A DNA stretch of 64,000 nt. Source: an uncultured Phycicoccus sp. GTDB lineage: Bacteria; Actinomycetota; Actinomycetes; Actinomycetales; Dermatophilaceae. The position numbers and the translations under genes are program-made. Under the pieces are notes generated by a model. The model did no database searches. It worked only from the letters and a program-made list of their open reading frames with translations, and had not been told where the DNA came from. Location: assembly GCF_947495705.1 (NCBI RefSeq), contig NZ_CANLZR010000003.1, forward strand, positions 341,199 to 405,198, read 5' to 3'. This document shows, piece after piece, positions 1 to 64,000 of the stretch (positions within the stretch are counted from its first letter, which is position 1; each line of letters starts with the position of its first letter).

Positions 1-132
1 CACGAGCCGGTCGTCCGCCCCGAGGTGGTCGGCGACCGCGAGACACAGGGCGAGGCCACCGGCGGTCTCGACGTCGGCGGACAGCGCGACGTCGACGACG
101 ACGCGGTCCGGGCCCTCGGCGTGCCCGGTCAT
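1..132 (-). CDS. Partial CDS running off the left edge (N-terminus MTGHAEGPDRVVVDVALSADVETAGG...)
   Basis: Open frame on minus strand; ATG at 132 overlaps the stop of the upstream S10 peptidase gene (ATGA). Confidence 0.5.
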   Translation of the reverse strand, partial: MTGHAEGPDRVVVDVALSADVETAGGLALCLAVADHLGADDRLV

Positions 133-1625
133 GAGCCGCTCGCCCGTCGGACGAAGGCCGCGAGGTCCTCGCTCTGCTGGCGTCGGCTGTCGTCGTGGAG
201 ATACATCATGTGTCCCGCCGGGTAGTAGGTGTGCTCGATGTTGCGGGTGAGCTCGGGCGGGAGCCCGAGGCGCGAGAACGTCTCGCGGGCCGCGAAGTAC
301 GGGGTCGCGCCGTCGTGCCAGCCGTACGCGACGTGCACCTGGAGGTGCGGGTTGGCTCGCATCGCCCGGGTCAGGCGCCTGGTCACGTCGACGGGCTTGC
401 CCTCGAACTCCTTGTACGACCACTCCTCGTGCGCGCTCGTCGACAGCTGCTCGTACGGCAGGTCGCTCTCGTACCCCAGCTCGGCGCGCACGTAGTGGTG
501 CCAGGCAGCGACGTACGGCCCGGTGATCGCGTCCATGCTCGGGTCGGCCTCCATCGTCTCCGCGAGCGCGTTGCCGGCGGGCCCGGTGAAGCGGCCGTCG
601 ATGCGGCCGACGACCTTGCGCTCGCGGCGGAGCAGCTCGGCGAAGAAGTGCAGGTGCTCGATGCGCAGGTCGGCGAGGTCGACGTACTCCACGCTGAGCC
701 CGGTGAGCCCGGCCAGGGTACGCACGGCCTGCTCGCGCTCGGGGCCGGTGAGGCGGTCGCCGCGGGAGAGCACCCACGGGTAGGTGTGCTCGGCGTACTC
801 CTCGGCCTCCTCGAGCACCGAGGCGAGCGACCGCGTGCCGTGCTTGCCGTGGTAGTGCGCGATGGCCGCGTACGTCGGCAGGAACCCGACGTGGCCGCGG
901 TCCTCCGGCTCGTGCAGCCCGATGGAGCCGAGGTCGAGGACGCTCGAGATGAGGGCGACGCCGTTGAGGTACATGCCGCGCCGGGTCTGCAGGTGCTCTG
1001 CGAGGGCGGCCGCGCGGACCGTGCCGTAGGACTCGCCCGCGAGGAACTTCGGTGAGAGCCAACGGTTGTTACGCGTCGTCCACAGCCGGATGACCTCGGC
1101 GACGCTCTCGATGTCGCCGGTGAAGCCGTGGTACGGCGCTGCCTTGCCGCCCTCGACCGCCCGCGAGTACCCGGTGGAGACCGGGTCGATGAAGACGAGG
1201 TCGGTGACCGGCAGCAGGCTCTCGAGGTTGTCGGTGAGGCCGTACGGCGGGGTCTCCAGCGACCCGACGTCCCCGGAGACGACCCGCCGCGGGCCGAGCA
1301 GGCCCAGGTGCAGCCAGATCGAGCTGGACCCCGGGCCGCCGTTGAAGGCGAAGAGGACCGGCCGGGGGCGGTCGCCGGTCGGCTCGGCGACGTAGGAGGT
1401 GAGGAAGACCTCGGCCTTGGGCTGGAGCCCGCTGAACGTGCCGTCCTCGGAGACCTCCTCGCGCAGGACGATCCGGCCGGTCGTGGCCGTGTACGCCAGC
1501 GCCTTGCGGCCCCGCCCGAAGGTGTGCTCGGTGGTGACGAGGTCGTCGGTCGGGGGAGCGGGCGCCGGCGTCGACGGCTGGGCCTTCTCGGGGGTCGCCG
1601 GGGCGTCCGGGGTCGTCTCGGCCAT
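129..1625 (-). CDS. S10 family serine carboxypeptidase-like protein
   Basis: 498 aa; FNGGPGSSS and GESYGT motifs, C-terminal GHM motif. Confidence 0.85.
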   Translation of the reverse strand: MAETTPDAPATPEKAQPSTPAPAPPTDDLVTTEHTFGRGRKALAYTATTGRIVLREEVSEDGTFSGLQPKAEVFLTSYVAEPTGDRPRPVLFAFNGGPGSSSIWLHLGLLGPRRVVSGDVGSLETPPYGLTDNLESLLPVTDLVFIDPVSTGYSRAVEGGKAAPYHGFTGDIESVAEVIRLWTTRNNRWLSPKFLAGESYGTVRAAALAEHLQTRRGMYLNGVALISSVLDLGSIGLHEPEDRGHVGFLPTYAAIAHYHGKHGTRSLASVLEEAEEYAEHTYPWVLSRGDRLTGPEREQAVRTLAGLTGLSVEYVDLADLRIEHLHFFAELLRRERKVVGRIDGRFTGPAGNALAETMEADPSMDAITGPYVAAWHHYVRAELGYESDLPYEQLSTSAHEEWSYKEFEGKPVDVTRRLTRAMRANPHLQVHVAYGWHDGATPYFAARETFSRLGLPPELTRNIEHTYYPAGHMMYLHDDSRRQQSEDLAAFVRRASGS

Positions 1626-1634
1626 GGGCCGACC

Positions 1635-2222
1635 CTACTGGCCGCCGAACCAGCCGAGTCCCTCGGCGACGAGCAGGAGGCCGAAGACGGCGAAGAGCGC
1701 GGCCGCCCCGTACCGGACGGCCTTCTCCGGCAGCGTGCGGCCGAGCACCGCGCCGACCCCGATGGCGAGGGCGTCGGCCGCGACCATGCCGACGGTGCTG
1801 CCGACCCAGGTGCCGAACCAGTCCTCCCGGGTCGCGAGGGTGACGGTGGCGAGCATCGTCTTGTCGCCGAGCTCGGCGAGGAAGAAGGCCGTGCCGACCG
1901 CCAGGACCGCCGCGCCGGTGCTGCGCCGGGCTTTGGCGGCTTCGTCCTCGGTCAGCTCGTCGCCGCGCAGGGTCCACACGGCGAAGCCGAGGAACGCAAG
2001 GCCGGCGACGACGGCCACGGCTCCCTGGTACGGGGCGAGGGCCGTGCCGACGGCGGCGCCCAGGGCCACCGAGGCCAGGTGCACGATCGCGGTGGCGACG
2101 GTGATGCCGACGAGCACGTCGCGGACCCGGTAGCGGGTGGCGAACGTCATCGCCATGAGCTGGCTCTTGTCGCCGAGCTCGGCGACGAAGATGACTGCGG
2201 TGCTCAGCAGGAAGGCGTTCAT
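1635..2222 (-). CDS. TMEM165/GDT1 (UPF0016) family membrane transporter
   Basis: Two ELGDKS/T motifs (VAELGDKSQLMAM, LAELGDKTMLAT); start refined to MNAFLLST. Confidence 0.88.
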   Translation of the reverse strand: MNAFLLSTAVIFVAELGDKSQLMAMTFATRYRVRDVLVGITVATAIVHLASVALGAAVGTALAPYQGAVAVVAGLAFLGFAVWTLRGDELTEDEAAKARRSTGAAVLAVGTAFFLAELGDKTMLATVTLATREDWFGTWVGSTVGMVAADALAIGVGAVLGRTLPEKAVRYGAAALFAVFGLLLVAEGLGWFGGQ

Positions 2223-2286
2223 GCGCGGGCGGTCTCCATCGGGCCCCACGCTAGTCGGCGGCGTCGGCGTGAGGCTCGGCGGGGAC

Positions 2287-2342
2287 GAGCGACGAGAACA
2301 TGCCGCCTGCCCCCCCGCGCTCACGGCATGTCCTCGTCGTTC
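2287..2342. promoter_or_regulatory. Imperfect 19-bp inverted repeat in divergent promoter region (candidate operator)
   Basis: GAGCGACGAGAACATGCCG (2287-2305) versus CGGCATGTCCTCGTCGTTC (2324-2342), 17/19 complementary. Confidence 0.45.
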
Positions 2343-2430
2343 GACGAGTGGTATGGCTCACGGCATACCCCGGGCGGACCCGTCGTTGGACCTGCTCGTG
2401 ACCATCTCCCCGCTTGCCGAAGAGGTACCG

Positions 2431-3456
2431 ATGACCGACAGCACCGCCGCCCGCCCCGACGCCCCCCGTGAGGTGCGGCTCGTCAGCCGGCCGGTCGGCT
2501 GGCCGACGCCGCTGGACTTCGAGCTCGTCGCGAGCGAGGTGCCCGACGTCGACGAGGGTCAGATCCGGGTCCGCAACGTCGTGATGTCGGTGGACCCGTA
2601 CATGCGGGGCCGGATGAGTGCTGCGAAGTCGTACGCCGCGCCGTTCGAGCTGGGGGAGGCGATGAGCGGCGGCGCCGTCGGGGTCGTCGAGGAGTCCCGC
2701 GCCGAGGGGTTCGCCCCGGGCGACCACGTGCTGCACGGGTTCGGCTGGCGCGAGGTGGCCGTGCTCGACGCGTCCGGTGCTCGGGTCATCGACGGCGAGG
2801 CCGCCCCCGCGTCGGCGTACCTCGGGGTGCTCGGGATGACCGGGCTCACCGCGTACGCCGGGCTCACCCGCATCGCCGACATCCGGGAGGGTGACGTCGT
2901 GTTCGTCTCCGGTGCCGCGGGTGCCGTCGGCGGCGCCGTGGGGCAGATCGCCAAGGCGCTCGGCGCCTCGCGGGTCATCGGCAGTGCCGGTTCGCCCGAG
3001 AAGGTGCGCCACCTCGTCGAGGACCTCGGCTTCGACGCCGCGTTCGACTACAAGGCGGGTCGAGTGTCCGCGCAGCTGCGCGAGGCGGCTCCCGACGGCA
3101 TCGACGTGTACTTCGACAACGTCGGTGGTGGCCACCTCGAGGCGGCCATCGGCTCGCTGCGGCTCAACGGCCGGGTCGCCGTCTGCGGGATGATCTCGGT
3201 CTACAACGACACCGAGCCCGCCCCGGGCCCGCGCAACCTCGCCCGCCTCATCCAGACCCGTGGCCGGATCCAGGGCTTCCTCGTCGGCGACCACTACGAC
3301 CTCGCGGGCGAGTACTTCGGTCAGGCGGCGGGCTGGCTGGCCGACGGCACGCTCACCTCGCGGGAGACCTTCGTCGACGGCATCGAGAACGCCGTCGACG
3401 GGTTCCTCGGGGTGCTCAAGGGGGAGAACACCGGGAAGATGGTCGTCCGCCTCTGA
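2431..3456 (+). CDS. NADP-dependent oxidoreductase, zinc-independent MDR (PTGR/curcumin reductase-like)
   Basis: VSGAAGAVGGAVGQIAK cofactor motif, DPYMRGRM, FDNVGG; start refined to MTDSTAARPD. Confidence 0.85.
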   Translation: MTDSTAARPDAPREVRLVSRPVGWPTPLDFELVASEVPDVDEGQIRVRNVVMSVDPYMRGRMSAAKSYAAPFELGEAMSGGAVGVVEESRAEGFAPGDHVLHGFGWREVAVLDASGARVIDGEAAPASAYLGVLGMTGLTAYAGLTRIADIREGDVVFVSGAAGAVGGAVGQIAKALGASRVIGSAGSPEKVRHLVEDLGFDAAFDYKAGRVSAQLREAAPDGIDVYFDNVGGGHLEAAIGSLRLNGRVAVCGMISVYNDTEPAPGPRNLARLIQTRGRIQGFLVGDHYDLAGEYFGQAAGWLADGTLTSRETFVDGIENAVDGFLGVLKGENTGKMVVRL

Positions 3457-3480
3457 TCGGCGGGGACCCGGGGAGGCGCC

Positions 3481-4287
3481 GTGCTCGTCGAGCAGCTGGA
3501 CCAGTGGTGGGACATGTCCGACCCGGCCGGGTCGCGTGAGCGCTTCGAGGCGGCGCTCGCCGGGTCCGAGGGTGACGCGGCCTTGGTGCTGCGCACCCAG
3601 GTGGCCCGGACGTTCGGCCTGAGCGGGGACTTCGACCGGGCCCGCGAGACGCTGTCGGCGATGCGTGACGAGGTCGATGCGGCCGACCCCGAGGTCCGGG
3701 CGCGGTTCTGGCTCGAGTGGGGGCGCTGCGCGGCCTCCGCCGCGCACGATCCGGCCGCGATCACCGATGCGGCTCGGGCCGAGGCCGATTGTTCGTACAC
3801 CCGCGCCGCCGAGGCCGCGCACGAGGGCGGGCTCGACGGGCTCGAGGTCGACGCCCTGCACATGCTCGCGTTCATTCCCACCGAGGCGGGCGAGCGGATC
3901 CGGCGCGGCCGCGTGGCGCTCGCGCTCGCCCTGTCGTCGGACCAGCCGGAGGCGCGCCGCTGGGAGGCCGGGCTCCGCAACAACCTGGGGTACGAGCTCG
4001 CCACCGCCGGTGTGCACGACGCCGCGGCCGTCGAGCTCGGGCAGGCGCTTGCCCTGACCCGTGACGGTGGGGACGACGAGGCGGTGCGCATCGCCGAGTG
4101 GATGGTCGCCTGGAACGCCCGGCTGGCCGGGGACCTGGACACCGCTCTCGGCATCCAGCGACGGCTCGAGGCCGAGTGGGAGGCGGCCGGCTCGTCGGAC
4201 CCGTACGTCTGGTCCGAGCTCGCCGCCATCCACGACGCGCGCGGTGACGCCGAGACGGCCGAGCGCTACCGCCGCCTCACCTCGTAG
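3481..4287 (+). CDS. Tetratricopeptide-like (helical repeat) hypothetical protein
   Basis: GTG start; Ala/Glu-rich helical-repeat composition. Confidence 0.6.
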   Translation: MLVEQLDQWWDMSDPAGSRERFEAALAGSEGDAALVLRTQVARTFGLSGDFDRARETLSAMRDEVDAADPEVRARFWLEWGRCAASAAHDPAAITDAARAEADCSYTRAAEAAHEGGLDGLEVDALHMLAFIPTEAGERIRRGRVALALALSSDQPEARRWEAGLRNNLGYELATAGVHDAAAVELGQALALTRDGGDDEAVRIAEWMVAWNARLAGDLDTALGIQRRLEAEWEAAGSSDPYVWSELAAIHDARGDAETAERYRRLTS

Positions 4288-4512
4288 GTCCAGGCTGCGG
4301 GCTGCTACTGGAGAGCGTGCTGGACACTCCCTGGGCGATTCCTGAGACGTTGCTGAATGCCCGTCGCCTCGGCGACGGCATCATCTTCCGATTCCCCGTC
4401 GGGCTGGGCCCGGTGGGGCTACGCTCGCCGCTTATCACGACCGCACGTGAACCGCAGGGGCTGTGGTCTCACCGCGGCGGCCACCGGCCGCTTCGACTCG
4501 AGGAGAACCTGC

Positions 4513-5043
4513 ATGAACTCCCTGCCCCGCAAAGCCTGGGTCGTCACCGGAGCGCTCGGCGCCATCGCCCTGACCGGGTCGGTCGCGGCCTCCGCGACCG
4601 CTGCCGAGACGGCGTCCCGGACCAGCGCGACGAGCAAGGTCGCCACGGCCTCGGCCGCCGTCGAGAGGGCCACCGCGGCCCAGGAGAAGGCCGCGGCCAA
4701 GGCTCGGGCCGCCAAGGCGAAGGCTGCCGAGACCCGCGCCGCGGCGGCGAAGGCCGCCGCCGCCAAGGCCGCCGCGAAGGCCAAGAAGGCCAAGGCCGCC
4801 GCCAAGAAGGCCAAGGCCGCCGAAGCCAAGGCACGGGCCGCCGCCGCGAAGGCAGCGGCAGCGGCGGAGTCGCAGGACGCGACCGTGTCCGCGGCCTCCC
4901 CGGCCTCGGCCGTCACGCCTGCCAGCCCGGCATCGGCGCAGAGCGCGGCTTCCCCGGCGAGCGCCCCGAGCGCCGCCAGTGGCGCCAGTGCCGCATCGCC
5001 GGCCAGCGCGTCCAGCCCCGCTTCCGCGCCCAGCGCCGACTGA
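4513..5043 (+). CDS. Secreted low-complexity Ala/Lys-rich protein with Pro/Ala/Ser C-terminus
   Basis: Signal-peptide-like N-terminus MNSLPRKAWVVTGALGAIALTGSVAASATAAET, then AK-rich and PASA-rich tracts. Confidence 0.65.
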   Translation: MNSLPRKAWVVTGALGAIALTGSVAASATAAETASRTSATSKVATASAAVERATAAQEKAAAKARAAKAKAAETRAAAAKAAAAKAAAKAKKAKAAAKKAKAAEAKARAAAAKAAAAAESQDATVSAASPASAVTPASPASAQSAASPASAPSAASGASAASPASASSPASAPSAD

Positions 5044-5079
5044 CCCGATCGCCCGTGCGCGCACGCCGGAGGCCCCTGA

Positions 5080-6300
5080 ATGCGCCGAGGGGACCACGGC
5101 GTGCGCGTCGGTGAGGCGGACGTCCTCGCGCTGCTCACCGGCCCCGACGCCCGCGACGTGCTCGACCTCGCGCTGAACACCGCCGGTGTCGCGGTGACAG
5201 ACCACCGCGTCCACGCCGTCCAGCACCGGCCCGGCGACGGTGTCACCGTGGGCTACCGCGTGTGGGTCAGCGCAGGAGACGCCGACGCCGATGACCGCGT
5301 GGCCGAGGAGTACATGCTGGTCAGCTCGACAGCCGGCCGCGACGTGCCCGACGACAGCCCGGGCGTCGTGCGCCTCGATGGGCCCGACGGTCGCCTCCTC
5401 GTCTGGCGGCACCCCCAGGACCCCGCCCTGCCGGCACTCGGGACGGCCTGCGTTCCCGCGACGGTCGAGCCGCTGGTTCCGGGGGAGGGCCCCGTCACCG
5501 ATCTCGTCCTCGTCGGCTACCGCCCGCTGCGCCGCGCGGTGCTCCGCGTCGAGCGGGGCGACACGACGGCCTACGTCAAGGTGCTGCGACCTGCCGGACG
5601 CGGTGGCGCCCCGGACGTCCTGCACCGCCACTGCCTGCTGGCGGCGGCCGGCGCGCCGGTCCCGCGGGTGCTCGCCTCGAGCGCGGACGGGCTCGTGGTC
5701 CTGGAGCGCGCACCGGGCATCCCGTTGGTCGACGCGGTCGGTGCCGACGACGCCGAGGGGCTCGAGCTCGCCGACCTCCTCGCTGTCCTGGACGCCCTGC
5801 CTGACGCCGTCGTCGACCTGCCACCCCGGCCGGCGTGGTCGCAGCGCGCGAAGGACTATGCGTCCGCCGTCGCGGCTTCCGGTCGATGGGGTGACCGGGC
5901 GACCGCCTTGGGGGCGGCCGTGCGCGAGCGGTCCGCTGTCGTCGACCTCGGGCCGGTCGTGGCGACCCACGGCGACTTCCACGAGGGCCAGCTCACCGTG
6001 CGTCGGGTCGCGGGGCGGTGGCGGGTCGCCGGTCTGCTCGACGTCGACACCGTCGGTCCGGGGCACCGGGTCGACGACCTGGCCTGCCTCGTGGCGCACG
6101 CGCTCGCCCTCGGTCCGGCCGGTGCCGTGGTGGCCGAGCGATGGGAGAACCAGGCCCGCGAGGTCGTCGATCCCGCCGCGCTGGGGGTGCGGACGGCCGG
6201 CGTGCTGCTCTCGCTCGTGGCAGGCGCGGTACATGCGACCGGCAGTGCGGTGTCGGTGGAGGGCCTGCTCGACGCGGCCGAGGCGCGGCTCGACCCCTGA
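5080..6300 (+). CDS. Aminoglycoside phosphotransferase/choline kinase-like family protein
   Basis: THGDFHEGQL catalytic-loop motif and GLLDVDTVGPGHRVDDLACL. Confidence 0.75.
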   Translation: MRRGDHGVRVGEADVLALLTGPDARDVLDLALNTAGVAVTDHRVHAVQHRPGDGVTVGYRVWVSAGDADADDRVAEEYMLVSSTAGRDVPDDSPGVVRLDGPDGRLLVWRHPQDPALPALGTACVPATVEPLVPGEGPVTDLVLVGYRPLRRAVLRVERGDTTAYVKVLRPAGRGGAPDVLHRHCLLAAAGAPVPRVLASSADGLVVLERAPGIPLVDAVGADDAEGLELADLLAVLDALPDAVVDLPPRPAWSQRAKDYASAVAASGRWGDRATALGAAVRERSAVVDLGPVVATHGDFHEGQLTVRRVAGRWRVAGLLDVDTVGPGHRVDDLACLVAHALALGPAGAVVAERWENQAREVVDPAALGVRTAGVLLSLVAGAVHATGSAVSVEGLLDAAEARLDP

Positions 6301-6605
6301 CGCCTGCGGCTCGCGAACCGGGGTGCAGGCGCCCGCGCGTAGCCACAGCGGTGCGACGAATGGGGGTGGGGACGCCGGTTTCCCGCGCCGCTGAGTGCAG
6401 CCCTGCGGAGGGCCCCGCCACGTCGACGATGCGGGACGGGCGGCGACGACCCGCTGGCGAGGGAGCTCGCGGCGCGCTTCCCGGCACCGGCGTCCCGGGC
6501 GGCAGGCGCGCTTCCTCGACCTGTCGTGACCCGGGCCCAGCCGATAGCCTGTGTGGATGGTCCCCCGGGACCAGGACGCACGTCATTTCGGACGTCGGGA
6601 CGCCT

Positions 6606-7892
6606 ATGCGCGAATATCCGTACTCCTTCCACGTGGCCCTCGACGGGAACGGGCTCAACGGCCTCGAGGGACGGGCCGGCGTGTGCCTCTTCCGGTACGA
6701 CCCGGCCAGCGGCGACCACGCCTACAAGGCGAGGTACTTCGGCGGCGCCTCCGGGGGCCACGCCCCGAGTGTCGACCCGAGTCGGCGCGTGGGCTTCCTC
6801 GGCAACACCGGCCAGCACCTGCTGTTCTACGACCTCGCCACCCTCGACGAGGCCGACCGCATCTCCACGCTGCGCTTCGAGGTACCGGACACGACGGCCA
6901 AGAGCAGCACCCACCTGGTGTGGCTCGACGAGACCGAGTTCGTCACCAGCATCGGCGAGCACCTGTGGAAGTTCGACGTCAACCGACTGGCCAAGGCGGA
7001 CCTCATCGCGCCTCACCAGGTCAAGGTGCCGCACGCGATGAAGCGCACGGCATCCGGCCGCTACATCGTCTACGGGGGGATGGACCACCCCGAGCGAGGT
7101 GAGGCCCGCGAGGTCGGGATCCTCGACACCCACAGCGGGGAGGTCCGGCACGTCACGCTGCCCACGACCTGCTGGCACCTCGTCTGCCACCCCGTGCTCG
7201 ACGTCTTCTATGCCATCAGCTTCCGCGTGCACCCTGCCGATCGCAGCGACTACGGCCACTGGGGGACGGCGTGGCTGCGCCAGTACGCCTTCGAGGTCGA
7301 CGCGGAGCACGGCCAGGTGCTGCGCCACTGGGCGGCAGACCGGGATGTGCCGGCGCACATCAACTCCGACGTGACGATCTCGGACTCCGAGCTGATCTTC
7401 TGCACGGGGGGCAGCCAGACGGTCGTCCTCGTGGACCTCGCGACGATGACGCAGCACCGGCTCATCGACGAGAACCCCGGGCCGCTCGGCTCGTGGGAGT
7501 TCCCGCGGCAGTCGCTCAACACGGTCGGCGAGAGCTTCGTCCGCGGCAACTTCTTCACCAACTCCCACCTCTACGGCGAGGCCCTGCGAGTCAGCCGCGG
7601 CTCGCTCATCGACGGCATCTATGCCTGCCAGCTCTCCGCGGACCAGACCCTGCTCTTCACCGCCAACCGTGGGCAGAACCACATCACCGTCTACGACTAC
7701 CCGTCCCTGCGCTTGCGCGACCGGATCGTCATGCCTGACCTGCACGAGCTGGACGACGGCCTGGCCGAATGGGCGGACCCCCGGCTGGGGTTCCACCACT
7801 CCTACCTCGTCAGCCCCGAGCCGGCCGTCCGCGCCGAGCCCGCTGCCCGCCCCGACCCCGACCCCTCACGCCCAGGAGGCCGCCATGGCTGA
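6606..7892 (+). CDS. Beta-propeller-like protein with conserved-looking His residues
   Basis: 429 aa; repeated YD/DL blade-like motifs; overlaps next start by 8 nt. Confidence 0.6.
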   Translation: MREYPYSFHVALDGNGLNGLEGRAGVCLFRYDPASGDHAYKARYFGGASGGHAPSVDPSRRVGFLGNTGQHLLFYDLATLDEADRISTLRFEVPDTTAKSSTHLVWLDETEFVTSIGEHLWKFDVNRLAKADLIAPHQVKVPHAMKRTASGRYIVYGGMDHPERGEAREVGILDTHSGEVRHVTLPTTCWHLVCHPVLDVFYAISFRVHPADRSDYGHWGTAWLRQYAFEVDAEHGQVLRHWAADRDVPAHINSDVTISDSELIFCTGGSQTVVLVDLATMTQHRLIDENPGPLGSWEFPRQSLNTVGESFVRGNFFTNSHLYGEALRVSRGSLIDGIYACQLSADQTLLFTANRGQNHITVYDYPSLRLRDRIVMPDLHELDDGLAEWADPRLGFHHSYLVSPEPAVRAEPAARPDPDPSRPGGRHG

Positions 7893-8307
7893 CTTCTCCG
7901 TCGACACCTCGGTCATCGGCCCCGTCGTCAGCGACGTCACCGCCGACGTCACGAGCACCCTGGCCGGCCTCGACGACATGAGCCTCACCCTGGCTGGAGG
8001 TACGACGACGACACTGGCCGGTGGGACGACGACGACGCTCGCCGGCGAGAACACCGTGCACTCGGACGCGACGATCACCCTTACGCCGGTGACGACGACC
8101 TCGAGCGTGGACCTCAAGCCGGTGGCGCTCGACTCGTGCGTCCGGCTCGAGCTCGCGCCGGCACCGCCCACCGAGGTGCACTCGCCCTACGAGCAGCGCT
8201 GGGCCTGGTCGGTCATGGGGTTCGAGCTCTTCGCCCTCACCGTCCAGGGCTCGATGTCGACGCACGTCCGCCCGGAGCCGCACGGCGCCACGGTGATCGA
8301 GCTCTGA
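7885..8307 (+). CDS. Small protein with LAGGTTTT repeats (hypothetical)
   Basis: ATG with AGGAGG Shine-Dalgarno; 24-nt tandem repeat encodes LAGGTTTT. Confidence 0.6.
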   Translation: MADFSVDTSVIGPVVSDVTADVTSTLAGLDDMSLTLAGGTTTTLAGGTTTTLAGENTVHSDATITLTPVTTTSSVDLKPVALDSCVRLELAPAPPTEVHSPYEQRWAWSVMGFELFALTVQGSMSTHVRPEPHGATVIEL

Positions 8308-8313
8308 CCGGCC

Positions 8314-8967
8314 ATGGCCACCGCGCGACGCTCGAAGCGATCAGCCCCACCGACCGACGCCATCGTCCTCAGTGGCCCACCGACGAGCCTGCACGCGACG
8401 GTCACCGTCGAGAACACCTCCGAGGGACGTCTCGCGGTCCGCGGCGCCACGCTCCACCTCGACGACGGGACGCCGGTACCCGGGGTCGCGGGGGCGGTCA
8501 TCAGCGCCGGCTCCACCGCGAGCCTTCCGGTCCGGGTATCGCTCGACCCGACGACGGCACCGGGCACGTATGCCGCGGAACTCGAGGTCAGCGGGGCACG
8601 CCGGTCCGCCGTCATCCGGGTCCAGACCCGGCTGGCCCTGTCGGTGAGCCCCGACGAGGTGCTGGCTGTCGCCGGGCGGCATCCGATCGATCTCGACGTC
8701 GCCAACGACGGCAACGTCGCCATCCCCCTCGCCCGCCGGGTGGTCGCCCCCACCGACGACGGGCGAGGGGAGCCCGGCCCCGAGGTCACCCTCGAGGTCG
8801 ACAACCCGACGACGCTCGAGCCCGGCGACCAGGTGACCCTCTCGGGCCGGCTGGACGTCCCCCACGGCCTCGACCCGGCCCGCCGGCACGCCGCCCGGGT
8901 TCCGGTCGGCGTCGCCGACCTCGTCGTCCTCGTGCTCCCTCACACAGAAACGGAGACCCCGTCATGA
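8314..8967 (+). CDS. Ig-like domain protein (hypothetical)
   Basis: Beta-rich VTVENTSEGRLAV... and DVANDGNVAIPL modules; no signal peptide; ATGA overlap with next gene. Confidence 0.6.
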   Translation: MATARRSKRSAPPTDAIVLSGPPTSLHATVTVENTSEGRLAVRGATLHLDDGTPVPGVAGAVISAGSTASLPVRVSLDPTTAPGTYAAELEVSGARRSAVIRVQTRLALSVSPDEVLAVAGRHPIDLDVANDGNVAIPLARRVVAPTDDGRGEPGPEVTLEVDNPTTLEPGDQVTLSGRLDVPHGLDPARRHAARVPVGVADLVVLVLPHTETETPS

Positions 8968-9647
8968 CCACCAGTGCCCCCGATCTCATCACGACCTTGA
9001 CCACCGGCTGGGCCGACGCGGTCCAGCAGTGGTCCGACCAGTCCCAGGCCATGTGGGAGCAATGGGGAGTGGCCCCGTGGGCGCCCCCGGCCGGCCCCCG
9101 GCCCTCCGGCCGTCGAGCAGGAGGGTCGCGTCCGCGGCACCGGCCCGGCCATGAGCACCACCCGGGGCACGAGCGGCACGACCACGGCTGCGAGTGCGAG
9201 ACCGACGTGTGTGCGTGCTGCGTCCCCGACGCCGACATCGTCCTGCACGCCCGGGCGGGGGAGCGGCGCGTCATCCCGTTCGTCCTGCACAACCGGTGGC
9301 GCCGGGACCGAGAGGTCGGCGTCGAGGTCGGGCCCTGGCACCGCTGCAGTGGTGCGGAGCTGAACATCCAGGCCGAGGTCGACGGCGAGGGGTTCACCCT
9401 GGGGCCGTGCGAGGACCGGGTCGTGCGGCTCCTCCTGACCGTTGCCAGTGCGGACGAGGCGGACGAGGCGGCCGAGGCGGAGGAGAAGGGCGAGCCGCCG
9501 GTCCGGTTCGCCGACGTCGGTCAGTGCTCGAGCGCGTACGCCGATGTGCGGTTCGAGGGGTGCGCGCGCCCCCAGCGGGTCGCCGTCGTCGTCGAGCCCG
9601 CCGCGTGCAACGCGGTCGAGGTGGGGTGCGACTGCGGGTGCTGCTGA
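8964..9647 (+). CDS. Hypothetical protein: Trp-rich helix, His/Cys-rich linker, Ig-like domain, CDCGCC tail
   Basis: HEHHPGHERHDHGCECETDVCACC linker; translationally coupled to preceding gene. Confidence 0.6.
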   Translation: MTTSAPDLITTLTTGWADAVQQWSDQSQAMWEQWGVAPWAPPAGPRPSGRRAGGSRPRHRPGHEHHPGHERHDHGCECETDVCACCVPDADIVLHARAGERRVIPFVLHNRWRRDREVGVEVGPWHRCSGAELNIQAEVDGEGFTLGPCEDRVVRLLLTVASADEADEAAEAEEKGEPPVRFADVGQCSSAYADVRFEGCARPQRVAVVVEPAACNAVEVGCDCGCC

Positions 9648-9696
9648 CGAGGACGGTGGAGATGCTTCCTGCACGGACGAGCGGAGAGGACCAGCG

Positions 9697-10455
9697 ATGA
9701 ATTCACGCACGACGGATCCCGAGGAGAGCCTCGCCCGGCTGGGCGAACTGGCGCGTCGAGCGCTCCAGGCGCAGGCCGACGCCGCCAAGCAGTCCATCGA
9801 GCTCGGCCGGGCGGTCCTCTCGCCCGGCGCGGACCCGGGTGCCACCGGCCGCGCCTGGGCGGAAGCGGTGGGTCGGGAGGGAGCGCGCTACTGGCGTGAG
9901 GTCGGGACCCTGGGAATGGACGTGGCCGGGCAGGTCGTCACCATCGGCAGCCGCAGCGTCGCCCGCGTGCTCGGCGAGACCCAGGCAGCGGTCGACCGCA
10001 CCCGCCGGCAGCGCTCGTCGGGTGGCTCGGCCGGCTCCGCGGGCGCGGCCGCTCACGACGACGCTGCCGAGCCGGCCACTGGCCGCCCGGTCGCCGAGCG
10101 CCGGTCAGCGGCCGCGAACGCGGCCGCGAGCCCGGCGCCGCACGTCGCCGTCGGCCTCCGTGCGGCACCCGGAGGGACCGCCACGGGGACGGTCGTGCTG
10201 GCCAACCAGCACGCCCGGGCGCGACGGGTCGTCCTGACGCCGGGCGAGGTCCTGCGGGAGCCGGCCCGCGACGTCGCGCTCCCGGTGCGGGTCGACCCGG
10301 CCGGGGTGACGATCCCCGCGCACGGCGAGCAGACCGTGACCGTCGAGGTCGCCGTTCCCGAGGACGTGGTCCGCTCCGGTGAGCGGTACGTCGGGGAGAT
10401 CCAGGTCACCGGGGGCGTCGAGGCGGTCGTCGACGTGGTGATCGACCTGGACTGA
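9697..10455 (+). CDS. Phasin-like helical N-terminus fused to Ig-like domain (hypothetical)
   Basis: GGAGAGG upstream of ATG; helical ...LARRALQAQADAAKQSIELGRAV... then beta-rich C-terminus. Confidence 0.6.
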   Translation: MNSRTTDPEESLARLGELARRALQAQADAAKQSIELGRAVLSPGADPGATGRAWAEAVGREGARYWREVGTLGMDVAGQVVTIGSRSVARVLGETQAAVDRTRRQRSSGGSAGSAGAAAHDDAAEPATGRPVAERRSAAANAAASPAPHVAVGLRAAPGGTATGTVVLANQHARARRVVLTPGEVLREPARDVALPVRVDPAGVTIPAHGEQTVTVEVAVPEDVVRSGERYVGEIQVTGGVEAVVDVVIDLD

Positions 10456-11587
10456 GTGCGGACCCCGGGGCGCGGGCGGGTACTCCACCGGTTCCGGCAG
10501 CCTGCTCGTCCACGCAGTCGACCGGCCTCGGGATGAGCGGCCGGGCGGACCGCACCTCCGGCGACATCCGCAGTCCCTCGCGGACCCAGCGGGGCAGTGA
10601 CTCGTCCAGCGCGAGCCACGCCAGGGACGCCGCCACGGCGGTCCGCGCCGGTCGAGGCGCGTAGCCCAGGGCCTCGGCACGCGCCGAGGTGTACCAGTAG
10701 TAGCGACCCACGGTTCGCGCCTCGTCGGTCGTCGACAAGGGGGCGGTACCGGTCACGCGGCCCCAGGCCTCGGCCGCGGCCGAGGCGAGCCACGCGGAGG
10801 ACGAGGGCGCCTCCAGGAAGGGGCCCGGGAGGCCGGCGAGGTCGGCGACGAGGGAGTGCAGCTCTCGCCAGGTGAGGTCCTCGCCGCCGAGGAGGTACCG
10901 CTGCCCCGGCTCGCCGCGCTCGAGGAGAGCAAGATGTCCGGCGCCGACGTCCCGCGCATCGACGACGTTGCAGCCGCCCGGGTAGGTGCTGCGCGTCGGG
11001 TCGAGGAGGTAGCGCAGGACGATGGCGTTGCTCGGGCCGAGACGCGAGAACGGCCCCCCGAGGACGATGGTCGGCAGGGCCAGGACGAGGTGGAGGCCTT
11101 GGCGGTCGGCCTCGGCCAGCGCGACCTGCTCCTGTCGGACCTTGCTCGCGTAGTAGGCCGGCGCCGGTTCGTCGCCCAGCCGGTCCGCCTCCGTCCGGGT
11201 CGCGGGCTCGGCGCTGGACCCTCGGGTGACGGCTGAGCTGGTGACGACGACCCGTCCCAGGCCCGCGGCCGCTGCGGCCTCGACGACGGTGCGGGTGCCG
11301 TCGACGTTGACCCGGACCACCTCGTCGGCCTTGTCCTTCCCGTAGCTGTAGACAGCGGCGCAGTGGACCAGCGCGTCGGCGCCGTCGAGGGCGCGGGCGA
11401 GCCCGTGCGGGTCGCCCAGGTCGGTTCCGCACGTGGAGAGGGGGCCGGTCGAACCGAGCGCACGGATTCGCTCGGGCAGGGCGCGACCGGGCCGGCACAC
11501 GGCGACGACGTCGTGCCCGGCGTCGAGGGCCTCGCGCGCGACGTGGTAGCCCACCAGGCCGGTCACCCCGGTGACAGCGACCCTCAT
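10406..11587 (-). CDS. NAD-dependent epimerase/dehydratase (extended SDR, HpnA/dihydroflavonol reductase-like)
   Basis: VTGVTGLVGYHVA Rossmann motif, YYASK catalytic motif; ATGA overlap with upstream gene. Confidence 0.8.
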   Translation of the reverse strand: MRVAVTGVTGLVGYHVAREALDAGHDVVAVCRPGRALPERIRALGSTGPLSTCGTDLGDPHGLARALDGADALVHCAAVYSYGKDKADEVVRVNVDGTRTVVEAAAAAGLGRVVVTSSAVTRGSSAEPATRTEADRLGDEPAPAYYASKVRQEQVALAEADRQGLHLVLALPTIVLGGPFSRLGPSNAIVLRYLLDPTRSTYPGGCNVVDARDVGAGHLALLERGEPGQRYLLGGEDLTWRELHSLVADLAGLPGPFLEAPSSSAWLASAAAEAWGRVTGTAPLSTTDEARTVGRYYWYTSARAEALGYAPRPARTAVAASLAWLALDESLPRWVREGLRMSPEVRSARPLIPRPVDCVDEQAAGTGGVPARAPGSALSPGRSPRRRPPRRPR

Positions 11588-13575
11588 CGCCGGTCCCGCC
11601 CGCCCCGCACGTGCCGGAAGCCGTGGACGTCGACCTCGTCGGCCTCGGGGGTCCTGCTGCTGCGCTCCCCGGTGCTTCCCACCGGGTCGGGGTCGAGGCC
11701 CGACCGCTCGCTCACCCAGTCCTGGGCGGCGGTGAGCAGGAGCTCGACGGACCGGGTGAGCAGGGGCTCGTCGGGGTCCGGAGGCGGGCGCCCGATCCGG
11801 AACCCGCGGCCCTCGAAGCGCGCCTCGAGGTTGTCGAAGGTCGTCGTGAAGAACCGCCGGTAGGCCTCCTCGAGGAGGGGGTTGCGCACCTCCGGCACGA
11901 GGGTCAGGTCGAGCCCCTGCCACGATGGTGGGAGGGTGAACAGCTGCCGTCCCCGGACGGTGGCCAGGGTGCCGGTCCCGGTGCGGGTGAACGTCAGCGA
12001 CCCGTCGTCGTGAGCCGCCGAGCTGTTGGGGCTGCGGACGGTCCGCCAGAGCAGCCGGTGCTCGTCCGGGCGGCGCTCGACGAGCTCGATCTTGCACACG
12101 TCGATCGGCTCGCCGCCCCACGCCGCGAGGTAGTTCGGTTGCGGCAGGTACAGGTTGCGCTCGGCCTGCCGGACGCGGGTGGTCCACTCTCCGGCCGGGG
12201 CGGGCCCGAGCTCGACCCGTCGTCCGCCGAGGTAGTCGGCCATCAGGGCGATGCCCTCAGCCACGTCGACCCGGGCGACGAACTCGTCGAAGTCGGCGGC
12301 GATCTCGCGTCCGACCTCGAAGACCGTGGCGCCGTCGACGAGCGTCCACCGCATTTCGCCGTCCGCAGGCGCGGGGAGCCCGGCGAGGGCGTCGTCGATG
12401 ACGGCGAGGAACGTCGGCAGGTCGTCGTAGTCCTCGTTCGGGTGGGCCGCGGGCTCGAAGCCCAGCGGGACGACGCGGTGGGGGACGCGGTCCTTGTCGA
12501 GGTTGACCGACCAGGCGCGGTCGGCCACCGAGGCGGTGGCCACCCCGGCGAGGAGCCCGACGAGCGCGCCCTGCCCGACAGGGTCCGCGGCCGCGGCGAC
12601 GGCCGGGGTCAGCACCGCCCGGACCGCCGCCATGACCGGGTCGTCAGCCGTCGCCCCGTCGTCCGGGCCGCCGATGCTCGCCGCGAGCACTCGCTCCAGG
12701 CGCCGGTCGACGGTGGCCAGCCGGGCGGCCTCGACGGCGAGCGGGTGGGGGCGGGTTACGTCGGCGAACCGGGTGACGTCACCCCGGATCCGCCCACGTG
12801 GCGGCCCGATCTCGGAGAGGGCGCGTTCGACGAGCCGGGAGGCCCCCCAGTCCACGCCGAGCAGCGACGCCAAGGCCGTGTCGGCGAGCAGCGCGTCGCT
12901 CGTGACCACCACGGTGGCCGTGTCACTCGGATGGGCCAGCCGCGCCCCGTCGGCGCCGCCGCTCGTGGCAGTGGCGTCGAGGACGCACAGCGACGGGGCG
13001 AGGTGGCGAACGACATCGACCACGACGTCCGCGGGCTCGGCGCCGCCCACCTCGGGTGCCACGCCGGTCAGCGCGTCGAGGCATCCGGCATAGGTCTCGA
13101 GCAGGTCGGTGACGGCACGACCGACGACGACCCGGGTGCTAGCGCCGGCCCACCGCCGCGAGACGGGTCGTCCGTCGAGGACGCTCGACGGCGGTCCCGG
13201 GGCGGGGATCGTGTCGTCACCGAGGTCGGCGACCTCGTAGGCGCGCCCGGAGGCGGTGCGCCCCGTCAGGCCGGCCAGGTGGGCGAGGCCGCTCACCGAG
13301 CGATGGCCGCGGTCTCGGTCCTGGGCCGACAGCGAGGACCCGAGGGTCACGTCGGTGCAGCCCGCGTCGATGAGCGCATCGACCACGTGCTCGAGAACCT
13401 CGCGCGAAACGGGCGTCGGTTGGTGCAGCCGGGCACAGACGACGGCGCGGCCGGTGCGCGCGCCGAGCAGGTCATTGAGAGCTGGACGCAGGGTCGTGTC
13501 GAGTGACCCGCCATCCAGGCCGCGCAGCACGACGCCGCGGCCGGTCCGGTCGAGTCGCTCGTCCGTGCGCCTCAT
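11584..13575 (-). CDS. DUF362-like N-terminal protein with additional C-terminal domain
   Basis: Long coding frame; start refined to MRRTDERLDR; coupled to the epimerase. Confidence 0.55.
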   Translation of the reverse strand: MRRTDERLDRTGRGVVLRGLDGGSLDTTLRPALNDLLGARTGRAVVCARLHQPTPVSREVLEHVVDALIDAGCTDVTLGSSLSAQDRDRGHRSVSGLAHLAGLTGRTASGRAYEVADLGDDTIPAPGPPSSVLDGRPVSRRWAGASTRVVVGRAVTDLLETYAGCLDALTGVAPEVGGAEPADVVVDVVRHLAPSLCVLDATATSGGADGARLAHPSDTATVVVTSDALLADTALASLLGVDWGASRLVERALSEIGPPRGRIRGDVTRFADVTRPHPLAVEAARLATVDRRLERVLAASIGGPDDGATADDPVMAAVRAVLTPAVAAAADPVGQGALVGLLAGVATASVADRAWSVNLDKDRVPHRVVPLGFEPAAHPNEDYDDLPTFLAVIDDALAGLPAPADGEMRWTLVDGATVFEVGREIAADFDEFVARVDVAEGIALMADYLGGRRVELGPAPAGEWTTRVRQAERNLYLPQPNYLAAWGGEPIDVCKIELVERRPDEHRLLWRTVRSPNSSAAHDDGSLTFTRTGTGTLATVRGRQLFTLPPSWQGLDLTLVPEVRNPLLEEAYRRFFTTTFDNLEARFEGRGFRIGRPPPDPDEPLLTRSVELLLTAAQDWVSERSGLDPDPVGSTGERSSRTPEADEVDVHGFRHVRGGRDRR

Positions 13576-13805
13576 CGGACCATGAAACCACTCTGCCCGC
13601 TCCGGGGTGCGCCCTGCGCTGTCGCCGGGGCGGGCTCCCAACGCCCTGCAGAGGTCACGGGCCACCCCCTGCTGGCGGTGGTCGGGCCGCTCGGGACGAC
13701 GCGATCGGTGCTGCGAGATGACGGACCCCGTGGGTACCCATCGACGTCCTCCACTCGATGAGCGGCGACCGTGACGGGCCGAAAAGGCCTGCCGTACAGC
13801 GGAGA

Positions 13806-13881
13806 TGGTGGGCCCCGTGGGGCTCGAACCCACAACCTACGGATTAAAAGTCCGCAGCTCTACCGATTGAGCTAGAGGCCC
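13806..13881 (-). tRNA. tRNA-Lys (TTT)
   Basis: Cloverleaf GGGCCTCTAGCTCAATCGGTAGAGC...CTTTTAA anticodon loop...GGTTCGAGCCC; encoded CCA. Confidence 0.96.
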
Positions 13882-13955
13882 GCGCGGCCCCGTGGTGAGG
13901 CGGGTCCGCGACGGCCGTCAGTATGTCGCACCGGCGCCAGCGTGGGCGCCACGGG

Positions 13956-14001
13956 GATGTGGGTGAAAACCGTCGGATAGGCGATGGTCTTCACCCACAT
14001 C
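13956..14001. repeat. 12-bp perfect inverted repeat, extendable imperfectly inward
   Basis: GATGTGGGTGAA (13956-13967) and TTCACCCACATC (13990-14001). Confidence 0.8.
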
Positions 14002-14028
14002 TCGATGCGAGCAGGTGTGGTTGCGGGG

Positions 14029-14322
14029 TCAGGCGGCGCAGTCGCGGCAGAGGTTGGTGCCGGGCTTGGACTCCTGCGACCGGTGGACGAGCAGGAAGCA
14101 GCCCATGCACGAGAACTCGTCGGCCTGGCGCGGCACGACGTGCACCTCGAGGGAGAGGTCGGACAGGTCGGCGCCGGGCAGCGTGTGCCCGTCGGTGGCC
14201 TCGCTGTCCTCCTCGAGGAGGTCGATCGGCGTGCGTGAGCGGGCGGCGTCGAGCTCGACGAGGGAGTCGCTCTTGTCCTCTTCGCCCTCACGGACCCGGG
14301 GAGCGTCGTAGTCAGTTGCCAT
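14029..14322 (-). CDS. DUF4193 family protein
   Basis: MATDYDAPR...; C-terminal FSCMGCFLLVHRSQ...CRDCAA. Confidence 0.85.
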   Translation of the reverse strand: MATDYDAPRVREGEEDKSDSLVELDAARSRTPIDLLEEDSEATDGHTLPGADLSDLSLEVHVVPRQADEFSCMGCFLLVHRSQESKPGTNLCRDCAA

Positions 14323-14566
14323 GGTCGGCACCTTCCGTCGTGGTGTGCGGGTCGTTGCCGACCCCGGGGCCCCTGAGTATGTCGCGGTCGAGGGGATTCG
14401 TCAAAGGTTTGTCTAACTTGCGGCCCAGGAGCGACCGGTGCTGCGTGATGCGTGCTTCTGGGCGTACCGGTCCGCGACGCTCATGCCCGGTCAACGCCGG
14501 GAGGTGCGGGGTTGTGCCCGGTCGAGGCTGGGAGAACCCTGTGAGGCCGCCGGGGCGGCTCGCGGG

Positions 14567-15691
14567 TCAGCGGAGCAGGGTGACGGCGACGGCCACGGCG
14601 ACGATCGCGAGAATCCCCGAGGCCGGGATCCACGCCCAGTGCACCCGGCGCGGGTTGGGCCCGCGCAGGGTCAGCGACACCGGGGTGGGGTTCGGGTCGT
14701 CCGTCGCCTCGTCGACCTCGAGGTCACGATCCGCGACCAGGACGGGCCCCTGGTCGGCGGCCTCCGGCGCGGCCGCGGCCCCGGACTCGGACTCGGCGGC
14801 GCTGCCCCGCACCGTCCGTGCCGCCCGGCCCTCCGTGTCGTGGATGGCGGCCGGGTCGCGCGGAACCCCGAGCAGCTCCGCCAGCTCGCGCGCACTGCGC
14901 GGCCGGTCGTCCGGCGACTTCGCGAGACACCGCTCGATGAGGCCGCGCAGCTCCGCGGGCACCTCGTCGGGCAGCGGCGGCGGCGGGTCGTTGACCTGCG
15001 CCAGCGCGGTCGCGACCGGCGTCACCTTGTCGAACGGCCGCCGGCCGGTGAGCAGCTCGTGGGCGACGATGCCGAGGGCGTAGAGGTCGGACGCCCCGGT
15101 GGCGGCCTCCCCGAGCGCCTGCTCGGGCGAGAGGTAGTGCGGGGTGCCGACGATCTCGCCGGTGAGGGTCTGACCGGAGCCGTCGAGAGCGCGGGCGATA
15201 CCGAAGTCGGTGAGCTTCACCGTGCCCTCGGGCGTGATGAGGATGTTCGCGGGCTTGACGTCGCGGTGGACGACGCCGGCGTCGTGCGCCGCGTCGAGCG
15301 CCAGCGCGGCCTGGGCCATGATCGAGCGGACCCGTGCCGGCTCGAGGGCCCCCTCGCGCTGGACGAGGTGCGACAGCGGCTCGCCGGGGACGAGCTCCAT
15401 GACGAGGAACGCGAGGTCGTGGTCCTCGCCGTAGTCGTAGACCGTCGCGATGTTCGGGTGGCTGAGGTTGGCCGTGTAGAGAGCCTCGTCGCGGAAGCGC
15501 CGGGCGAACACGGGGTCACCGGCGGTGGTCGGCCGGAGGACCTTGACGGCGACGGTGCGCTCGAGGACGTCGTCGGTGGCCTCCCACACGTCCCCCATGC
15601 CTCCGGAGGCGACTCGTCGGACCAGCGAGTAACGCTCTCCGATGCGTACATCGGGCTGGAGCCCGGTCATCGGGCGCGTCTCGGTGGTCAC
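14567..15691 (-). CDS. Serine/threonine protein kinase
   Basis: VHRDVKPANIL, TDFGIAR, GTPHYLSPEQ; C-terminal TM helix. Confidence 0.93.
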   Translation of the reverse strand: MTTETRPMTGLQPDVRIGERYSLVRRVASGGMGDVWEATDDVLERTVAVKVLRPTTAGDPVFARRFRDEALYTANLSHPNIATVYDYGEDHDLAFLVMELVPGEPLSHLVQREGALEPARVRSIMAQAALALDAAHDAGVVHRDVKPANILITPEGTVKLTDFGIARALDGSGQTLTGEIVGTPHYLSPEQALGEAATGASDLYALGIVAHELLTGRRPFDKVTPVATALAQVNDPPPPLPDEVPAELRGLIERCLAKSPDDRPRSARELAELLGVPRDPAAIHDTEGRAARTVRGSAAESESGAAAAPEAADQGPVLVADRDLEVDEATDDPNPTPVSLTLRGPNPRRVHWAWIPASGILAIVAVAVAVTLLR

Positions 15692-15749
15692 GAGGGAAAA
15701 CCCTAACCGCTGGGGCCGCCGATCCGACCCGGGCTGACCTGCGGGTTTG

Positions 15750-16931
15750 TCAACCCCCGGAGGGCCGGTCGCCCCGCCGCCGCGCGACCTCGGACGGCAG
15801 CGCCTCCAGGGTCACGGATTGCCCTGTGCCGGTGCGCTGCCCGCGCTTGGAGTCCGCAGCGCGCCCACCCGCGGGTGCGTCCACGGCCGCGTCCCGACGG
15901 ATCGCTCGCCCCTGCGCGATCCGCTCGTCGAGCTTCTCGCGGGCCTTCTCGGACTGCGTGGTGTCCCGCGGCGGCAGCTGGATGGACCGCTCGGCCGCGA
16001 TGCCCGCCTCGAGCTGGCGGGCCCGCTCGAGCTCGGCGTCCAGCTCGGCCCCGAGCAGCAGCGCGATGTTGGTGAGCCACAGCCACAGGAGGAAGACGAT
16101 GACGCCACCGAGCGAGCCGTACGTGGCGTTGTAGTTGCCGAAGTTGCTGACGTAGAAGCCGAACGCGATCGACGCGACGACCCACACGAGGATCGCGAGC
16201 ACCGCGCCGGGGGAGATCCACCGGAACTTGGGCTGTCGGACGTTCGGGGTGAAGTAGTAGAGCATCGCCACCATCCCCATGACGACGACGAGGATGACCG
16301 GCCACTTCGCGAGGTCCCACACGTCGACCGCCTGCTGCCCCACCCCGATGAGCCCGCCGACGGCGCGGGTGACCGGGCCGGTGACGACCAAGCCGACGAG
16401 CACGAGGGCGCCGAGGACGACGAGCGCCACAGTCACCGCGAAGTTGGCCGGCCGCAGCTTCCACACCGGCCGGCCCTCGTCGACCCCGTAGACCCGGTTC
16501 ATCGCGCGGCCGAACGCGCCGACGTACCCGGAGGCGGAGAACAGGGCGGCGAGGATACCGATGACGAACGTGAACCCCGCGGCCTGCGAGGCGACCATCT
16601 CCTCGAGCGGCCCGCGCAGCTGCTCGACGACCTGCCCCTGCCCGAGCCGCACGAGCAGGCTCAGCAGCTGGTCGACCGTCTGCGCGCCGTTGCCGAACAG
16701 GCCGAGGAGCGAGACGAGCGCCAACAGCGCGGGGGCGACCGAGAGCACCGAGTAGTAGGTGAGGGCGGCGGCCAGGTCGGTGGACTGGTCCCGCTGGAAC
16801 TCCGCGACGGCGCTCTTGAACGTGTACTTCCACCCGCGCCCGGACAGCTCCGTCGGGGAGTCGGGCTTCGCGTCGGTGTCGGGCGGGGGCGCGGTGGCGG
16901 CCTTGGCCGCGGCGGATCCCTCGGTGGGCAT
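15750..16931 (-). CDS. YihY/BrkB family inner-membrane protein
   Basis: DLAAALTYYSVLSVAPALLAL...FGRAMNRVYGVDE motifs. Confidence 0.92.
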   Translation of the reverse strand: MPTEGSAAAKAATAPPPDTDAKPDSPTELSGRGWKYTFKSAVAEFQRDQSTDLAAALTYYSVLSVAPALLALVSLLGLFGNGAQTVDQLLSLLVRLGQGQVVEQLRGPLEEMVASQAAGFTFVIGILAALFSASGYVGAFGRAMNRVYGVDEGRPVWKLRPANFAVTVALVVLGALVLVGLVVTGPVTRAVGGLIGVGQQAVDVWDLAKWPVILVVVMGMVAMLYYFTPNVRQPKFRWISPGAVLAILVWVVASIAFGFYVSNFGNYNATYGSLGGVIVFLLWLWLTNIALLLGAELDAELERARQLEAGIAAERSIQLPPRDTTQSEKAREKLDERIAQGRAIRRDAAVDAPAGGRAADSKRGQRTGTGQSVTLEALPSEVARRRGDRPSGG

Positions 16932-17052
16932 GTCGTCTCCTCGGAGCGTGCAGGCACAGGTCGGGGTCGGACCCAACCTAGCCGGAAGCCGGGTGACCGG
17001 GCAGGTCGCGGGTCCGCAGGACGCACGTCGAGCCACCTGACACACTGGCGCG

Positions 17053-17697
17053 GTGACGACTGACGGAGGCCGACCCGTCCCGCGCCGGCCCATCCGCTTC
17101 GGGCCGGCGGACCTCGAGGCGCACGGCGGCACGCGCCCGGGGCCGGCCGAGACCACCGAGGTGGCCCACCAGACCGCGGCCATCCTCGTCGGTACCGGCC
17201 GGGCCGCCCACGACCCCGAGGTCACCTCCCGGCTCGTCGGCCTCGTCGACGACCTCGGGCTGCCGACGATCGCCGACCTGTGGTCCTCCCGCCCCGCCCG
17301 CTCGCTCCCCGGGGCCCTGTGGCGGCTCTACGCGCTGCGTGAGTGGGTGCGCCGCAACCCGGAGGGGGCCAGCCGCGAGTACGCCGCCGGCATGCGGTTC
17401 ACCGATGTCGCGCACGTCGTCGCGGGCATCGCCGAGCCGCCCCGCCCCGAGGAGCTGCAGCGCGTCGCCGACCAGATCCTCGCGGGCATCTTCGACGGGG
17501 ACCTCGCGGTCGCGCTCGAGCGGGCATCGGCGTTCTGCGCGGTCATCGCGGCCGGGCGCGCCGAGCTCGCCCACGACTCGGACGGCGTCGACCCCGACGC
17601 CGCCACCGGCCTGACCCGCAGCGGCGCGGCCCTGCTCGCGACCGGCGAGGACCTGCGCGCCTGCGCCAACCTGTGGCGCTCGCGGGACCTGGACTGA
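17053..17697 (+). CDS. Conserved hypothetical protein
   Basis: GTG start, long open frame. Confidence 0.65.
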   Translation: MTTDGGRPVPRRPIRFGPADLEAHGGTRPGPAETTEVAHQTAAILVGTGRAAHDPEVTSRLVGLVDDLGLPTIADLWSSRPARSLPGALWRLYALREWVRRNPEGASREYAAGMRFTDVAHVVAGIAEPPRPEELQRVADQILAGIFDGDLAVALERASAFCAVIAAGRAELAHDSDGVDPDAATGLTRSGAALLATGEDLRACANLWRSRDLD

Positions 17698-17698
17698 G

Positions 17699-17727
17699 CC
17701 TCCCGGCACGCGGACTTCCGCGGGAGG
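17699..17727 (+). terminator. Candidate terminator hairpin
   Basis: CCTCCCG...CGGGAGG just after stop at 17697. Confidence 0.45.
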
Positions 17728-17767
17728 GAACACACTGGCGACCCCGACGCGTTAGGGTCTATCGGTA

Positions 17768-17850
17768 GGTGCCGGACCGCGGCAGCCCCGGGTCCCAACA
17801 TCAGCCGCTACGAGCGGCCACGCGCCGTGAGGCGCTCCCGGTCCGGCACC
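17768..17850 (+). ncRNA. Candidate structured RNA: 12-bp closing stem with two internal hairpins
   Basis: GGTGCCGGACCG/CGGTCCGGCACC outer stem; GCCGCT-ACG-AGCGGC and GCGCC-N4-GGCGC inside; TAGGGT element just upstream. Confidence 0.4.
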
Positions 17851-17955
17851 CACCACCTCCCGTCCCGCCGGCGCGCCGACACCGCCGCCGACGGCCCCGG
17901 CACTTTCCCTGTGGATGACCTACCGCCCCCTGCTCGGGCGCCGTACCGTTGACCC

Positions 17956-18135
17956 ATGGCCGACGATCCCTCGCTCACCGACGACGATCTCCAGGGTGAG
18001 ATCGACCTCGTCGGGACCCTGGTGCTCGCGGCCGCCGAGACCGACGGGCCGCTGAGCGAGGAGGCCATCGACCAGCTGCTCGGCATCGGCGGTGCGGGCT
18101 CCGCCGACGCGGCCCCGGCCCCCACCGAGCGCTGA
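17956..18135 (+). CDS. Small 59-aa protein (absent from the ORF track)
   Basis: ATG preceded by TACCGT-N6; MADDPSLTDDDLQGEIDLVGTLVLAAAETDGPLSEEAIDQLLGI... Confidence 0.6.
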   Translation: MADDPSLTDDDLQGEIDLVGTLVLAAAETDGPLSEEAIDQLLGIGGAGSADAAPAPTER

Positions 18136-18242
18136 CGCCGTGCGGCTACCGCCGGGAGCCCCCGGCCGCGGCCTCCCGCCCGATCGCCACCCCCTACGCT
18201 GAGCCCACGATCGCTGCACCACCGGACCCGGAGACCGCCACC

Positions 18243-18866
18243 GTGGGCTTTCGCCTCACCCCCCAGGACACCTCGTTCCCCGAGCTGTACGCCGCCTCGG
18301 CGCAGCAGCTGGTCGAGGGTGCCCGCGAGCTGACGGCGCTGCTCGGCGCGGACCACGACGAGCGCCAGGAGATCCTCCGCCGGGCCCACGACATCGAGGC
18401 CGCTGCCGCCGACGCCACCCGCGACATCGTCCGCAAGGTGCACGGGTCCTTCGTCACCCCGTTCGACCGCTCCGACATGCACGGCCTCGCCGTGGCCCTC
18501 GACGAGTGCGTCGACCTCGTCGTCGCCGCGGTCGACCTCATCGTGCTGTACCGCGTCGACGACCTCCCGCCCCGCGCCGCCAAGCAGGTCGAGATCATCG
18601 CGCGGATGGCCGAGGTCACTGCCGACGCGATGCCGCGGCTGCGGTCGATGAAGGAGCTCAACGGCTACTGGGTCGAGATCACCCGGCTCGAGAACCGGGC
18701 GAACAAGCAGTACCGGCGCATGCTGGGCGACCTGTTCGCGGCGAAGAAGCCCGACCCCGTCGCCCTGATGAAGCACAAGGACGTCATCGACGCCCTCGAG
18801 GCCGCGGCGAACGGGTTCGAGCAGGTGGCGCTGAAGGTCGAGGCGATCACCGTCCGGGAGTCCTGA
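18243..18866 (+). CDS. DUF47 / PhoU-like protein, partner of Pit
   Basis: GTG start; PhoU-like helical sequence adjacent to Pit transporter. Confidence 0.88.
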   Translation: MGFRLTPQDTSFPELYAASAQQLVEGARELTALLGADHDERQEILRRAHDIEAAAADATRDIVRKVHGSFVTPFDRSDMHGLAVALDECVDLVVAAVDLIVLYRVDDLPPRAAKQVEIIARMAEVTADAMPRLRSMKELNGYWVEITRLENRANKQYRRMLGDLFAAKKPDPVALMKHKDVIDALEAAANGFEQVALKVEAITVRES

Positions 18867-18872
18867 CCGGCC

Positions 18873-19865
18873 GTGGACTGGTGGCCCGTCGCCCTCGTCG
18901 TCGTCCTCGCGATGGGGTTCACGTACACGAACGGCTTCCACGACGCCGCGAACGCCATCGCCACCTCGGTCTCGACCCGGGCGCTGACCCCCCGGATCGC
19001 GCTGCTGCTGGCCGCAGTGATGAACCTCGTGGGGGCCTTCGCCGGGATGCGGGTGGCCCAGACGATCAACGACATCGTCGTCGTCCCCGACGGCGCCACC
19101 GGGCTCGCCCTGTGCGCCGGCGCCTTCGTCGGCGCGACCGTCTGGAACCTGCTGACGTGGTGGCGGGGGCTGCCGTCCTCGTCGTCGCACGCCCTGATCG
19201 GGGGGCTCGGCGGGGCCGCGCTCGCCGCCGGCGCCACCGTGCGCTGGGGCGCGGTGCGCGACAACGTCGCCATCCCGATGATCGTGTCCCCGCTCCTCGG
19301 GCTCGCCGGCGGCTTCCTCGTCATGACCGCCATCCTGTGGCTGTTCCGGCGCTCCGCTCCCGGGCCGACCGCGCGCGGGTTCCGCTACGCCCAGACGGTG
19401 TCGGCGGCCGCGATGGCGTTCGGGCACGGGATGCAGGACGCGTCGAAGACGGCCGGGGTGGTCGTGCTCGCCCTCGTCGCCTCCGGGCACCAGGACCCCG
19501 CGGACCTGGCGGTGCCGCTCTGGGTGCTCGCCCTGGCCGCGGTCATGCTGAGCCTCGGCACGTACGCGGGCGGCTGGCGGATCATCCGCACGCTCGGGCG
19601 CGGCATCATCCACATCGACCCGCCGCAGGGGTTCGCCGCCGAGGCGACGGCCGCGACCGTGCTCTACGCCGCGACGGCCACCGGAGCCCCGATCTCGACG
19701 ACGCACGCCATCACCTCGGCCATCGCCGGGGTCGGGGCGACCCGCTCGGCCAAGGCGGTGCGCTGGGACGTCGCGCGGTCCATCGCGTTCGCGTGGGTGC
19801 TGACGTTCCCGGGCGCCGGCCTCGCGGCCGCGCTCGTGTACGGCGCCGTCGCGCTCGTCGTCTAG
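18873..19865 (+). CDS. pit: Inorganic phosphate transporter, PiT family
   Basis: GFHDAANAIATSVSTRALTP and GHGMQDASKTAGVV motifs. Confidence 0.93.
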   Translation: MDWWPVALVVVLAMGFTYTNGFHDAANAIATSVSTRALTPRIALLLAAVMNLVGAFAGMRVAQTINDIVVVPDGATGLALCAGAFVGATVWNLLTWWRGLPSSSSHALIGGLGGAALAAGATVRWGAVRDNVAIPMIVSPLLGLAGGFLVMTAILWLFRRSAPGPTARGFRYAQTVSAAAMAFGHGMQDASKTAGVVVLALVASGHQDPADLAVPLWVLALAAVMLSLGTYAGGWRIIRTLGRGIIHIDPPQGFAAEATAATVLYAATATGAPISTTHAITSAIAGVGATRSAKAVRWDVARSIAFAWVLTFPGAGLAAALVYGAVALVV

Positions 19866-19886
19866 GGCCCAGCGGGCCCGGGCCGG

Positions 19887-20663
19887 TCAGCCGAAGCGGC
19901 CCGAGATGTAGTCCTCGGTGGCCTTCTCGGTGGGGTTGCTGAAGATGCGCTGGGTCTCGCCGATCTCGACGAGCCGGCCGGGCTCGCCGGTCGCTTTGAG
20001 GTTGAAGAACGCCGTCTGGTCCGAGACGCGGGCCGCCTGCTGCATGTTGTGCGTGACGATGACGATCGTGTACTCGGACTTCAGGTCGTTGATGAGGTCC
20101 TCGATGGCCAGCGTCGAGATCGGGTCGAGGGCCGAACAGGGCTCGTCCATGAGCAGCACCTGCGGGTTGACCGCGATGGCGCGGGCGATGCACAGCCGCT
20201 GCTGCTGGCCGCCCGACAGGCCGGCCCCGGGCTTGTCGAGCCGGTCCTTGACCTCGGTCCACAGGTTGGCGCCGCGCAGCGACTGCTCGACGACCTCGTC
20301 GAGGACGGACTTCTTCTTGACCCCGTTGAGGCGCAGCCCGGCCGCCACGTTGTCGCGGATCGACATCGTCGGGAACGGGTTGGGCCGCTGGAAGACCATG
20401 CCGACGGTGCGGCGCACGGCCACCGGGTCCATCGACGACGCGTAGAGGTCCTGGTCGTCGAGCATGACCGAGCCCTCGACCCGCCCGCCCGGGATGACCT
20501 CGTGCATCCGGTTCAGGGTGCGGAGCACCGTCGACTTGCCGCAGCCGGACGGGCCGATGAACGCCGTGACGGAGCGGGGCTCCACGGTCATCGTCACGCC
20601 CTCGACGGCCTTGAAGTCGCCGTAGTAGATGTCGAGGTCCTTGACGTCGATGCGCTTGGCCAT
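19887..20663 (-). CDS. pstB: Phosphate ABC transporter ATP-binding protein
   Basis: [48 protein letters not shown]. Confidence 0.97.
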
Positions 20664-20714
20664 GGGTTCAGTGTCTCTTTTCGTCCCGGGGTGGTCGGGG
20701 TGGTCGGGAGTGGG

Positions 20715-21641
20715 TCAGCCCTTGACCTTGCTGAAGCGGCCGACGAAGCGGCCCAGCAGGTTGAGCATGAACACGAGGAGGATCAGGGTGAGCGAGGCGC
20801 CCCAGACCCGGTCGAGGGCCGGCTGCAGGGCCTCGGTGCGGTCCTGGTTGATCATCGTGGGCAGCGTCGCCATGAGCCCGTCGAACAGGTCGGTGGCGAT
20901 GACCTTCGTGTACGGCCCGAGGATGATCAGCGGTGCCGTCTCACCCATGACGCGGGCGAGGCCGAGCAGGACGCCGGTGACGATGCCCGAGAACGCGGTG
21001 GGCACGACGATCTTCATGATCGTCTTCCACTTCGGCACCCCGAGCGCGTACGACGCCTCGCGCAGCTCGTTCGGCACGAGCTTGAGCATCTCCTCCGTGG
21101 ACCGCACGATCGTCGGGATCATGAGCATCGCGAGGGCCAGGGTCACGGCGAACGCGACGCGCTGGAAGCCGAGCGTCGTCACCCACAGGGCGTAGATGAA
21201 CAGGCCCGCGACGATCGACGGGATGCCGGTGAGGATGTCGACCATGAAGGACACGGTCCGCGCCAGCCGGCCGCGGCCGTACTCGACGAGGTAGACGGCG
21301 GTGAGGACGCCGACCGGCACCGACATCGCCGCCGTGACCGCGGCCTGGATGAGCGTGCCCTGGATGGCGTGCACCGCGCCCCCGCCGACCCGCCGCGAGG
21401 TGATGCCGGACTGGCTGTTGGTCCACCACACCGAGTCGACGAGCATGTGGCCGCCCTTGACCAGGGTGGAGCCGAGGATCCAGACGAGCGGCACGACGGC
21501 GATCCCGAAGGCGAGCCACATGACGACGCGGGCGGTGACGTCCTTGACGGCGCGCCCCCCGGACTTCTCGCCGAACGCACTGGGGGTCGGGACGCCGGCC
21601 GCGGGCGGTGCTGCGGCGTGGTCGACCTGGGCGCTGCTCAT
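20715..21641 (-). CDS. pstA: Phosphate ABC transporter permease PstA
   Basis: Permease motifs, order pstS-C-A-B; start MSSAQVDH overlaps pstC stop. Confidence 0.95.
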   Translation of the reverse strand: MSSAQVDHAAAPPAAGVPTPSAFGEKSGGRAVKDVTARVVMWLAFGIAVVPLVWILGSTLVKGGHMLVDSVWWTNSQSGITSRRVGGGAVHAIQGTLIQAAVTAAMSVPVGVLTAVYLVEYGRGRLARTVSFMVDILTGIPSIVAGLFIYALWVTTLGFQRVAFAVTLALAMLMIPTIVRSTEEMLKLVPNELREASYALGVPKWKTIMKIVVPTAFSGIVTGVLLGLARVMGETAPLIILGPYTKVIATDLFDGLMATLPTMINQDRTEALQPALDRVWGASLTLILLVFMLNLLGRFVGRFSKVKG

Positions 21642-22639
21642 TCGGTGAAGGCCTTCCTGCGATCGATGACGATGCGGGCGGTCGCGTTGACGACGAAGGT
21701 CACGACGAACAGGACGAGGCCGGCCGCGATGTAGGCGCCGGTCTTCTGCGGGGTGTCGAACTCGCCGGCGCCCTGGGCGATCCGCGAGGCGAAGGTCGAG
21801 CCGCCGTTGAAGATCGAGAAGCTCCAGTCCGCGTTCGCGCTCAGCGTCGACAGGAGGATGAGGACCGCGAGGGTCTCGCCGAGCGCACGGCCGAGGCCGA
21901 GCATCGCGGCGCTGATGACCCCGGGCTTGCCGTAGGGCAGGACCGCGACCCGGATCATCTCCCACCGCGTCGCCCCGAGCGCGAGCGCGCCCTCCTTGTG
22001 CGTCGTCGGCACCTGCGCGAAGACCTCGCGGGAGATGGCCGTGACGATCGGCAGGATCATGATCGCGAGGATCATGCCGGCGAAGGCGAGAGTGCTCTTG
22101 GCGCTGGTGCCCTGGTCCTCGAAGACCGGCAGCCACCCGAGCGCGCCGTCGATCCCGGAGAGCACCGGCTGGAAGTACTGGCCCGCGATGTTCAGACCCC
22201 AGAACCCGTAGACGATCGAGGGGACCGCAGCGAGGAGGTCGATGGTCGAGGCCGCGGGCTTGGAGAGCCACGGCGGCGCGTACTGGGTGATGAAGAGGGC
22301 GACCGCGACCCCGAGCGGGACCGCGATGATCATCGCGATGACCGAGGTGATGAGGGTGCCCCAGGCGAGCTCGAGGATGCCGAAGCGGGGGTTGGCTCCG
22401 CTGGGGCTCCACTCCCGCGACAGGAGGAAGTTCGCCTCGTTCTTCAGCAGCGACGGCACGGCCTGCCACAGGAGGAACACCCCGACGAGGGTGACGAGGA
22501 CGACGATGAGGATGCCCGAGGTGGTGGCGAGGCCGCCGAAGATCCGGTCGCCGAGGCGGCCGGTGGAGGCCCGGTCGCCGCCGAGGGGGTGCCTCGGGTC
22601 CTCGTCGACCGTCGAGCGGCCGGTCATGGAGGTGCTCAC
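21638..22639 (-). CDS. pstC: Phosphate ABC transporter permease PstC
   Basis: Permease motifs; operon position. Confidence 0.95.
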   Translation of the reverse strand: MSTSMTGRSTVDEDPRHPLGGDRASTGRLGDRIFGGLATTSGILIVVLVTLVGVFLLWQAVPSLLKNEANFLLSREWSPSGANPRFGILELAWGTLITSVIAMIIAVPLGVAVALFITQYAPPWLSKPAASTIDLLAAVPSIVYGFWGLNIAGQYFQPVLSGIDGALGWLPVFEDQGTSAKSTLAFAGMILAIMILPIVTAISREVFAQVPTTHKEGALALGATRWEMIRVAVLPYGKPGVISAAMLGLGRALGETLAVLILLSTLSANADWSFSIFNGGSTFASRIAQGAGEFDTPQKTGAYIAAGLVLFVVTFVVNATARIVIDRRKAFTE

Positions 22640-22678
22640 GTCGTCCTCGGGGGTGTCGGGGATCTTGGTCGTACCGAC

Positions 22679-22705
22679 GGGGCGGGCCGGTTCGCGGCCC
22701 GCCCC
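22679..22705 (-). terminator. Stem-loop between pstS and pstC (attenuator/processing stem)
   Basis: GGGGCGGGCCG-gttcg-CGGCCCGCCCC, 11-bp perfect stem. Confidence 0.6.
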
Positions 22706-22767
22706 GATGCGGTGTCCGTGGGCGCCGGAGCGCCGGGACGGTGGGCGCCCGTGCGGGCGCCGAGCGG

Positions 22768-23877
22768 TCAGGAGATCGCGTCGATGGCCGTCGTGACCTT
22801 CTCCTCGACCGAGCTCGGGAGCGGTGCGTACCCGATCTCCTCGAGGCCCTGCTGGACCTCCGGGGAGGCCATGTGCGTGAGGAAGGCCTTGACCTTCGTC
22901 GCGGTCTCGGCGTCAGCGTACTGGGAGCACACGATCTCGTAGGTGACGAGGAGGATCGGGTAGGCGCCGGCCTCCTGGGTCGCGTAGTCGAGGGTGAGGC
23001 GCAGGTCGTTGCCCTCGCCGTCGCTGGCGGCGGCCTCGACGGCCTTGCCGACGGTCTCGCCGGTCAGCTCGACCGCGCCGCCGCCGTTGTCGATCTTGGC
23101 GATGCCGAGGTCGTTGTCCTTGGCGTAGCTCCACTCGACGTAGGTGACGCCACCCTCGGTGGACTTCACGCCCTCGGACACCCCGGAGGACTTCTCCTTG
23201 CCCTCACCGGAGGCGGGCCAGGCCTTCGCCGGGTCGTAGCTCCACGCGTCGCCACCGGCAGCCTTGAGGTACTTCGTGAAGTTCTCGGTCGTCCCCGACT
23301 CGTCGGAGCGGAAGAAGACCTTGATGTCGGTGGCGGGGAGCTCGACGCCGGCGTTCACCGCCGCGATCTTCGGGTCGTTCCACGTCGTGATCTTGCCGTC
23401 GAAGATCTCCGCGGCCACGTCCGGGGTGAGCGTCAGGTCGTCGACCCCCGGCAGGTTGTAGGAGATGGCGATCGGCCCGGTGACCATCGGGATGTTCCAG
23501 GCGGGAGAGCCGCAGGTCTCGGCGGCCGCGTCGGTCTCGACGATGCCGTCCTTCTCCTCGGTCTTCAGGGCCGAGTCGGACCCGGCGAAGTCGACCTGCC
23601 CGGCGATGAACTGCTTGATGCCCGTGCCGGAGCCCGTCGGGTTGTAGTTGACGGTGGCGCCGGGGCACATCTCGTTGTACGTGGCGGCGGCCTCCTCGAA
23701 CGCGTTCTTCTGGGCCGAGGAGCCCTCGGCGTTCAGGGTGCCCTCGAAGCAGGCGACGTCGCCGGCGCCGCCGGTGGCGCCGCCGCTGCCCGAGTTGTCG
23801 TCCGAGCCGCAGCCGGCGAGGGCGAGGGAACCGACCAGGGCGAGGCCAGCGAACTGGCCGAAACGGAGGTTCTTCAC
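22768..23877 (-). CDS. pstS: Phosphate-binding lipoprotein PstS
   Basis: GTG start, lipobox LALAGCG, NAEGSSAQKNAF, GSGTGIKQFIAGQVDFAGSD. Confidence 0.96.
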   Translation of the reverse strand: MKNLRFGQFAGLALVGSLALAGCGSDDNSGSGGATGGAGDVACFEGTLNAEGSSAQKNAFEEAAATYNEMCPGATVNYNPTGSGTGIKQFIAGQVDFAGSDSALKTEEKDGIVETDAAAETCGSPAWNIPMVTGPIAISYNLPGVDDLTLTPDVAAEIFDGKITTWNDPKIAAVNAGVELPATDIKVFFRSDESGTTENFTKYLKAAGGDAWSYDPAKAWPASGEGKEKSSGVSEGVKSTEGGVTYVEWSYAKDNDLGIAKIDNGGGAVELTGETVGKAVEAAASDGEGNDLRLTLDYATQEAGAYPILLVTYEIVCSQYADAETATKVKAFLTHMASPEVQQGLEEIGYAPLPSSVEEKVTTAIDAIS

Positions 23878-23950
23878 AGGTGTACCTCTCGAAAAAGGAA
23901 CGAAGCGATGGCGTCGGGCACCGGTGGCCGACGCCTAGGACGGTATGGAG

Positions 23951-23994
23951 GCCGGGTGACGCCGTGACCCGTGCCGGGTGAACGCCGCGTGAAC
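23951..23994 (-). promoter_or_regulatory. PHO-box-like array upstream of pstS
   Basis: Minus strand GTTCACGCGGC-GTTCACCCGGC adjacent 11-mers plus two degenerate units in 11-nt phase. Confidence 0.75.
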
Positions 23995-24022
23995 GGCGTC
24001 CGAGCATTGCCCCACCGGACGG

Positions 24023-24967
24023 TCAGGGGCAGTGGCGCTCGACGGCGACGACGCGGGCCCCGGCGCCCGTGCCGGCCACGTGGCAGACCAGCGCCTCGCC
24101 CTTGTCGAACGTGCCGGCGGCGGCCGCGGCCAGGACGCTGCGGTCGGCGGCCCCGGCCTCCCCCGCGACCCCGGCGAGGACGTCGACGAGCGCCGGCAGC
24201 ACCGGCCCGTGCGAGCAGACGGCGGTGGGGCGCCCCTTCTCGAGGACGCGCTGCAGGTGGTGGACCGCCCGCCCCGGGTCGTCGGCGAAGCCCTCCTCGG
24301 ACAGGCCGGGCCGGGTCCGGAGCCGGACCCCGGCCTCGTCGACGAACGGCTGGACGGTGGCGGTGCAGCGCTTCGAGGGGGAGGAGACGACCCGGTCCAC
24401 GCCGTAGGCCGCCAGGACCGGCCCCAGCGCCACCGCCCGGGCCCGGCCGGCCGCGTCGAGGGGGCGTTCGGTGTCGTCCGACCCCTTCCACGAGCCTCGG
24501 CCCACGGCGCGGGCGTGCCGGACGAGCACGAGCGGCCACGTCGCGAGCAGCCCCGCCTGGTGCCAGCGCACGAGGGCCAGCAGCTGGTCCTGGTCGCGGG
24601 CGTAGTCGAGGCGGTCGTGGGCGGTGCGCGGGTCGAGCCACTCGACGTCGTCGATCTCGTTGACGAGGCGGCCGTCGCCCCCGGTGACCTGGGCGGCCCA
24701 GTACCGCACGACCTTGTCGCCGGGGACGCCGTCCTTCTCGAGGACGGTGTACCGCGCCTGCGGCAGGGGGACCCCCAGCCGGACGACGAGCCCGGTCTCC
24801 TCGAACGTCTCGCGGACGGCGGCGACGGGCCACTCCTCCGCCGGGTCGAGCTTGCCCTTGGCCCAGGACCAGTCGTCGTAGCGCGGCCGGTGCACGAGCG
24901 CAACCTGCAGCACGTGACCGTGGACCCGCCACGGCACCGTCCCGGCAGCGGGGATCGTCGTCGGCAT
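24023..24967 (-). CDS. mutT1: NUDIX hydrolase fused to histidine phosphatase (MutT1-like)
   Basis: Nudix box region GKLDPAEEWPVAAVRETFEETG; VLVRHARAVGR histidine-phosphatase motif. Confidence 0.88.
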   Translation of the reverse strand: MPTTIPAAGTVPWRVHGHVLQVALVHRPRYDDWSWAKGKLDPAEEWPVAAVRETFEETGLVVRLGVPLPQARYTVLEKDGVPGDKVVRYWAAQVTGGDGRLVNEIDDVEWLDPRTAHDRLDYARDQDQLLALVRWHQAGLLATWPLVLVRHARAVGRGSWKGSDDTERPLDAAGRARAVALGPVLAAYGVDRVVSSPSKRCTATVQPFVDEAGVRLRTRPGLSEEGFADDPGRAVHHLQRVLEKGRPTAVCSHGPVLPALVDVLAGVAGEAGAADRSVLAAAAAGTFDKGEALVCHVAGTGAGARVVAVERHCP

Positions 24968-24978
24968 GGGAGCGGTCG

Positions 24979-27300
24979 TCAGCGGCGCCGGGCCTTGCGG
25001 CGGCGCTTGGAGTGCATCTCGATGAACGCGGTCTGCAGGTCCTCCAGGGGCTCACCGTCGGCGCTGAGGTGGCGGCGGATCCAGCGTCCGTCGCCGCCGA
25101 GGCCCCAGTGCGCGTACCGGTCGGAGCCGCCCCGGTCGAGGAGGGAGCGCAGGTCGTCGACGTGCCGCGGGTCGGTGAGCCGGATGAGGGCCTCGACCCG
25201 GCGGTCGAGGTTGCGGTGCATCATGTCGGCGCTGCCGATGTACGCGACGGGCTCGCCGGCGCCGCCGAAGTAGAAGACCCGCGAGTGCTCGAGGAAGCGC
25301 CCGAGCACCGAGCGGACCTCGACCGTCTCGGACAGCCCCTCGACCCCGGGCCGGATCGCGCAGATGCCGCGGACCCAGAGGAAAACCCGCACTCCGGCCC
25401 GCGACGCGCGGTACAGGGCGTCGATGACCTGCTCGTCGACGATCGAGTTGACCTTCCACAGGATCAGGCCGGAGCCCGGCTCGGCCTGCTCGTGCTCGAT
25501 CTCCTGCTCGATGTGCGCGATGAGCCCGGCCCGGACCGAGCGGGGTGCGACGAGGAGCCGCTTGAACTTGCTGCGCGGTGCGATACCGGACAGCTGGTTG
25601 AACAGCCGGCTGAGGTCCTCACCGACCTGCTGGTCGTCGGTGAGCAGGCCGAGGTCCTCGTACAGCCGGGCGGTCTTCGGGTTGTAGTTGCCGGTGCCGA
25701 CGTGGCAGTACCGCCGCATCCCCTCGGCCTCCTGGCGGATGACGAGGCACAGCTTGGCGTGGGTCTTGAGGCCGACGATGCCGTAGACGACGTGCACGCC
25801 CGCGTGCTCGAGCTTGCGGGCCCACGAGATGTTGTTCTCCTCGTCGAAGCGCGCCTTGATCTCGACGACCGCGAGCACCTGCTTGCCGGCCTCGGCGGCG
25901 TCGATGAGAGCGTCGATGATCGGGCTGTCGCCGCTGGTGCGGTAGAGCGTCTGCTTGATGGCGAGGACGTGCGGGTCGGCCGCGGCCTGCTCGAGGAACG
26001 CCTGCACCGAGGTCGAGAACGAGTCGTAGGGGTGGTGCAGCAGGACGTCCTGCTTGCGGATCGAGGCGAAGATGTCGCGGGCCTTCGCGGACTCGGTGGG
26101 GGCGAGGTCGGCGTTGGTGCGGGCCACGAACGGCTCGTAGTGCAGCTCGGAACGCTCCAGGTCGGCGATGACGTTGAGCGCGCGCAGGTCGAGGGGAGCC
26201 GGGAGCCGGTACACCTCGGACCCGGCGACGCCGAGCTCGCGGACGATGAGGTCGAGGACGTGGTCGTCCATCGCCTGCTCCACCTCGAGGCGCACCGGCG
26301 GGCCGAAGCGGCGCCGGGTCAGCTCGCGCTCGAGGGCGGTGAGCAGGTTCTCGGCGTCGTCCTCCTCGACCTCGAGGTCCTCGTTGCGGGTGACCCGGAA
26401 GGTGAAGTGCTCGCGGACGTCCATCCCCGGGAACAGCTGGTCGAGGTGCGCCGCGATGACGTCCTCGAGCGGGACGAACCGGGTGTCGTACATGTCGGCG
26501 AGCGGCGACTCGGCGGGGCCGGGCTCGACCCGGATGAGGCGCGGCAGCATCGGCGGCACCTTGACCCGCGCGAAGTGCTCCTTCTGCGACTTGGGGTTGA
26601 CGAGGATGACGGCGAGGTTGAGCGAGAGCCCCGAGATGTACGGGAACGGGTGGGCCGGGTCGACGGCGAGCGGGGTGAGGACGGGGAACAGCCCGTCGGT
26701 GAAGACCGTGCCGAGCCGGTCGCGCTCCTCGTCGGACAGCTCGTCCCAGCGCACGATCGTGACGCCGTCCTCCTCGAGGAGCGGGCGCACCTGCTCGGCG
26801 TAGACCCGGGCGTGCAGGGTCATCAGCTCGTGCGCGACGCTCGAGATCTGCTCGAGCACCTCGCGCGGCTCGAGCCCCGACGCGGAGCGCACGGCGATGC
26901 CCGTGGCGATGCGCCGCTTGAGGCCGGCGACGCGGACCATGAAGAACTCGTCGAGGTTCTGGGCGAAGATCGCGAGGAAGCGGGCCCGCTCGAGCAGCGG
27001 CACGTGCTCGTCGGCGGCCAGCTGGAGGACCCGCTCGTTGAACTGGAGCCAGGAGATCTCGCGGTCGAGGAAGCGGTCGGCCGGCAGGCCGTCGTCCGCG
27101 GGCTCGTGGCCGGGCTGGCCGGGGCGCACGAACCGGCCGTTGGTGGCCCGGGGCTGCTGCTGGTGGCGGGCCTCGGCGGCGGAGGCGCTGGCGATCGAGA
27201 CCTCGCTGACGATCGCGCCGTCGGCGGAGGCGTCGGCCGCGGTGTCGCGCGCCGTCGGGTCGGTGGCCTGGTCGACCCGCACCTCCGACTCTGCCGTCAT
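24979..27300 (-). CDS. ppk1: Polyphosphate kinase 1
   Basis: [63 protein letters not shown]. Confidence 0.97.
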
Positions 27301-27349
27301 GCGTCCATCCTGTCAGGTCCGGCCGCCTGCGGGCCTCCGGTCCGGGACG

Positions 27350-28252
27350 TCACGCGTGGGGCACCGAGTACTGGGCGTCGACGGCGAGGTCGGCGAAGCC
27401 GAGACGCTCGTAGGTGCGCCGGGCCGCGGTGTTGTCCCCGTCGACGTAGAGGTGGACCTCGGTGAGGCCGCGGCGGGCCAGATGGGCCAGGCCCAGGGCG
27501 GTCAGCGGACCGCCGAGGCCGCGACCCTGCTCGTCGGGGTCGACCCCGACGACGTACACCTCACCGGTGCCGTTGCCGTGCCGCGCCTCGCCCTTCTCGA
27601 CCTTGGTCCAGTGGAAGGCGACGACGCGCCCGTCCCGCTCGACGAGGAGGAAGCCGGCCGGGTCGAACCACGGCTGGTCCATCCGCTCGCGCAGGTCGGC
27701 GACGGTGAGGCGGCCCTGCTCCGGGTGCGAGGCGAAAGCCGCGGCGTTGAGGCGCACCCAGTCCTCGTCGTCCCGGCCGGGCTCGAACGCGCGCACCGAG
27801 TAGCCGGCCGGCAGCGCCGGGTCGCGGGCGTCGTCGGCGCCGAGGGGGCGCGTCATGAGGTGCAGGCTGCGGGTGCGTTCGAGCCCGGCAGCCGTGGCGA
27901 AGGCCCGGGCCGGGGGGAGGTCGCCGTGCGCCCAGACGCTGCGGGCCCCCTCCTCGACGACCGCGTCGAGCAGGGCCCGGCCGTGACCCTGGCGCCTCGC
28001 GGCCGGGTCGACGACGAGCTCGGCCACCGCGTCGGGGGTTCCCACCGAGGCGACCTGCGCGTAGCCGACGAGCTGGCCCGCGTCGTCGCGCCGCAGCACG
28101 TGGACGACGCCCTCGCGGTGCCGGCCGACGGCGAGGGCGAACGCCTCGGAGACCGCCGCCACCTCGTCGGCCGCGTGGGCGCGGTCCCACAGCTCGCGGG
28201 CCTCACCGGCAGTCCGGTCGTCGACGGCGCCCAGCCGCTCGGTCACCGGCAT
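27350..28252 (-). CDS. mshD: Mycothiol synthase (GNAT acetyltransferase pair)
   Basis: Two GNAT domains; VYVVGVDPDEQGRGLGGPLTALGLAHL; start MPVTERLG. Confidence 0.9.
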   Translation of the reverse strand: MPVTERLGAVDDRTAGEARELWDRAHAADEVAAVSEAFALAVGRHREGVVHVLRRDDAGQLVGYAQVASVGTPDAVAELVVDPAARRQGHGRALLDAVVEEGARSVWAHGDLPPARAFATAAGLERTRSLHLMTRPLGADDARDPALPAGYSVRAFEPGRDDEDWVRLNAAAFASHPEQGRLTVADLRERMDQPWFDPAGFLLVERDGRVVAFHWTKVEKGEARHGNGTGEVYVVGVDPDEQGRGLGGPLTALGLAHLARRGLTEVHLYVDGDNTAARRTYERLGFADLAVDAQYSVPHA

Positions 28253-28253
28253 G

Positions 28254-28952
28254 TCAGCCCTCGGCCCCTTCGAGGTCGGCCGCGGCCTCGGGCACGAAGC
28301 GGTAGCCGACGTTGCGGACCGTCCCGATGAGCAGCTCGTGCTCGATGCCGAGCTTGGCGCGGAGCCTCCGGACGTGGACGTCGACGGTGCGGGTGCCGCC
28401 GAAGTAGTCGTAGCCCCACACCTCCTGCAGCAGCTGGGACCGGGTGAACACCCGGCCGGGGTGCTGGGCGAGGTACTTGAGCAGCTCGAACTCCTTGTAG
28501 GTGAGGTCGAGCAGGCGACCCCGGAGGCGGACGGAGTACGTGGCCTCGTCGATGACGAGCGAGCCGGCAGTGATGGGGCCGTCCTCGACGGCGCCGGAGT
28601 CGCCTCGCCGGCCGACGGCGAGGCGGAGGCGGGCCTCCACCTCGGCGGGCCCGGCGGTGTCGAGGAGGACGTCGTCGACGCCCCACTCGCTGGTGAGCCC
28701 GGCGAGGCCGCCCTCGGTGACGACGACGACGAGCGGCGCGGACACCCCGGTCGAGGTGAGCACCCGGCACAGCGACTTCGCCATGGCGAGCTCGCGGCGG
28801 GCGTCGACGATGACCGCGTCGGCGTCCGGTGCGTCGACCAGCGCCGACGCCTCGGCGGGCAGGATGCGAACATGGTGGCTGAGCAGCCCGAGCGCCGGAA
28901 GGACCTCGGCGCTGGGAGCCAAGGTGTTCGTCAACAGCAGCAGATGGGCCAT
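28254..28952 (-). CDS. OmpR/PhoB-type winged-helix response regulator (GlnR-like atypical receiver)
   Basis: [54 protein letters not shown]. Confidence 0.88.
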
Positions 28953-28973
28953 CGCCCATCAGAATAGGCGGTC

Positions 28974-29267
28974 ATGGAACCACGGCATCAGGTTGCGAGC
29001 CCTGATGGGACGCGGCCGGACGCGGCGTCGCCCGTCGCCGTGCGCTACTGGGCGGGGGCCCGCGCCGCGGCGGGGGTCGACGGCGACACCTTCGACGCGC
29101 CCGGCACGGTCGGTGCCCTCGTCGCGGCGATGGCCGCGGCGCACCCGGCTCTCGGCGCCGTGCTGCCGGTGTGCTCGATCCTCGTCGACGGGCTCGCCGC
29201 CACCCCTGACGACCCGGTGCCGCCGGGCGCCGTCGTCGAGGTGCTCCCGCCCTTCGCCGGTGGGTGA
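28974..29267 (+). CDS. MoaD/ThiS family sulfur carrier protein
   Basis: Short ubiquitin-like sequence VAVRYWAGARAAAGV; C-terminus FAGG. Confidence 0.8.
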   Translation: MEPRHQVASPDGTRPDAASPVAVRYWAGARAAAGVDGDTFDAPGTVGALVAAMAAAHPALGAVLPVCSILVDGLAATPDDPVPPGAVVEVLPPFAGG

Positions 29268-29274
29268 TGCGAGG

Positions 29275-30120
29275 ATGCCCGACGTGGACGAGCAGGTGAG
29301 CGAGACCCGGGCGGCCCGCCGGGCGCGCCGGGACGCGATGCTCCGCCAGGCGCCGCGCCTGCCCGAGATGGCGACCGTGCCCCGGCCCGTCGTCGTGGTC
29401 GCCACCCTCGTGTGGTGCGCGCTGCTCGTCGTCGCGGTGCGCATCGACCCCGTCGTCGTCGCCGCCGTGCTCGCCTGGGCCGGCCTCGTCCTCGCGTGGG
29501 GGTGGCCGCGGCTGCTCGGCAGCTCGAGCCGGTTCGGGTCCTCATTGGCCATCGGCGTGGCGGGGGTCCTCGCGCCCGTGGCGTCGGTGCTGCCCGACGG
29601 GGAGCCCGACCTCGCGCTGGTCCCCGCCGCCCTCGCGATCGGTCTCGGGCTGATGTTCGGCCACCAGATCGTCCGCCGCGACGGGCGTCCCCGGCTCACC
29701 GAGTCCATCGGCGTCACCTCGTTCGGTCTCGCCCTCGCCGCGCTCGGCGCGACCTGGCTGCCGGTCACCCTCGGGACGAGGCCTGCCGCGCTCGCGGTGG
29801 CCGCGTTCGTCGGGCTCGGGGTGTCGGCGCTGGCCGACCTCGCCGTCGGCATCCAGCGGCTGCGCGCGTGGCTGCTGCCGCTCGCGATGGTCCTCGGCGC
29901 GTCCGGGGCCCTCGTCGCCGCGGCCGTCGTCGGGGAGCCGGGGCCCGCAGCCGCCGCCCTCACCGGGCTCCTCGTCGCCGCCGTCTCGCACGCCCTACGG
30001 CGGATGCTGTCGGTGCTCCCGCCGGTCACCGCGGTGCGCGGTCAGCTCGCCTCGGCCGCGGCCGGCATCCTCGTGCCCGGCGTCGTGGCGTACGGCGTCG
30101 CGCTGGCCCTCGTCGGCTGA
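29275..30120 (+). CDS. Multi-pass membrane protein (hypothetical)
   Basis: Start MPDVDEQVSETRAARRARRDAML; several hydrophobic segments. Confidence 0.75.
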   Translation: MPDVDEQVSETRAARRARRDAMLRQAPRLPEMATVPRPVVVVATLVWCALLVVAVRIDPVVVAAVLAWAGLVLAWGWPRLLGSSSRFGSSLAIGVAGVLAPVASVLPDGEPDLALVPAALAIGLGLMFGHQIVRRDGRPRLTESIGVTSFGLALAALGATWLPVTLGTRPAALAVAAFVGLGVSALADLAVGIQRLRAWLLPLAMVLGASGALVAAAVVGEPGPAAAALTGLLVAAVSHALRRMLSVLPPVTAVRGQLASAAAGILVPGVVAYGVALALVG

Positions 30121-30141
30121 CCCGGGTCCGGTCCCCTGCCG

Positions 30142-30513
30142 TCAGTAGACGAGCGCGCGGGCTCCGGGCGCCACGACCTCCTCGACGAAGGCTGCCGCGC
30201 CCCGGATGACGACCCCCGGCAGCACGTCCGCCTCGCCCAGGTCCCGCCGGGCGGCGCACTGGCCGCACACCGTGAGCCTCCCGCCCTCGAGCACGGCGTC
30301 CCGCAGCTCGGCGAGCGGGGCGGCGTGCGGCAGGTCGACCTCCTCCGCCCGCCCGGGTACGGCCATCCACGAGGCCTCGCCGGTGAGCCACAGGCTGACC
30401 TCGAGCCCGGAGGCGAGGGCGGTGGCCGCGACGGTGAACCCCTGGTTCAGCCGTTCGAGCGCCTCCGGACCGCAGGTGACCTTGACGATGAGGGCGCTCG
30501 CCGGGGAGTCCAT
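30142..30513 (-). CDS. DsrE family protein
   Basis: Start MDSPASALIVKVTCGPEALERLNQGFTVA; TVCGQCAARR. Confidence 0.75.
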   Translation of the reverse strand: MDSPASALIVKVTCGPEALERLNQGFTVAATALASGLEVSLWLTGEASWMAVPGRAEEVDLPHAAPLAELRDAVLEGGRLTVCGQCAARRDLGEADVLPGVVIRGAAAFVEEVVAPGARALVY

Positions 30514-30525
30514 AGACTGCAGCGT

Positions 30526-31035
30526 ATGGTCTTCCAGCTCGACGCCTCCCTCCACGAGGACCTCGCTCCTCTCGCCTGGCTCGTCGGCACCTGGGCGGGT
30601 GCCGGTGTCGTGGGCTACCCGACGATGGAGTCCCAGCGCTTCGGCCAGGAGGTCGTCTGCAGCCACGACGGCCGCCGGTTCCTGCGCTGGGAGTCACGGG
30701 CCTGGCTCCTCGACGACGACGGCAACCAGGTGCGCCCGCTCGCGACCGAGACCGGCTTCTGGCGCCCCGTCACCCCGGCCGAGGACGGCACGAACGTCGA
30801 GCTGCTGCTCAGCCACCCCACGGGCTTCGTCGAGATGTACGCCGGGCGGGCCGAGCCGGCCAAGGTCGAGCTCCGCACCGACGGCGTGATGCGCAGCCCC
30901 GAGGCCAAGGAGTACACGGCCGCGAAGCGCCTCTACGGCTACGTCGAGAGCAACCTCATGTGGGTCATGGACATGGCGGCCGTCGGGCAGCCGCTGCAGT
31001 CGCACGTGTCGGCGGAGCTCAAGCGGGTCTCCTGA
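30526..31035 (+). CDS. FABP/nitrobindin family protein
   Basis: APLAWLVGTWAGAGVVGYPTM; leaderless-type start. Confidence 0.88.
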   Translation: MVFQLDASLHEDLAPLAWLVGTWAGAGVVGYPTMESQRFGQEVVCSHDGRRFLRWESRAWLLDDDGNQVRPLATETGFWRPVTPAEDGTNVELLLSHPTGFVEMYAGRAEPAKVELRTDGVMRSPEAKEYTAAKRLYGYVESNLMWVMDMAAVGQPLQSHVSAELKRVS

Positions 31036-31053
31036 CCCCGGCCGGGCGCCCGG

Positions 31054-32118
31054 TCAGGGCGTCTGGAAGACGTCGAGGTAGGAGTCCATCTCGTCGTTGC
31101 GCAGCGCCTCGCCGAGTAGGGCCATCCCCTTCTCGTCGACGATGTCGATGCTGCCGGCCACGGGGTCCGTCCCGAACCCGGTGAAGGGCGCGGTCGCGAA
31201 GACGACGTCGTCCGCCCGGATGTCCCGCAGCTGCAGGGCGTAGTCCCGCATGTCGCCGACGGTGAGGTTCTGGTCGACGACGAGGTTGGTCGTCGCCGCG
31301 TCGGTGAACTTCGCGATCTTCAGGGGGTTGGCGATGGTCTCGGGGCTCGTGGCCTTGAGCAGCAGCGCCTTCATGAACGCCAGCTGGCGGCGGCCGCGGG
31401 AGATGTCGCCCTGGCTCAGCTCGTAGCGCTCGCGGACGAAGTGCAGGGCGCCGGTGCCGTCGAGGTCGTTCCAGCCCTGCCGGATGACCGTCGGGCCGCC
31501 GTTGCCGGCGCCGGTGCTGGCCTCCTCGGCGTAGACACGGACGCCGCCGACCGCGTCGGTCATCCCCTTGAAGCCGTCGAAGTCGGTGCGGGCGACGTGG
31601 TCGATCCGGATCCCCAGGAGGTTCTGGAGGGTCCGGACGAGCAGCGGCTCGCCACCGAAGGCGTACGCGGCGTTGATCTTGTTCTTCCCGTGCCCGGGGA
31701 TCGAGACGAACAGGTCCCGGGGGAAGTGGATCATGTGGATCGACGTGGGGTCGGCCGGGACGTGCACGATGATGATGACGTCGGAGCGGCCGCGGTCGGT
31801 GCCGCTGCGGCCGTCGGTGCCGACGAGCAGGAAGTTCGTGCCGACGCCGGCGCTGGGGATCTCCTTGCCGTCCGGGGCCGTGACGGGCACCTCCTCGGGC
31901 GGCGGCAGCAGCTCCTCCTGCTGGACGTTGTTCTTCACGGTGACGCCGAGGTACCCGGCGAAGCCCACGATGCTCGCGACGACGAGGGCCAGCACGACGA
32001 GGAGGACGAGCAGGACCCGGCGCAGCCCCCGCCGCTCGCGCCTGCGGTGGGGCTCGTCGGGCTGGTCCGCGCCGAGGCCCAGGGCGTCGAGGCCGTCAGC
32101 GGTCCGTTGGTCCGTCAC
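31054..32118 (-). CDS. LCP (LytR-CpsA-Psr) family protein
   Basis: FLLVGTDGRSG, HMIHFPRDLFVSIPGHGKNKINAAYAFGG, HFVRERYELSQGDISRGRRQ. Confidence 0.92.
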   Translation of the reverse strand: MTDQRTADGLDALGLGADQPDEPHRRRERRGLRRVLLVLLVVLALVVASIVGFAGYLGVTVKNNVQQEELLPPPEEVPVTAPDGKEIPSAGVGTNFLLVGTDGRSGTDRGRSDVIIIVHVPADPTSIHMIHFPRDLFVSIPGHGKNKINAAYAFGGEPLLVRTLQNLLGIRIDHVARTDFDGFKGMTDAVGGVRVYAEEASTGAGNGGPTVIRQGWNDLDGTGALHFVRERYELSQGDISRGRRQLAFMKALLLKATSPETIANPLKIAKFTDAATTNLVVDQNLTVGDMRDYALQLRDIRADDVVFATAPFTGFGTDPVAGSIDIVDEKGMALLGEALRNDEMDSYLDVFQTP

Positions 32119-32176
32119 CTCCCCAGTGTAGGAACCGGATGAGGCTGCCCACGGACGTCCGGCATACATTGGAGGG

Positions 32177-32596
32177 GTGAGTGATCTCGGAGCCCGGCTG
32201 CGCGCCCGGGGCAAGCGGCTCACGACGCAGCGCGAGCGGGTGCTCGCGGCCGTGGGCCGGCTCGGGCACGCCACCCCGGACGAGATCGTCGAGGCGGTCG
32301 AGGCCGACGGCACGGGGGCGCTGTCCGTCTCGACGGTGTACCGCTCGCTCGACGCGCTCCAGGAGCTGGGGCTCGTCGGGCACACCCACGTCGACCACCG
32401 CACGCCCAGCTACCACCTCGCCGAGCACGCCACCCACGTGCACGTCGTCTGCCGGCGCTGTGGCGCCGTCGGTGAGGCACCGCTCGAGGTCGCCGACGAG
32501 CTCGTCGCCCGCCTCGACGACCAGCTCGGCTTCGCCGCCGACGTCAGCCACGCGGCCGTCCACGGACTGTGCCGCTCCTGCAGGGAGGTCCCATGA
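32177..32596 (+). CDS. Fur family transcriptional regulator (Zur/FurB-like)
   Basis: LTTQRERVLAAV, STVYRSLDALQELGLV, HVHVVCRRCGAV, HGLCRSC. Confidence 0.93.
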   Translation: MSDLGARLRARGKRLTTQRERVLAAVGRLGHATPDEIVEAVEADGTGALSVSTVYRSLDALQELGLVGHTHVDHRTPSYHLAEHATHVHVVCRRCGAVGEAPLEVADELVARLDDQLGFAADVSHAAVHGLCRSCREVP

Positions 32597-33621
32597 CCAC
32601 GTCCGTCGTCACTCCGTCGCCGCTCCTCCAACGGCACGGCGCCGTCGAGGCCGACGGCCTCGACGCCGGGGTCGCCGCGCACTACGGCGACCCGATGCGC
32701 GAGCAGCGGCTCCTGGCCGAGGGCCTCGCCGTCGTCGACCTGTCGCACCGCGGCGTCGTCACGGTCACCGGCGCCGACCGCCTCTCGTGGCTGCACTCGA
32801 TGACGACCCAGCAGCTCACCGGGCTGGGGCCCCGCGAGTCGCGCGAGACGCTCGTCCTGTCGCCGAAGGGCCACGTCGAGCACGCCGTGCACCTCGTCGA
32901 CGACGGGGCGACGACCTGGCTCACCGTCGAGCCGGGGTCGGCGCCGGCGCTCATCGCCTGGCTGGAGTCGATGCGCTTCATGCTCCGGGTCGAGGTCGCC
33001 GACGTCACCGCCGACTGGGCGGTGCTCGGCGAGCCGATGGGCGCGGAGTCGGTCGAGGGCGAGCCCTTGGCATGGGTCGACCCCTGGCCCGGGCTCGTCG
33101 GCGACACGGCCGCGTACGGCCCGGTCGAGGGGCACCCGGCGCAGGGGCGGGCCTGGCGTGAGCTGCTCGTGCCCCGGGGCGAGGTCGAGGCTGCCGTGGG
33201 GGACCGCCCGCTCGCGGGGACCTGGGCGGCCGAGGCGCTGCGGGTGGCAGCGTGGCGGCCACGCGTCGGCAACGAGACCGACCACCGCACCATCCCGCAC
33301 GAGGTCGACTGGCTCCGCACGGCGGTGCACCTGCACAAGGGCTGCTACCGGGGGCAGGAGACCATCGCCCGCGTCCACAACCTCGGCCGGCCGCCGCGAC
33401 GGCTCGTCTTCGTCCACCTCGACGGGTCCGGGCACCTGGTGCCGGATGCCGGCGCAGCGGTCGTCCACGACGGCCGGCAGGTCGGTCGGCTCACGACGGT
33501 CGCGCGGCACCACGAGGACGGCCCGATCGCGCTCGCGGTCATCAAGCGCTCGATCCCCGACGACGTCGATCTTCTCGTCGGTGACGTCGCTGCCGCACAG
33601 ACCGTCGTCGTCAGCCGCTGA
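32593..33621 (+). CDS. ygfZ: YgfZ/GcvT folate-binding protein
   Basis: HKGCYRGQETIARVHNLGRPPRRLV signature. Confidence 0.93.
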   Translation: MTTSVVTPSPLLQRHGAVEADGLDAGVAAHYGDPMREQRLLAEGLAVVDLSHRGVVTVTGADRLSWLHSMTTQQLTGLGPRESRETLVLSPKGHVEHAVHLVDDGATTWLTVEPGSAPALIAWLESMRFMLRVEVADVTADWAVLGEPMGAESVEGEPLAWVDPWPGLVGDTAAYGPVEGHPAQGRAWRELLVPRGEVEAAVGDRPLAGTWAAEALRVAAWRPRVGNETDHRTIPHEVDWLRTAVHLHKGCYRGQETIARVHNLGRPPRRLVFVHLDGSGHLVPDAGAAVVHDGRQVGRLTTVARHHEDGPIALAVIKRSIPDDVDLLVGDVAAAQTVVVSR

Positions 33622-33673
33622 CACCGCAGATCCTCCTGCCGTAGGCGGTGTCGGTGCCTGACATGATGGCGCC

Positions 33674-34531
33674 ATGACGACGTCGTCCGCCGGGGCCACC
33701 GGCACGCTGATCACCGTGGCGCCGACCGGCGCCGAGCACGCGAAGGCCGACCTGCCGCAGCTGCCGACGACCCTCGACGAGCTCGTCGACACCGCCCGGC
33801 GGTGCGAGGCGGCCGGCGCGGCGCTCATCCACCTCCACATCCGGGACGCCGACGACGCGCCGACCCTCGACGGGGGCTACCTGCGGGCCGCGGTCGAGGC
33901 GGTGCGCGAGGCGACGGACCTCGTCGTGCAGCTCTCCACCGGGGGGTCCGTGCACGACCCGCTCGACGCGCGGCTCACCGTGCTCGACGCCGAGCCCGAC
34001 TCCTGCTCGCTCACGTGCGGGACGACGAACTTCGGCGACGACGTCTTCCTCAACCCGTGGCCCTTCATGAGCCGGCTGTACGTGCAGGCCCAGGAGCGCG
34101 AGGTGGTCCCCGAGTTCGAGCTCTTCGACCTCGGCCACGTGCACGCGCTCCGGCGGCTGCTCGACACCCACGGCCTGCCGTTCGGCGGGCGGGTGCACGT
34201 CGACTTCGTCACCGGGGTGCCGGGCGGGATGCCCGCGACGACGGCCGCGCTCATGGCGGGGGTGGCGATGCTGCCGGCCGAGGTGACGTCGTGGTCGGCG
34301 ACGGGGATCGGGCGCGGTCACCTGCCGGTCATGGCGGCGGCGCTGTCCGCCGGGGGGCACCTGCGGGTCGGCATGGAGGACAACGTCGTGTTCCGTCGGG
34401 GTCAGGTCGTGGGGCACAACGACGAGCTCGTGGCCCGTGCGGCGGAGCTGGCGACCCTCATGCAGCGGCCCCCGATGTCGACGGCCGACGCGCGGGCGCT
34501 GCTCGCCGTCAAGGACCGCCGCTCCCGCTGA
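33674..34531 (+). CDS. 3-keto-5-aminohexanoate cleavage family protein (BKACE, DUF849)
   Basis: ALIHLHIRDADDAPTLDGGYLR; HLRVGMEDNV. Confidence 0.88.
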   Translation: MTTSSAGATGTLITVAPTGAEHAKADLPQLPTTLDELVDTARRCEAAGAALIHLHIRDADDAPTLDGGYLRAAVEAVREATDLVVQLSTGGSVHDPLDARLTVLDAEPDSCSLTCGTTNFGDDVFLNPWPFMSRLYVQAQEREVVPEFELFDLGHVHALRRLLDTHGLPFGGRVHVDFVTGVPGGMPATTAALMAGVAMLPAEVTSWSATGIGRGHLPVMAAALSAGGHLRVGMEDNVVFRRGQVVGHNDELVARAAELATLMQRPPMSTADARALLAVKDRRSR

Positions 34532-34562
34532 CCCCCAACCCGACCCCCGACCCCGTCCCCAC

Positions 34563-34710
34563 ATCGACCAATAGGTCACGCCAGGTACGGGGTCGGTGCG
34601 TACCCCGATCGACCGATAGGTCACGCCAGGTACGGGTGCCGGCGTACCCCGATCGACCGATAGGTCACGACAGGGACGGGCAGGGCGTACCCAGCGTGAC
34701 CTATTGGTCG
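34563..34710. repeat. Repeat locus A: three direct copies of ATCGACC(A/G)ATAGGTCACGNCAGGNACGGG plus one inverted copy
   Basis: Copies at 34563, about 34607 and about 34651; inverted CGTGACCTATTGGTCG at 34695-34710. Confidence 0.95.
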
Positions 34711-34719
34711 TGGGGAGTA

Positions 34720-34775
34720 CGGGAGGGGCGGGAAGGGGGAGGGGCAGGGAGGGGAGGATGGGAAGGGGCGGGGTT
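34720..34775 (+). other. Polypurine G-rich tract with G-quadruplex potential
   Basis: GGGAGGGGCGGGAAGGGGGAGGGGCAGGGAGGGGAGGATGGGAAGGGGCGGGG. Confidence 0.7.
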
Positions 34776-34876
34776 GCATGGGACGGGCCGCGCGCGGTCC
34801 GGGCGGTGCCGGGCCGGACGTCCGAGGGTTGGACCTGGCTGGGCTCGCCGGGAATGCCGGACCATAATGTGGAGTT

Positions 34877-35380
34877 ATGGCGAGCATGACTTCCCTTATC
34901 GGTTTCCCGGCCGTCGTCAACGAGAAGGCGGCGCGGGTCGTCGCTGCCGGCGTCGTCGTCATCACGGCGGCCACCCTCGCCACTGGCGCACTCTGGGTCA
35001 GTGCCGTCCTCGCCATCGGGTTCGCGCTGCGCGTCGCCGCCGGTCCCCGGTTCAGCCCGCTGGGCCGCCTCGCCGCCTCGGTCGTGGCACCCCGGCTCGG
35101 GTCGCCCCGCCTCGTCTCCGGCGCCCCGAAGCGGTTCGCTCAGAGTGTCGGCCTTGCGTTCACCGCCGCCGCCACCGTCGCGTTGGCCCTCGGCGCCCCA
35201 CTCGTGACGACCGTCCTGCTCGCCGTCCTGCTCGTCTTCGCCGCGCTCGAGGCCTTCGTCGGCTTCTGCGCGGGCTGCTTCGTCTTCGCCCAGCTGATCC
35301 GCGTCGGCGTCGTCTCCGATGACACCTGCGTCGAGTGCGCCGACATCACGCTCCGCCGCCGGGAGCCCGCAGCCGCCTGA
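34877..35380 (+). CDS. DUF4395 family membrane protein
   Basis: GFPAVVNEKAARVVA...FVGFCAGCFVF. Confidence 0.85.
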   Translation: MASMTSLIGFPAVVNEKAARVVAAGVVVITAATLATGALWVSAVLAIGFALRVAAGPRFSPLGRLAASVVAPRLGSPRLVSGAPKRFAQSVGLAFTAAATVALALGAPLVTTVLLAVLLVFAALEAFVGFCAGCFVFAQLIRVGVVSDDTCVECADITLRRREPAAA

Positions 35381-35424
35381 CGGCTGGGTTTGGCGCCCCC
35401 TGGACGCCGTGTGGTCACCATCAC

Positions 35425-35461
35425 GCTTGCTCCAGTTTGCATTTTGCTAACTGGAGCAAGC
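35425..35461. promoter_or_regulatory. 13-bp perfect inverted repeat, candidate operator for the HTH regulator
   Basis: GCTTGCTCCAGTT-N11-AACTGGAGCAAGC, ending 11 nt before the GTG start. Confidence 0.75.
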
Positions 35462-35472
35462 ACAATGGACTC

Positions 35473-35847
35473 GTGAGCAAGAACCCGCTGAACGACCTGG
35501 GCGAGAGCCTCGGCGACTACCTGCGCGACCAGCGCACGTCCGCCAAGCTCTCCCTCCGTCAGCTGTCCGAGCTCGCCGGGGTCTCGAACCCCTACCTGTC
35601 CCAGATCGAGCGAGGGCTCAAGCGCCCGAGCGCCGAGATCCTCCAGCAGCTCGCGAAGGGGCTGGAGGTGTCGGCCGAGTCGCTGTACGTCCGTGCCGGC
35701 ATCCTCGACGCCGAGCACTCGACCCCCGCCTCGGACGCCCCCGACGTCCGCCGGGCCATCGCGCAGGACCCCGTCCTGACGGCCCGGCAGAAGAAGACGC
35801 TCCTCGACATCTACGAGTCCTACCTCGAGGACGTCCCCCGGCAGTGA
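35473..35847 (+). CDS. XRE-type HTH transcriptional regulator (Rv0474-like)
   Basis: LSLRQLSELAGVSNPYLSQIERGLKRPSAEILQQLAKGLEVS. Confidence 0.9.
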   Translation: MSKNPLNDLGESLGDYLRDQRTSAKLSLRQLSELAGVSNPYLSQIERGLKRPSAEILQQLAKGLEVSAESLYVRAGILDAEHSTPASDAPDVRRAIAQDPVLTARQKKTLLDIYESYLEDVPRQ

Positions 35848-35914
35848 CGCCGACCCGCCCCGGCAGCGTCGCCGTTGGGTACCGACCGCACCACCCACCC
35901 AGAAGGAGCCCGCC

Positions 35915-36619
35915 ATGGCCGTCATCGACGACCTCCGCAAGTCCATCGACACCACCCCGCTGTACGCCCTCGCCGGCGTCACCGACCTCGCCGTCGAGAA
36001 GGCCCGCGACGCGCAGAAGATCGCCGAGGCGCGCCGCGCCGAGCTCGCCAAGCGCGCCGAGTCCGCCCGCACGGACCTCGCCCCGGCCGCCGTCCAGGCC
36101 CGCGCCACCCACGTCGCCGAGCAGGTCCTCGACCTCCCGGCCGTCGCCCTCAACCAGGGCCTCGTCGTCGGCGGCAAGGTCTCCGAGGGCTACGAGGCCT
36201 TCGCGACCCGCGGCAAGGACGTCGTCAACCGCATCCGCGGCCAGAAGGCCACCAAGGACCTCGTGGCGCAGGCCGAGACGACCGTCGCCCAGGCTAAGGG
36301 TGCCGTGACCACGGCCCGCAACGCCGCCTCCGAGATCGAGCGCTCCGCGAAGGCCACGATCACGACCGGCCGCAAGGAGGCCGTCAAGGTCGCCACCGTC
36401 CTCACCGACTCCGTCGCGGACGAGGCCAAGACGGCCCAGACCGAGGTCGCAGCCTCCGCCAAGCGCACCCGCACCGCGGCCAAGCGCACCTCGACGACGA
36501 CCAAGAAGGCGACCAAGCGCACGTCCTCGGCGACCAAGGCCGCCGGCACGAGCGCCCGCAAGACCGCCGCGGCGACCGAGAAGGCCACCGAGAAGGCTGC
36601 CGAGAAGGTCGGCGACTGA
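35915..36619 (+). CDS. Heparin-binding hemagglutinin (HBHA)-like protein with Lys/Ala-rich C-terminus
   Basis: [21 protein letters not shown]...; [22 protein letters not shown] tail; follows HTH gene. Confidence 0.8.
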
Positions 36620-36656
36620 CCCACCCCGGCGGCGGCCGCTGCGCCGCCACCACACC

Positions 36657-36708
36657 CGAAACGTGTGTGGACACGCCCCCGACCCCGGGCGTGTCCACAC
36701 ACGTTTCG
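36657..36708. repeat. 22-bp perfect inverted repeat, terminator-like
   Basis: CGAAACGTGTGTGGACACGCCC-N8-GGGCGTGTCCACACACGTTTCG. Confidence 0.95.
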
Positions 36709-36759
36709 TCGTGTGCCCCGGCCTCCGGCGCGGCGCGCCGACGGCACTAGGGTCGGGCC

Positions 36760-37746
36760 GTGCCCCAGCCGACCCCCGCCGCCCTCGCCGACGCGCCCGT
36801 CGTCGCCCACGTCGTCCGCAACGGTGTCGTCGAGTCCGCCCACCGCGCGAGCATCGCCGTCACCGCGCCCGACGGGTCCGTCCTGGAGTCCTGGGGCGAC
36901 CCCCTGGACCCGGTGTTCCCGCGCTCCTCGAACAAGCCGATGCAGGCCGTCGCCATGCTCCGCGCCGGCCTCGACCTCCCGGCGCCGCACCTCGCGCTGG
37001 CCTGCGCGAGCCACAGCGCCGAGCCGTTCCACCTCGACGGGGTCCGCGCCATGCTCGCCGGCGCAGGCCTGAGCGAGGACGACCTGCGCAACACCCCGGA
37101 CCTGCCGTACGAGGAGACCGAACGGGACATCTGGGTCGCGGCCGGACGTGCGGCGCGCCCGCTCGCCCAGAACTGTTCCGGCAAGCACGCCGCGATGCTC
37201 ATCACGTGCCAGGTCAACGGCTGGGACCTCGAGACCTACCTCGAGCCCGACCACCCGCTCCAGCGGCGCATCGCCGCGACCGTGGAGGACCTGGCCGGGG
37301 AGCCGGTCGCGGCGACCGCCGTCGACGGCTGCGGCGCACCCGTCATGGCGATCTCGCTGGCCGGGCTCGCCCGGGCCTTCGGGCGGCTGGCCACCGCGGA
37401 CCCCGGCACCCACGAGGCGCGGGTCGCCGCGGCCATCCGCAGCCACCCCGAGCTGCTCGGCGGCACCCGGCGGGACGTGACCGCGCTCATCCGCGGCACC
37501 GACGGAGCCATCGCCAAGGACGGCGCCGAAGCCGTCTACGCGGTCGGGCTGCCCGACGGGCGCGGGGTCGCGCTCAAGGTCGCCGACGGGGCTGCCCGCG
37601 CCCGCGCCGTGGCCCTCGCCGCCGTGCTGCGGCGGCTCGGCGTCGCGTCGCAGGCCTACCCCCGCCTCGAGGACGCCCCGGTGCTCGGCCACGGCGAGCC
37701 CGTGGGCGCGGTCGTCGCCGTCGGCATCGCGGACCGGCCGGCGTGA
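36760..37746 (+). CDS. Asparaginase (type II-like)
   Basis: [35 protein letters not shown]. Confidence 0.88.
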
Positions 37747-38168
37747 GGACCGTCCTGCAGCGTGCCAGCAGCGCGTCGGTGACCGTCGACGGGCAGGTCG
37801 TCGGCGGGTTCGACCGGCCAGGCCTCGTCGCGCTCGTCGGTGTCACCCACGACGACGGCCCCGAGCAGGCCGCGACCACCGCCCGCAAGATCGCCGAGCT
37901 GCGCATCCTCGACGGCGAACGGGGCGCAGCCGACGTCGGCGCCCCGGTCCTCGTCATCAGCCAGTTCACCCTGTACGCCGACACCCGCAAGGGCCGGCGC
38001 CCGTCGTGGAACGCCGCCGCCCCCGGGCCGGTGGCCGAGCCCCTCGTCGACGCGGTCGTCCGCGCGCTGCGCGAGCGTGGGCTCGAGGTCGCGACAGGGG
38101 TGTTCGGGGCGCACATGGACGTGGCGCTCGTGAACTCCGGGCCCGTGACGATCGTCCTCGACGTCTGA
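37743..38168 (+). CDS. dtd: D-aminoacyl-tRNA deacylase
   Basis: [45 protein letters not shown]. Confidence 0.96.
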
Positions 38169-38185
38169 CGCCTAGCATTGAGCCC

Positions 38186-38506
38186 ATGAGCTACTTCGGG
38201 ACCGTCCAGGGCTACATCATCCTCGCCCTGTCGATCGCGGCCCTCGCCGTCGAGGTGTACGCCGTCGTCGACTGCCTCCGCCGCCGTCCCGACGCGTTCA
38301 CGGCCGCCGGGAAGCGGACGAAGTCGTTCTGGATGCTCGTCACCGGCGTCGCCCTCCTCCTCGGCATCGTCGCGGTCGGCGGCCTGGGCATCCTCGGGAT
38401 CGTCGCGATCATCGCGGCCGGGGTCTACCTCGCCGACGTCAAGCCCGCGCTCGACCAGGTGATGGGCCGTGGCAGCGGCCGTGCGGGGCCCTACGGCCCC
38501 TGGTGA
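38186..38506 (+). CDS. DUF2516 family membrane protein
   Basis: VDCLRRRPDAFTAAGKRTKSFW...YLADVKPAL. Confidence 0.85.
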   Translation: MSYFGTVQGYIILALSIAALAVEVYAVVDCLRRRPDAFTAAGKRTKSFWMLVTGVALLLGIVAVGGLGILGIVAIIAAGVYLADVKPALDQVMGRGSGRAGPYGPW

Positions 38507-38521
38507 CCCGCCGCCCCGGGC

Positions 38522-39322
38522 TCACTCGGCGCGCGGCGCCACCCGGTCCCACGCGACCGTGAGCTCGCCGAGCCGCCACCGCGCCGGGCCGCCCAGCACC
38601 GGCCACCCCGCCTCACGCAGCGCCCCCACCGTCGCGACGAAGCGCTGCCGCACCCCGTAGGACGCGAGCGGCGCCTGCCGGTGCCACAGGTCGTCCAGTG
38701 CGGTGAGCAGTGCGTGCACCCCCTCGCCCGGGACGTTGCGGTGGATGAGGGACTTCGGCAGCCGTTCGGCCACCACCCCCGGCTGCTCGAGACCGCGGAG
38801 GCGCCACGACAGGGTCAGCGACTCGGGCCCGTTCGCCGTCACCGCGACCCACGCCGCGAGCCGTCCCAGCTCGTCGCAGGTGCCGTCGACGAGCAGCCCA
38901 TCCGGGGCGAGCCGGTCGAGCACCGTGGCCCACGCCGCCTCGGCCTCGGCCTCGTCGTACTGCCTCAGCACGTTGAACGCGCGGACGACGACGGGGCGCC
39001 GGCCGCCGGGCAGCGGCACCTCGAAGCCGCCGCGCGCGAACCGCAGGCCCGGCCGGGTGAGGTGCTGCGCGGCGGCCACCCGGGCGGGGTCGATCTCGAT
39101 GCCGACGACCTCGACGTCCGGGCGCACCCGGCGGAGCCGGTCGTGCAGCTCGACGGCGGTCACGGGGGAGGCGCCGTAGCCGAGGTCGACGACGACCGGG
39201 GCGGCGGCGGGCCGCCGGAGCCGCCACGCCTGGGGGCCGGCGAGCCAGCGGTCACAGCGGCGCAGCCGGTTGGGGTTGGTCGTCCCGCGCGTGATGACAC
39301 CCACGGGTCGGTCGGCAGCCAT
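38522..39322 (-). CDS. SAM-dependent methyltransferase
   Basis: GVITRGTTNPNRLRRCDRWL, VVDLGYGASPVTAVEL. Confidence 0.75.
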   Translation of the reverse strand: MAADRPVGVITRGTTNPNRLRRCDRWLAGPQAWRLRRPAAAPVVVDLGYGASPVTAVELHDRLRRVRPDVEVVGIEIDPARVAAAQHLTRPGLRFARGGFEVPLPGGRRPVVVRAFNVLRQYDEAEAEAAWATVLDRLAPDGLLVDGTCDELGRLAAWVAVTANGPESLTLSWRLRGLEQPGVVAERLPKSLIHRNVPGEGVHALLTALDDLWHRQAPLASYGVRQRFVATVGALREAGWPVLGGPARWRLGELTVAWDRVAPRAE

Positions 39323-39408
39323 CCGGCCAGCGTAGACACGGCCGGGCCGCGGCCCGGCGCGTCCGCCCCCGCGCGCCGGTTCCCAGTACTCGGCCATACC
39401 CTGAGCGG

Positions 39409-40203
39409 GTGCTGGACCGGTTGCGCGCGCAGAGCCGCGAGGGCGAGGTGAGCCTGTCGATGGTCGCCCTCGTCGTCTCGCTGGCGGCCGCCCTCGTCCT
39501 CGGGCTCACGTCCTGGGTGCCCCGGATCCTCGCCCGCGACATCGGCATCACCGACGTCGAGCCCGGGCTGCTCCAGGTCGCGCAGAACGCCTTCGGGGTG
39601 CAGTCGCTCGGCGCCGGGCTCACCGTCACCCTGTACGACCGGGGGTTCCGGCTGTCGCGGGGGAGCACGGTGCTCGCCGACACGGTGACCAAGGGGGCGC
39701 CTGTCGTCGCCGTCCGCGGCTCGGTCGACACCACCGGGGAGCACCCCCGCGAGCAGGTGTCGTCGGCGCTCACGGCGGTGAGCATCGCGGCCGTGGCCCG
39801 GGACGACGACGACACCGTCACGTACAGCGGCGTCGTCTACAACGAGTCCGAGAGCCTCCCCCTGCGCATCACGTTCGAGCCCACCGACGGCCGGATCCGG
39901 ATGGACGTCGCCGTCCAGGGCGCCTCGGCCGTCGCCGTCAACCTCGACTGGCGCCCCGCGACGACGGGCATCGAGCCCGCGCTGCCCGCGCGCAACCTCA
40001 AGGAGAAGGCCTACTGGGTCGACCCGACCGTCGTCGAGCAGCCGGCCTTCACCTGGGTCCTCGGCACCGACGTGTCGATCGCCCCGGTGCAGGTGCCCCG
40101 CGCGGTCGACCTTCGCCAGGACGGGCGCATCGCGATCCACGTGTGGTCCCCGCGAGCGGTCGTCACCGTCACCGACACCCCCCGTGACGCCGTGGAAGAC
40201 TGA
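39409..40203 (+). CDS. Conserved hypothetical membrane-anchored protein
   Basis: N-terminal TM helix; leaderless-type GTG start. Confidence 0.7.
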
Positions 40204-40207
40204 GCGG

Positions 40208-41524
40208 ATGACCTCCGAGGCCGCACCGGTCCGCCCCCGCCGGGTGGCGATGGTCAGCGTCCACACCTCACCGCTGGCCCAGCCGGGCACCGGGGACGCC
40301 GGTGGGATGAACGTCTACGTCCTCGAGGTGTCCCGGCAGCTGGCGCGGCTGGGGGTGGAGGTCGACCTCTTCACCCGGACGACGAGCGCGGCCCAGCCGG
40401 ACGTCGTCGAGGTCGAGCCCGGTGTGGTCGTCCGGCACATCGCGGCGGGCCCGTACGAGGGGCTGTCGAAGGAGGACCTGCCCGGCCAGCTGTGCGCCTT
40501 CGCGGCCGGGATGATGCGGGTCGCGGCCCACGCCCCGCCGGGGTACTACGACCTCGTCCACTCCCACTACTGGCTGTCGGGGCAGGTCGGCTGGCTCGCC
40601 GCCGACCGGTGGGGCGTCCCGCTCGTCCACACGATGCACACGATGGCGCGCGTCAAGAACCTCCACCTCGCCGACGGCGACGACCCCGAGCCCCGGGGCC
40701 GCGAGATCGGTGAGGCGCAGGTGGTGGAGGCCGCCGACCGGCTCGTCGCGAACACCGAGCGGGAGGCCCGCGAGCTCGTCGAGCTGTACGACGCCGACCC
40801 CGCACGGGTGGCCGTCGCCGAGCCGGGCGTCGACCTCGTGACGTTCGCCCCGGGCTCGCAGACGGAGGCACGGGCCGCCCTCGGGCTGCCCCCCGACGCC
40901 GTGCTCCTCCTCTTCGTCGGGCGCATCCAGCCGCTCAAGGGCCCCGACGTCCTGCTCCGGGCCGCGGCCGAGCTGGTCCGCCGCCGCCCCGACCTGCGGG
41001 AGCGGATGGTCGTCGGCATCCTCGGGGGCGCGAGCGGGTCGGGGGTGCGCAGCCCGATGGGCCTGGACGCGCTCGCCGAGCGGCTGGGCATCGCCGACCT
41101 GGTGCGTTTCGTCCCGCCGGTCGACCGCCCCACGCTCGCCGCCTGGTACCGCGCCGCGGACACCGTCGCGGTGCCGTCGCACAGCGAGTCCTTCGGGCTC
41201 GTCGCCGTCGAGGCGCAGGCGTGCGGCACCCCGGTCGTCGCGGCTAACGTCGGCGGCCTGCCCATCGCGGTCGGCGACGCCGGCCTGCTCGTCGACGGGC
41301 ACGACACCGCCGACTGGGCCACCGCCCTCGGCCGGGTCGTGCTCGACCCCGAGGCGCGGGCGGCGCTGTCGCGCCGGGCCGTCGAGCACGCGCAGGGGTT
41401 CGGGTGGGCCGCGACGGCCGAGAAGCTGCTCGAGGTCTACACCCAGGCGCTGTCCCGCCCGAAGGACGTCTCGATCAACGACGCCGAGCGGCTGACGGGC
41501 ATCCCGCGGGCGGTCATCCCGTGA
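40208..41524 (+). CDS. mshA: D-inositol-3-phosphate glycosyltransferase
   Basis: [48 protein letters not shown]. Confidence 0.95.
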
Positions 41525-42042
41525 GCGCTGCCGACCTCGCCGCCACGGTGCGGGCCTACCTCGACGACGCCGGGCACGAGTGGGAGACCGGAGCCCGCGC
41601 CGAGGAGCTCGTCGTGTCGCTGCCGGGCGAGAAGAAGCTCAAGACGGTCGTGTCCCTCGTCTGCAGCGACGTGGCGCTGTCGGTGTCGGCGTTCGTCATC
41701 CGCAACCCGGACGAGAACCACCTCGAGGTCTACCGCTACCTGCTGCGGCGCAACCTGCGCCTGCCGGGGCTCGCGTACTCGGTCGACAAGGCCGGCGACG
41801 TGTTCGTCACGGGCCGGGTCCCCGCCGCCGGGGTCGACGCCGAGCAGCTCGACCAGCTGCTCGGGGTGGTCCTCGTCGCGGCCGACGAGCCGTTCAACGA
41901 GCTGCTCGTCCTCGGGTTCCTCGGCTCGATGCGCAAGGAGTGGGACTGGCGGGTGTCGCGGGGCGAGAGCCTGCGCAACCTCGAGGCCTTCCGGCACATC
42001 CTCGAGCGCCCCGGCGACCCGGCCCGCCCCCCGGCCCCCTGA
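41521..42042 (+). CDS. YbjN domain-containing protein
   Basis: GTGA overlap with msh[35 protein letters not shown]. Confidence 0.88.
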
Positions 42043-42056
42043 CCCTCCCGCGCCTT

Positions 42057-42136
42057 CCCCGACTTTTCATGCCGGCGTCCGCGGGACACGCCGCCGGAGC
42101 GGCACGTCCCGCGGACCTGGGCATGAAAAGTCGGGG
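42057..42136. repeat. Nested inverted repeat (outer 17 bp, inner 11 bp)
   Basis: CCCCGACTTTTCATGCC/GGCATGAAAAGTCGGGG outer; GTCCGCGGGAC/GTCCCGCGGAC inner. Confidence 0.95.
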
Positions 42137-42163
42137 GCGCGGGGGGTGGCTAGGCTGGCTCGC

Positions 42164-42901
42164 ATGACCGAGCACACCCTGATCCTCCTGCGGCACGGCG
42201 AGTCCGTCTGGAACGAGAAGAACCTCTTCACCGGCTGGGTCGACGTCGACCTGACCGAGAAGGGCCGGGCCGAGGCGGTACGCGGCGGGCAGCAGCTGGC
42301 CGAGGCCGGGCTGCTCCCGGACGTGGTCCACACCTCCGTGCTCCGCCGCGCCATCACGACGGCCAACCTGGCCCTGGACGCCTGCGACCGGCACTGGATC
42401 CCGGTGCGGCGCAGCTGGCGGCTCAACGAGCGGCACTACGGCGCGCTCCAGGGGCTCGACAAGGCCGCCACCCGCGAGCAGTACGGCGAGGAGCAGTTCA
42501 TGCTCTGGCGCCGCAGCTTCGACACCCCGCCGCCGCCCATCGAGCCCGGCAGCGAGTACGACCAGACCGGCGACCCGCGCTACACGGGCGTCGAGGTCCC
42601 CACCACCGAGTGTCTGGCGGACGTCATCCCGCGGATGATGCCGTACTGGCAGAACGACCTCCAGGACGACCTCACCGCCGGGCACACGGTGCTCGTCACC
42701 GCCCACGGCAACAGCCTGCGCGCGCTCGTCAAGCACCTCGACGGCATCAGCGACGAGGACATCGCCGGCCTCAACATCCCCACCGGGATGCCGCTGGTCT
42801 ACCGGCTCGGGGACGACTTCATGCCCACCGGGCCGGGGGAGTACCTCGACCCCGACGCGGCTGCGGCCGCCGCCGCCGCGGTGGCCAACCAGGGCCGCTG
42901 A
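42164..42901 (+). CDS. gpmA: 2,3-bisphosphoglycerate-dependent phosphoglycerate mutase
   Basis: [39 protein letters not shown]. Confidence 0.97.
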
Positions 42902-42920
42902 GCGACGCGACGGCGCCCGC

Positions 42921-43838
42921 TCAGAGCCGGGGCAGCACGCGGTCGGTGTGCTCGCCTCGCTCGAAGATCCGTGACGCCGGCCCCACGATGAGCGGGTCGG
43001 GCGTGCCGACGACCTCGGCGTCCTTGCTGCGGTAGTCGAGGCCGCTGAGCAGCACCCGCATCGCCTCGATCCGGGCCCGCTTCTTGTCGTTGCTCTTCAC
43101 GACCGTCCACGGGGCGTCCCCGGTGTCGGTGTAGAAGAACATCGCCTCCTTCGCCTCGGTGTACGCGTCCCACTTGTCGAAGCTCGCGAGGTCGGTGGGC
43201 GAGAGCTTCCACTGCCGGACCGGGTCGTTCTGGCGCGAGGCGAACCGGGCCGCCTGCTCCTCCCGGCTCACCGAGAACCACAGCTTGACGAGGTGGATGC
43301 CGGACCGGACGAGCATCCGCTCGAAGTCCGGGCACTCGCGCATGAACTCGAGGTACTCGCTGGGCGTGCAGTAGCCCATGACCCGCTCGACGCCGGCGCG
43401 GTTGTACCAGGACCGGTCCATGAACACGAGCTCGCCGCCGCTCGGCAGGTGCTCGATGTAGCGCTGGAAGTACCACTGGGTGCGCTCGATCTCGGTCGGC
43501 TTCTCGAGCGCGACCACCCGGGCGCCGCGGGGGTTGAGGTGCTCCATGAAGCGCTTGATCGCGCCGCCCTTGCCGGCGGCGTCACGGCCCTCGCAGATGA
43601 CGAGGACCTTGCCTCCGGTCTCCTTCACGTGCAGCTGGAGCTTGAGCAGCTCGATCTGGAGCAGCCGCTTGGTGTGCTCGTAGTCACGGCGGGGGAGCTT
43701 CTTGGAGTACGGGTAGCCCAGGTGCCACGCCTTGCCGACCTTGACGTCGATCCGGGCGCCCTCGGCCTCCTCGAGGTCGTGCAGCTCCTCGAGCTCCTCG
43801 GCGTAGTCCTCGGTGACGGACCTGCGCTGCTCGTCCAC
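42921..43838 (-). CDS. ppk2: Polyphosphate kinase 2
   Basis: VICEGRDAAGKGGAIKRFMEHLNPRGARVVAL, VFMDRSWYNRAGVERVMG. Confidence 0.96.
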   Translation of the reverse strand: MDEQRRSVTEDYAEELEELHDLEEAEGARIDVKVGKAWHLGYPYSKKLPRRDYEHTKRLLQIELLKLQLHVKETGGKVLVICEGRDAAGKGGAIKRFMEHLNPRGARVVALEKPTEIERTQWYFQRYIEHLPSGGELVFMDRSWYNRAGVERVMGYCTPSEYLEFMRECPDFERMLVRSGIHLVKLWFSVSREEQAARFASRQNDPVRQWKLSPTDLASFDKWDAYTEAKEAMFFYTDTGDAPWTVVKSNDKKRARIEAMRVLLSGLDYRSKDAEVVGTPDPLIVGPASRIFERGEHTDRVLPRL

Positions 43839-43909
43839 ACCTCGACCCTACTCCCGCCCCGAGCGGCCCGGTCGGCGTCCGGAAGGGGTGGCGTCGGGGG
43901 GTGGGGCGG

Positions 43910-44605
43910 TCAGCCCTTGGGCGAGGCGGCGTCCTCGGCGTCCTCGTGGCTGCCGTTGGCCTCGTTGCCCCACTCGCCGGTGACGATCCAGACGACCCGC
44001 TCGGCCACCGAGACGGCGTGGTCGGCGAACCGCTCGTAGTAGCGGCCGAGAAGGGTGATGTCGACCGCGGTCTCGGTGTCGTGCGGCCAGTCCTTGCTCG
44101 TGACCTGCTCGAACAGGTCGCGGTGCAAGGCGTCCATCGCGTCGTCGTCGCGCTCGATCTCGCGGGCGCCCTCGATGGAGCGGCGGGCGATGACGGACCC
44201 GCACTTCTCGACGATGAGCTCGGCGACCTGGCCCATCTCGCGGAACGTCCCCCGCAGCTCGGGCGGGACGGCCGACGCGGGATAGCGCAGCCGGGCGACC
44301 TTCGCGACGTGCCGGGCGAGGTCGCCCATCCGCTCGATGTCGCTGCTCATCCGCATGCTCGTCACGACGACGCGCAGGTCGGTGGCGACGGGCTGCTGGA
44401 GCGCGAGGAGGTCGAAGGACAGCAGGTCGATCTCCTCGCGTTTGGCGTCGATCTCGGCGTCCGCGGTGATGACGGAGTCGGCGAGGTGGACGTCGGCGTC
44501 GAGGAGGGCCGTCGTGGCGCGGGTCATCGCCGACGCTGCGAGGTGGGTCATCTCGACGAGGCTCTCGGCGATCCGGTCGAGTTCCTCGTGGTAGGCCTTG
44601 CGCAT
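43910..44605 (-). CDS. phoU: Phosphate signaling complex protein PhoU
   Basis: MRKAYHEELDRIAESLVEMTHLA...DIERMGDLARHVAKVARLRYP. Confidence 0.95.
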   Translation of the reverse strand: MRKAYHEELDRIAESLVEMTHLAASAMTRATTALLDADVHLADSVITADAEIDAKREEIDLLSFDLLALQQPVATDLRVVVTSMRMSSDIERMGDLARHVAKVARLRYPASAVPPELRGTFREMGQVAELIVEKCGSVIARRSIEGAREIERDDDAMDALHRDLFEQVTSKDWPHDTETAVDITLLGRYYERFADHAVSVAERVVWIVTGEWGNEANGSHEDAEDAASPKG

Positions 44606-44694
44606 CACGGGTGAGTCGTCCTCCGGTGGGTGTGGTGGGGCGTGCCGGGTCGTCGTGCGGCCACCCCGTCGCTGCGCCAACTGTGGCAGGCGGC

Positions 44695-44723
44695 GGTGAA
44701 CCGCGGGCGCCGACGAGGTGAAC
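44695..44723 (+). promoter_or_regulatory. PHO-box-like pair between phoU and senX3
   Basis: GGTGAAC at 44695-44701 and 44717-44723, 22-nt phase. Confidence 0.55.
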
Positions 44724-44794
44724 TTCGTGCGTCCCGTCACCGTATCGGCCCCCGGTGGCGTCGAGGGGGCCGAGTCGGCCTCTACCCTGAAGGC

Positions 44795-45991
44795 GTGGAT
44801 GCGACGATCGCGGCGACGCTGGGCGGCGCAGCCGGCCTCGTCATCGGGGCGGTCGCCGTCATGGCGGGGCGCTGGTCCGAACGGTCCTACGACGGCGAGC
44901 CCACGCTCGTCGACCCACCTCTGCCGCGGGGCGTCGGGGACGTCCTGTCGGTGCTGCGGTCGATCGCGGTCGTGCTCGACGCCTCGGACGCCGTCGTCAA
45001 CACCTCGGCCTCCGCCGTCTCCTACGGGCTCGTGCGGCACGGCGAGCTCGTGCACCACGAGCTGCGCCATCTCGCCCGGCAGGTCCGGCGGGACGGCATC
45101 ATCCGCGAGGCCGAGCTCGACCTGGCGCGCGGGCCCAACTCGGACTCCAACGCCGTGATGCGCGTGCGGGTCGCCCCCCTCTCGGTCAACCACGTGCTGC
45201 TCCTCGCCGAGGACCACACCCACGCCCGGCGCGTCGAGGAGGTGCGCCGCGACTTCGTCGCGAACGTCAGCCACGAGCTGAAGACGCCCGTCGGCGGCAT
45301 CTCGCTCCTCGCCGAGGCGGTCATCGACGGCCGGGACGACCCCGAGGCGGTGGCCCGGTTCGCGGAGCGCATCCGGGTCGAGGCGATGCGGCTCGGCCGG
45401 CTCGTCCAGGAGATCGTCGACCTCTCGCGCCTCCAGGTCGCCGACACCCTCCACGAGCCGGACCTCGTGGGCGTCGACGAGGTGCTCGACGAGGCGCTGG
45501 ACCGGGTCCGGGTCGCCGCCGAGGCCCAGGGCATCGACGTGCAGCTGGGCACCCAGCCGGGGCTGCGGGTGTTCGGCGACCTCGAGCTGCTCGTCACGGC
45601 GGTGACGAACCTCCTGACGAACGCCGTCAACTACAGCGACCCCGGGACCCGCGTGGGAGTGGGGGCCCGGCAGGTCGGCGACACCGTCGAGATCACCGTC
45701 ACGGACCAGGGCCAGGGGATCCCGGCCGCCGAGCAGGAGCGCATCTTCGAGCGCTTCTACCGCGTCGACGCCGCGCGCTCGCGCGCCACCGGCGGCACCG
45801 GGCTGGGCCTGGCCATCGTCAAGCACATCTGCGCGAACCACGGCGGCGAGGTCGTCGTGTGGAGCGAGGAGGGGCGAGGCTCGACGTTCACCATGAAGCT
45901 TCCCGTCGCGGTCGAACCGACCGAGGACGACCCCGCGGCCGACCCGGCACCCGGGATGGCCGCCGCAGCCCGAGAAGAGAGCAGCGCATGA
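44795..45991 (+). CDS. senX3: Sensor histidine kinase SenX3-like
   Basis: RRDFVANVSHELKTPVGGISLLAEAV; phoU/regX3 context. Confidence 0.92.
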   Translation: MDATIAATLGGAAGLVIGAVAVMAGRWSERSYDGEPTLVDPPLPRGVGDVLSVLRSIAVVLDASDAVVNTSASAVSYGLVRHGELVHHELRHLARQVRRDGIIREAELDLARGPNSDSNAVMRVRVAPLSVNHVLLLAEDHTHARRVEEVRRDFVANVSHELKTPVGGISLLAEAVIDGRDDPEAVARFAERIRVEAMRLGRLVQEIVDLSRLQVADTLHEPDLVGVDEVLDEALDRVRVAAEAQGIDVQLGTQPGLRVFGDLELLVTAVTNLLTNAVNYSDPGTRVGVGARQVGDTVEITVTDQGQGIPAAEQERIFERFYRVDAARSRATGGTGLGLAIVKHICANHGGEVVVWSEEGRGSTFTMKLPVAVEPTEDDPAADPAPGMAAAAREESSA

Positions 45992-46668
45992 CCCGCATCC
46001 TGATCGTCGAGGACGAGGAGTCGTTCTCGGACCCGTTGTCCTACCTGCTGAGCAGGGAGGGCTACGAGGTGTCGGTGGCCGACAACGGCCACGACGCGCT
46101 GACCCAGTTCGACGCGGCGGGTGCCGACCTCGTGCTCCTGGACCTCATGCTTCCGGGTCTCTCGGGGGTCGACGTCTGCCGGGGGCTGCGGTCGCGCTCG
46201 AACGTGCCGGTCATCATGCTCACGGCCAAGGACAGCGAGATCGACAAGGTCGTCGGGCTCGAGCTGGGGGCCGACGACTACGTGACGAAGCCGTACTCCT
46301 CGCGTGAGCTGCTGGCCCGGATCAAGGCGGTGCTGCGCCGTGGCGCCGAGCCCGAGGACCTGCTGCCGGCCACCGTCGAGGCCGGGCCGGTGCGGATGGA
46401 CGTCGAACGCCATGTCGTCTCGGTGCGCGGCGAGCAGGTCTCCCTGCCGCTCAAGGAGTTCGAGCTGCTCGAGATGCTGCTGCGCAACACCGGGCGGGTC
46501 CTGACCCGGATGCAGCTGATCGACCGGGTGTGGGGAAGCGACTACGTGGGCGACACCAAGACCCTCGACGTGCACATCAAGCGGCTGCGGGCCAAGGTCG
46601 AGGTCGACCCGGGGAACCCGGTGCACATCCTCACGGTGCGCGGACTCGGCTACAAGTTCGAGTCCTGA
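45988..46668 (+). CDS. regX3: Response regulator RegX3
   Basis: MTRILIVEDEESFSDPLSYLLSREGYEVSVADNG; ATGA overlap with senX3. Confidence 0.94.
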   Translation: MTRILIVEDEESFSDPLSYLLSREGYEVSVADNGHDALTQFDAAGADLVLLDLMLPGLSGVDVCRGLRSRSNVPVIMLTAKDSEIDKVVGLELGADDYVTKPYSSRELLARIKAVLRRGAEPEDLLPATVEAGPVRMDVERHVVSVRGEQVSLPLKEFELLEMLLRNTGRVLTRMQLIDRVWGSDYVGDTKTLDVHIKRLRAKVEVDPGNPVHILTVRGLGYKFES

Positions 46669-46706
46669 GCAGCGCCGACCGCGGGCAGACCCGCAGGTCG
46701 GCGGCG

Positions 46707-47216
46707 TCAGCCCTCGGTGGGGGTGGCGCTCGGTACCGGGGTGGCGAGGTCGGAGTAGTAGGAGTCGCGCGGCAGGACCGGGACGAGGACGACGTTCTGG
46801 CCGGCCTCCTCGGTGGTGACGATGAGCTGGGTCATCTCGCCGGGTGCCGCGGCGACCGAGCCCAGGCCGACGGCGGTCGTCGCGTCCGAGAGCGCTGCGC
46901 CGGAGTAGGCCGGCACCGCCGTGCGTCCGCCAGCGGACTCCAGCGAGCCGTCGGCGCCCGGAACGCCGAAGAGGACCTCGACGGCCTCGGCCCCGGGGTT
47001 GACCGCCTGCCCGATGAGGACGCCCTCGCTGCCGGCGCCGTCGGAGATGACCGCGAGGTTGCGCAGGTCGAGCCCCGGGACCGACAGGCTCACGCCGTCG
47101 GCCGGGATGTAGGGGTAGTCGGTCTGGATGGGCGAGAAGACACCGCACCCGGCGGCCAGCAGGGTGGCGACGGCGAGGCCGGTGAGGCGCAGGACGGAGG
47201 CGGCGCGGTTCGTCAC
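46707..47216 (-). CDS. Lipoprotein (hypothetical)
   Basis: GTG start; lipobox TLLAAGCG. Confidence 0.75.
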   Translation of the reverse strand: MTNRAASVLRLTGLAVATLLAAGCGVFSPIQTDYPYIPADGVSLSVPGLDLRNLAVISDGAGSEGVLIGQAVNPGAEAVEVLFGVPGADGSLESAGGRTAVPAYSGAALSDATTAVGLGSVAAAPGEMTQLIVTTEEAGQNVVLVPVLPRDSYYSDLATPVPSATPTEG

Positions 47217-47482
47217 GCCGCAAGGATAGCGGGGTGCCCCGGGCGCCGGCGCCGGTGGCGTCCCGGACGGCGGCCGGATGGCGCCGGATGCCGTCGATCC
47301 CTGCTCCGGGCGCCCGCGCTCGCGCGCCGCGCGAAGCATGTGAACGGCCGTTCTGTCAACCCCCGATTTTCTCTTGTGGGTCCCCCGGTTGGGCCTCTGA
47401 CCTGCGCAAACGTCGACGCGGTCCATTCGGTACGACCGGCGTGTCGTGATAGACTTCTCCTCGCGAAAGGGGTCAACAACAC

Positions 47483-47965
47483 ATGGTTTTCAAGGTCGGC
47501 GAAACGGTCGTGTACCCCCACCATGGGGCTGCTCGTATCGAAGAGATCAACACCCGCACGATCCGCGGAGAGGAGAAGCTCTACCTCAAGCTGAAGGTCG
47601 CGCAGGGCGACCTCGTCATCGAGGTCCCGGCCGAGAACTGCGACCTCGTCGGAGTCCGCGACGTGGTCGACAAGGAAGGCCTCGACAAGGTCTTCGAGGT
47701 CCTCCGCACCCCGTACGCCGAGGAGCCCACCAACTGGTCCCGCCGCTTCAAGGCGAACCTCGAGAAGCTCGCCTCCGGTGATGTCATCAAGGTGGCCGAG
47801 GTCGTACGCGACCTGTGGCGCCGCGACAAGGACCGTGGCCTGTCCGCCGGCGAGAAGCGCATGCTGGCCAAGGCCCGTCAGATCCTCGTCTCCGAGCTCG
47901 CGCTCGCCGAGAAGACCGACGAGGAGAAGGCCGAGAGCCGCCTCGACGAGGTCCTCGCGTCCTGA
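47483..47965 (+). CDS. carD: CarD family transcriptional regulator
   Basis: [22 protein letters not shown]...[36 protein letters not shown]. Confidence 0.97.
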
Positions 47966-47996
47966 CCCCGGCCGTCGCCCCGGCGACACCATTGAC

Positions 47997-48692
47997 GTGA
48001 CCGACGACGCCCACACCGCCCCTCGCGGTGTGGGCGTCGTCGTCGTCGCGGCCGGCTCCGGGGCCCGGCTCGGGGCGCAGGTACCCAAGGCGGCGGTCCG
48101 TCTGGCGGGTCGCACCCTGCTGGCGCGTGCCGTTGAGCGCGTCCTCGCCGTCGACGGGCTGAGCTGTCTGGTGCTCGTCGTCCCCGCCGCACTGGCTGGG
48201 CCCGAGCACTGGGACCTCGGCGAGCTGCCCGCCCACGCGGCCTTCGTCGCGGGCGGCGCCGAGCGCACCGAGTCGGTCGCCGCCGGGCTGGCCGCGGTCG
48301 GCGAGGACTGCGACGTCGTCCTCGTCCACGACGCCGCCCGCTGCCTCGCCCCGACCGAGGTCTTCGACCGGGTCGTCGCCGCTGTCCGCGCCGGCGCCGA
48401 CGGGGTCGTTCCGGGCCTGCCGGTCGTCGACACGGTCAAGACCGTCGACGCCGACGGGTTCGTCACCGGGACGCCCGAGCGCACGACGCTGCGGGCGGTG
48501 CAGACGCCCCAGGGCTTCCGCCGCGAGGTGCTCATCGCCGCGCATGCGGGCGGCAAGGTCGCCACTGACGACGCCGCGCTCGTCGAGCGCACCGGCCGAC
48601 GGGTGCTCGTCGTCGACGGCGACCCGATGGCGTTCAAGGTGACGACGCGCGATGATCTCGAGCGGGCCGAGCGCCTCGTCGCCGGGGCCTAG
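47997..48692 (+). CDS. ispD: 2-C-methyl-D-erythritol 4-phosphate cytidylyltransferase
   Basis: [39 protein letters not shown]. Confidence 0.95.
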
Positions 48693-48702
48693 CATCGGTG
48701 CC

Positions 48703-49203
48703 GTGACCATTCTTCCCCGTGTCGGCGTCGGCGTCGACGTGCACGCGCTCGCCCCCGAGGGGTCCGACCGCGAGCTGTGGGTGGCCGGGCTGCACTGGCC
48801 GGGGGAGCGGGGGCTCGACGGCCACTCGGACGCCGACGTCGCCGCGCACGCCGCCTGCGACGCGCTGTTCTCCGCGGCCGGCATCGGCGATCTCGGTGCG
48901 CACTTCGGCACCGACCGCCCGGAGCTCGCCGGGGCGTCGGGTGCCACGCTGCTCGCCGAGGCCGCCCGGCTCGTGCGCGCATCCGGCTTCGAGATCGGCA
49001 ACATCGCCGTGCAGGTCGTCGGCAACCGCCCGAAGATCGGCAGCCGTCGCGCCGAGGCGGAGGCCGTGCTCTCGGTGGCCACCGGGGCGCCGGTCTCGGT
49101 CAGCGGCACGACGACCGACGGGCTGGGCCTCACCGGCCGGGGCGACGGGCTGGCGGCGATCGCGACCGCCCTGGTCGCACCCATTCCCGACATCGACCAA
49201 TAG
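48703..49203 (+). CDS. ispF: 2-C-methyl-D-erythritol 2,4-cyclodiphosphate synthase
   Basis: [39 protein letters not shown]-like; stop lies in repeat B1. Confidence 0.96.
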
Positions 49204-49360
49204 GTCACGCCAGGTGCGGGCTTCAGGTCCGCGCGTCCCGATATCGACCAATAGGTCACGCCAGGTACGGGCTTCAGGTCCGCGCGTCCCGACATCGACC
49301 AATAGGTCACGCCAGGTACGGGTGTCGGGTCCAGGCGTACCTGACGTGACCTATTGGTCG
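49189..49360. repeat. Repeat locus B: three direct copies of GA(C/T)ATCGACCAATAGGTCACGCCAGGTACGGG at 51-nt period plus one inverted copy
   Basis: Copies at 49189, 49240 and 49291; inverted CGTGACCTATTGGTCG at 49345-49360. Confidence 0.96.
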
Positions 49361-49399
49361 ACTGAGGTACGGGTCGGTGGGGTCAGTGGCTGGGGCGCG

Positions 49400-49723
49400 T
49401 CAGCGGGTGCGCTGCATGGGGCGACGACCGGCGCTGACGATGCGCGCCATCCGCTGCAGCTCTGCCACATGGCCGCAGAGCGCCTCCCGACCGGTGGGGG
49501 TCAAGGCCACCGTCGTCACCTGCCGCCCGTCACGCACGCCGCGCTCGAGCCGGGCGTAGCCCTTGCCGGCGAGCGCCTTGAGGTGCTTGGACAGCGCCGA
49601 GTCCGACAGGCCCATCGCGTCGCGAACGTCGCCGAAGTCCCGGCCGGGGGCAGGGACGAGATAGGCGCAGATCTGGAGCCGATGCGGCTCGTGGATCACG
49701 TCGTCGAAGTTCGGGAAGGGCAT
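49400..49723 (-). CDS. Winged-helix transcriptional regulator (MarR/ArsR-like)
   Basis: [12 protein letters not shown]...[24 protein letters not shown]. Confidence 0.88.
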
Positions 49724-49878
49724 GCCTCCAGATTACGGCCGCTTTCCGTCCCGGAAAGGGCGTTTCGCCACAATCGCTGCGGTGCACCGGCGCCCACGTC
49801 GAGGACGGATGGCCTGCGCACCGGCGGGGCGGTCTAGCGTGAGGGCACCAGCAGCGACGCTCGACCGAGGAGAGCCCC

Positions 49879-50973
49879 GTGCCCCAGACCGTCCAGGGAG
49901 TCATCGCCCGCTCGAAGGGGGCGCCCGTCGAGCTCGTCGACGTTCTCGTCCCCGACCCCGGCCCGGGGGAGGCGGTCGTCGCGGTCGAGGCGTGCGGCGT
50001 CTGCCACACCGACCTGCACTACCGCGACGGCGGCATCAACGACGACTACCCCTTCCTGCTCGGCCACGAGGCCGCGGGCCGGGTCGAGGCCGTCGGCGAG
50101 GGCGTCACCGAGGTGCAGCCGGGCGACTTCGTCATCCTCAACTGGCGCGCCGTCTGCGGGCAGTGCCGAGCCTGCCGCAAGGGCAAGCCCTGGTACTGCT
50201 TCGCCACCCACAACGCCACCCAGAAGATGACCCTGATTGACGGCACCGAGCTGAGCCCGGCGCTGGGCATCGGCGCCTTCATCGAGAAGACCCTTGTCGC
50301 GGCCGGCCAGTGCACCAAGGTCGACCCGGCGGACGCGGCGGCGGTCGGGCTGCTCGGCTGCGGGGTCATGGCCGGCTTCGGTGCGGCCGTCAACACCGGC
50401 GGCGTCGGGCGCGGCGACTCCATCGCGGTCATCGGCTGCGGCGGGGTCGGCAACGCGGCCATCGCCGGAGCCCAGGTGGCCGGTGCCACGACGATCATCG
50501 CCGTCGACGTCGACGCCCGGAAGCTCGAGGCTGCCACCCGCTTCGGCGCCACGCACACCGTCGACTCCTCCACCGAGGACCCGGTCGAGGCGATCCGGGC
50601 GCTCACCGGCGGGCACGGGGCCGACGTCGTCGTCGAGGCCGTCGGCCGCCCCGAGACCTACGAGCAGGCGTTCTACGCGCGCGACCTCGCGGGCACCGTC
50701 GTGCTCGTCGGGGTCCCGACCCCCGAGAAGCAGGTGACGCTGCCGATGATCGAGATCTTCGGCCGCGGCGGCGCGCTGAAGTCCAGCTGGTACGGCGACT
50801 GCCTGCCGTCCCGCGACTTCCCGATGCTCGTCGATCTCTACCGGCAGGGCCGGTTCGACCTCGACGCCTTCGTCACCGAGCGGATCGGCATCGCGGACGT
50901 GGAAGCGGCCTTCGAGAGGATGCACGCCGGCGACGTCCTGCGCTCGGTCGTCGTGATGGAGGGGACGGCATGA
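49879..50973 (+). CDS. mscR: S-(hydroxymethyl)mycothiol dehydrogenase (zinc MDR)
   Basis: [53 protein letters not shown]. Confidence 0.92.
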
Positions 50974-51638
50974 GCACGACCCCGATCGGCGCGGACGTCG
51001 CCACCTCACCCGGCGGTGTGCGCGTCGAGCGCGTCGTCACCTCCGGGGTCTTCGAGCTCGACGGCGGGTCCTGGGAGGTCGACAACAACGTCTGGCTGCT
51101 CGGCGACGACCGTGAGGTGCTCGTCGTCGATGCCGCGCACGACGCGCCGGCCATCCTCGCGGCCGTGGGTGGCCGCCGGGTCGTCGCCGTCGTGTGCACG
51201 CACGGCCACAACGACCACGTCAACGCCGTCGCCGACGTCGTCGCGGCCACCGGTGCCACGGCATGGCTGCACCCCGACGACCGGGTCCTCTGGGACATGA
51301 GCCAGGACGCCCCGCCCGGGGGGGACCTCGCCGACGGGCAGACGTTCACCGTCGGCGACGTCGAGGCCACGGTGCTGCACACGCCGGGGCATGCGCCCGG
51401 GGCGTGTTGCCTGTCGGTGCCGGCGCTCGGCGTCGTCTTCAGCGGCGACACGATGTTCAACGGCGGGCCGGGCGCCACCGGCCGCTCCTACAGCGACTTC
51501 GCGACGATCATCGACTCGATCCGGACCCGGCTGCTGTCACTCCCGGACGAGACGGTCGTCCTCACCGGCCACGGCGACCCCACGGTCATCGGGGACGAGG
51601 CCCCGCACCTGCAGGAGTGGCTAGACCGCGGTCACTGA
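50970..51638 (+). CDS. MBL-fold metallohydrolase linked to MscR
   Basis: THGHNDH motif; ATGA overlap with mscR. Confidence 0.9.
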
Positions 51639-51699
51639 CGCGACGCGCGGTCGGTCCCGTGGCAGCGCCGGCGGTCCGGGCAGGTGCGCTGCCCGGTAC

Positions 51700-51859
51700 T
51701 GTCGTTCGCCCCAGATGCGGGGGCACCCGACAGCCATGTGCCCCCTGGCGTGGGGCGAATGCATGTCGGTCGCCCCAGGCGGCGGGGCAAACGGATGTCG
51801 GGTGCCCCAGGGCGTGGGGCGACTGGCTGTCGGTCGCCCCGGGATTCGGGGCAGACGAG
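51700..51859. repeat. Five tandem 32-nt units each containing a GCCCC-N7-GGGGC dyad
   Basis: Units start at 51700, 51732, 51764, 51796 and 51828. Confidence 0.93.
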
Positions 51860-51968
51860 AGGGGCGCGGACAGTGACCTGTGCCCGACAGGCCGCAGAGG
51901 GCGACCCGGCGGCCCCGCCGGCCGTCTCCGGTTCGGGCGTGCCGCGCGGCGCCGGTACCCTGTCGCGA

Positions 51969-53402
51969 GTGACTCTCAGGCTTTTCGACTCCCTCACGCA
52001 TGAGCTGCGTGACTTCGTCCCCGTCGTGCCCGGCAAGGCAGGGATCTACATCTGTGGGCTCACGACCCAGGCGCCCCCGCACATCGGCCACGTCCGCTTC
52101 GCCGTCGCGTTCGACGTCCTGCGCCGCTGGCTCGAGCGGGGCCACGGCTACGACGTCACCCTGATCCGCAACGTCACCGACATCGACGACAAGATCCTCG
52201 CGAAGTCCGCCGAGGCCGGCGAGCCGTGGTTCGCCCTGTCGTACCGCAACGAGATGGAGACCGCCGACGCCCTCGAGTCGCTCGGTGTCCTGCGACCCAC
52301 CTACGAGCCGCGGGCCACCGGTCACGTCCCCGAGATGGTCGCGCTCATGGAGACCCTCGTCGGCAAGGGGCACGCGTACGCCGCCGCCGACGGCTCCGGC
52401 GACGTGTACTTCGACGTGCGCAGCTGGCCGAACTACGGCGAGCTCACCCACCAGCGGGTCGACGACATGTCCGACGCCGAGGACGCCGACCCGCGCGGCA
52501 AGCGCGACCCTCGCGACTTCGCCCTCTGGAAGGGCCGCAAGACCACCGAGCCCGAGACCGCCTCGTGGCCCACCCCGTACGGCGTGGGTCGCCCGGGCTG
52601 GCACCTCGAGTGCTCGGCGATGGCGCGCAAGTATCTCGGCGACACCTTCGACATCCACGGCGGCGGGGTCGACCTGCGCTTCCCGCACCACGAGAACGAG
52701 GTCGCCCAGTCGCGGGCGGCGGGCCTCGGCTTCGCGAACTACTGGCTGCACAACGCGTGGGTGACGATGGGCGGCGAGAAGATGAGCAAGTCGCTCGGCA
52801 ACTCGCTGCGGGTCAGCGAGGTCGTGCGCGCCTACCGCCCTCTCGCCGTCCGCTACTACCTGACCGCCGCGCACTACCGCTCGACGATCGAGTACCACGA
52901 GGGCTCCATCGAGGAGGCCGCCACGACGGTCGAGCGGATCGAGGGCTTCCTGCGCCGGGCGCTCCCGGGCGTCGACACCCTCGTCCCCGACGGCACCGCC
53001 GCGCTGCCGGCGGACTTCCGGGAGGCGATGGACGACGACCTCGGGGTGTCCGACGCCCTCGCCGTCCTGCACCAGTCGGTCCGGGCCGGCAACACCGCCC
53101 TCGACGACGGAGACCACGACGACGCGGCCGCCATCGCGCGGGGCGTCGTGGCCATGGCCGATGTGCTCGGGGTCAACCCGCTGGACCCGGTGTGGTCCGA
53201 CGGCGGGTCCGACGCCGACGACGCCACCGCGGCGCTCGACGCCCTCGTCGCCGACCGGGTCGCTGCCCGGGCCGCGGCCCGGTCGGCGCGCGACTACGAG
53301 ACCGCGGACTCCATCCGCGACCAGCTGACCGCTGCCGGGATCGCCCTCGAGGACACCGCCGCCGGTGTCCGCTGGTCGCTCACCCGGGGCAAGGGAGATT
53401 GA
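51969..53402 (+). CDS. cysS: Cysteinyl-tRNA synthetase
   Basis: [52 protein letters not shown]. Confidence 0.97.
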
Positions 53403-53403
53403 C

Positions 53404-54351
53404 GTGGCCGGGAACTCACAACGCCGAGGCGCCATCCGCAAGGGCAGCAAGAAGGGCCCCACCGTCGGGTCCGGCGGCCAGCGCCGCCGCGGGCTCGAGG
53501 GCAAGGGGCCGACGCCCAAGGCCGGCGACCGCCCCAACCACAAGGCCCACAAGTCGGCCAAGCCGGCCGGCCGCTCCGGCGGCCGGTCCGGGGGCCGCAA
53601 GGCCCCGGCGACCAGCGAGGTCGTCGCGGGACGTAACTCCGTGCTCGAGGCGCTGCGGGCCGACGTGCCGGTGACGACGATGTACATCGCGGGCCGGATC
53701 GACGCCGACGACCGGGTCCGCGAGGCCATCAAGACCGCCACCGGCCGCGCCATCCCCATCCTCGAGACGCCCCGTGGCGAGCTGGACCGGCTCACCGACG
53801 GTGCCGTCCACCAGGGTCTGGCGATCCAGGTCCCGCCGTACTCGTACGCGCACCCGAACGACCTGCTCGACTCCGAGCTGCCCGGCATCCCGCTCCTGGT
53901 CGCGCTCGACGGCATCACCGACCCCCGCAACCTCGGTGCCATCGTGCGCTCGGTCGGCGCCTTCGGAGGGCACGGCGTCATCGTGCCGAGCCGCCGCTCG
54001 GCCGGGATGACCGCCAGCGCGTGGAAGACCTCCGCCGGAGCGGCCGCACGCATCCCGGTGGCCCAGGCCGCCAACCTGACCCGGGCGCTCGAGGACTACC
54101 GCAAGGCCGGGTTCTTCGTCATCGGCCTCGACATGGACGGCGACGTCGAGCTGCCCGACCTCGCGCTCGCCTCCGAGCCGCTCGTCGTCGTCGTCGGCTC
54201 CGAGGGCAAGGGGCTCTCGCGGCTCGTCCGCGAGACGTGCGACCAGATCGTCTCGGTCCCGATGACCTCGGCCGTCGAGTCCCTCAACGCCGGGATCGCC
54301 ACCGGCGTCACCCTCTACGAGGTGGCCCGCCGGCGCCGCGGCCGGGACTGA
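53404..54351 (+). CDS. rlmB: 23S rRNA (guanosine-2'-O-)-methyltransferase RlmB/TrmH family
   Basis: [47 protein letters not shown]...SLNAGIA. Confidence 0.95.
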
Positions 54352-54444
54352 CCGGCCCCGGCCGGGGCAGCGGTGCCCGGCCCCCCGTGCCACGATCGAG
54401 GCACGACCGGGCCACCTCGGCCCGGTGCGACCGAGGGGAGCCCC

Positions 54445-55032
54445 ATGTCCGACCAGCCACCCACCGAGCCGCGGCCCCACGGGTTCCAGTCCTCCTCGCC
54501 GCCCCCGCCGCCCCCGCCGAACCCCTACGGCGCAGCGCCGGCGTACGACCTGCCCCCGGCCGCTGAGCCCGTGACCCGCGCGCGGTCGATGGACCTCGCC
54601 GTCCTCCTCATGCGGGTGGGTGCGGGACTGTCGCTGCTCTCCGTCCTGACGGTGTTCGTCCTGGGCGACCAGATCAGGACCGCGGTCGAGGAGGGGCTCC
54701 AGGAGTCCGGGACGAGCCTCGACCCGGGCGTCGTGGATGCGGCGATCTCGGTCGCGACCGTCTTCGGAGTCATCGTCGGCCTGCTCGGGGCGGGCCTGTG
54801 GCTCCTCATGGCCTGGGCCAACGGCCGTGGCAGATCCTGGGCCCGGATCGTCGCCACCGTCCTCTTCGGGATCAGCGCCGCCAGCTTCGTCTTCGCCCTC
54901 ACCCAGCCCCAGGCCGGGCTCGAGCGCGTGCTCGACGCCCTCACCGTGCTGCTCGGCGCGGTCATCATGGTCCTCCTGTGGAAGCGGGAGTCCTCGGCCT
55001 ACTACGCCGCGATGTCGGCTCGTCGACAGTGA
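54445..55032 (+). CDS. Pro-rich N-terminus multi-pass membrane protein
   Basis: MSDQPPTEPRPHGFQSSSPPPPPPPNPYG...; four hydrophobic segments. Confidence 0.75.
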   Translation: MSDQPPTEPRPHGFQSSSPPPPPPPNPYGAAPAYDLPPAAEPVTRARSMDLAVLLMRVGAGLSLLSVLTVFVLGDQIRTAVEEGLQESGTSLDPGVVDAAISVATVFGVIVGLLGAGLWLLMAWANGRGRSWARIVATVLFGISAASFVFALTQPQAGLERVLDALTVLLGAVIMVLLWKRESSAYYAAMSARRQ

Positions 55033-55185
55033 CATCGGGCGTCTCGGGGAGGCAGACACCCGCAGCCCCGCTCGCGTCCATCTCCGCGTGGTTGCTCGAT
55101 AACGGAGACCGCGCTGTGGAAGGATCGGCGCCGCCGGGACGACCCGGCGGGGGCCGACGCCTCCCATGAACTCAGAGAGGTGACC

Positions 55186-55560
55186 ATGTCTGACTACGGA
55201 TCGACCCCCCCGCCCCCGCCCCCGCCCGGTGGTGGCGGCGGCGACTACGCGGCCCCGCCGCCCCCGGCCGGCGGGATGGGTGGCGGCGCCGTCGACCACC
55301 CCAAGGGCATCACCATCCTCGTCCTCGGCATCCTGTCGCTCGTGTGCTGCTCCCCGCTGGGCATCGTCGCCCTCATCATGGGCAACAACGCGCTCAAGGA
55401 GATCGACGCTCAGCCGGGCCGCTACAGCAACCGCCAGATCGTCCAGATCGGCCGGATCCTCGGCATCGTCGGCATCGTCTTCCTCGTGCTGAGCCTGCTG
55501 TGGATCCTCTTCTTCGGCGGCCTCGCGGTCCTCTCCGGCGGTTCCTCCACCTCGTACTGA
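55186..55560 (+). CDS. DUF4190-like small membrane protein
   Basis: Pro/Gly-rich N-terminus, two TM segments; AGAGAGG upstream. Confidence 0.8.
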   Translation: MSDYGSTPPPPPPPGGGGGDYAAPPPPAGGMGGGAVDHPKGITILVLGILSLVCCSPLGIVALIMGNNALKEIDAQPGRYSNRQIVQIGRILGIVGIVFLVLSLLWILFFGGLAVLSGGSSTSY

Positions 55561-55561
55561 G

Positions 55562-56002
55562 ATGACGACCGTGCAGCAGGCGGCGCCCACCCGGCTCGAC
55601 ACGCCCGGGTGGCGCCGCCTCCTGCCGCACGCGGGGGTCGCCGCGGGGGTCGCGGCGGCCACGACGTACGTGTGGGCGGTCGACCCCAACCAGCCCGGCC
55701 ACTACCCGCTCTGCCCCACCTTCGCGCTCGCGGGCATCTACTGCCCCGGCTGCGGCATGCTGCGGGCCACCCACGACCTCACCCACCTCGACGTCGCCGG
55801 GGCCGTGGCGATGAACCCCCTCGCGCTCCCGCTGTACGCCGGGGTGTTCGTGCTCTTCCTCGTCTGGGTCAGAGCCACCTGGCAGCGGCGGCAGCTGCGC
55901 TGGGACCCCCCGACCTGGATGCCCGCCGCGCTCGCGGTCGCGTTCGTCGCGTTCACGGTCGCCCGCAACATCCCCGGGTGGACCTGGCTCGCACCGGCCT
56001 GA
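55562..56002 (+). CDS. DUF2752 family protein
   Basis: CPTFALAGIYCPGCGMLRATHDL motif. Confidence 0.88.
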   Translation: MTTVQQAAPTRLDTPGWRRLLPHAGVAAGVAAATTYVWAVDPNQPGHYPLCPTFALAGIYCPGCGMLRATHDLTHLDVAGAVAMNPLALPLYAGVFVLFLVWVRATWQRRQLRWDPPTWMPAALAVAFVAFTVARNIPGWTWLAPA

Positions 56003-56023
56003 GGACCCGCGGCGCCGGCGCGG

Positions 56024-57274
56024 TCAGCGCCGGCCCTCGTCGGCGAGCACCGGCAGCTCCTCGGTGTCGACCCCCACCACCGCCCGCTCGTCGGGCTTGC
56101 TCGGCAGCACGTTCTCGATGTAGTCCTCGAGCGCCTCGGTGATCGGGATGTCGTGCTGTGCCCGCTCCGCGAGGTACCAGCGGTGCTCGAGCACCTCGTG
56201 GAACACCTCGGCCGGTTCGAGCTTGGCGACCAGAGCCCGGGGGACCCCGCGGACCACGGGCTCGTAGACGTTGGCCAGCCAGTCGTGGGCGACGATCTCC
56301 TCGTCCTCGCCCTGACGGCCGGTGGACGCCGAGAACACCTCGAGGTCGTTGAGCAGGCGGCGTGCCTGGTTCTCGCGGACGTCGAGCCCGGTGAGCCGGA
56401 GGAGCCGCCGCGAGTGGTGGCCCGCGTCGACGACCTTCGGCTGCAGCCGGATGGACGTGCCGTCGATGTCGGTCGTGATCTCGAGCTCGTCGACGTCGAA
56501 GCCCAGCTTGTTGAGCCGGCGGATGCGGTCGTCGACGCGCCACCGCTCGGAGTCGTCGACGACCTCCTCGCTGGTCAGGGCACCCCAGAGGTCGTGGTAC
56601 CGGGTGAGGATGCGCTCGCTCACCTCCACGGGGTCGCGCTCCTCCTGCAGCAGCCCGCCCGCGTCGAGGTCCATCAGCTCACCGGCGATGTTGACCCGCG
56701 CGATCTCGAGGTCGTGCTCGCGCTGCCCCCGGCTCAGCCGGTCGCGCAGCTCGCCGGTCTCGGCGTCCACGAGGTAGGCCGAGAAGGCCCCGGCGTCGCG
56801 GCGGAACAGGGTGTTGGACAGCGACACGTCCCCCCACCAGAAGCCGGTGAGGTGCAGTCGCACGAGGAGCACGGCGAGAGCGTCGATGAGCCGGGTCGCG
56901 GTGCCCTTGCGCAGCGACTGGCTGTACAGCGCCCGGTAGGGCAGCGAGAACTGCAGGTGGCGCGTGACGAGGCAGGCGTCGAGGGGCTCGCCGTCCTTGT
57001 CGACGCGGCCGCTGACGACGGCGAACGCCTCGACCGCGGGCAGGTGCAGCCGGGCGAGGTTGCGGAGCATGTCGTACTCGCGGCGGGCGATGTCGTCCTT
57101 GATCTCCTTGACGGCCAGCACCCCTCCGGAGAGCCGGACGAACCGGACGACGTGCCGCGAGATGCCGCGGGGGAGGGCCGCGAGGATCTCCTCCGGCCAC
57201 TCCTCGAGCGGCGTGCGCCAGGGCAGGTCGAGCAGGGCCGGGTCGTGACGGGCGGCGGTGAGCTCGAGGGCCAT
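56024..57274 (-). CDS. DUF4032 domain (kinase-like fold) protein
   Basis: HVVRFVRLSGGVLAVKEIKDDIARREYDMLRNL; FWWGDVSLSNTLFRRDAGAFSAYLVDAETGE. Confidence 0.85.
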   Translation of the reverse strand: MALELTAARHDPALLDLPWRTPLEEWPEEILAALPRGISRHVVRFVRLSGGVLAVKEIKDDIARREYDMLRNLARLHLPAVEAFAVVSGRVDKDGEPLDACLVTRHLQFSLPYRALYSQSLRKGTATRLIDALAVLLVRLHLTGFWWGDVSLSNTLFRRDAGAFSAYLVDAETGELRDRLSRGQREHDLEIARVNIAGELMDLDAGGLLQEERDPVEVSERILTRYHDLWGALTSEEVVDDSERWRVDDRIRRLNKLGFDVDELEITTDIDGTSIRLQPKVVDAGHHSRRLLRLTGLDVRENQARRLLNDLEVFSASTGRQGEDEEIVAHDWLANVYEPVVRGVPRALVAKLEPAEVFHEVLEHRWYLAERAQHDIPITEALEDYIENVLPSKPDERAVVGVDTEELPVLADEGRR

Positions 57275-57319
57275 CGGTGGCCTTCCTTCGTCGAGGCCTG
57301 CGCGGCAGGCGGGACGGGA

Positions 57320-57352
57320 GACGCCCCGGACGAGAGGCTCGTCCGGGGCGTC
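57320..57352 (-). terminator. Rho-independent-like hairpin downstream of the sugar ABC ATPase
   Basis: GACGCCCCGGACGAG-agg-CTCGTCCGGGGCGTC, 15-bp perfect stem. Confidence 0.85.
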
Positions 57353-57381
57353 GCCGGTCTACGGTCGAGTCGGCGGGTGCG

Positions 57382-58482
<1,101 letters not shown>

Positions 58483-58503
58483 GGCGTCTTTGCCTTTCCT
58501 TCA

Positions 58504-58521
58504 CCGGCAGGAACGTGCCGG
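58504..58521 (-). promoter_or_regulatory. 5'UTR hairpin upstream of the MsiK-like ATPase start
   Basis: CCGGCACGTTCCTGCCGG (minus strand) followed by GAAGGAAAGG. Confidence 0.4.
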
Positions 58522-58678
58522 ACGATCCGTCGTAAAGGGGGGTGGAGCTCCCACTCGCGTCGGTGCAAGCGGTTTCGCCAGTATGCCCGACCCGGGGTGA
58601 GGGGGCCAGGGCTGTCCACTCCGTGCACACCGGCGTGCACCTCTGGCGCGCCGCCGCCGGTCCCCTTACGGTGGTGGC

Positions 58679-59107
58679 ATGAGGATCGCCGACGTCGTGA
58701 AGCGCAAGGGTGCGGAGGTCGTCACCGTGCGCTCCGACGCCACCGTCACCGAGCTCCTGGCCCTCCTGGACGAGCACCGGATCGGCGCCGTCGTCGTCAG
58801 CGACGACGACGGCTCGGTGCACGGGATCGTCAGTGAGCGCGACATCGTGCGGCACCTGCACACCGACGGGGCGGCGCTGCTCGACGCCCCGGTCAGCCAG
58901 ATCATGACGGCGGACGTGCACACCTGCGCCCCCGAGGACGCCCTCGAGGACATGGCGGCCGAGATGACCGAGCGCCGCATCCGGCACGTGCCCGTCGTCG
59001 TCGACGGTCGGCTCGCCGCCATCGTGAGCATCGGCGACATCGTGAAGTTCCGCATCGACACCCTCCAGACCGAGCGCGACCAGCTCCGCGACTACATCCA
59101 GCAGTAG
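58679..59107 (+). CDS. CBS-domain pair protein
   Basis: Two CBS repeats: GIVSERDIVRHL, RHVPVVVDGRLAAIVSIGDIV. Confidence 0.93.
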   Translation: MRIADVVKRKGAEVVTVRSDATVTELLALLDEHRIGAVVVSDDDGSVHGIVSERDIVRHLHTDGAALLDAPVSQIMTADVHTCAPEDALEDMAAEMTERRIRHVPVVVDGRLAAIVSIGDIVKFRIDTLQTERDQLRDYIQQ

Positions 59108-59162
59108 CGGCACGCCCCGCGGCTTGGAGGGTCCGCCCAGGAAGACGGCCTACCGTGGAGGC

Positions 59163-60860
59163 ATGACCGCCGACGCCCGAGCCGACGGCCACGCGCCCGA
59201 GGACCCCGACGAGCCGAGCGAGCACGCCCGGCTCGGGCAGTACCGGCTGGTCCAGCGCCTCGGCGAGGGCGGCATGGGGGTCGTCCACCTGGCCCTCGAC
59301 CGGCACGGGCGGGCGTTCGCGCTCAAGCTGCTGCGTCAGCACGTCGCGGACGACCCGGACGCCCGGGCCCGGCTGGCCCGTGAGGTCGACACCCTGAGCC
59401 GCATCCGCAGCCCGTTCGTCGCGCCGGTCGTCGACGCCGACGTCGACGGCGAGACCCCGTACGTCGTGACCCGGTTCGTCGACGGCCCCTCGCTCGACGA
59501 GCGGGTCGAGGCGCGGGGGCCGCTGACCCCGGGCGAGCTGCACCACGTCTCGGCCGGGCTCGCCGAGGCCCTCGACGCCATCCACTCGGCCGGCGTCGTC
59601 CACCGCGACGTCAAGCCGGGCAACGTGCTGCTCGTCGACGGCGAGGACCCGGTCCTCATCGACTTCGGCATCGCCCACCTCGTCGACGACGTGCGGCTCA
59701 CGAGCGCCGGCCTGGTCATGGGCACGCCCGGGTACCTCGCCCCCGAGGTCGTCAGCGGCGAGGACGTCACCCCGGCGACCGACTGGTGGGGGTGGGCCGC
59801 GACCACCGCCTTCGCGGCGTCGGGCACCCCGCCGTTCGGCCGCGGCACGATGAACGCCGTCCTCGCGCGGGTCGCCTCGGGCGAGCCCGACCTCGTCGCC
59901 GTCGACCCGCGGATCGAGCCGCTGCTGTACGCCGCGCTGTCGCCGTACCCCGACGAGCGGCCACACCAGGCCGAGGTGGTCCGCGCCCTGGAGTCGTACG
60001 CGCACGGGGCTCCGGCCACCGAGGCGATCCAGGTGCGGCGGTCACGGCCGCGCACCGCGGTCCTCGACGCGCACCACACCGCCGCCCTGCCGGCCGTGCC
60101 GGCGCCGGTGACCGGCGCCCCACCGGACTGGTCGGCCCCCGTGACGCAGCCGCCCCCGCCGGTGGCCGGACCGGTGGACCCCCGGCGGGCCCTGCCCTCC
60201 GCGCCCTTCCCGGAGGACGACGAGGAGGACGTCGTCCGGGTCGCCACCGACCCGCGCATCGGCCTGCCGACCCGCACCGGGACGCTCCTGGCGCTGCTCG
60301 CGCTGCTCGTCGGGGGCATGGTGGCCGCCCCCCTCGTCGCGCTCGCCGCCCTGCTCGGCTGGATGGTCCTCGCCCGGACGTCCGACCGCTCCGTCACCTC
60401 CCTGGTCATGCGCCGCCACGAGCGGGGCGCCCGAGGCAGCGACGTCGCCCTGGCGGTGGCGAGCAGCCCCTGGCACCTGCTGGTCGGGCTGGTCGGCACC
60501 GTCGTCACGGGCGTGCTCCCGCTGCTCGTCGGGGTGTGCGCGCTGTTCGCCGCGGCGCTCGTCCTCGGCACGGTCCAGTCCCAGCCGGTGCGCACCGACG
60601 CGGTCGTGCCGCTCGTCGCCGCGGCGGTGTTCACGGCCCTGACGGCGTGGTGGGGCCCCGGGGGCGCGAGCCTGCGGCGAGGCAGCCGCAGCATGGTCCG
60701 CGGCTTCACCGTCCACCCGGGGGTGCGGCAGGCCGTGGCCGTGGCCCTGCTGCTCGTCGCCGCCGGCCTCGTCGCCGTCACGGTCAGCCGTGGCATGCCG
60801 TGGTGGTGGCCCCTTGCCGACGCGCCCGGATGGGTGCGGGAAGTGACTCCGACGCTGTGA
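59163..60860 (+). CDS. Serine/threonine protein kinase with membrane-spanning C-terminus
   Basis: LGEGGMGVVHLALD, VVHRDVKPGNVLL, DFGIAHL, GTPGYLAPEV. Confidence 0.93.
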   Translation: MTADARADGHAPEDPDEPSEHARLGQYRLVQRLGEGGMGVVHLALDRHGRAFALKLLRQHVADDPDARARLAREVDTLSRIRSPFVAPVVDADVDGETPYVVTRFVDGPSLDERVEARGPLTPGELHHVSAGLAEALDAIHSAGVVHRDVKPGNVLLVDGEDPVLIDFGIAHLVDDVRLTSAGLVMGTPGYLAPEVVSGEDVTPATDWWGWAATTAFAASGTPPFGRGTMNAVLARVASGEPDLVAVDPRIEPLLYAALSPYPDERPHQAEVVRALESYAHGAPATEAIQVRRSRPRTAVLDAHHTAALPAVPAPVTGAPPDWSAPVTQPPPPVAGPVDPRRALPSAPFPEDDEEDVVRVATDPRIGLPTRTGTLLALLALLVGGMVAAPLVALAALLGWMVLARTSDRSVTSLVMRRHERGARGSDVALAVASSPWHLLVGLVGTVVTGVLPLLVGVCALFAAALVLGTVQSQPVRTDAVVPLVAAAVFTALTAWWGPGGASLRRGSRSMVRGFTVHPGVRQAVAVALLLVAAGLVAVTVSRGMPWWWPLADAPGWVREVTPTL

Positions 60861-62392
60861 GCAACCCCAAACCCCGCCGCCCGCGGATGCTGCGCGGCGA
60901 CGTCCCGACCGAGCCGATGCCGATGCTCGACCTGCTGCGGCGCACGCCGTACCGGCACGCCCGGATCCCCGACGCGGCCGCCGAGGACGAGTCGGTGCGC
61001 CGCGGCCTCGACCTCGCCGTACGCGTCGGCGAGGTCATGCTGCGCTGTGGCGCGGGCGCGCCCCAGGTCGAGGGCGCCATCGCGGCGACCGCCGCCGCCG
61101 CCGGCGTCGACCGGGTCGAGCTGGACATCACGATGCAGTCGATCATCCTCCAGGCCCGCAGCAGCGCCGGCCGCGAGCACACCCTGCTCAAGGTGGTGCG
61201 GCGGACCCGGTTCGACTACGGCCGCCTCATGGCGGTGCACCGGCTCGTCCGCTCGCTCGTCGACGGTGACGTGACGACGGACGAGGCGGCGGTACGCCTG
61301 CGGGAGATCGAGCGGCACCCGCGCAACTTCCCGGACTGGGCCCTGTCGATCGCCAATGCGATGCTCGCGTCGGCGGTCGCGGTCATCATCGGCGCCGGGG
61401 CCGTGGCGGCGGCCGTCACCGTGGTCGTCGTGCTCGCCGTCGGCGGCATCGCACGCACCCACGCGAAGGTCGACCTGCCCGAGTTCTACGGCAACGCCAT
61501 CAACGCCTTCGCCGCCACCCTGCTCGCCGGGGTGGCGTACGCCCTCGGGGCGATGGGGCTCATCCCCCTGAGCGGCAGTGAGTTCGCCTTCGTCGTCGCG
61601 GGCGGGATCGTGGCCATGCTGCCGGGGCGCACGATGGCCTCGGCGATCGAGGACGTCATCTTCGGGTACCCGCTCACCGGGGCCGGACGTCTGCTCGCGG
61701 TGCTCCTGTCGCTCACCGGGCTCATCATCGGGATCGCGTCCGGGCTGGGGGTGCTCCTCACCGTCATCGAGTCCTCCGGGGCCTCCTTCGTGTCGCCGTC
61801 GGTGCTCGACCTGCGGGTCAGCCAGGCACCGTTCGTGCCGGCCCTGATCGGCGCCCTCGTCGTCGGGCTGGCGGCGGCCGTCACGGTCCAGAGCCGGCGC
61901 CGGGTCGTTCTCCCCACCGGCCTCCTCACCATCGTCGGGTTCGTCGCCGCCGCGTTGCTGAACCGGTCGCTCGGGGTCGGCATCGTCACCGCCACCGGGC
62001 TCGCCGCGGTGACGATCGGCGTGCTCGGGCGTCTCATCGCACAGCGGATGGACGCGCCGTCGCTCGTGCTCGTCGTCCCCGCCAGCTTCGCCCTGCTGCC
62101 GGGCCTCACGATCTTCCGTGGCCTGTACGAGATGGTGGCGCAGGGCTCGGACCCCGGGCTGCTGTCCCTCCAGTCGGGCATCACGACGCTGCTCAGCGCG
62201 GGCGCCGCGCTGCTCGCCATCGCCACCGGGACCGTGCTCGGTGAGTTCCTCGCCGCCCCGTGGGACCGGCGGATGCGCGGCCAGCCGGCCAAGGCCGCCG
62301 CCGAGAACGCGGCCGAGGACGCCGAGACGGAGCCCGCGGAGGTCCCGCACCGTGAGGGAACCCACGAGGAACGGCCCGCGGGCCCCTCCTGA
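60857..62392 (+). CDS. Threonine/serine exporter (ThrE) family protein
   Basis: GTGA overlap with kinase; ThrE-like GEVMLRCGAGAPQVEGAI..., 10-TM-like hydrophobic C-terminus. Confidence 0.9.
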   Translation: MSNPKPRRPRMLRGDVPTEPMPMLDLLRRTPYRHARIPDAAAEDESVRRGLDLAVRVGEVMLRCGAGAPQVEGAIAATAAAAGVDRVELDITMQSIILQARSSAGREHTLLKVVRRTRFDYGRLMAVHRLVRSLVDGDVTTDEAAVRLREIERHPRNFPDWALSIANAMLASAVAVIIGAGAVAAAVTVVVVLAVGGIARTHAKVDLPEFYGNAINAFAATLLAGVAYALGAMGLIPLSGSEFAFVVAGGIVAMLPGRTMASAIEDVIFGYPLTGAGRLLAVLLSLTGLIIGIASGLGVLLTVIESSGASFVSPSVLDLRVSQAPFVPALIGALVVGLAAAVTVQSRRRVVLPTGLLTIVGFVAAALLNRSLGVGIVTATGLAAVTIGVLGRLIAQRMDAPSLVLVVPASFALLPGLTIFRGLYEMVAQGSDPGLLSLQSGITTLLSAGAALLAIATGTVLGEFLAAPWDRRMRGQPAKAAAENAAEDAETEPAEVPHREGTHEERPAGPS

Positions 62393-62493
62393 CCGCCGTC
62401 CCGGCGCGCTGACCAGGCCGTTCGCCGACCAGCCGGCCGGCCCGGCGTGGCCAGGTGCCCAGCCGGCGCCGCCTCCGCCTACCCTCTCGTCCC

Positions 62494-63582
62494 ATGCGCA
62501 TTCGCCCCTTCGCCATCCTCACCGTCGCCGTCGTCGCGGTCGCCGGCTGCTCGGCGGACCCCGAGCCCGCCTCGACCGCGGTGTCGACCTCCGCCTCGGC
62601 CAGTGCGACGCCCACCCCGACCCCCACGCCGACGATCACGATCAAGAACGCGGACGAGAAGCTGACGGCCGCCGTCGCGAAGGTCTACGAGGGCAAGTCC
62701 GGCGTCAAGGGCGAGGCGTCCCTGGGGACCTGGGGCAAGGAGAAGGTCGCGGTCGTCACCTCCGGCGACGACGTCACCCTGGCCGTCGGGCCGTCGTGGA
62801 AGGTCGTCGGGGGCTGGTGGCCCTCGCTGAAGAAGAAGACCGACCTCGGCAAGACCCCGCGGTTCATGCTCGTCATCGGCTCGGACTCGCCCGGGAGCAG
62901 CCTGAAGGGCAGCCGCGGCGACACCCTGCAGATCGTCGGGATCGACGGCAAGGGCGGCGCCGGCATCGTCGGCATCCCGCGCGACCTGTACGTCCCGCTG
63001 TCGACGGGCGGCACCGCGAAGATCAACTCGGCGTTCGCGTACGGCGGGGGCAAGGCCCAGCTCGACACGGTGAAGCGGGTGAGCGGCCTGCCGATCGAGG
63101 GGTACGCGGTCACCGGTTTCGCCGGGTTCCGCAAGATCGTCGACGAGTCGGGCGGGCTGCCGCTCGTCATCGACCGCAGCTTCCGCTTCCTCGGCCTGCT
63201 CGACGTCAAGAAGGGCAAGCAGACCGCCGACGGAAACACCGTCCTCGCCTACGCCCGGGAACGGAAGTCGCTGCCCGACGGCGACTTCGGCCGGTCGAAG
63301 CACCAGCAGGAGATCATCCTCGCCGCTGCCGTCGCGGCGCGGCTCGCCGGGCCCGAGGCACTGCCCCGGCAGATGACGATCACCTCGAAGTACGCGCAGA
63401 CCGACATGAGCGCCGAGCAGGCGCTGACGTTCCTCGCAGCGTTCCACAAGGTGAACCCCGCGAAGGTGGGCCACGCCGTCGTCCCCGGGACGCTGGGCAC
63501 CAGCTCGGACGGGCAGTCGATCGTCAAGGTCACCTCGGCGACCAAGGCCGGGTTCGCCGAGCTCGAGGACGGGCGGCTCTAG
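62494..63582 (+). CDS. LCP family protein, lipoprotein signal
   Basis: VVAVAGCSADPE lipobox; MLVIGSDSPGSS, GIVGIPRDLYVPLSTGGTAKINSAFAYGG. Confidence 0.9.
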   Translation: MRIRPFAILTVAVVAVAGCSADPEPASTAVSTSASASATPTPTPTPTITIKNADEKLTAAVAKVYEGKSGVKGEASLGTWGKEKVAVVTSGDDVTLAVGPSWKVVGGWWPSLKKKTDLGKTPRFMLVIGSDSPGSSLKGSRGDTLQIVGIDGKGGAGIVGIPRDLYVPLSTGGTAKINSAFAYGGGKAQLDTVKRVSGLPIEGYAVTGFAGFRKIVDESGGLPLVIDRSFRFLGLLDVKKGKQTADGNTVLAYARERKSLPDGDFGRSKHQQEIILAAAVAARLAGPEALPRQMTITSKYAQTDMSAEQALTFLAAFHKVNPAKVGHAVVPGTLGTSSDGQSIVKVTSATKAGFAELEDGRL

Positions 63583-63840
63583 CCCACACCCCCGCCCCTG
63601 GGGGCTCAGCCGAGGGGGTCGGCCTCGCCGTAGGACTGGAGCCTGAGCTGACGCGCAGTCGATCAGGTGACCTTGGACGTCCTGTCCGACTGCATCCGGG
63701 CCGGCGCCTCGGCGCGGAGCGTCGGGGCCTGAGACCCCGGTTCCGGAGCCGCGGTGTGAGGGCCCGGCTCCTGAGCCGGACCCACGGACCGGCCGTCCCG
63801 CCCCGTTAGAGTGTGGGGCCGTCGGCCCTCGGGCCGGCGT

Positions 63841-63913
63841 GCTGGCGTGGCGCAATCGGTAGCGCACCTGTCTTGTAAACAGGGGGTTGGGGGTTCGAGT
63901 CCCCCCGCCAGCT
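63841..63913 (+). tRNA. tRNA-Thr (TGT)
   Basis: GCTGGCG/CGCCAGC acceptor, anticodon loop CTTGTAA, GGGGTTCGAGTCCCC T-arm. Confidence 0.95.
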
Positions 63914-64000
63914 CGCGCTCGAGTGTATGACTTCGCCTGATGCTCGACGTTCGGGCTTCGGCTGATCCGCGACAGTGTTCCGGCTGAGGCTTGACAGGTA

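Follow-up and report, generated by a model that had tools for sequence, protein, structure and literature searches.

A conserved gene set of Phycicoccus joining a propeller protein with helical and Ig-like proteins, found in two bacterial phyla

Five tightly packed genes in the window, the 64,000-nucleotide stretch of Phycicoccus DNA analysed in this study, raise the question of whether they belong to one cellular system and what such a system could do. They had originally been predicted to be a candidate undescribed operon for a beta-propeller, a repeat protein and three Ig-like proteins lacking signal peptides, two of them with helices that could bind a hydrophobic or polymer inclusion. The gene set exists, is conserved and linked, co-occurs among genomes and is spread across phyla, as described below; its function can be proposed with graded confidence.

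Gene set and its boundaries

All five ORFs and their junctions were present at the predicted positions. P1 and P2 overlap by 8 nt, P2 and P3 are separated by a 6-nt gap, P3 and P4 share an ATGA overlap, and GAGAGGA lies upstream of the ATG of P5. The predicted boundaries were too narrow, as two genes on the minus strand at 10406–13575 had been overlooked. These encode a short-chain dehydrogenase/reductase (SDR), arranged tail to tail with P5, and a DUF362-SRPBCC fusion protein, the gene for which overlaps the start of the SDR gene. The features are as follows.

6606–7892, plus strand: P1, 428-aa protein, predicted seven-bladed beta-propeller (AlphaFold; invariance among 24 sequences)
7885–8307, plus strand: P2, Thr/Gly-rich repeat protein of 140 aa, C-terminal domain conserved (15 orthologues aligned)
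8314–8967, plus strand: P3, 217 aa, probably two Ig-like domains (15 orthologues aligned; weak matches)
8964–9647, plus strand: P4, amphipathic N-terminal helix, Cys/His-rich linker, Ig sandwich and Cys tail (AlphaFold, Foldseek)
9697–10455, plus strand: P5, phasin-like helical domain and C-terminal Ig/Fn3-like domain (14 orthologues aligned)
10406–11590, minus strand: SDR, NAD-dependent epimerase/3beta-HSD type (Pfam Epimerase, 2.5e-23)
11584–13575, minus strand: DUF362-SRPBCC fusion protein, approximately 663 aa (weak Pfam matches to DUF362 and Polyketide_cyc2)
13806–13881, minus strand: tRNA-Lys(TTT), given for context and not a member of the locus (ARAGORN)

None of P1 to P5 matched a Pfam or NCBIfam family above the cut-off, and no family match pointed to spore-coat homology. 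No signal-peptide-like, N-terminal hydrophobic or transmembrane stretch was found in the five proteins, in agreement with the predicted lack of signal peptides. The gene caller used was crude in this 73% GC DNA and at times chose the wrong strand; therefore, orthology was taken from BLAST and profile matches. P1 to P5 are real genes, as orthologues of P2 to P5 recur, with their order kept, at other loci.

Conservation, linkage and spread

Relatives of P1 share about 52–83% identity and occur in few genomes: 5 of 78 kin genomes and 4 of 396 genomes sampled from the phylum (host counted in both), and none of 11 congeners. A scan across about 85,000 species genomes, able to reach close relatives only, gave 18 loci. 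In total, 24 distinct P1 loci were examined, the window and 23 others. Each of P2 to P5 has orthologues, with identities of 19–73%, at 12 to 15 other loci, and their order there is the same. The order P2-P3-P4-P5 was kept in Intrasporangiaceae and in one genome of another family of the same order, and a Pseudonocardiales contig carried P1 to P4 before it ended. Two genomes of a remote actinobacterial class had P2 to P5, P1, the SDR and the fusion protein, all present but in other orientations. SDR orthologues adjoined P1 in 16 other loci, and the SDR together with the fusion protein stood beside P1 in every actinobacterial locus with sufficient flank, including loci of Kribbella, Mycobacterium and Streptomyces that have these three genes without P2 to P4.

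P1, P4 and the fusion protein at full length were found in the identical four genomes of one 396-genome sample, the probability that two independent four-genome sets coincide being about 1e-9; genomes beyond these four gave a weak match to the DUF362 half only. With P2 adjoining P1 in 18 of the 24 loci and P4 confined to the same 4 of 396 genomes, the expected co-occurrence of P2 and P4 homologues with the propeller was borne out. The prediction of an undescribed operon is likewise supported, and the operon is conserved.

A gammaproteobacterial contig, L068, carried the full gene set within 9 kb. Profiles built without remote rows gave scores of 4.5e-199 for P1, 1.7e-161 for the DUF362-SRPBCC protein, 2.2e-16 for P3, 3.9e-11 for P5 and 4.8e-5 for P2. 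The gene at the P4 position had no match to the P4 profile and was assigned because of where it lies, because its layout is helix-Cys-Ig and because it cross-matches the P5 and P3 profiles weakly. Because the P1 tree groups this gammaproteobacterium with the two remote actinobacteria (100/99), transfer of the locus between phyla is likely. A near-intact set is thus present in distant actinobacteria and in a gammaproteobacterium, which suggests a genuine cell system that has spread horizontally and is still uncharacterised.

In the host, the gene order common to this genome and seven congeners stops at the tRNA-Lys(TTT) gene, so the locus lies in a variable region, and the region holding it was probably acquired. 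One congener has an integrase-like gene at the same spot. Neither a copy of the tRNA 3′ end nor long direct repeats were found at this site; an intact integrative element was therefore rejected, and with no attachment repeat detected, only a variable integration site is claimed. Searches of IMG/VR, PLSDB and INPHARED returned no relatives among phages, viruses and plasmids, and phage or plasmid cargo was rejected. An anti-phage defence system was also rejected, as no PADLOC model matched P1 to P5 or the fusion protein. A search of the open-access literature found nothing relevant on the gene combination. The five families and their combination are regarded as new because they fit no system found in that literature, and a description elsewhere is possible.

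Propeller, partner enzymes and helix/Ig proteins

The propeller call for P1 was backed by AlphaFold, which modelled seven blades (pLDDT 82, pTM 0.85) and, at residues 292–329, an inserted helical element. Among 24 sequences, with identities down to about 52%, 114 residues were invariant and nine of them were histidines. Seven of the nine (H52, H103, H143, H191, H251, H397 and H398) lie no more than 2 residues from the start of an innermost strand, in six different blades (P = 1.6e-4 against other invariant residues), with H397 and H398 forming an adjacent pair; the placement of this ring follows from sequence positions and the strands of the model rather than from measured distances. The invariant ring had been overlooked in the original prediction. 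The ring may bind metal. Against an enzymatic role, propellers are frequently binding scaffolds. The best Foldseek matches of P1 included the quinohemoprotein amine dehydrogenase beta chain, NirN, NirF and BtuG-type proteins, all generic propeller matches (TM about 0.5, 9–14% identity). Searching solved structures by sequence yielded no useful match for P1, P2 or P4.

DUF362 makes up the N-terminal half and SRPBCC the C-terminal half of the fusion protein, of which 14 sequences were aligned. In Pseudoalteromonas, P1 and SRPBCC proteins are encoded beside genes for an NRPS, a class-III aminotransferase, an acyl-CoA dehydrogenase and an aldehyde dehydrogenase, and one of these SRPBCC proteins is a relative of the fusion protein's C-terminal half. 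An NRPS and dehydrogenase neighbourhood is the setting expected of an enzyme.

For P4, AlphaFold predicted a helix at residues 8–35 and, confidently, an Ig sandwich at residues 88–210, the Cys/His-rich linker between them being modelled with low confidence. Foldseek matched the sandwich to Ig domains of the PapD, MSP and ASH types, and the Ig fold of P4 is supported by both programs. The hydrophobic moment of the helix exceeds that of nearly all shuffles. Of the 227 residues of P4, 14 are Cys and 10 are His, and its family shows invariant Cys and, in relatives, HxH-rich linkers. P3 and P5, also predicted to be Ig-like, were assigned through weak profile matches only: both to Ig-type domains in the PDB, P3 to NEW3 and choice-of-anchor D, and P5 to fn3_5 (E = 1.8e-4, below cut-off). 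The TTTLAGG repeat predicted for P2 amounts to roughly two tandem copies within the window and varies across the family; the part conserved among 15 orthologues is the C-terminal region of about 60 residues.

The phasin-like character predicted for the helices of P5 was strengthened by stand-alone proteins encoded right after P1 in the same slot. Those of Kribbella (3e-19) and Mycobacterium (1.5e-18) are homologues of the P5 helical part, as is, weakly, that of Streptomyces (0.0011). Phasin_2 was matched by the Mycobacterium protein (E = 0.0011) without reaching the curated cut-off; the best Phasin_2 score was 19.5 bits against a cut-off of 24.9, and 21 of 22 genomes had no match above it. Since a helical protein adjoins P1 even where P2 to P4 are absent, the phasin-like component belongs with the enzymes. 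Amphipathic helices are found in coiled coils too. P5 of the two remote actinobacteria ends in a putative zinc ribbon of the CxxC type.

Proposed function and comparison with known systems

The reading that we tentatively favour is that of an enzyme module that depends on metal and has a hydrophobic molecule as its substrate, together with a cytoplasmic coat or scaffold of helix and Ig proteins; the function is inferred from the features above. Both modules would belong to one horizontally spread, cytoplasmic system. P1, the SDR and the DUF362-SRPBCC protein would make up the enzyme module, in which the SRPBCC domain would hold the hydrophobic substrate and pass it on, and the SDR would carry out a redox step on it. 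In the second module, the amphipathic helix of P4 and the phasin-like helices of P5 would attach to the hydrophobic product or to the enzyme body, leaving their Ig-like domains displayed, P2 and P3 may complete the assembly, and the Cys/His-rich P4 could bind or supply metal. A bolder form, which we consider rather improbable, is a new cytoplasmic body in which an Ig-displaying, phasin-like coat would surround a metalloenzyme propeller of a new multi-His class, possibly polynuclear, and its hydrophobic product, the whole being moved between phyla as a unit.

Several other explanations were weighed. The original suggestion of an inclusion-granule locus is favoured by the phasin-like helices, by WS/DGAT genes in the host and by PHA synthase in some carriers. 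PHA synthase (PF07167) is absent from the host, the genome of which is complete (100%), and from 12 of 18 carriers in all, being present in the other 6; a PHA granule is therefore unlikely, and the PHA reading of the prediction was not upheld. WS/DGAT (PF03007) occurs alike in carriers and non-carriers of the genus and is missing from four carriers, including the gammaproteobacterium with the full set. As it does not track the locus, a coat around wax-ester or triacylglycerol bodies was rejected, and a PHA or neutral-lipid granule locus is very unlikely. It is possible but doubtful that the locus makes a protein-only scaffold lacking a core of lipid or polymer, in which P1 is surrounded by a filament, shell or enzyme complex that PapD/MSP-like Ig proteins and helices assemble in the cytoplasm. 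Such a scaffold would fit Ig-like and low-complexity proteins without export signals, as well as the Streptomyces and one Pseudoalteromonas carrier that have neither PHA synthase nor WS/DGAT, whereas the conserved amphipathic and phasin-like helices and the SRPBCC domains suggest a hydrophobic partner.

Two further explanations concern ligands. P1 could be a non-enzymatic propeller that binds a ligand or cofactor, as NirF does heme d1 and BtuG cobalamin, in a locus that senses or stores it. We regard this as unlikely: such proteins are among the best Foldseek matches, but these matches are generic, and a role in chemistry fits better with the SDR and the SRPBCC proteins as partners and with the NRPS setting. 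Sequestration of copper, zinc or iron for storage or detoxification would make use of the Cys and His of P4 and its relatives and of the invariant His ring of P1. It would leave the SDR, the DUF362-SRPBCC protein and the phasin-like helices unexplained, no metal transporter or regulator was recognised beside the operon, and we give it little credence. That the genes are chance neighbours without joint function is scarcely conceivable; tight junctions are common in compact genomes, but the identical genome sets and the cross-phylum linkage refute it.

Five families without a curated model thus travel with two identifiable partners across phyla, which makes the locus a compact, testable unit. 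Should the hub histidines bind metal, P1 would represent a new metalloenzyme family whose ligand count has so far been known from a single famous enzyme. A coating role of the Ig and helix proteins, if real, would mean that Ig domains and phasin-like helices are used in the cytoplasm of cells without PHA synthase.

Among known systems, phasins (PF09361 and relatives) resemble the P5-type helices in being small amphipathic helical proteins. They differ in that the Phasin_2 match is below cut-off, an Ig domain is fused in P5 and most carriers have no PHA synthase. MSP is a cytoplasmic, self-assembling Ig protein, and P4 appears to share the fold of the PapD, MSP and ASH types; its sequence is unrelated to theirs, and it adds a Cys/His-rich linker and an amphipathic helix.

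For P1, one comparable arrangement is that of NosZ, in which six of the seven blades supply the seven His ligands of CuZ, including one adjacent pair (PMC11573801). P1 is likewise predicted to have seven blades and seven hub histidines from six blades with one HH pair. The similarity is in the arrangement alone, as P1 has no Pfam or NCBIfam match to the NosZ family, its chain stops after the propeller with no CuA cupredoxin domain, and its His-free blade is placed differently relative to the HH pair. CuZ-type clusters are assembled in the periplasm, and P1, unlike NosZ, has no export signal. In carotenoid and stilbene cleavage oxygenases (RPE65 family), four hub His bind the Fe and a helix-loop lid lies next to them (PMC6097328). 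These enzymes share with P1 a seven-bladed propeller with hub His and, as modelled, a helical element above the propeller, and hydrophobic substrates seem likely for P1 as well. P1 differs in its six to seven hub His, against four in these oxygenases (PMC6097328), and the family is absent from the Pfam matches of 23 P1 members. DUF362 belongs to the same Pfam clan (CL0471) as the lactate racemase family (PMC11770544), and the fusion protein resembles this clan in its N-terminal half. It differs from the clan in the joined SRPBCC domain and in that, within the sample of 396 genomes, its full-length form is confined to those bearing P1.

Genes flanking the operon

Upstream of the five-gene operon P1-P5, two ORFs were found in the window:

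4357-5043, Ala/Lys-rich product whose tail is a Pro-Ala-Ser repeat
5080-6300, APH-family phosphotransferase

The Ala/Lys-rich product is probably secreted. The phosphotransferase was absent near P1, the seven-bladed propeller, at the other loci whose P1 neighbourhoods were compared. At its other end, the operon meets the epimerase/3beta-HSD-type SDR gene:

10406-10455, 50-nt tail-to-tail overlap of the 3′ ends of P5 and SDR

A comparable P5/SDR overlap was also observed in L006, L009, L012, and L028.

A variable insertion site and phosphate genes

Two further regions of the window were delimited:

13806-14331, tRNA-Lys(TTT) and adjoining DUF4193-like gene
18243-27300, phosphate genes followed by a polyphosphate-kinase-like ORF (translations read by eye)

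Comparison of the window with the congener loci L059-L065 showed that synteny at the tRNA-Lys(TTT)/DUF4193-like gene is common on one side and divergent on the other, and L059 carries an integrase-like gene there; this spot is a variable insertion site within the genus. The phosphate set, as called by eye from translations, comprises PhoU-like, Pit-type transporter, PstB-type ATPase, and phosphate-binding proteins.

P1 and DUF362-SRPBCC proteins in other bacteria

Two comparison regions were considered:

L021 2480-17194 (also L069), Pseudoalteromonas gene cluster including P1
L068 4104-6614, gammaproteobacterial DUF362-SRPBCC protein

In the Pseudoalteromonas cluster, NRPS genes, one of which encodes a 3170-aa protein, are grouped with those for acyl-CoA dehydrogenase, class-III aminotransferase, aldehyde dehydrogenase, and SRPBCC-type proteins. 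The L068 protein has as its N-terminus a long Lys-rich, histone H1-like tail; such tails occur in granule-segregation proteins, e.g., PhaM and PhaF.
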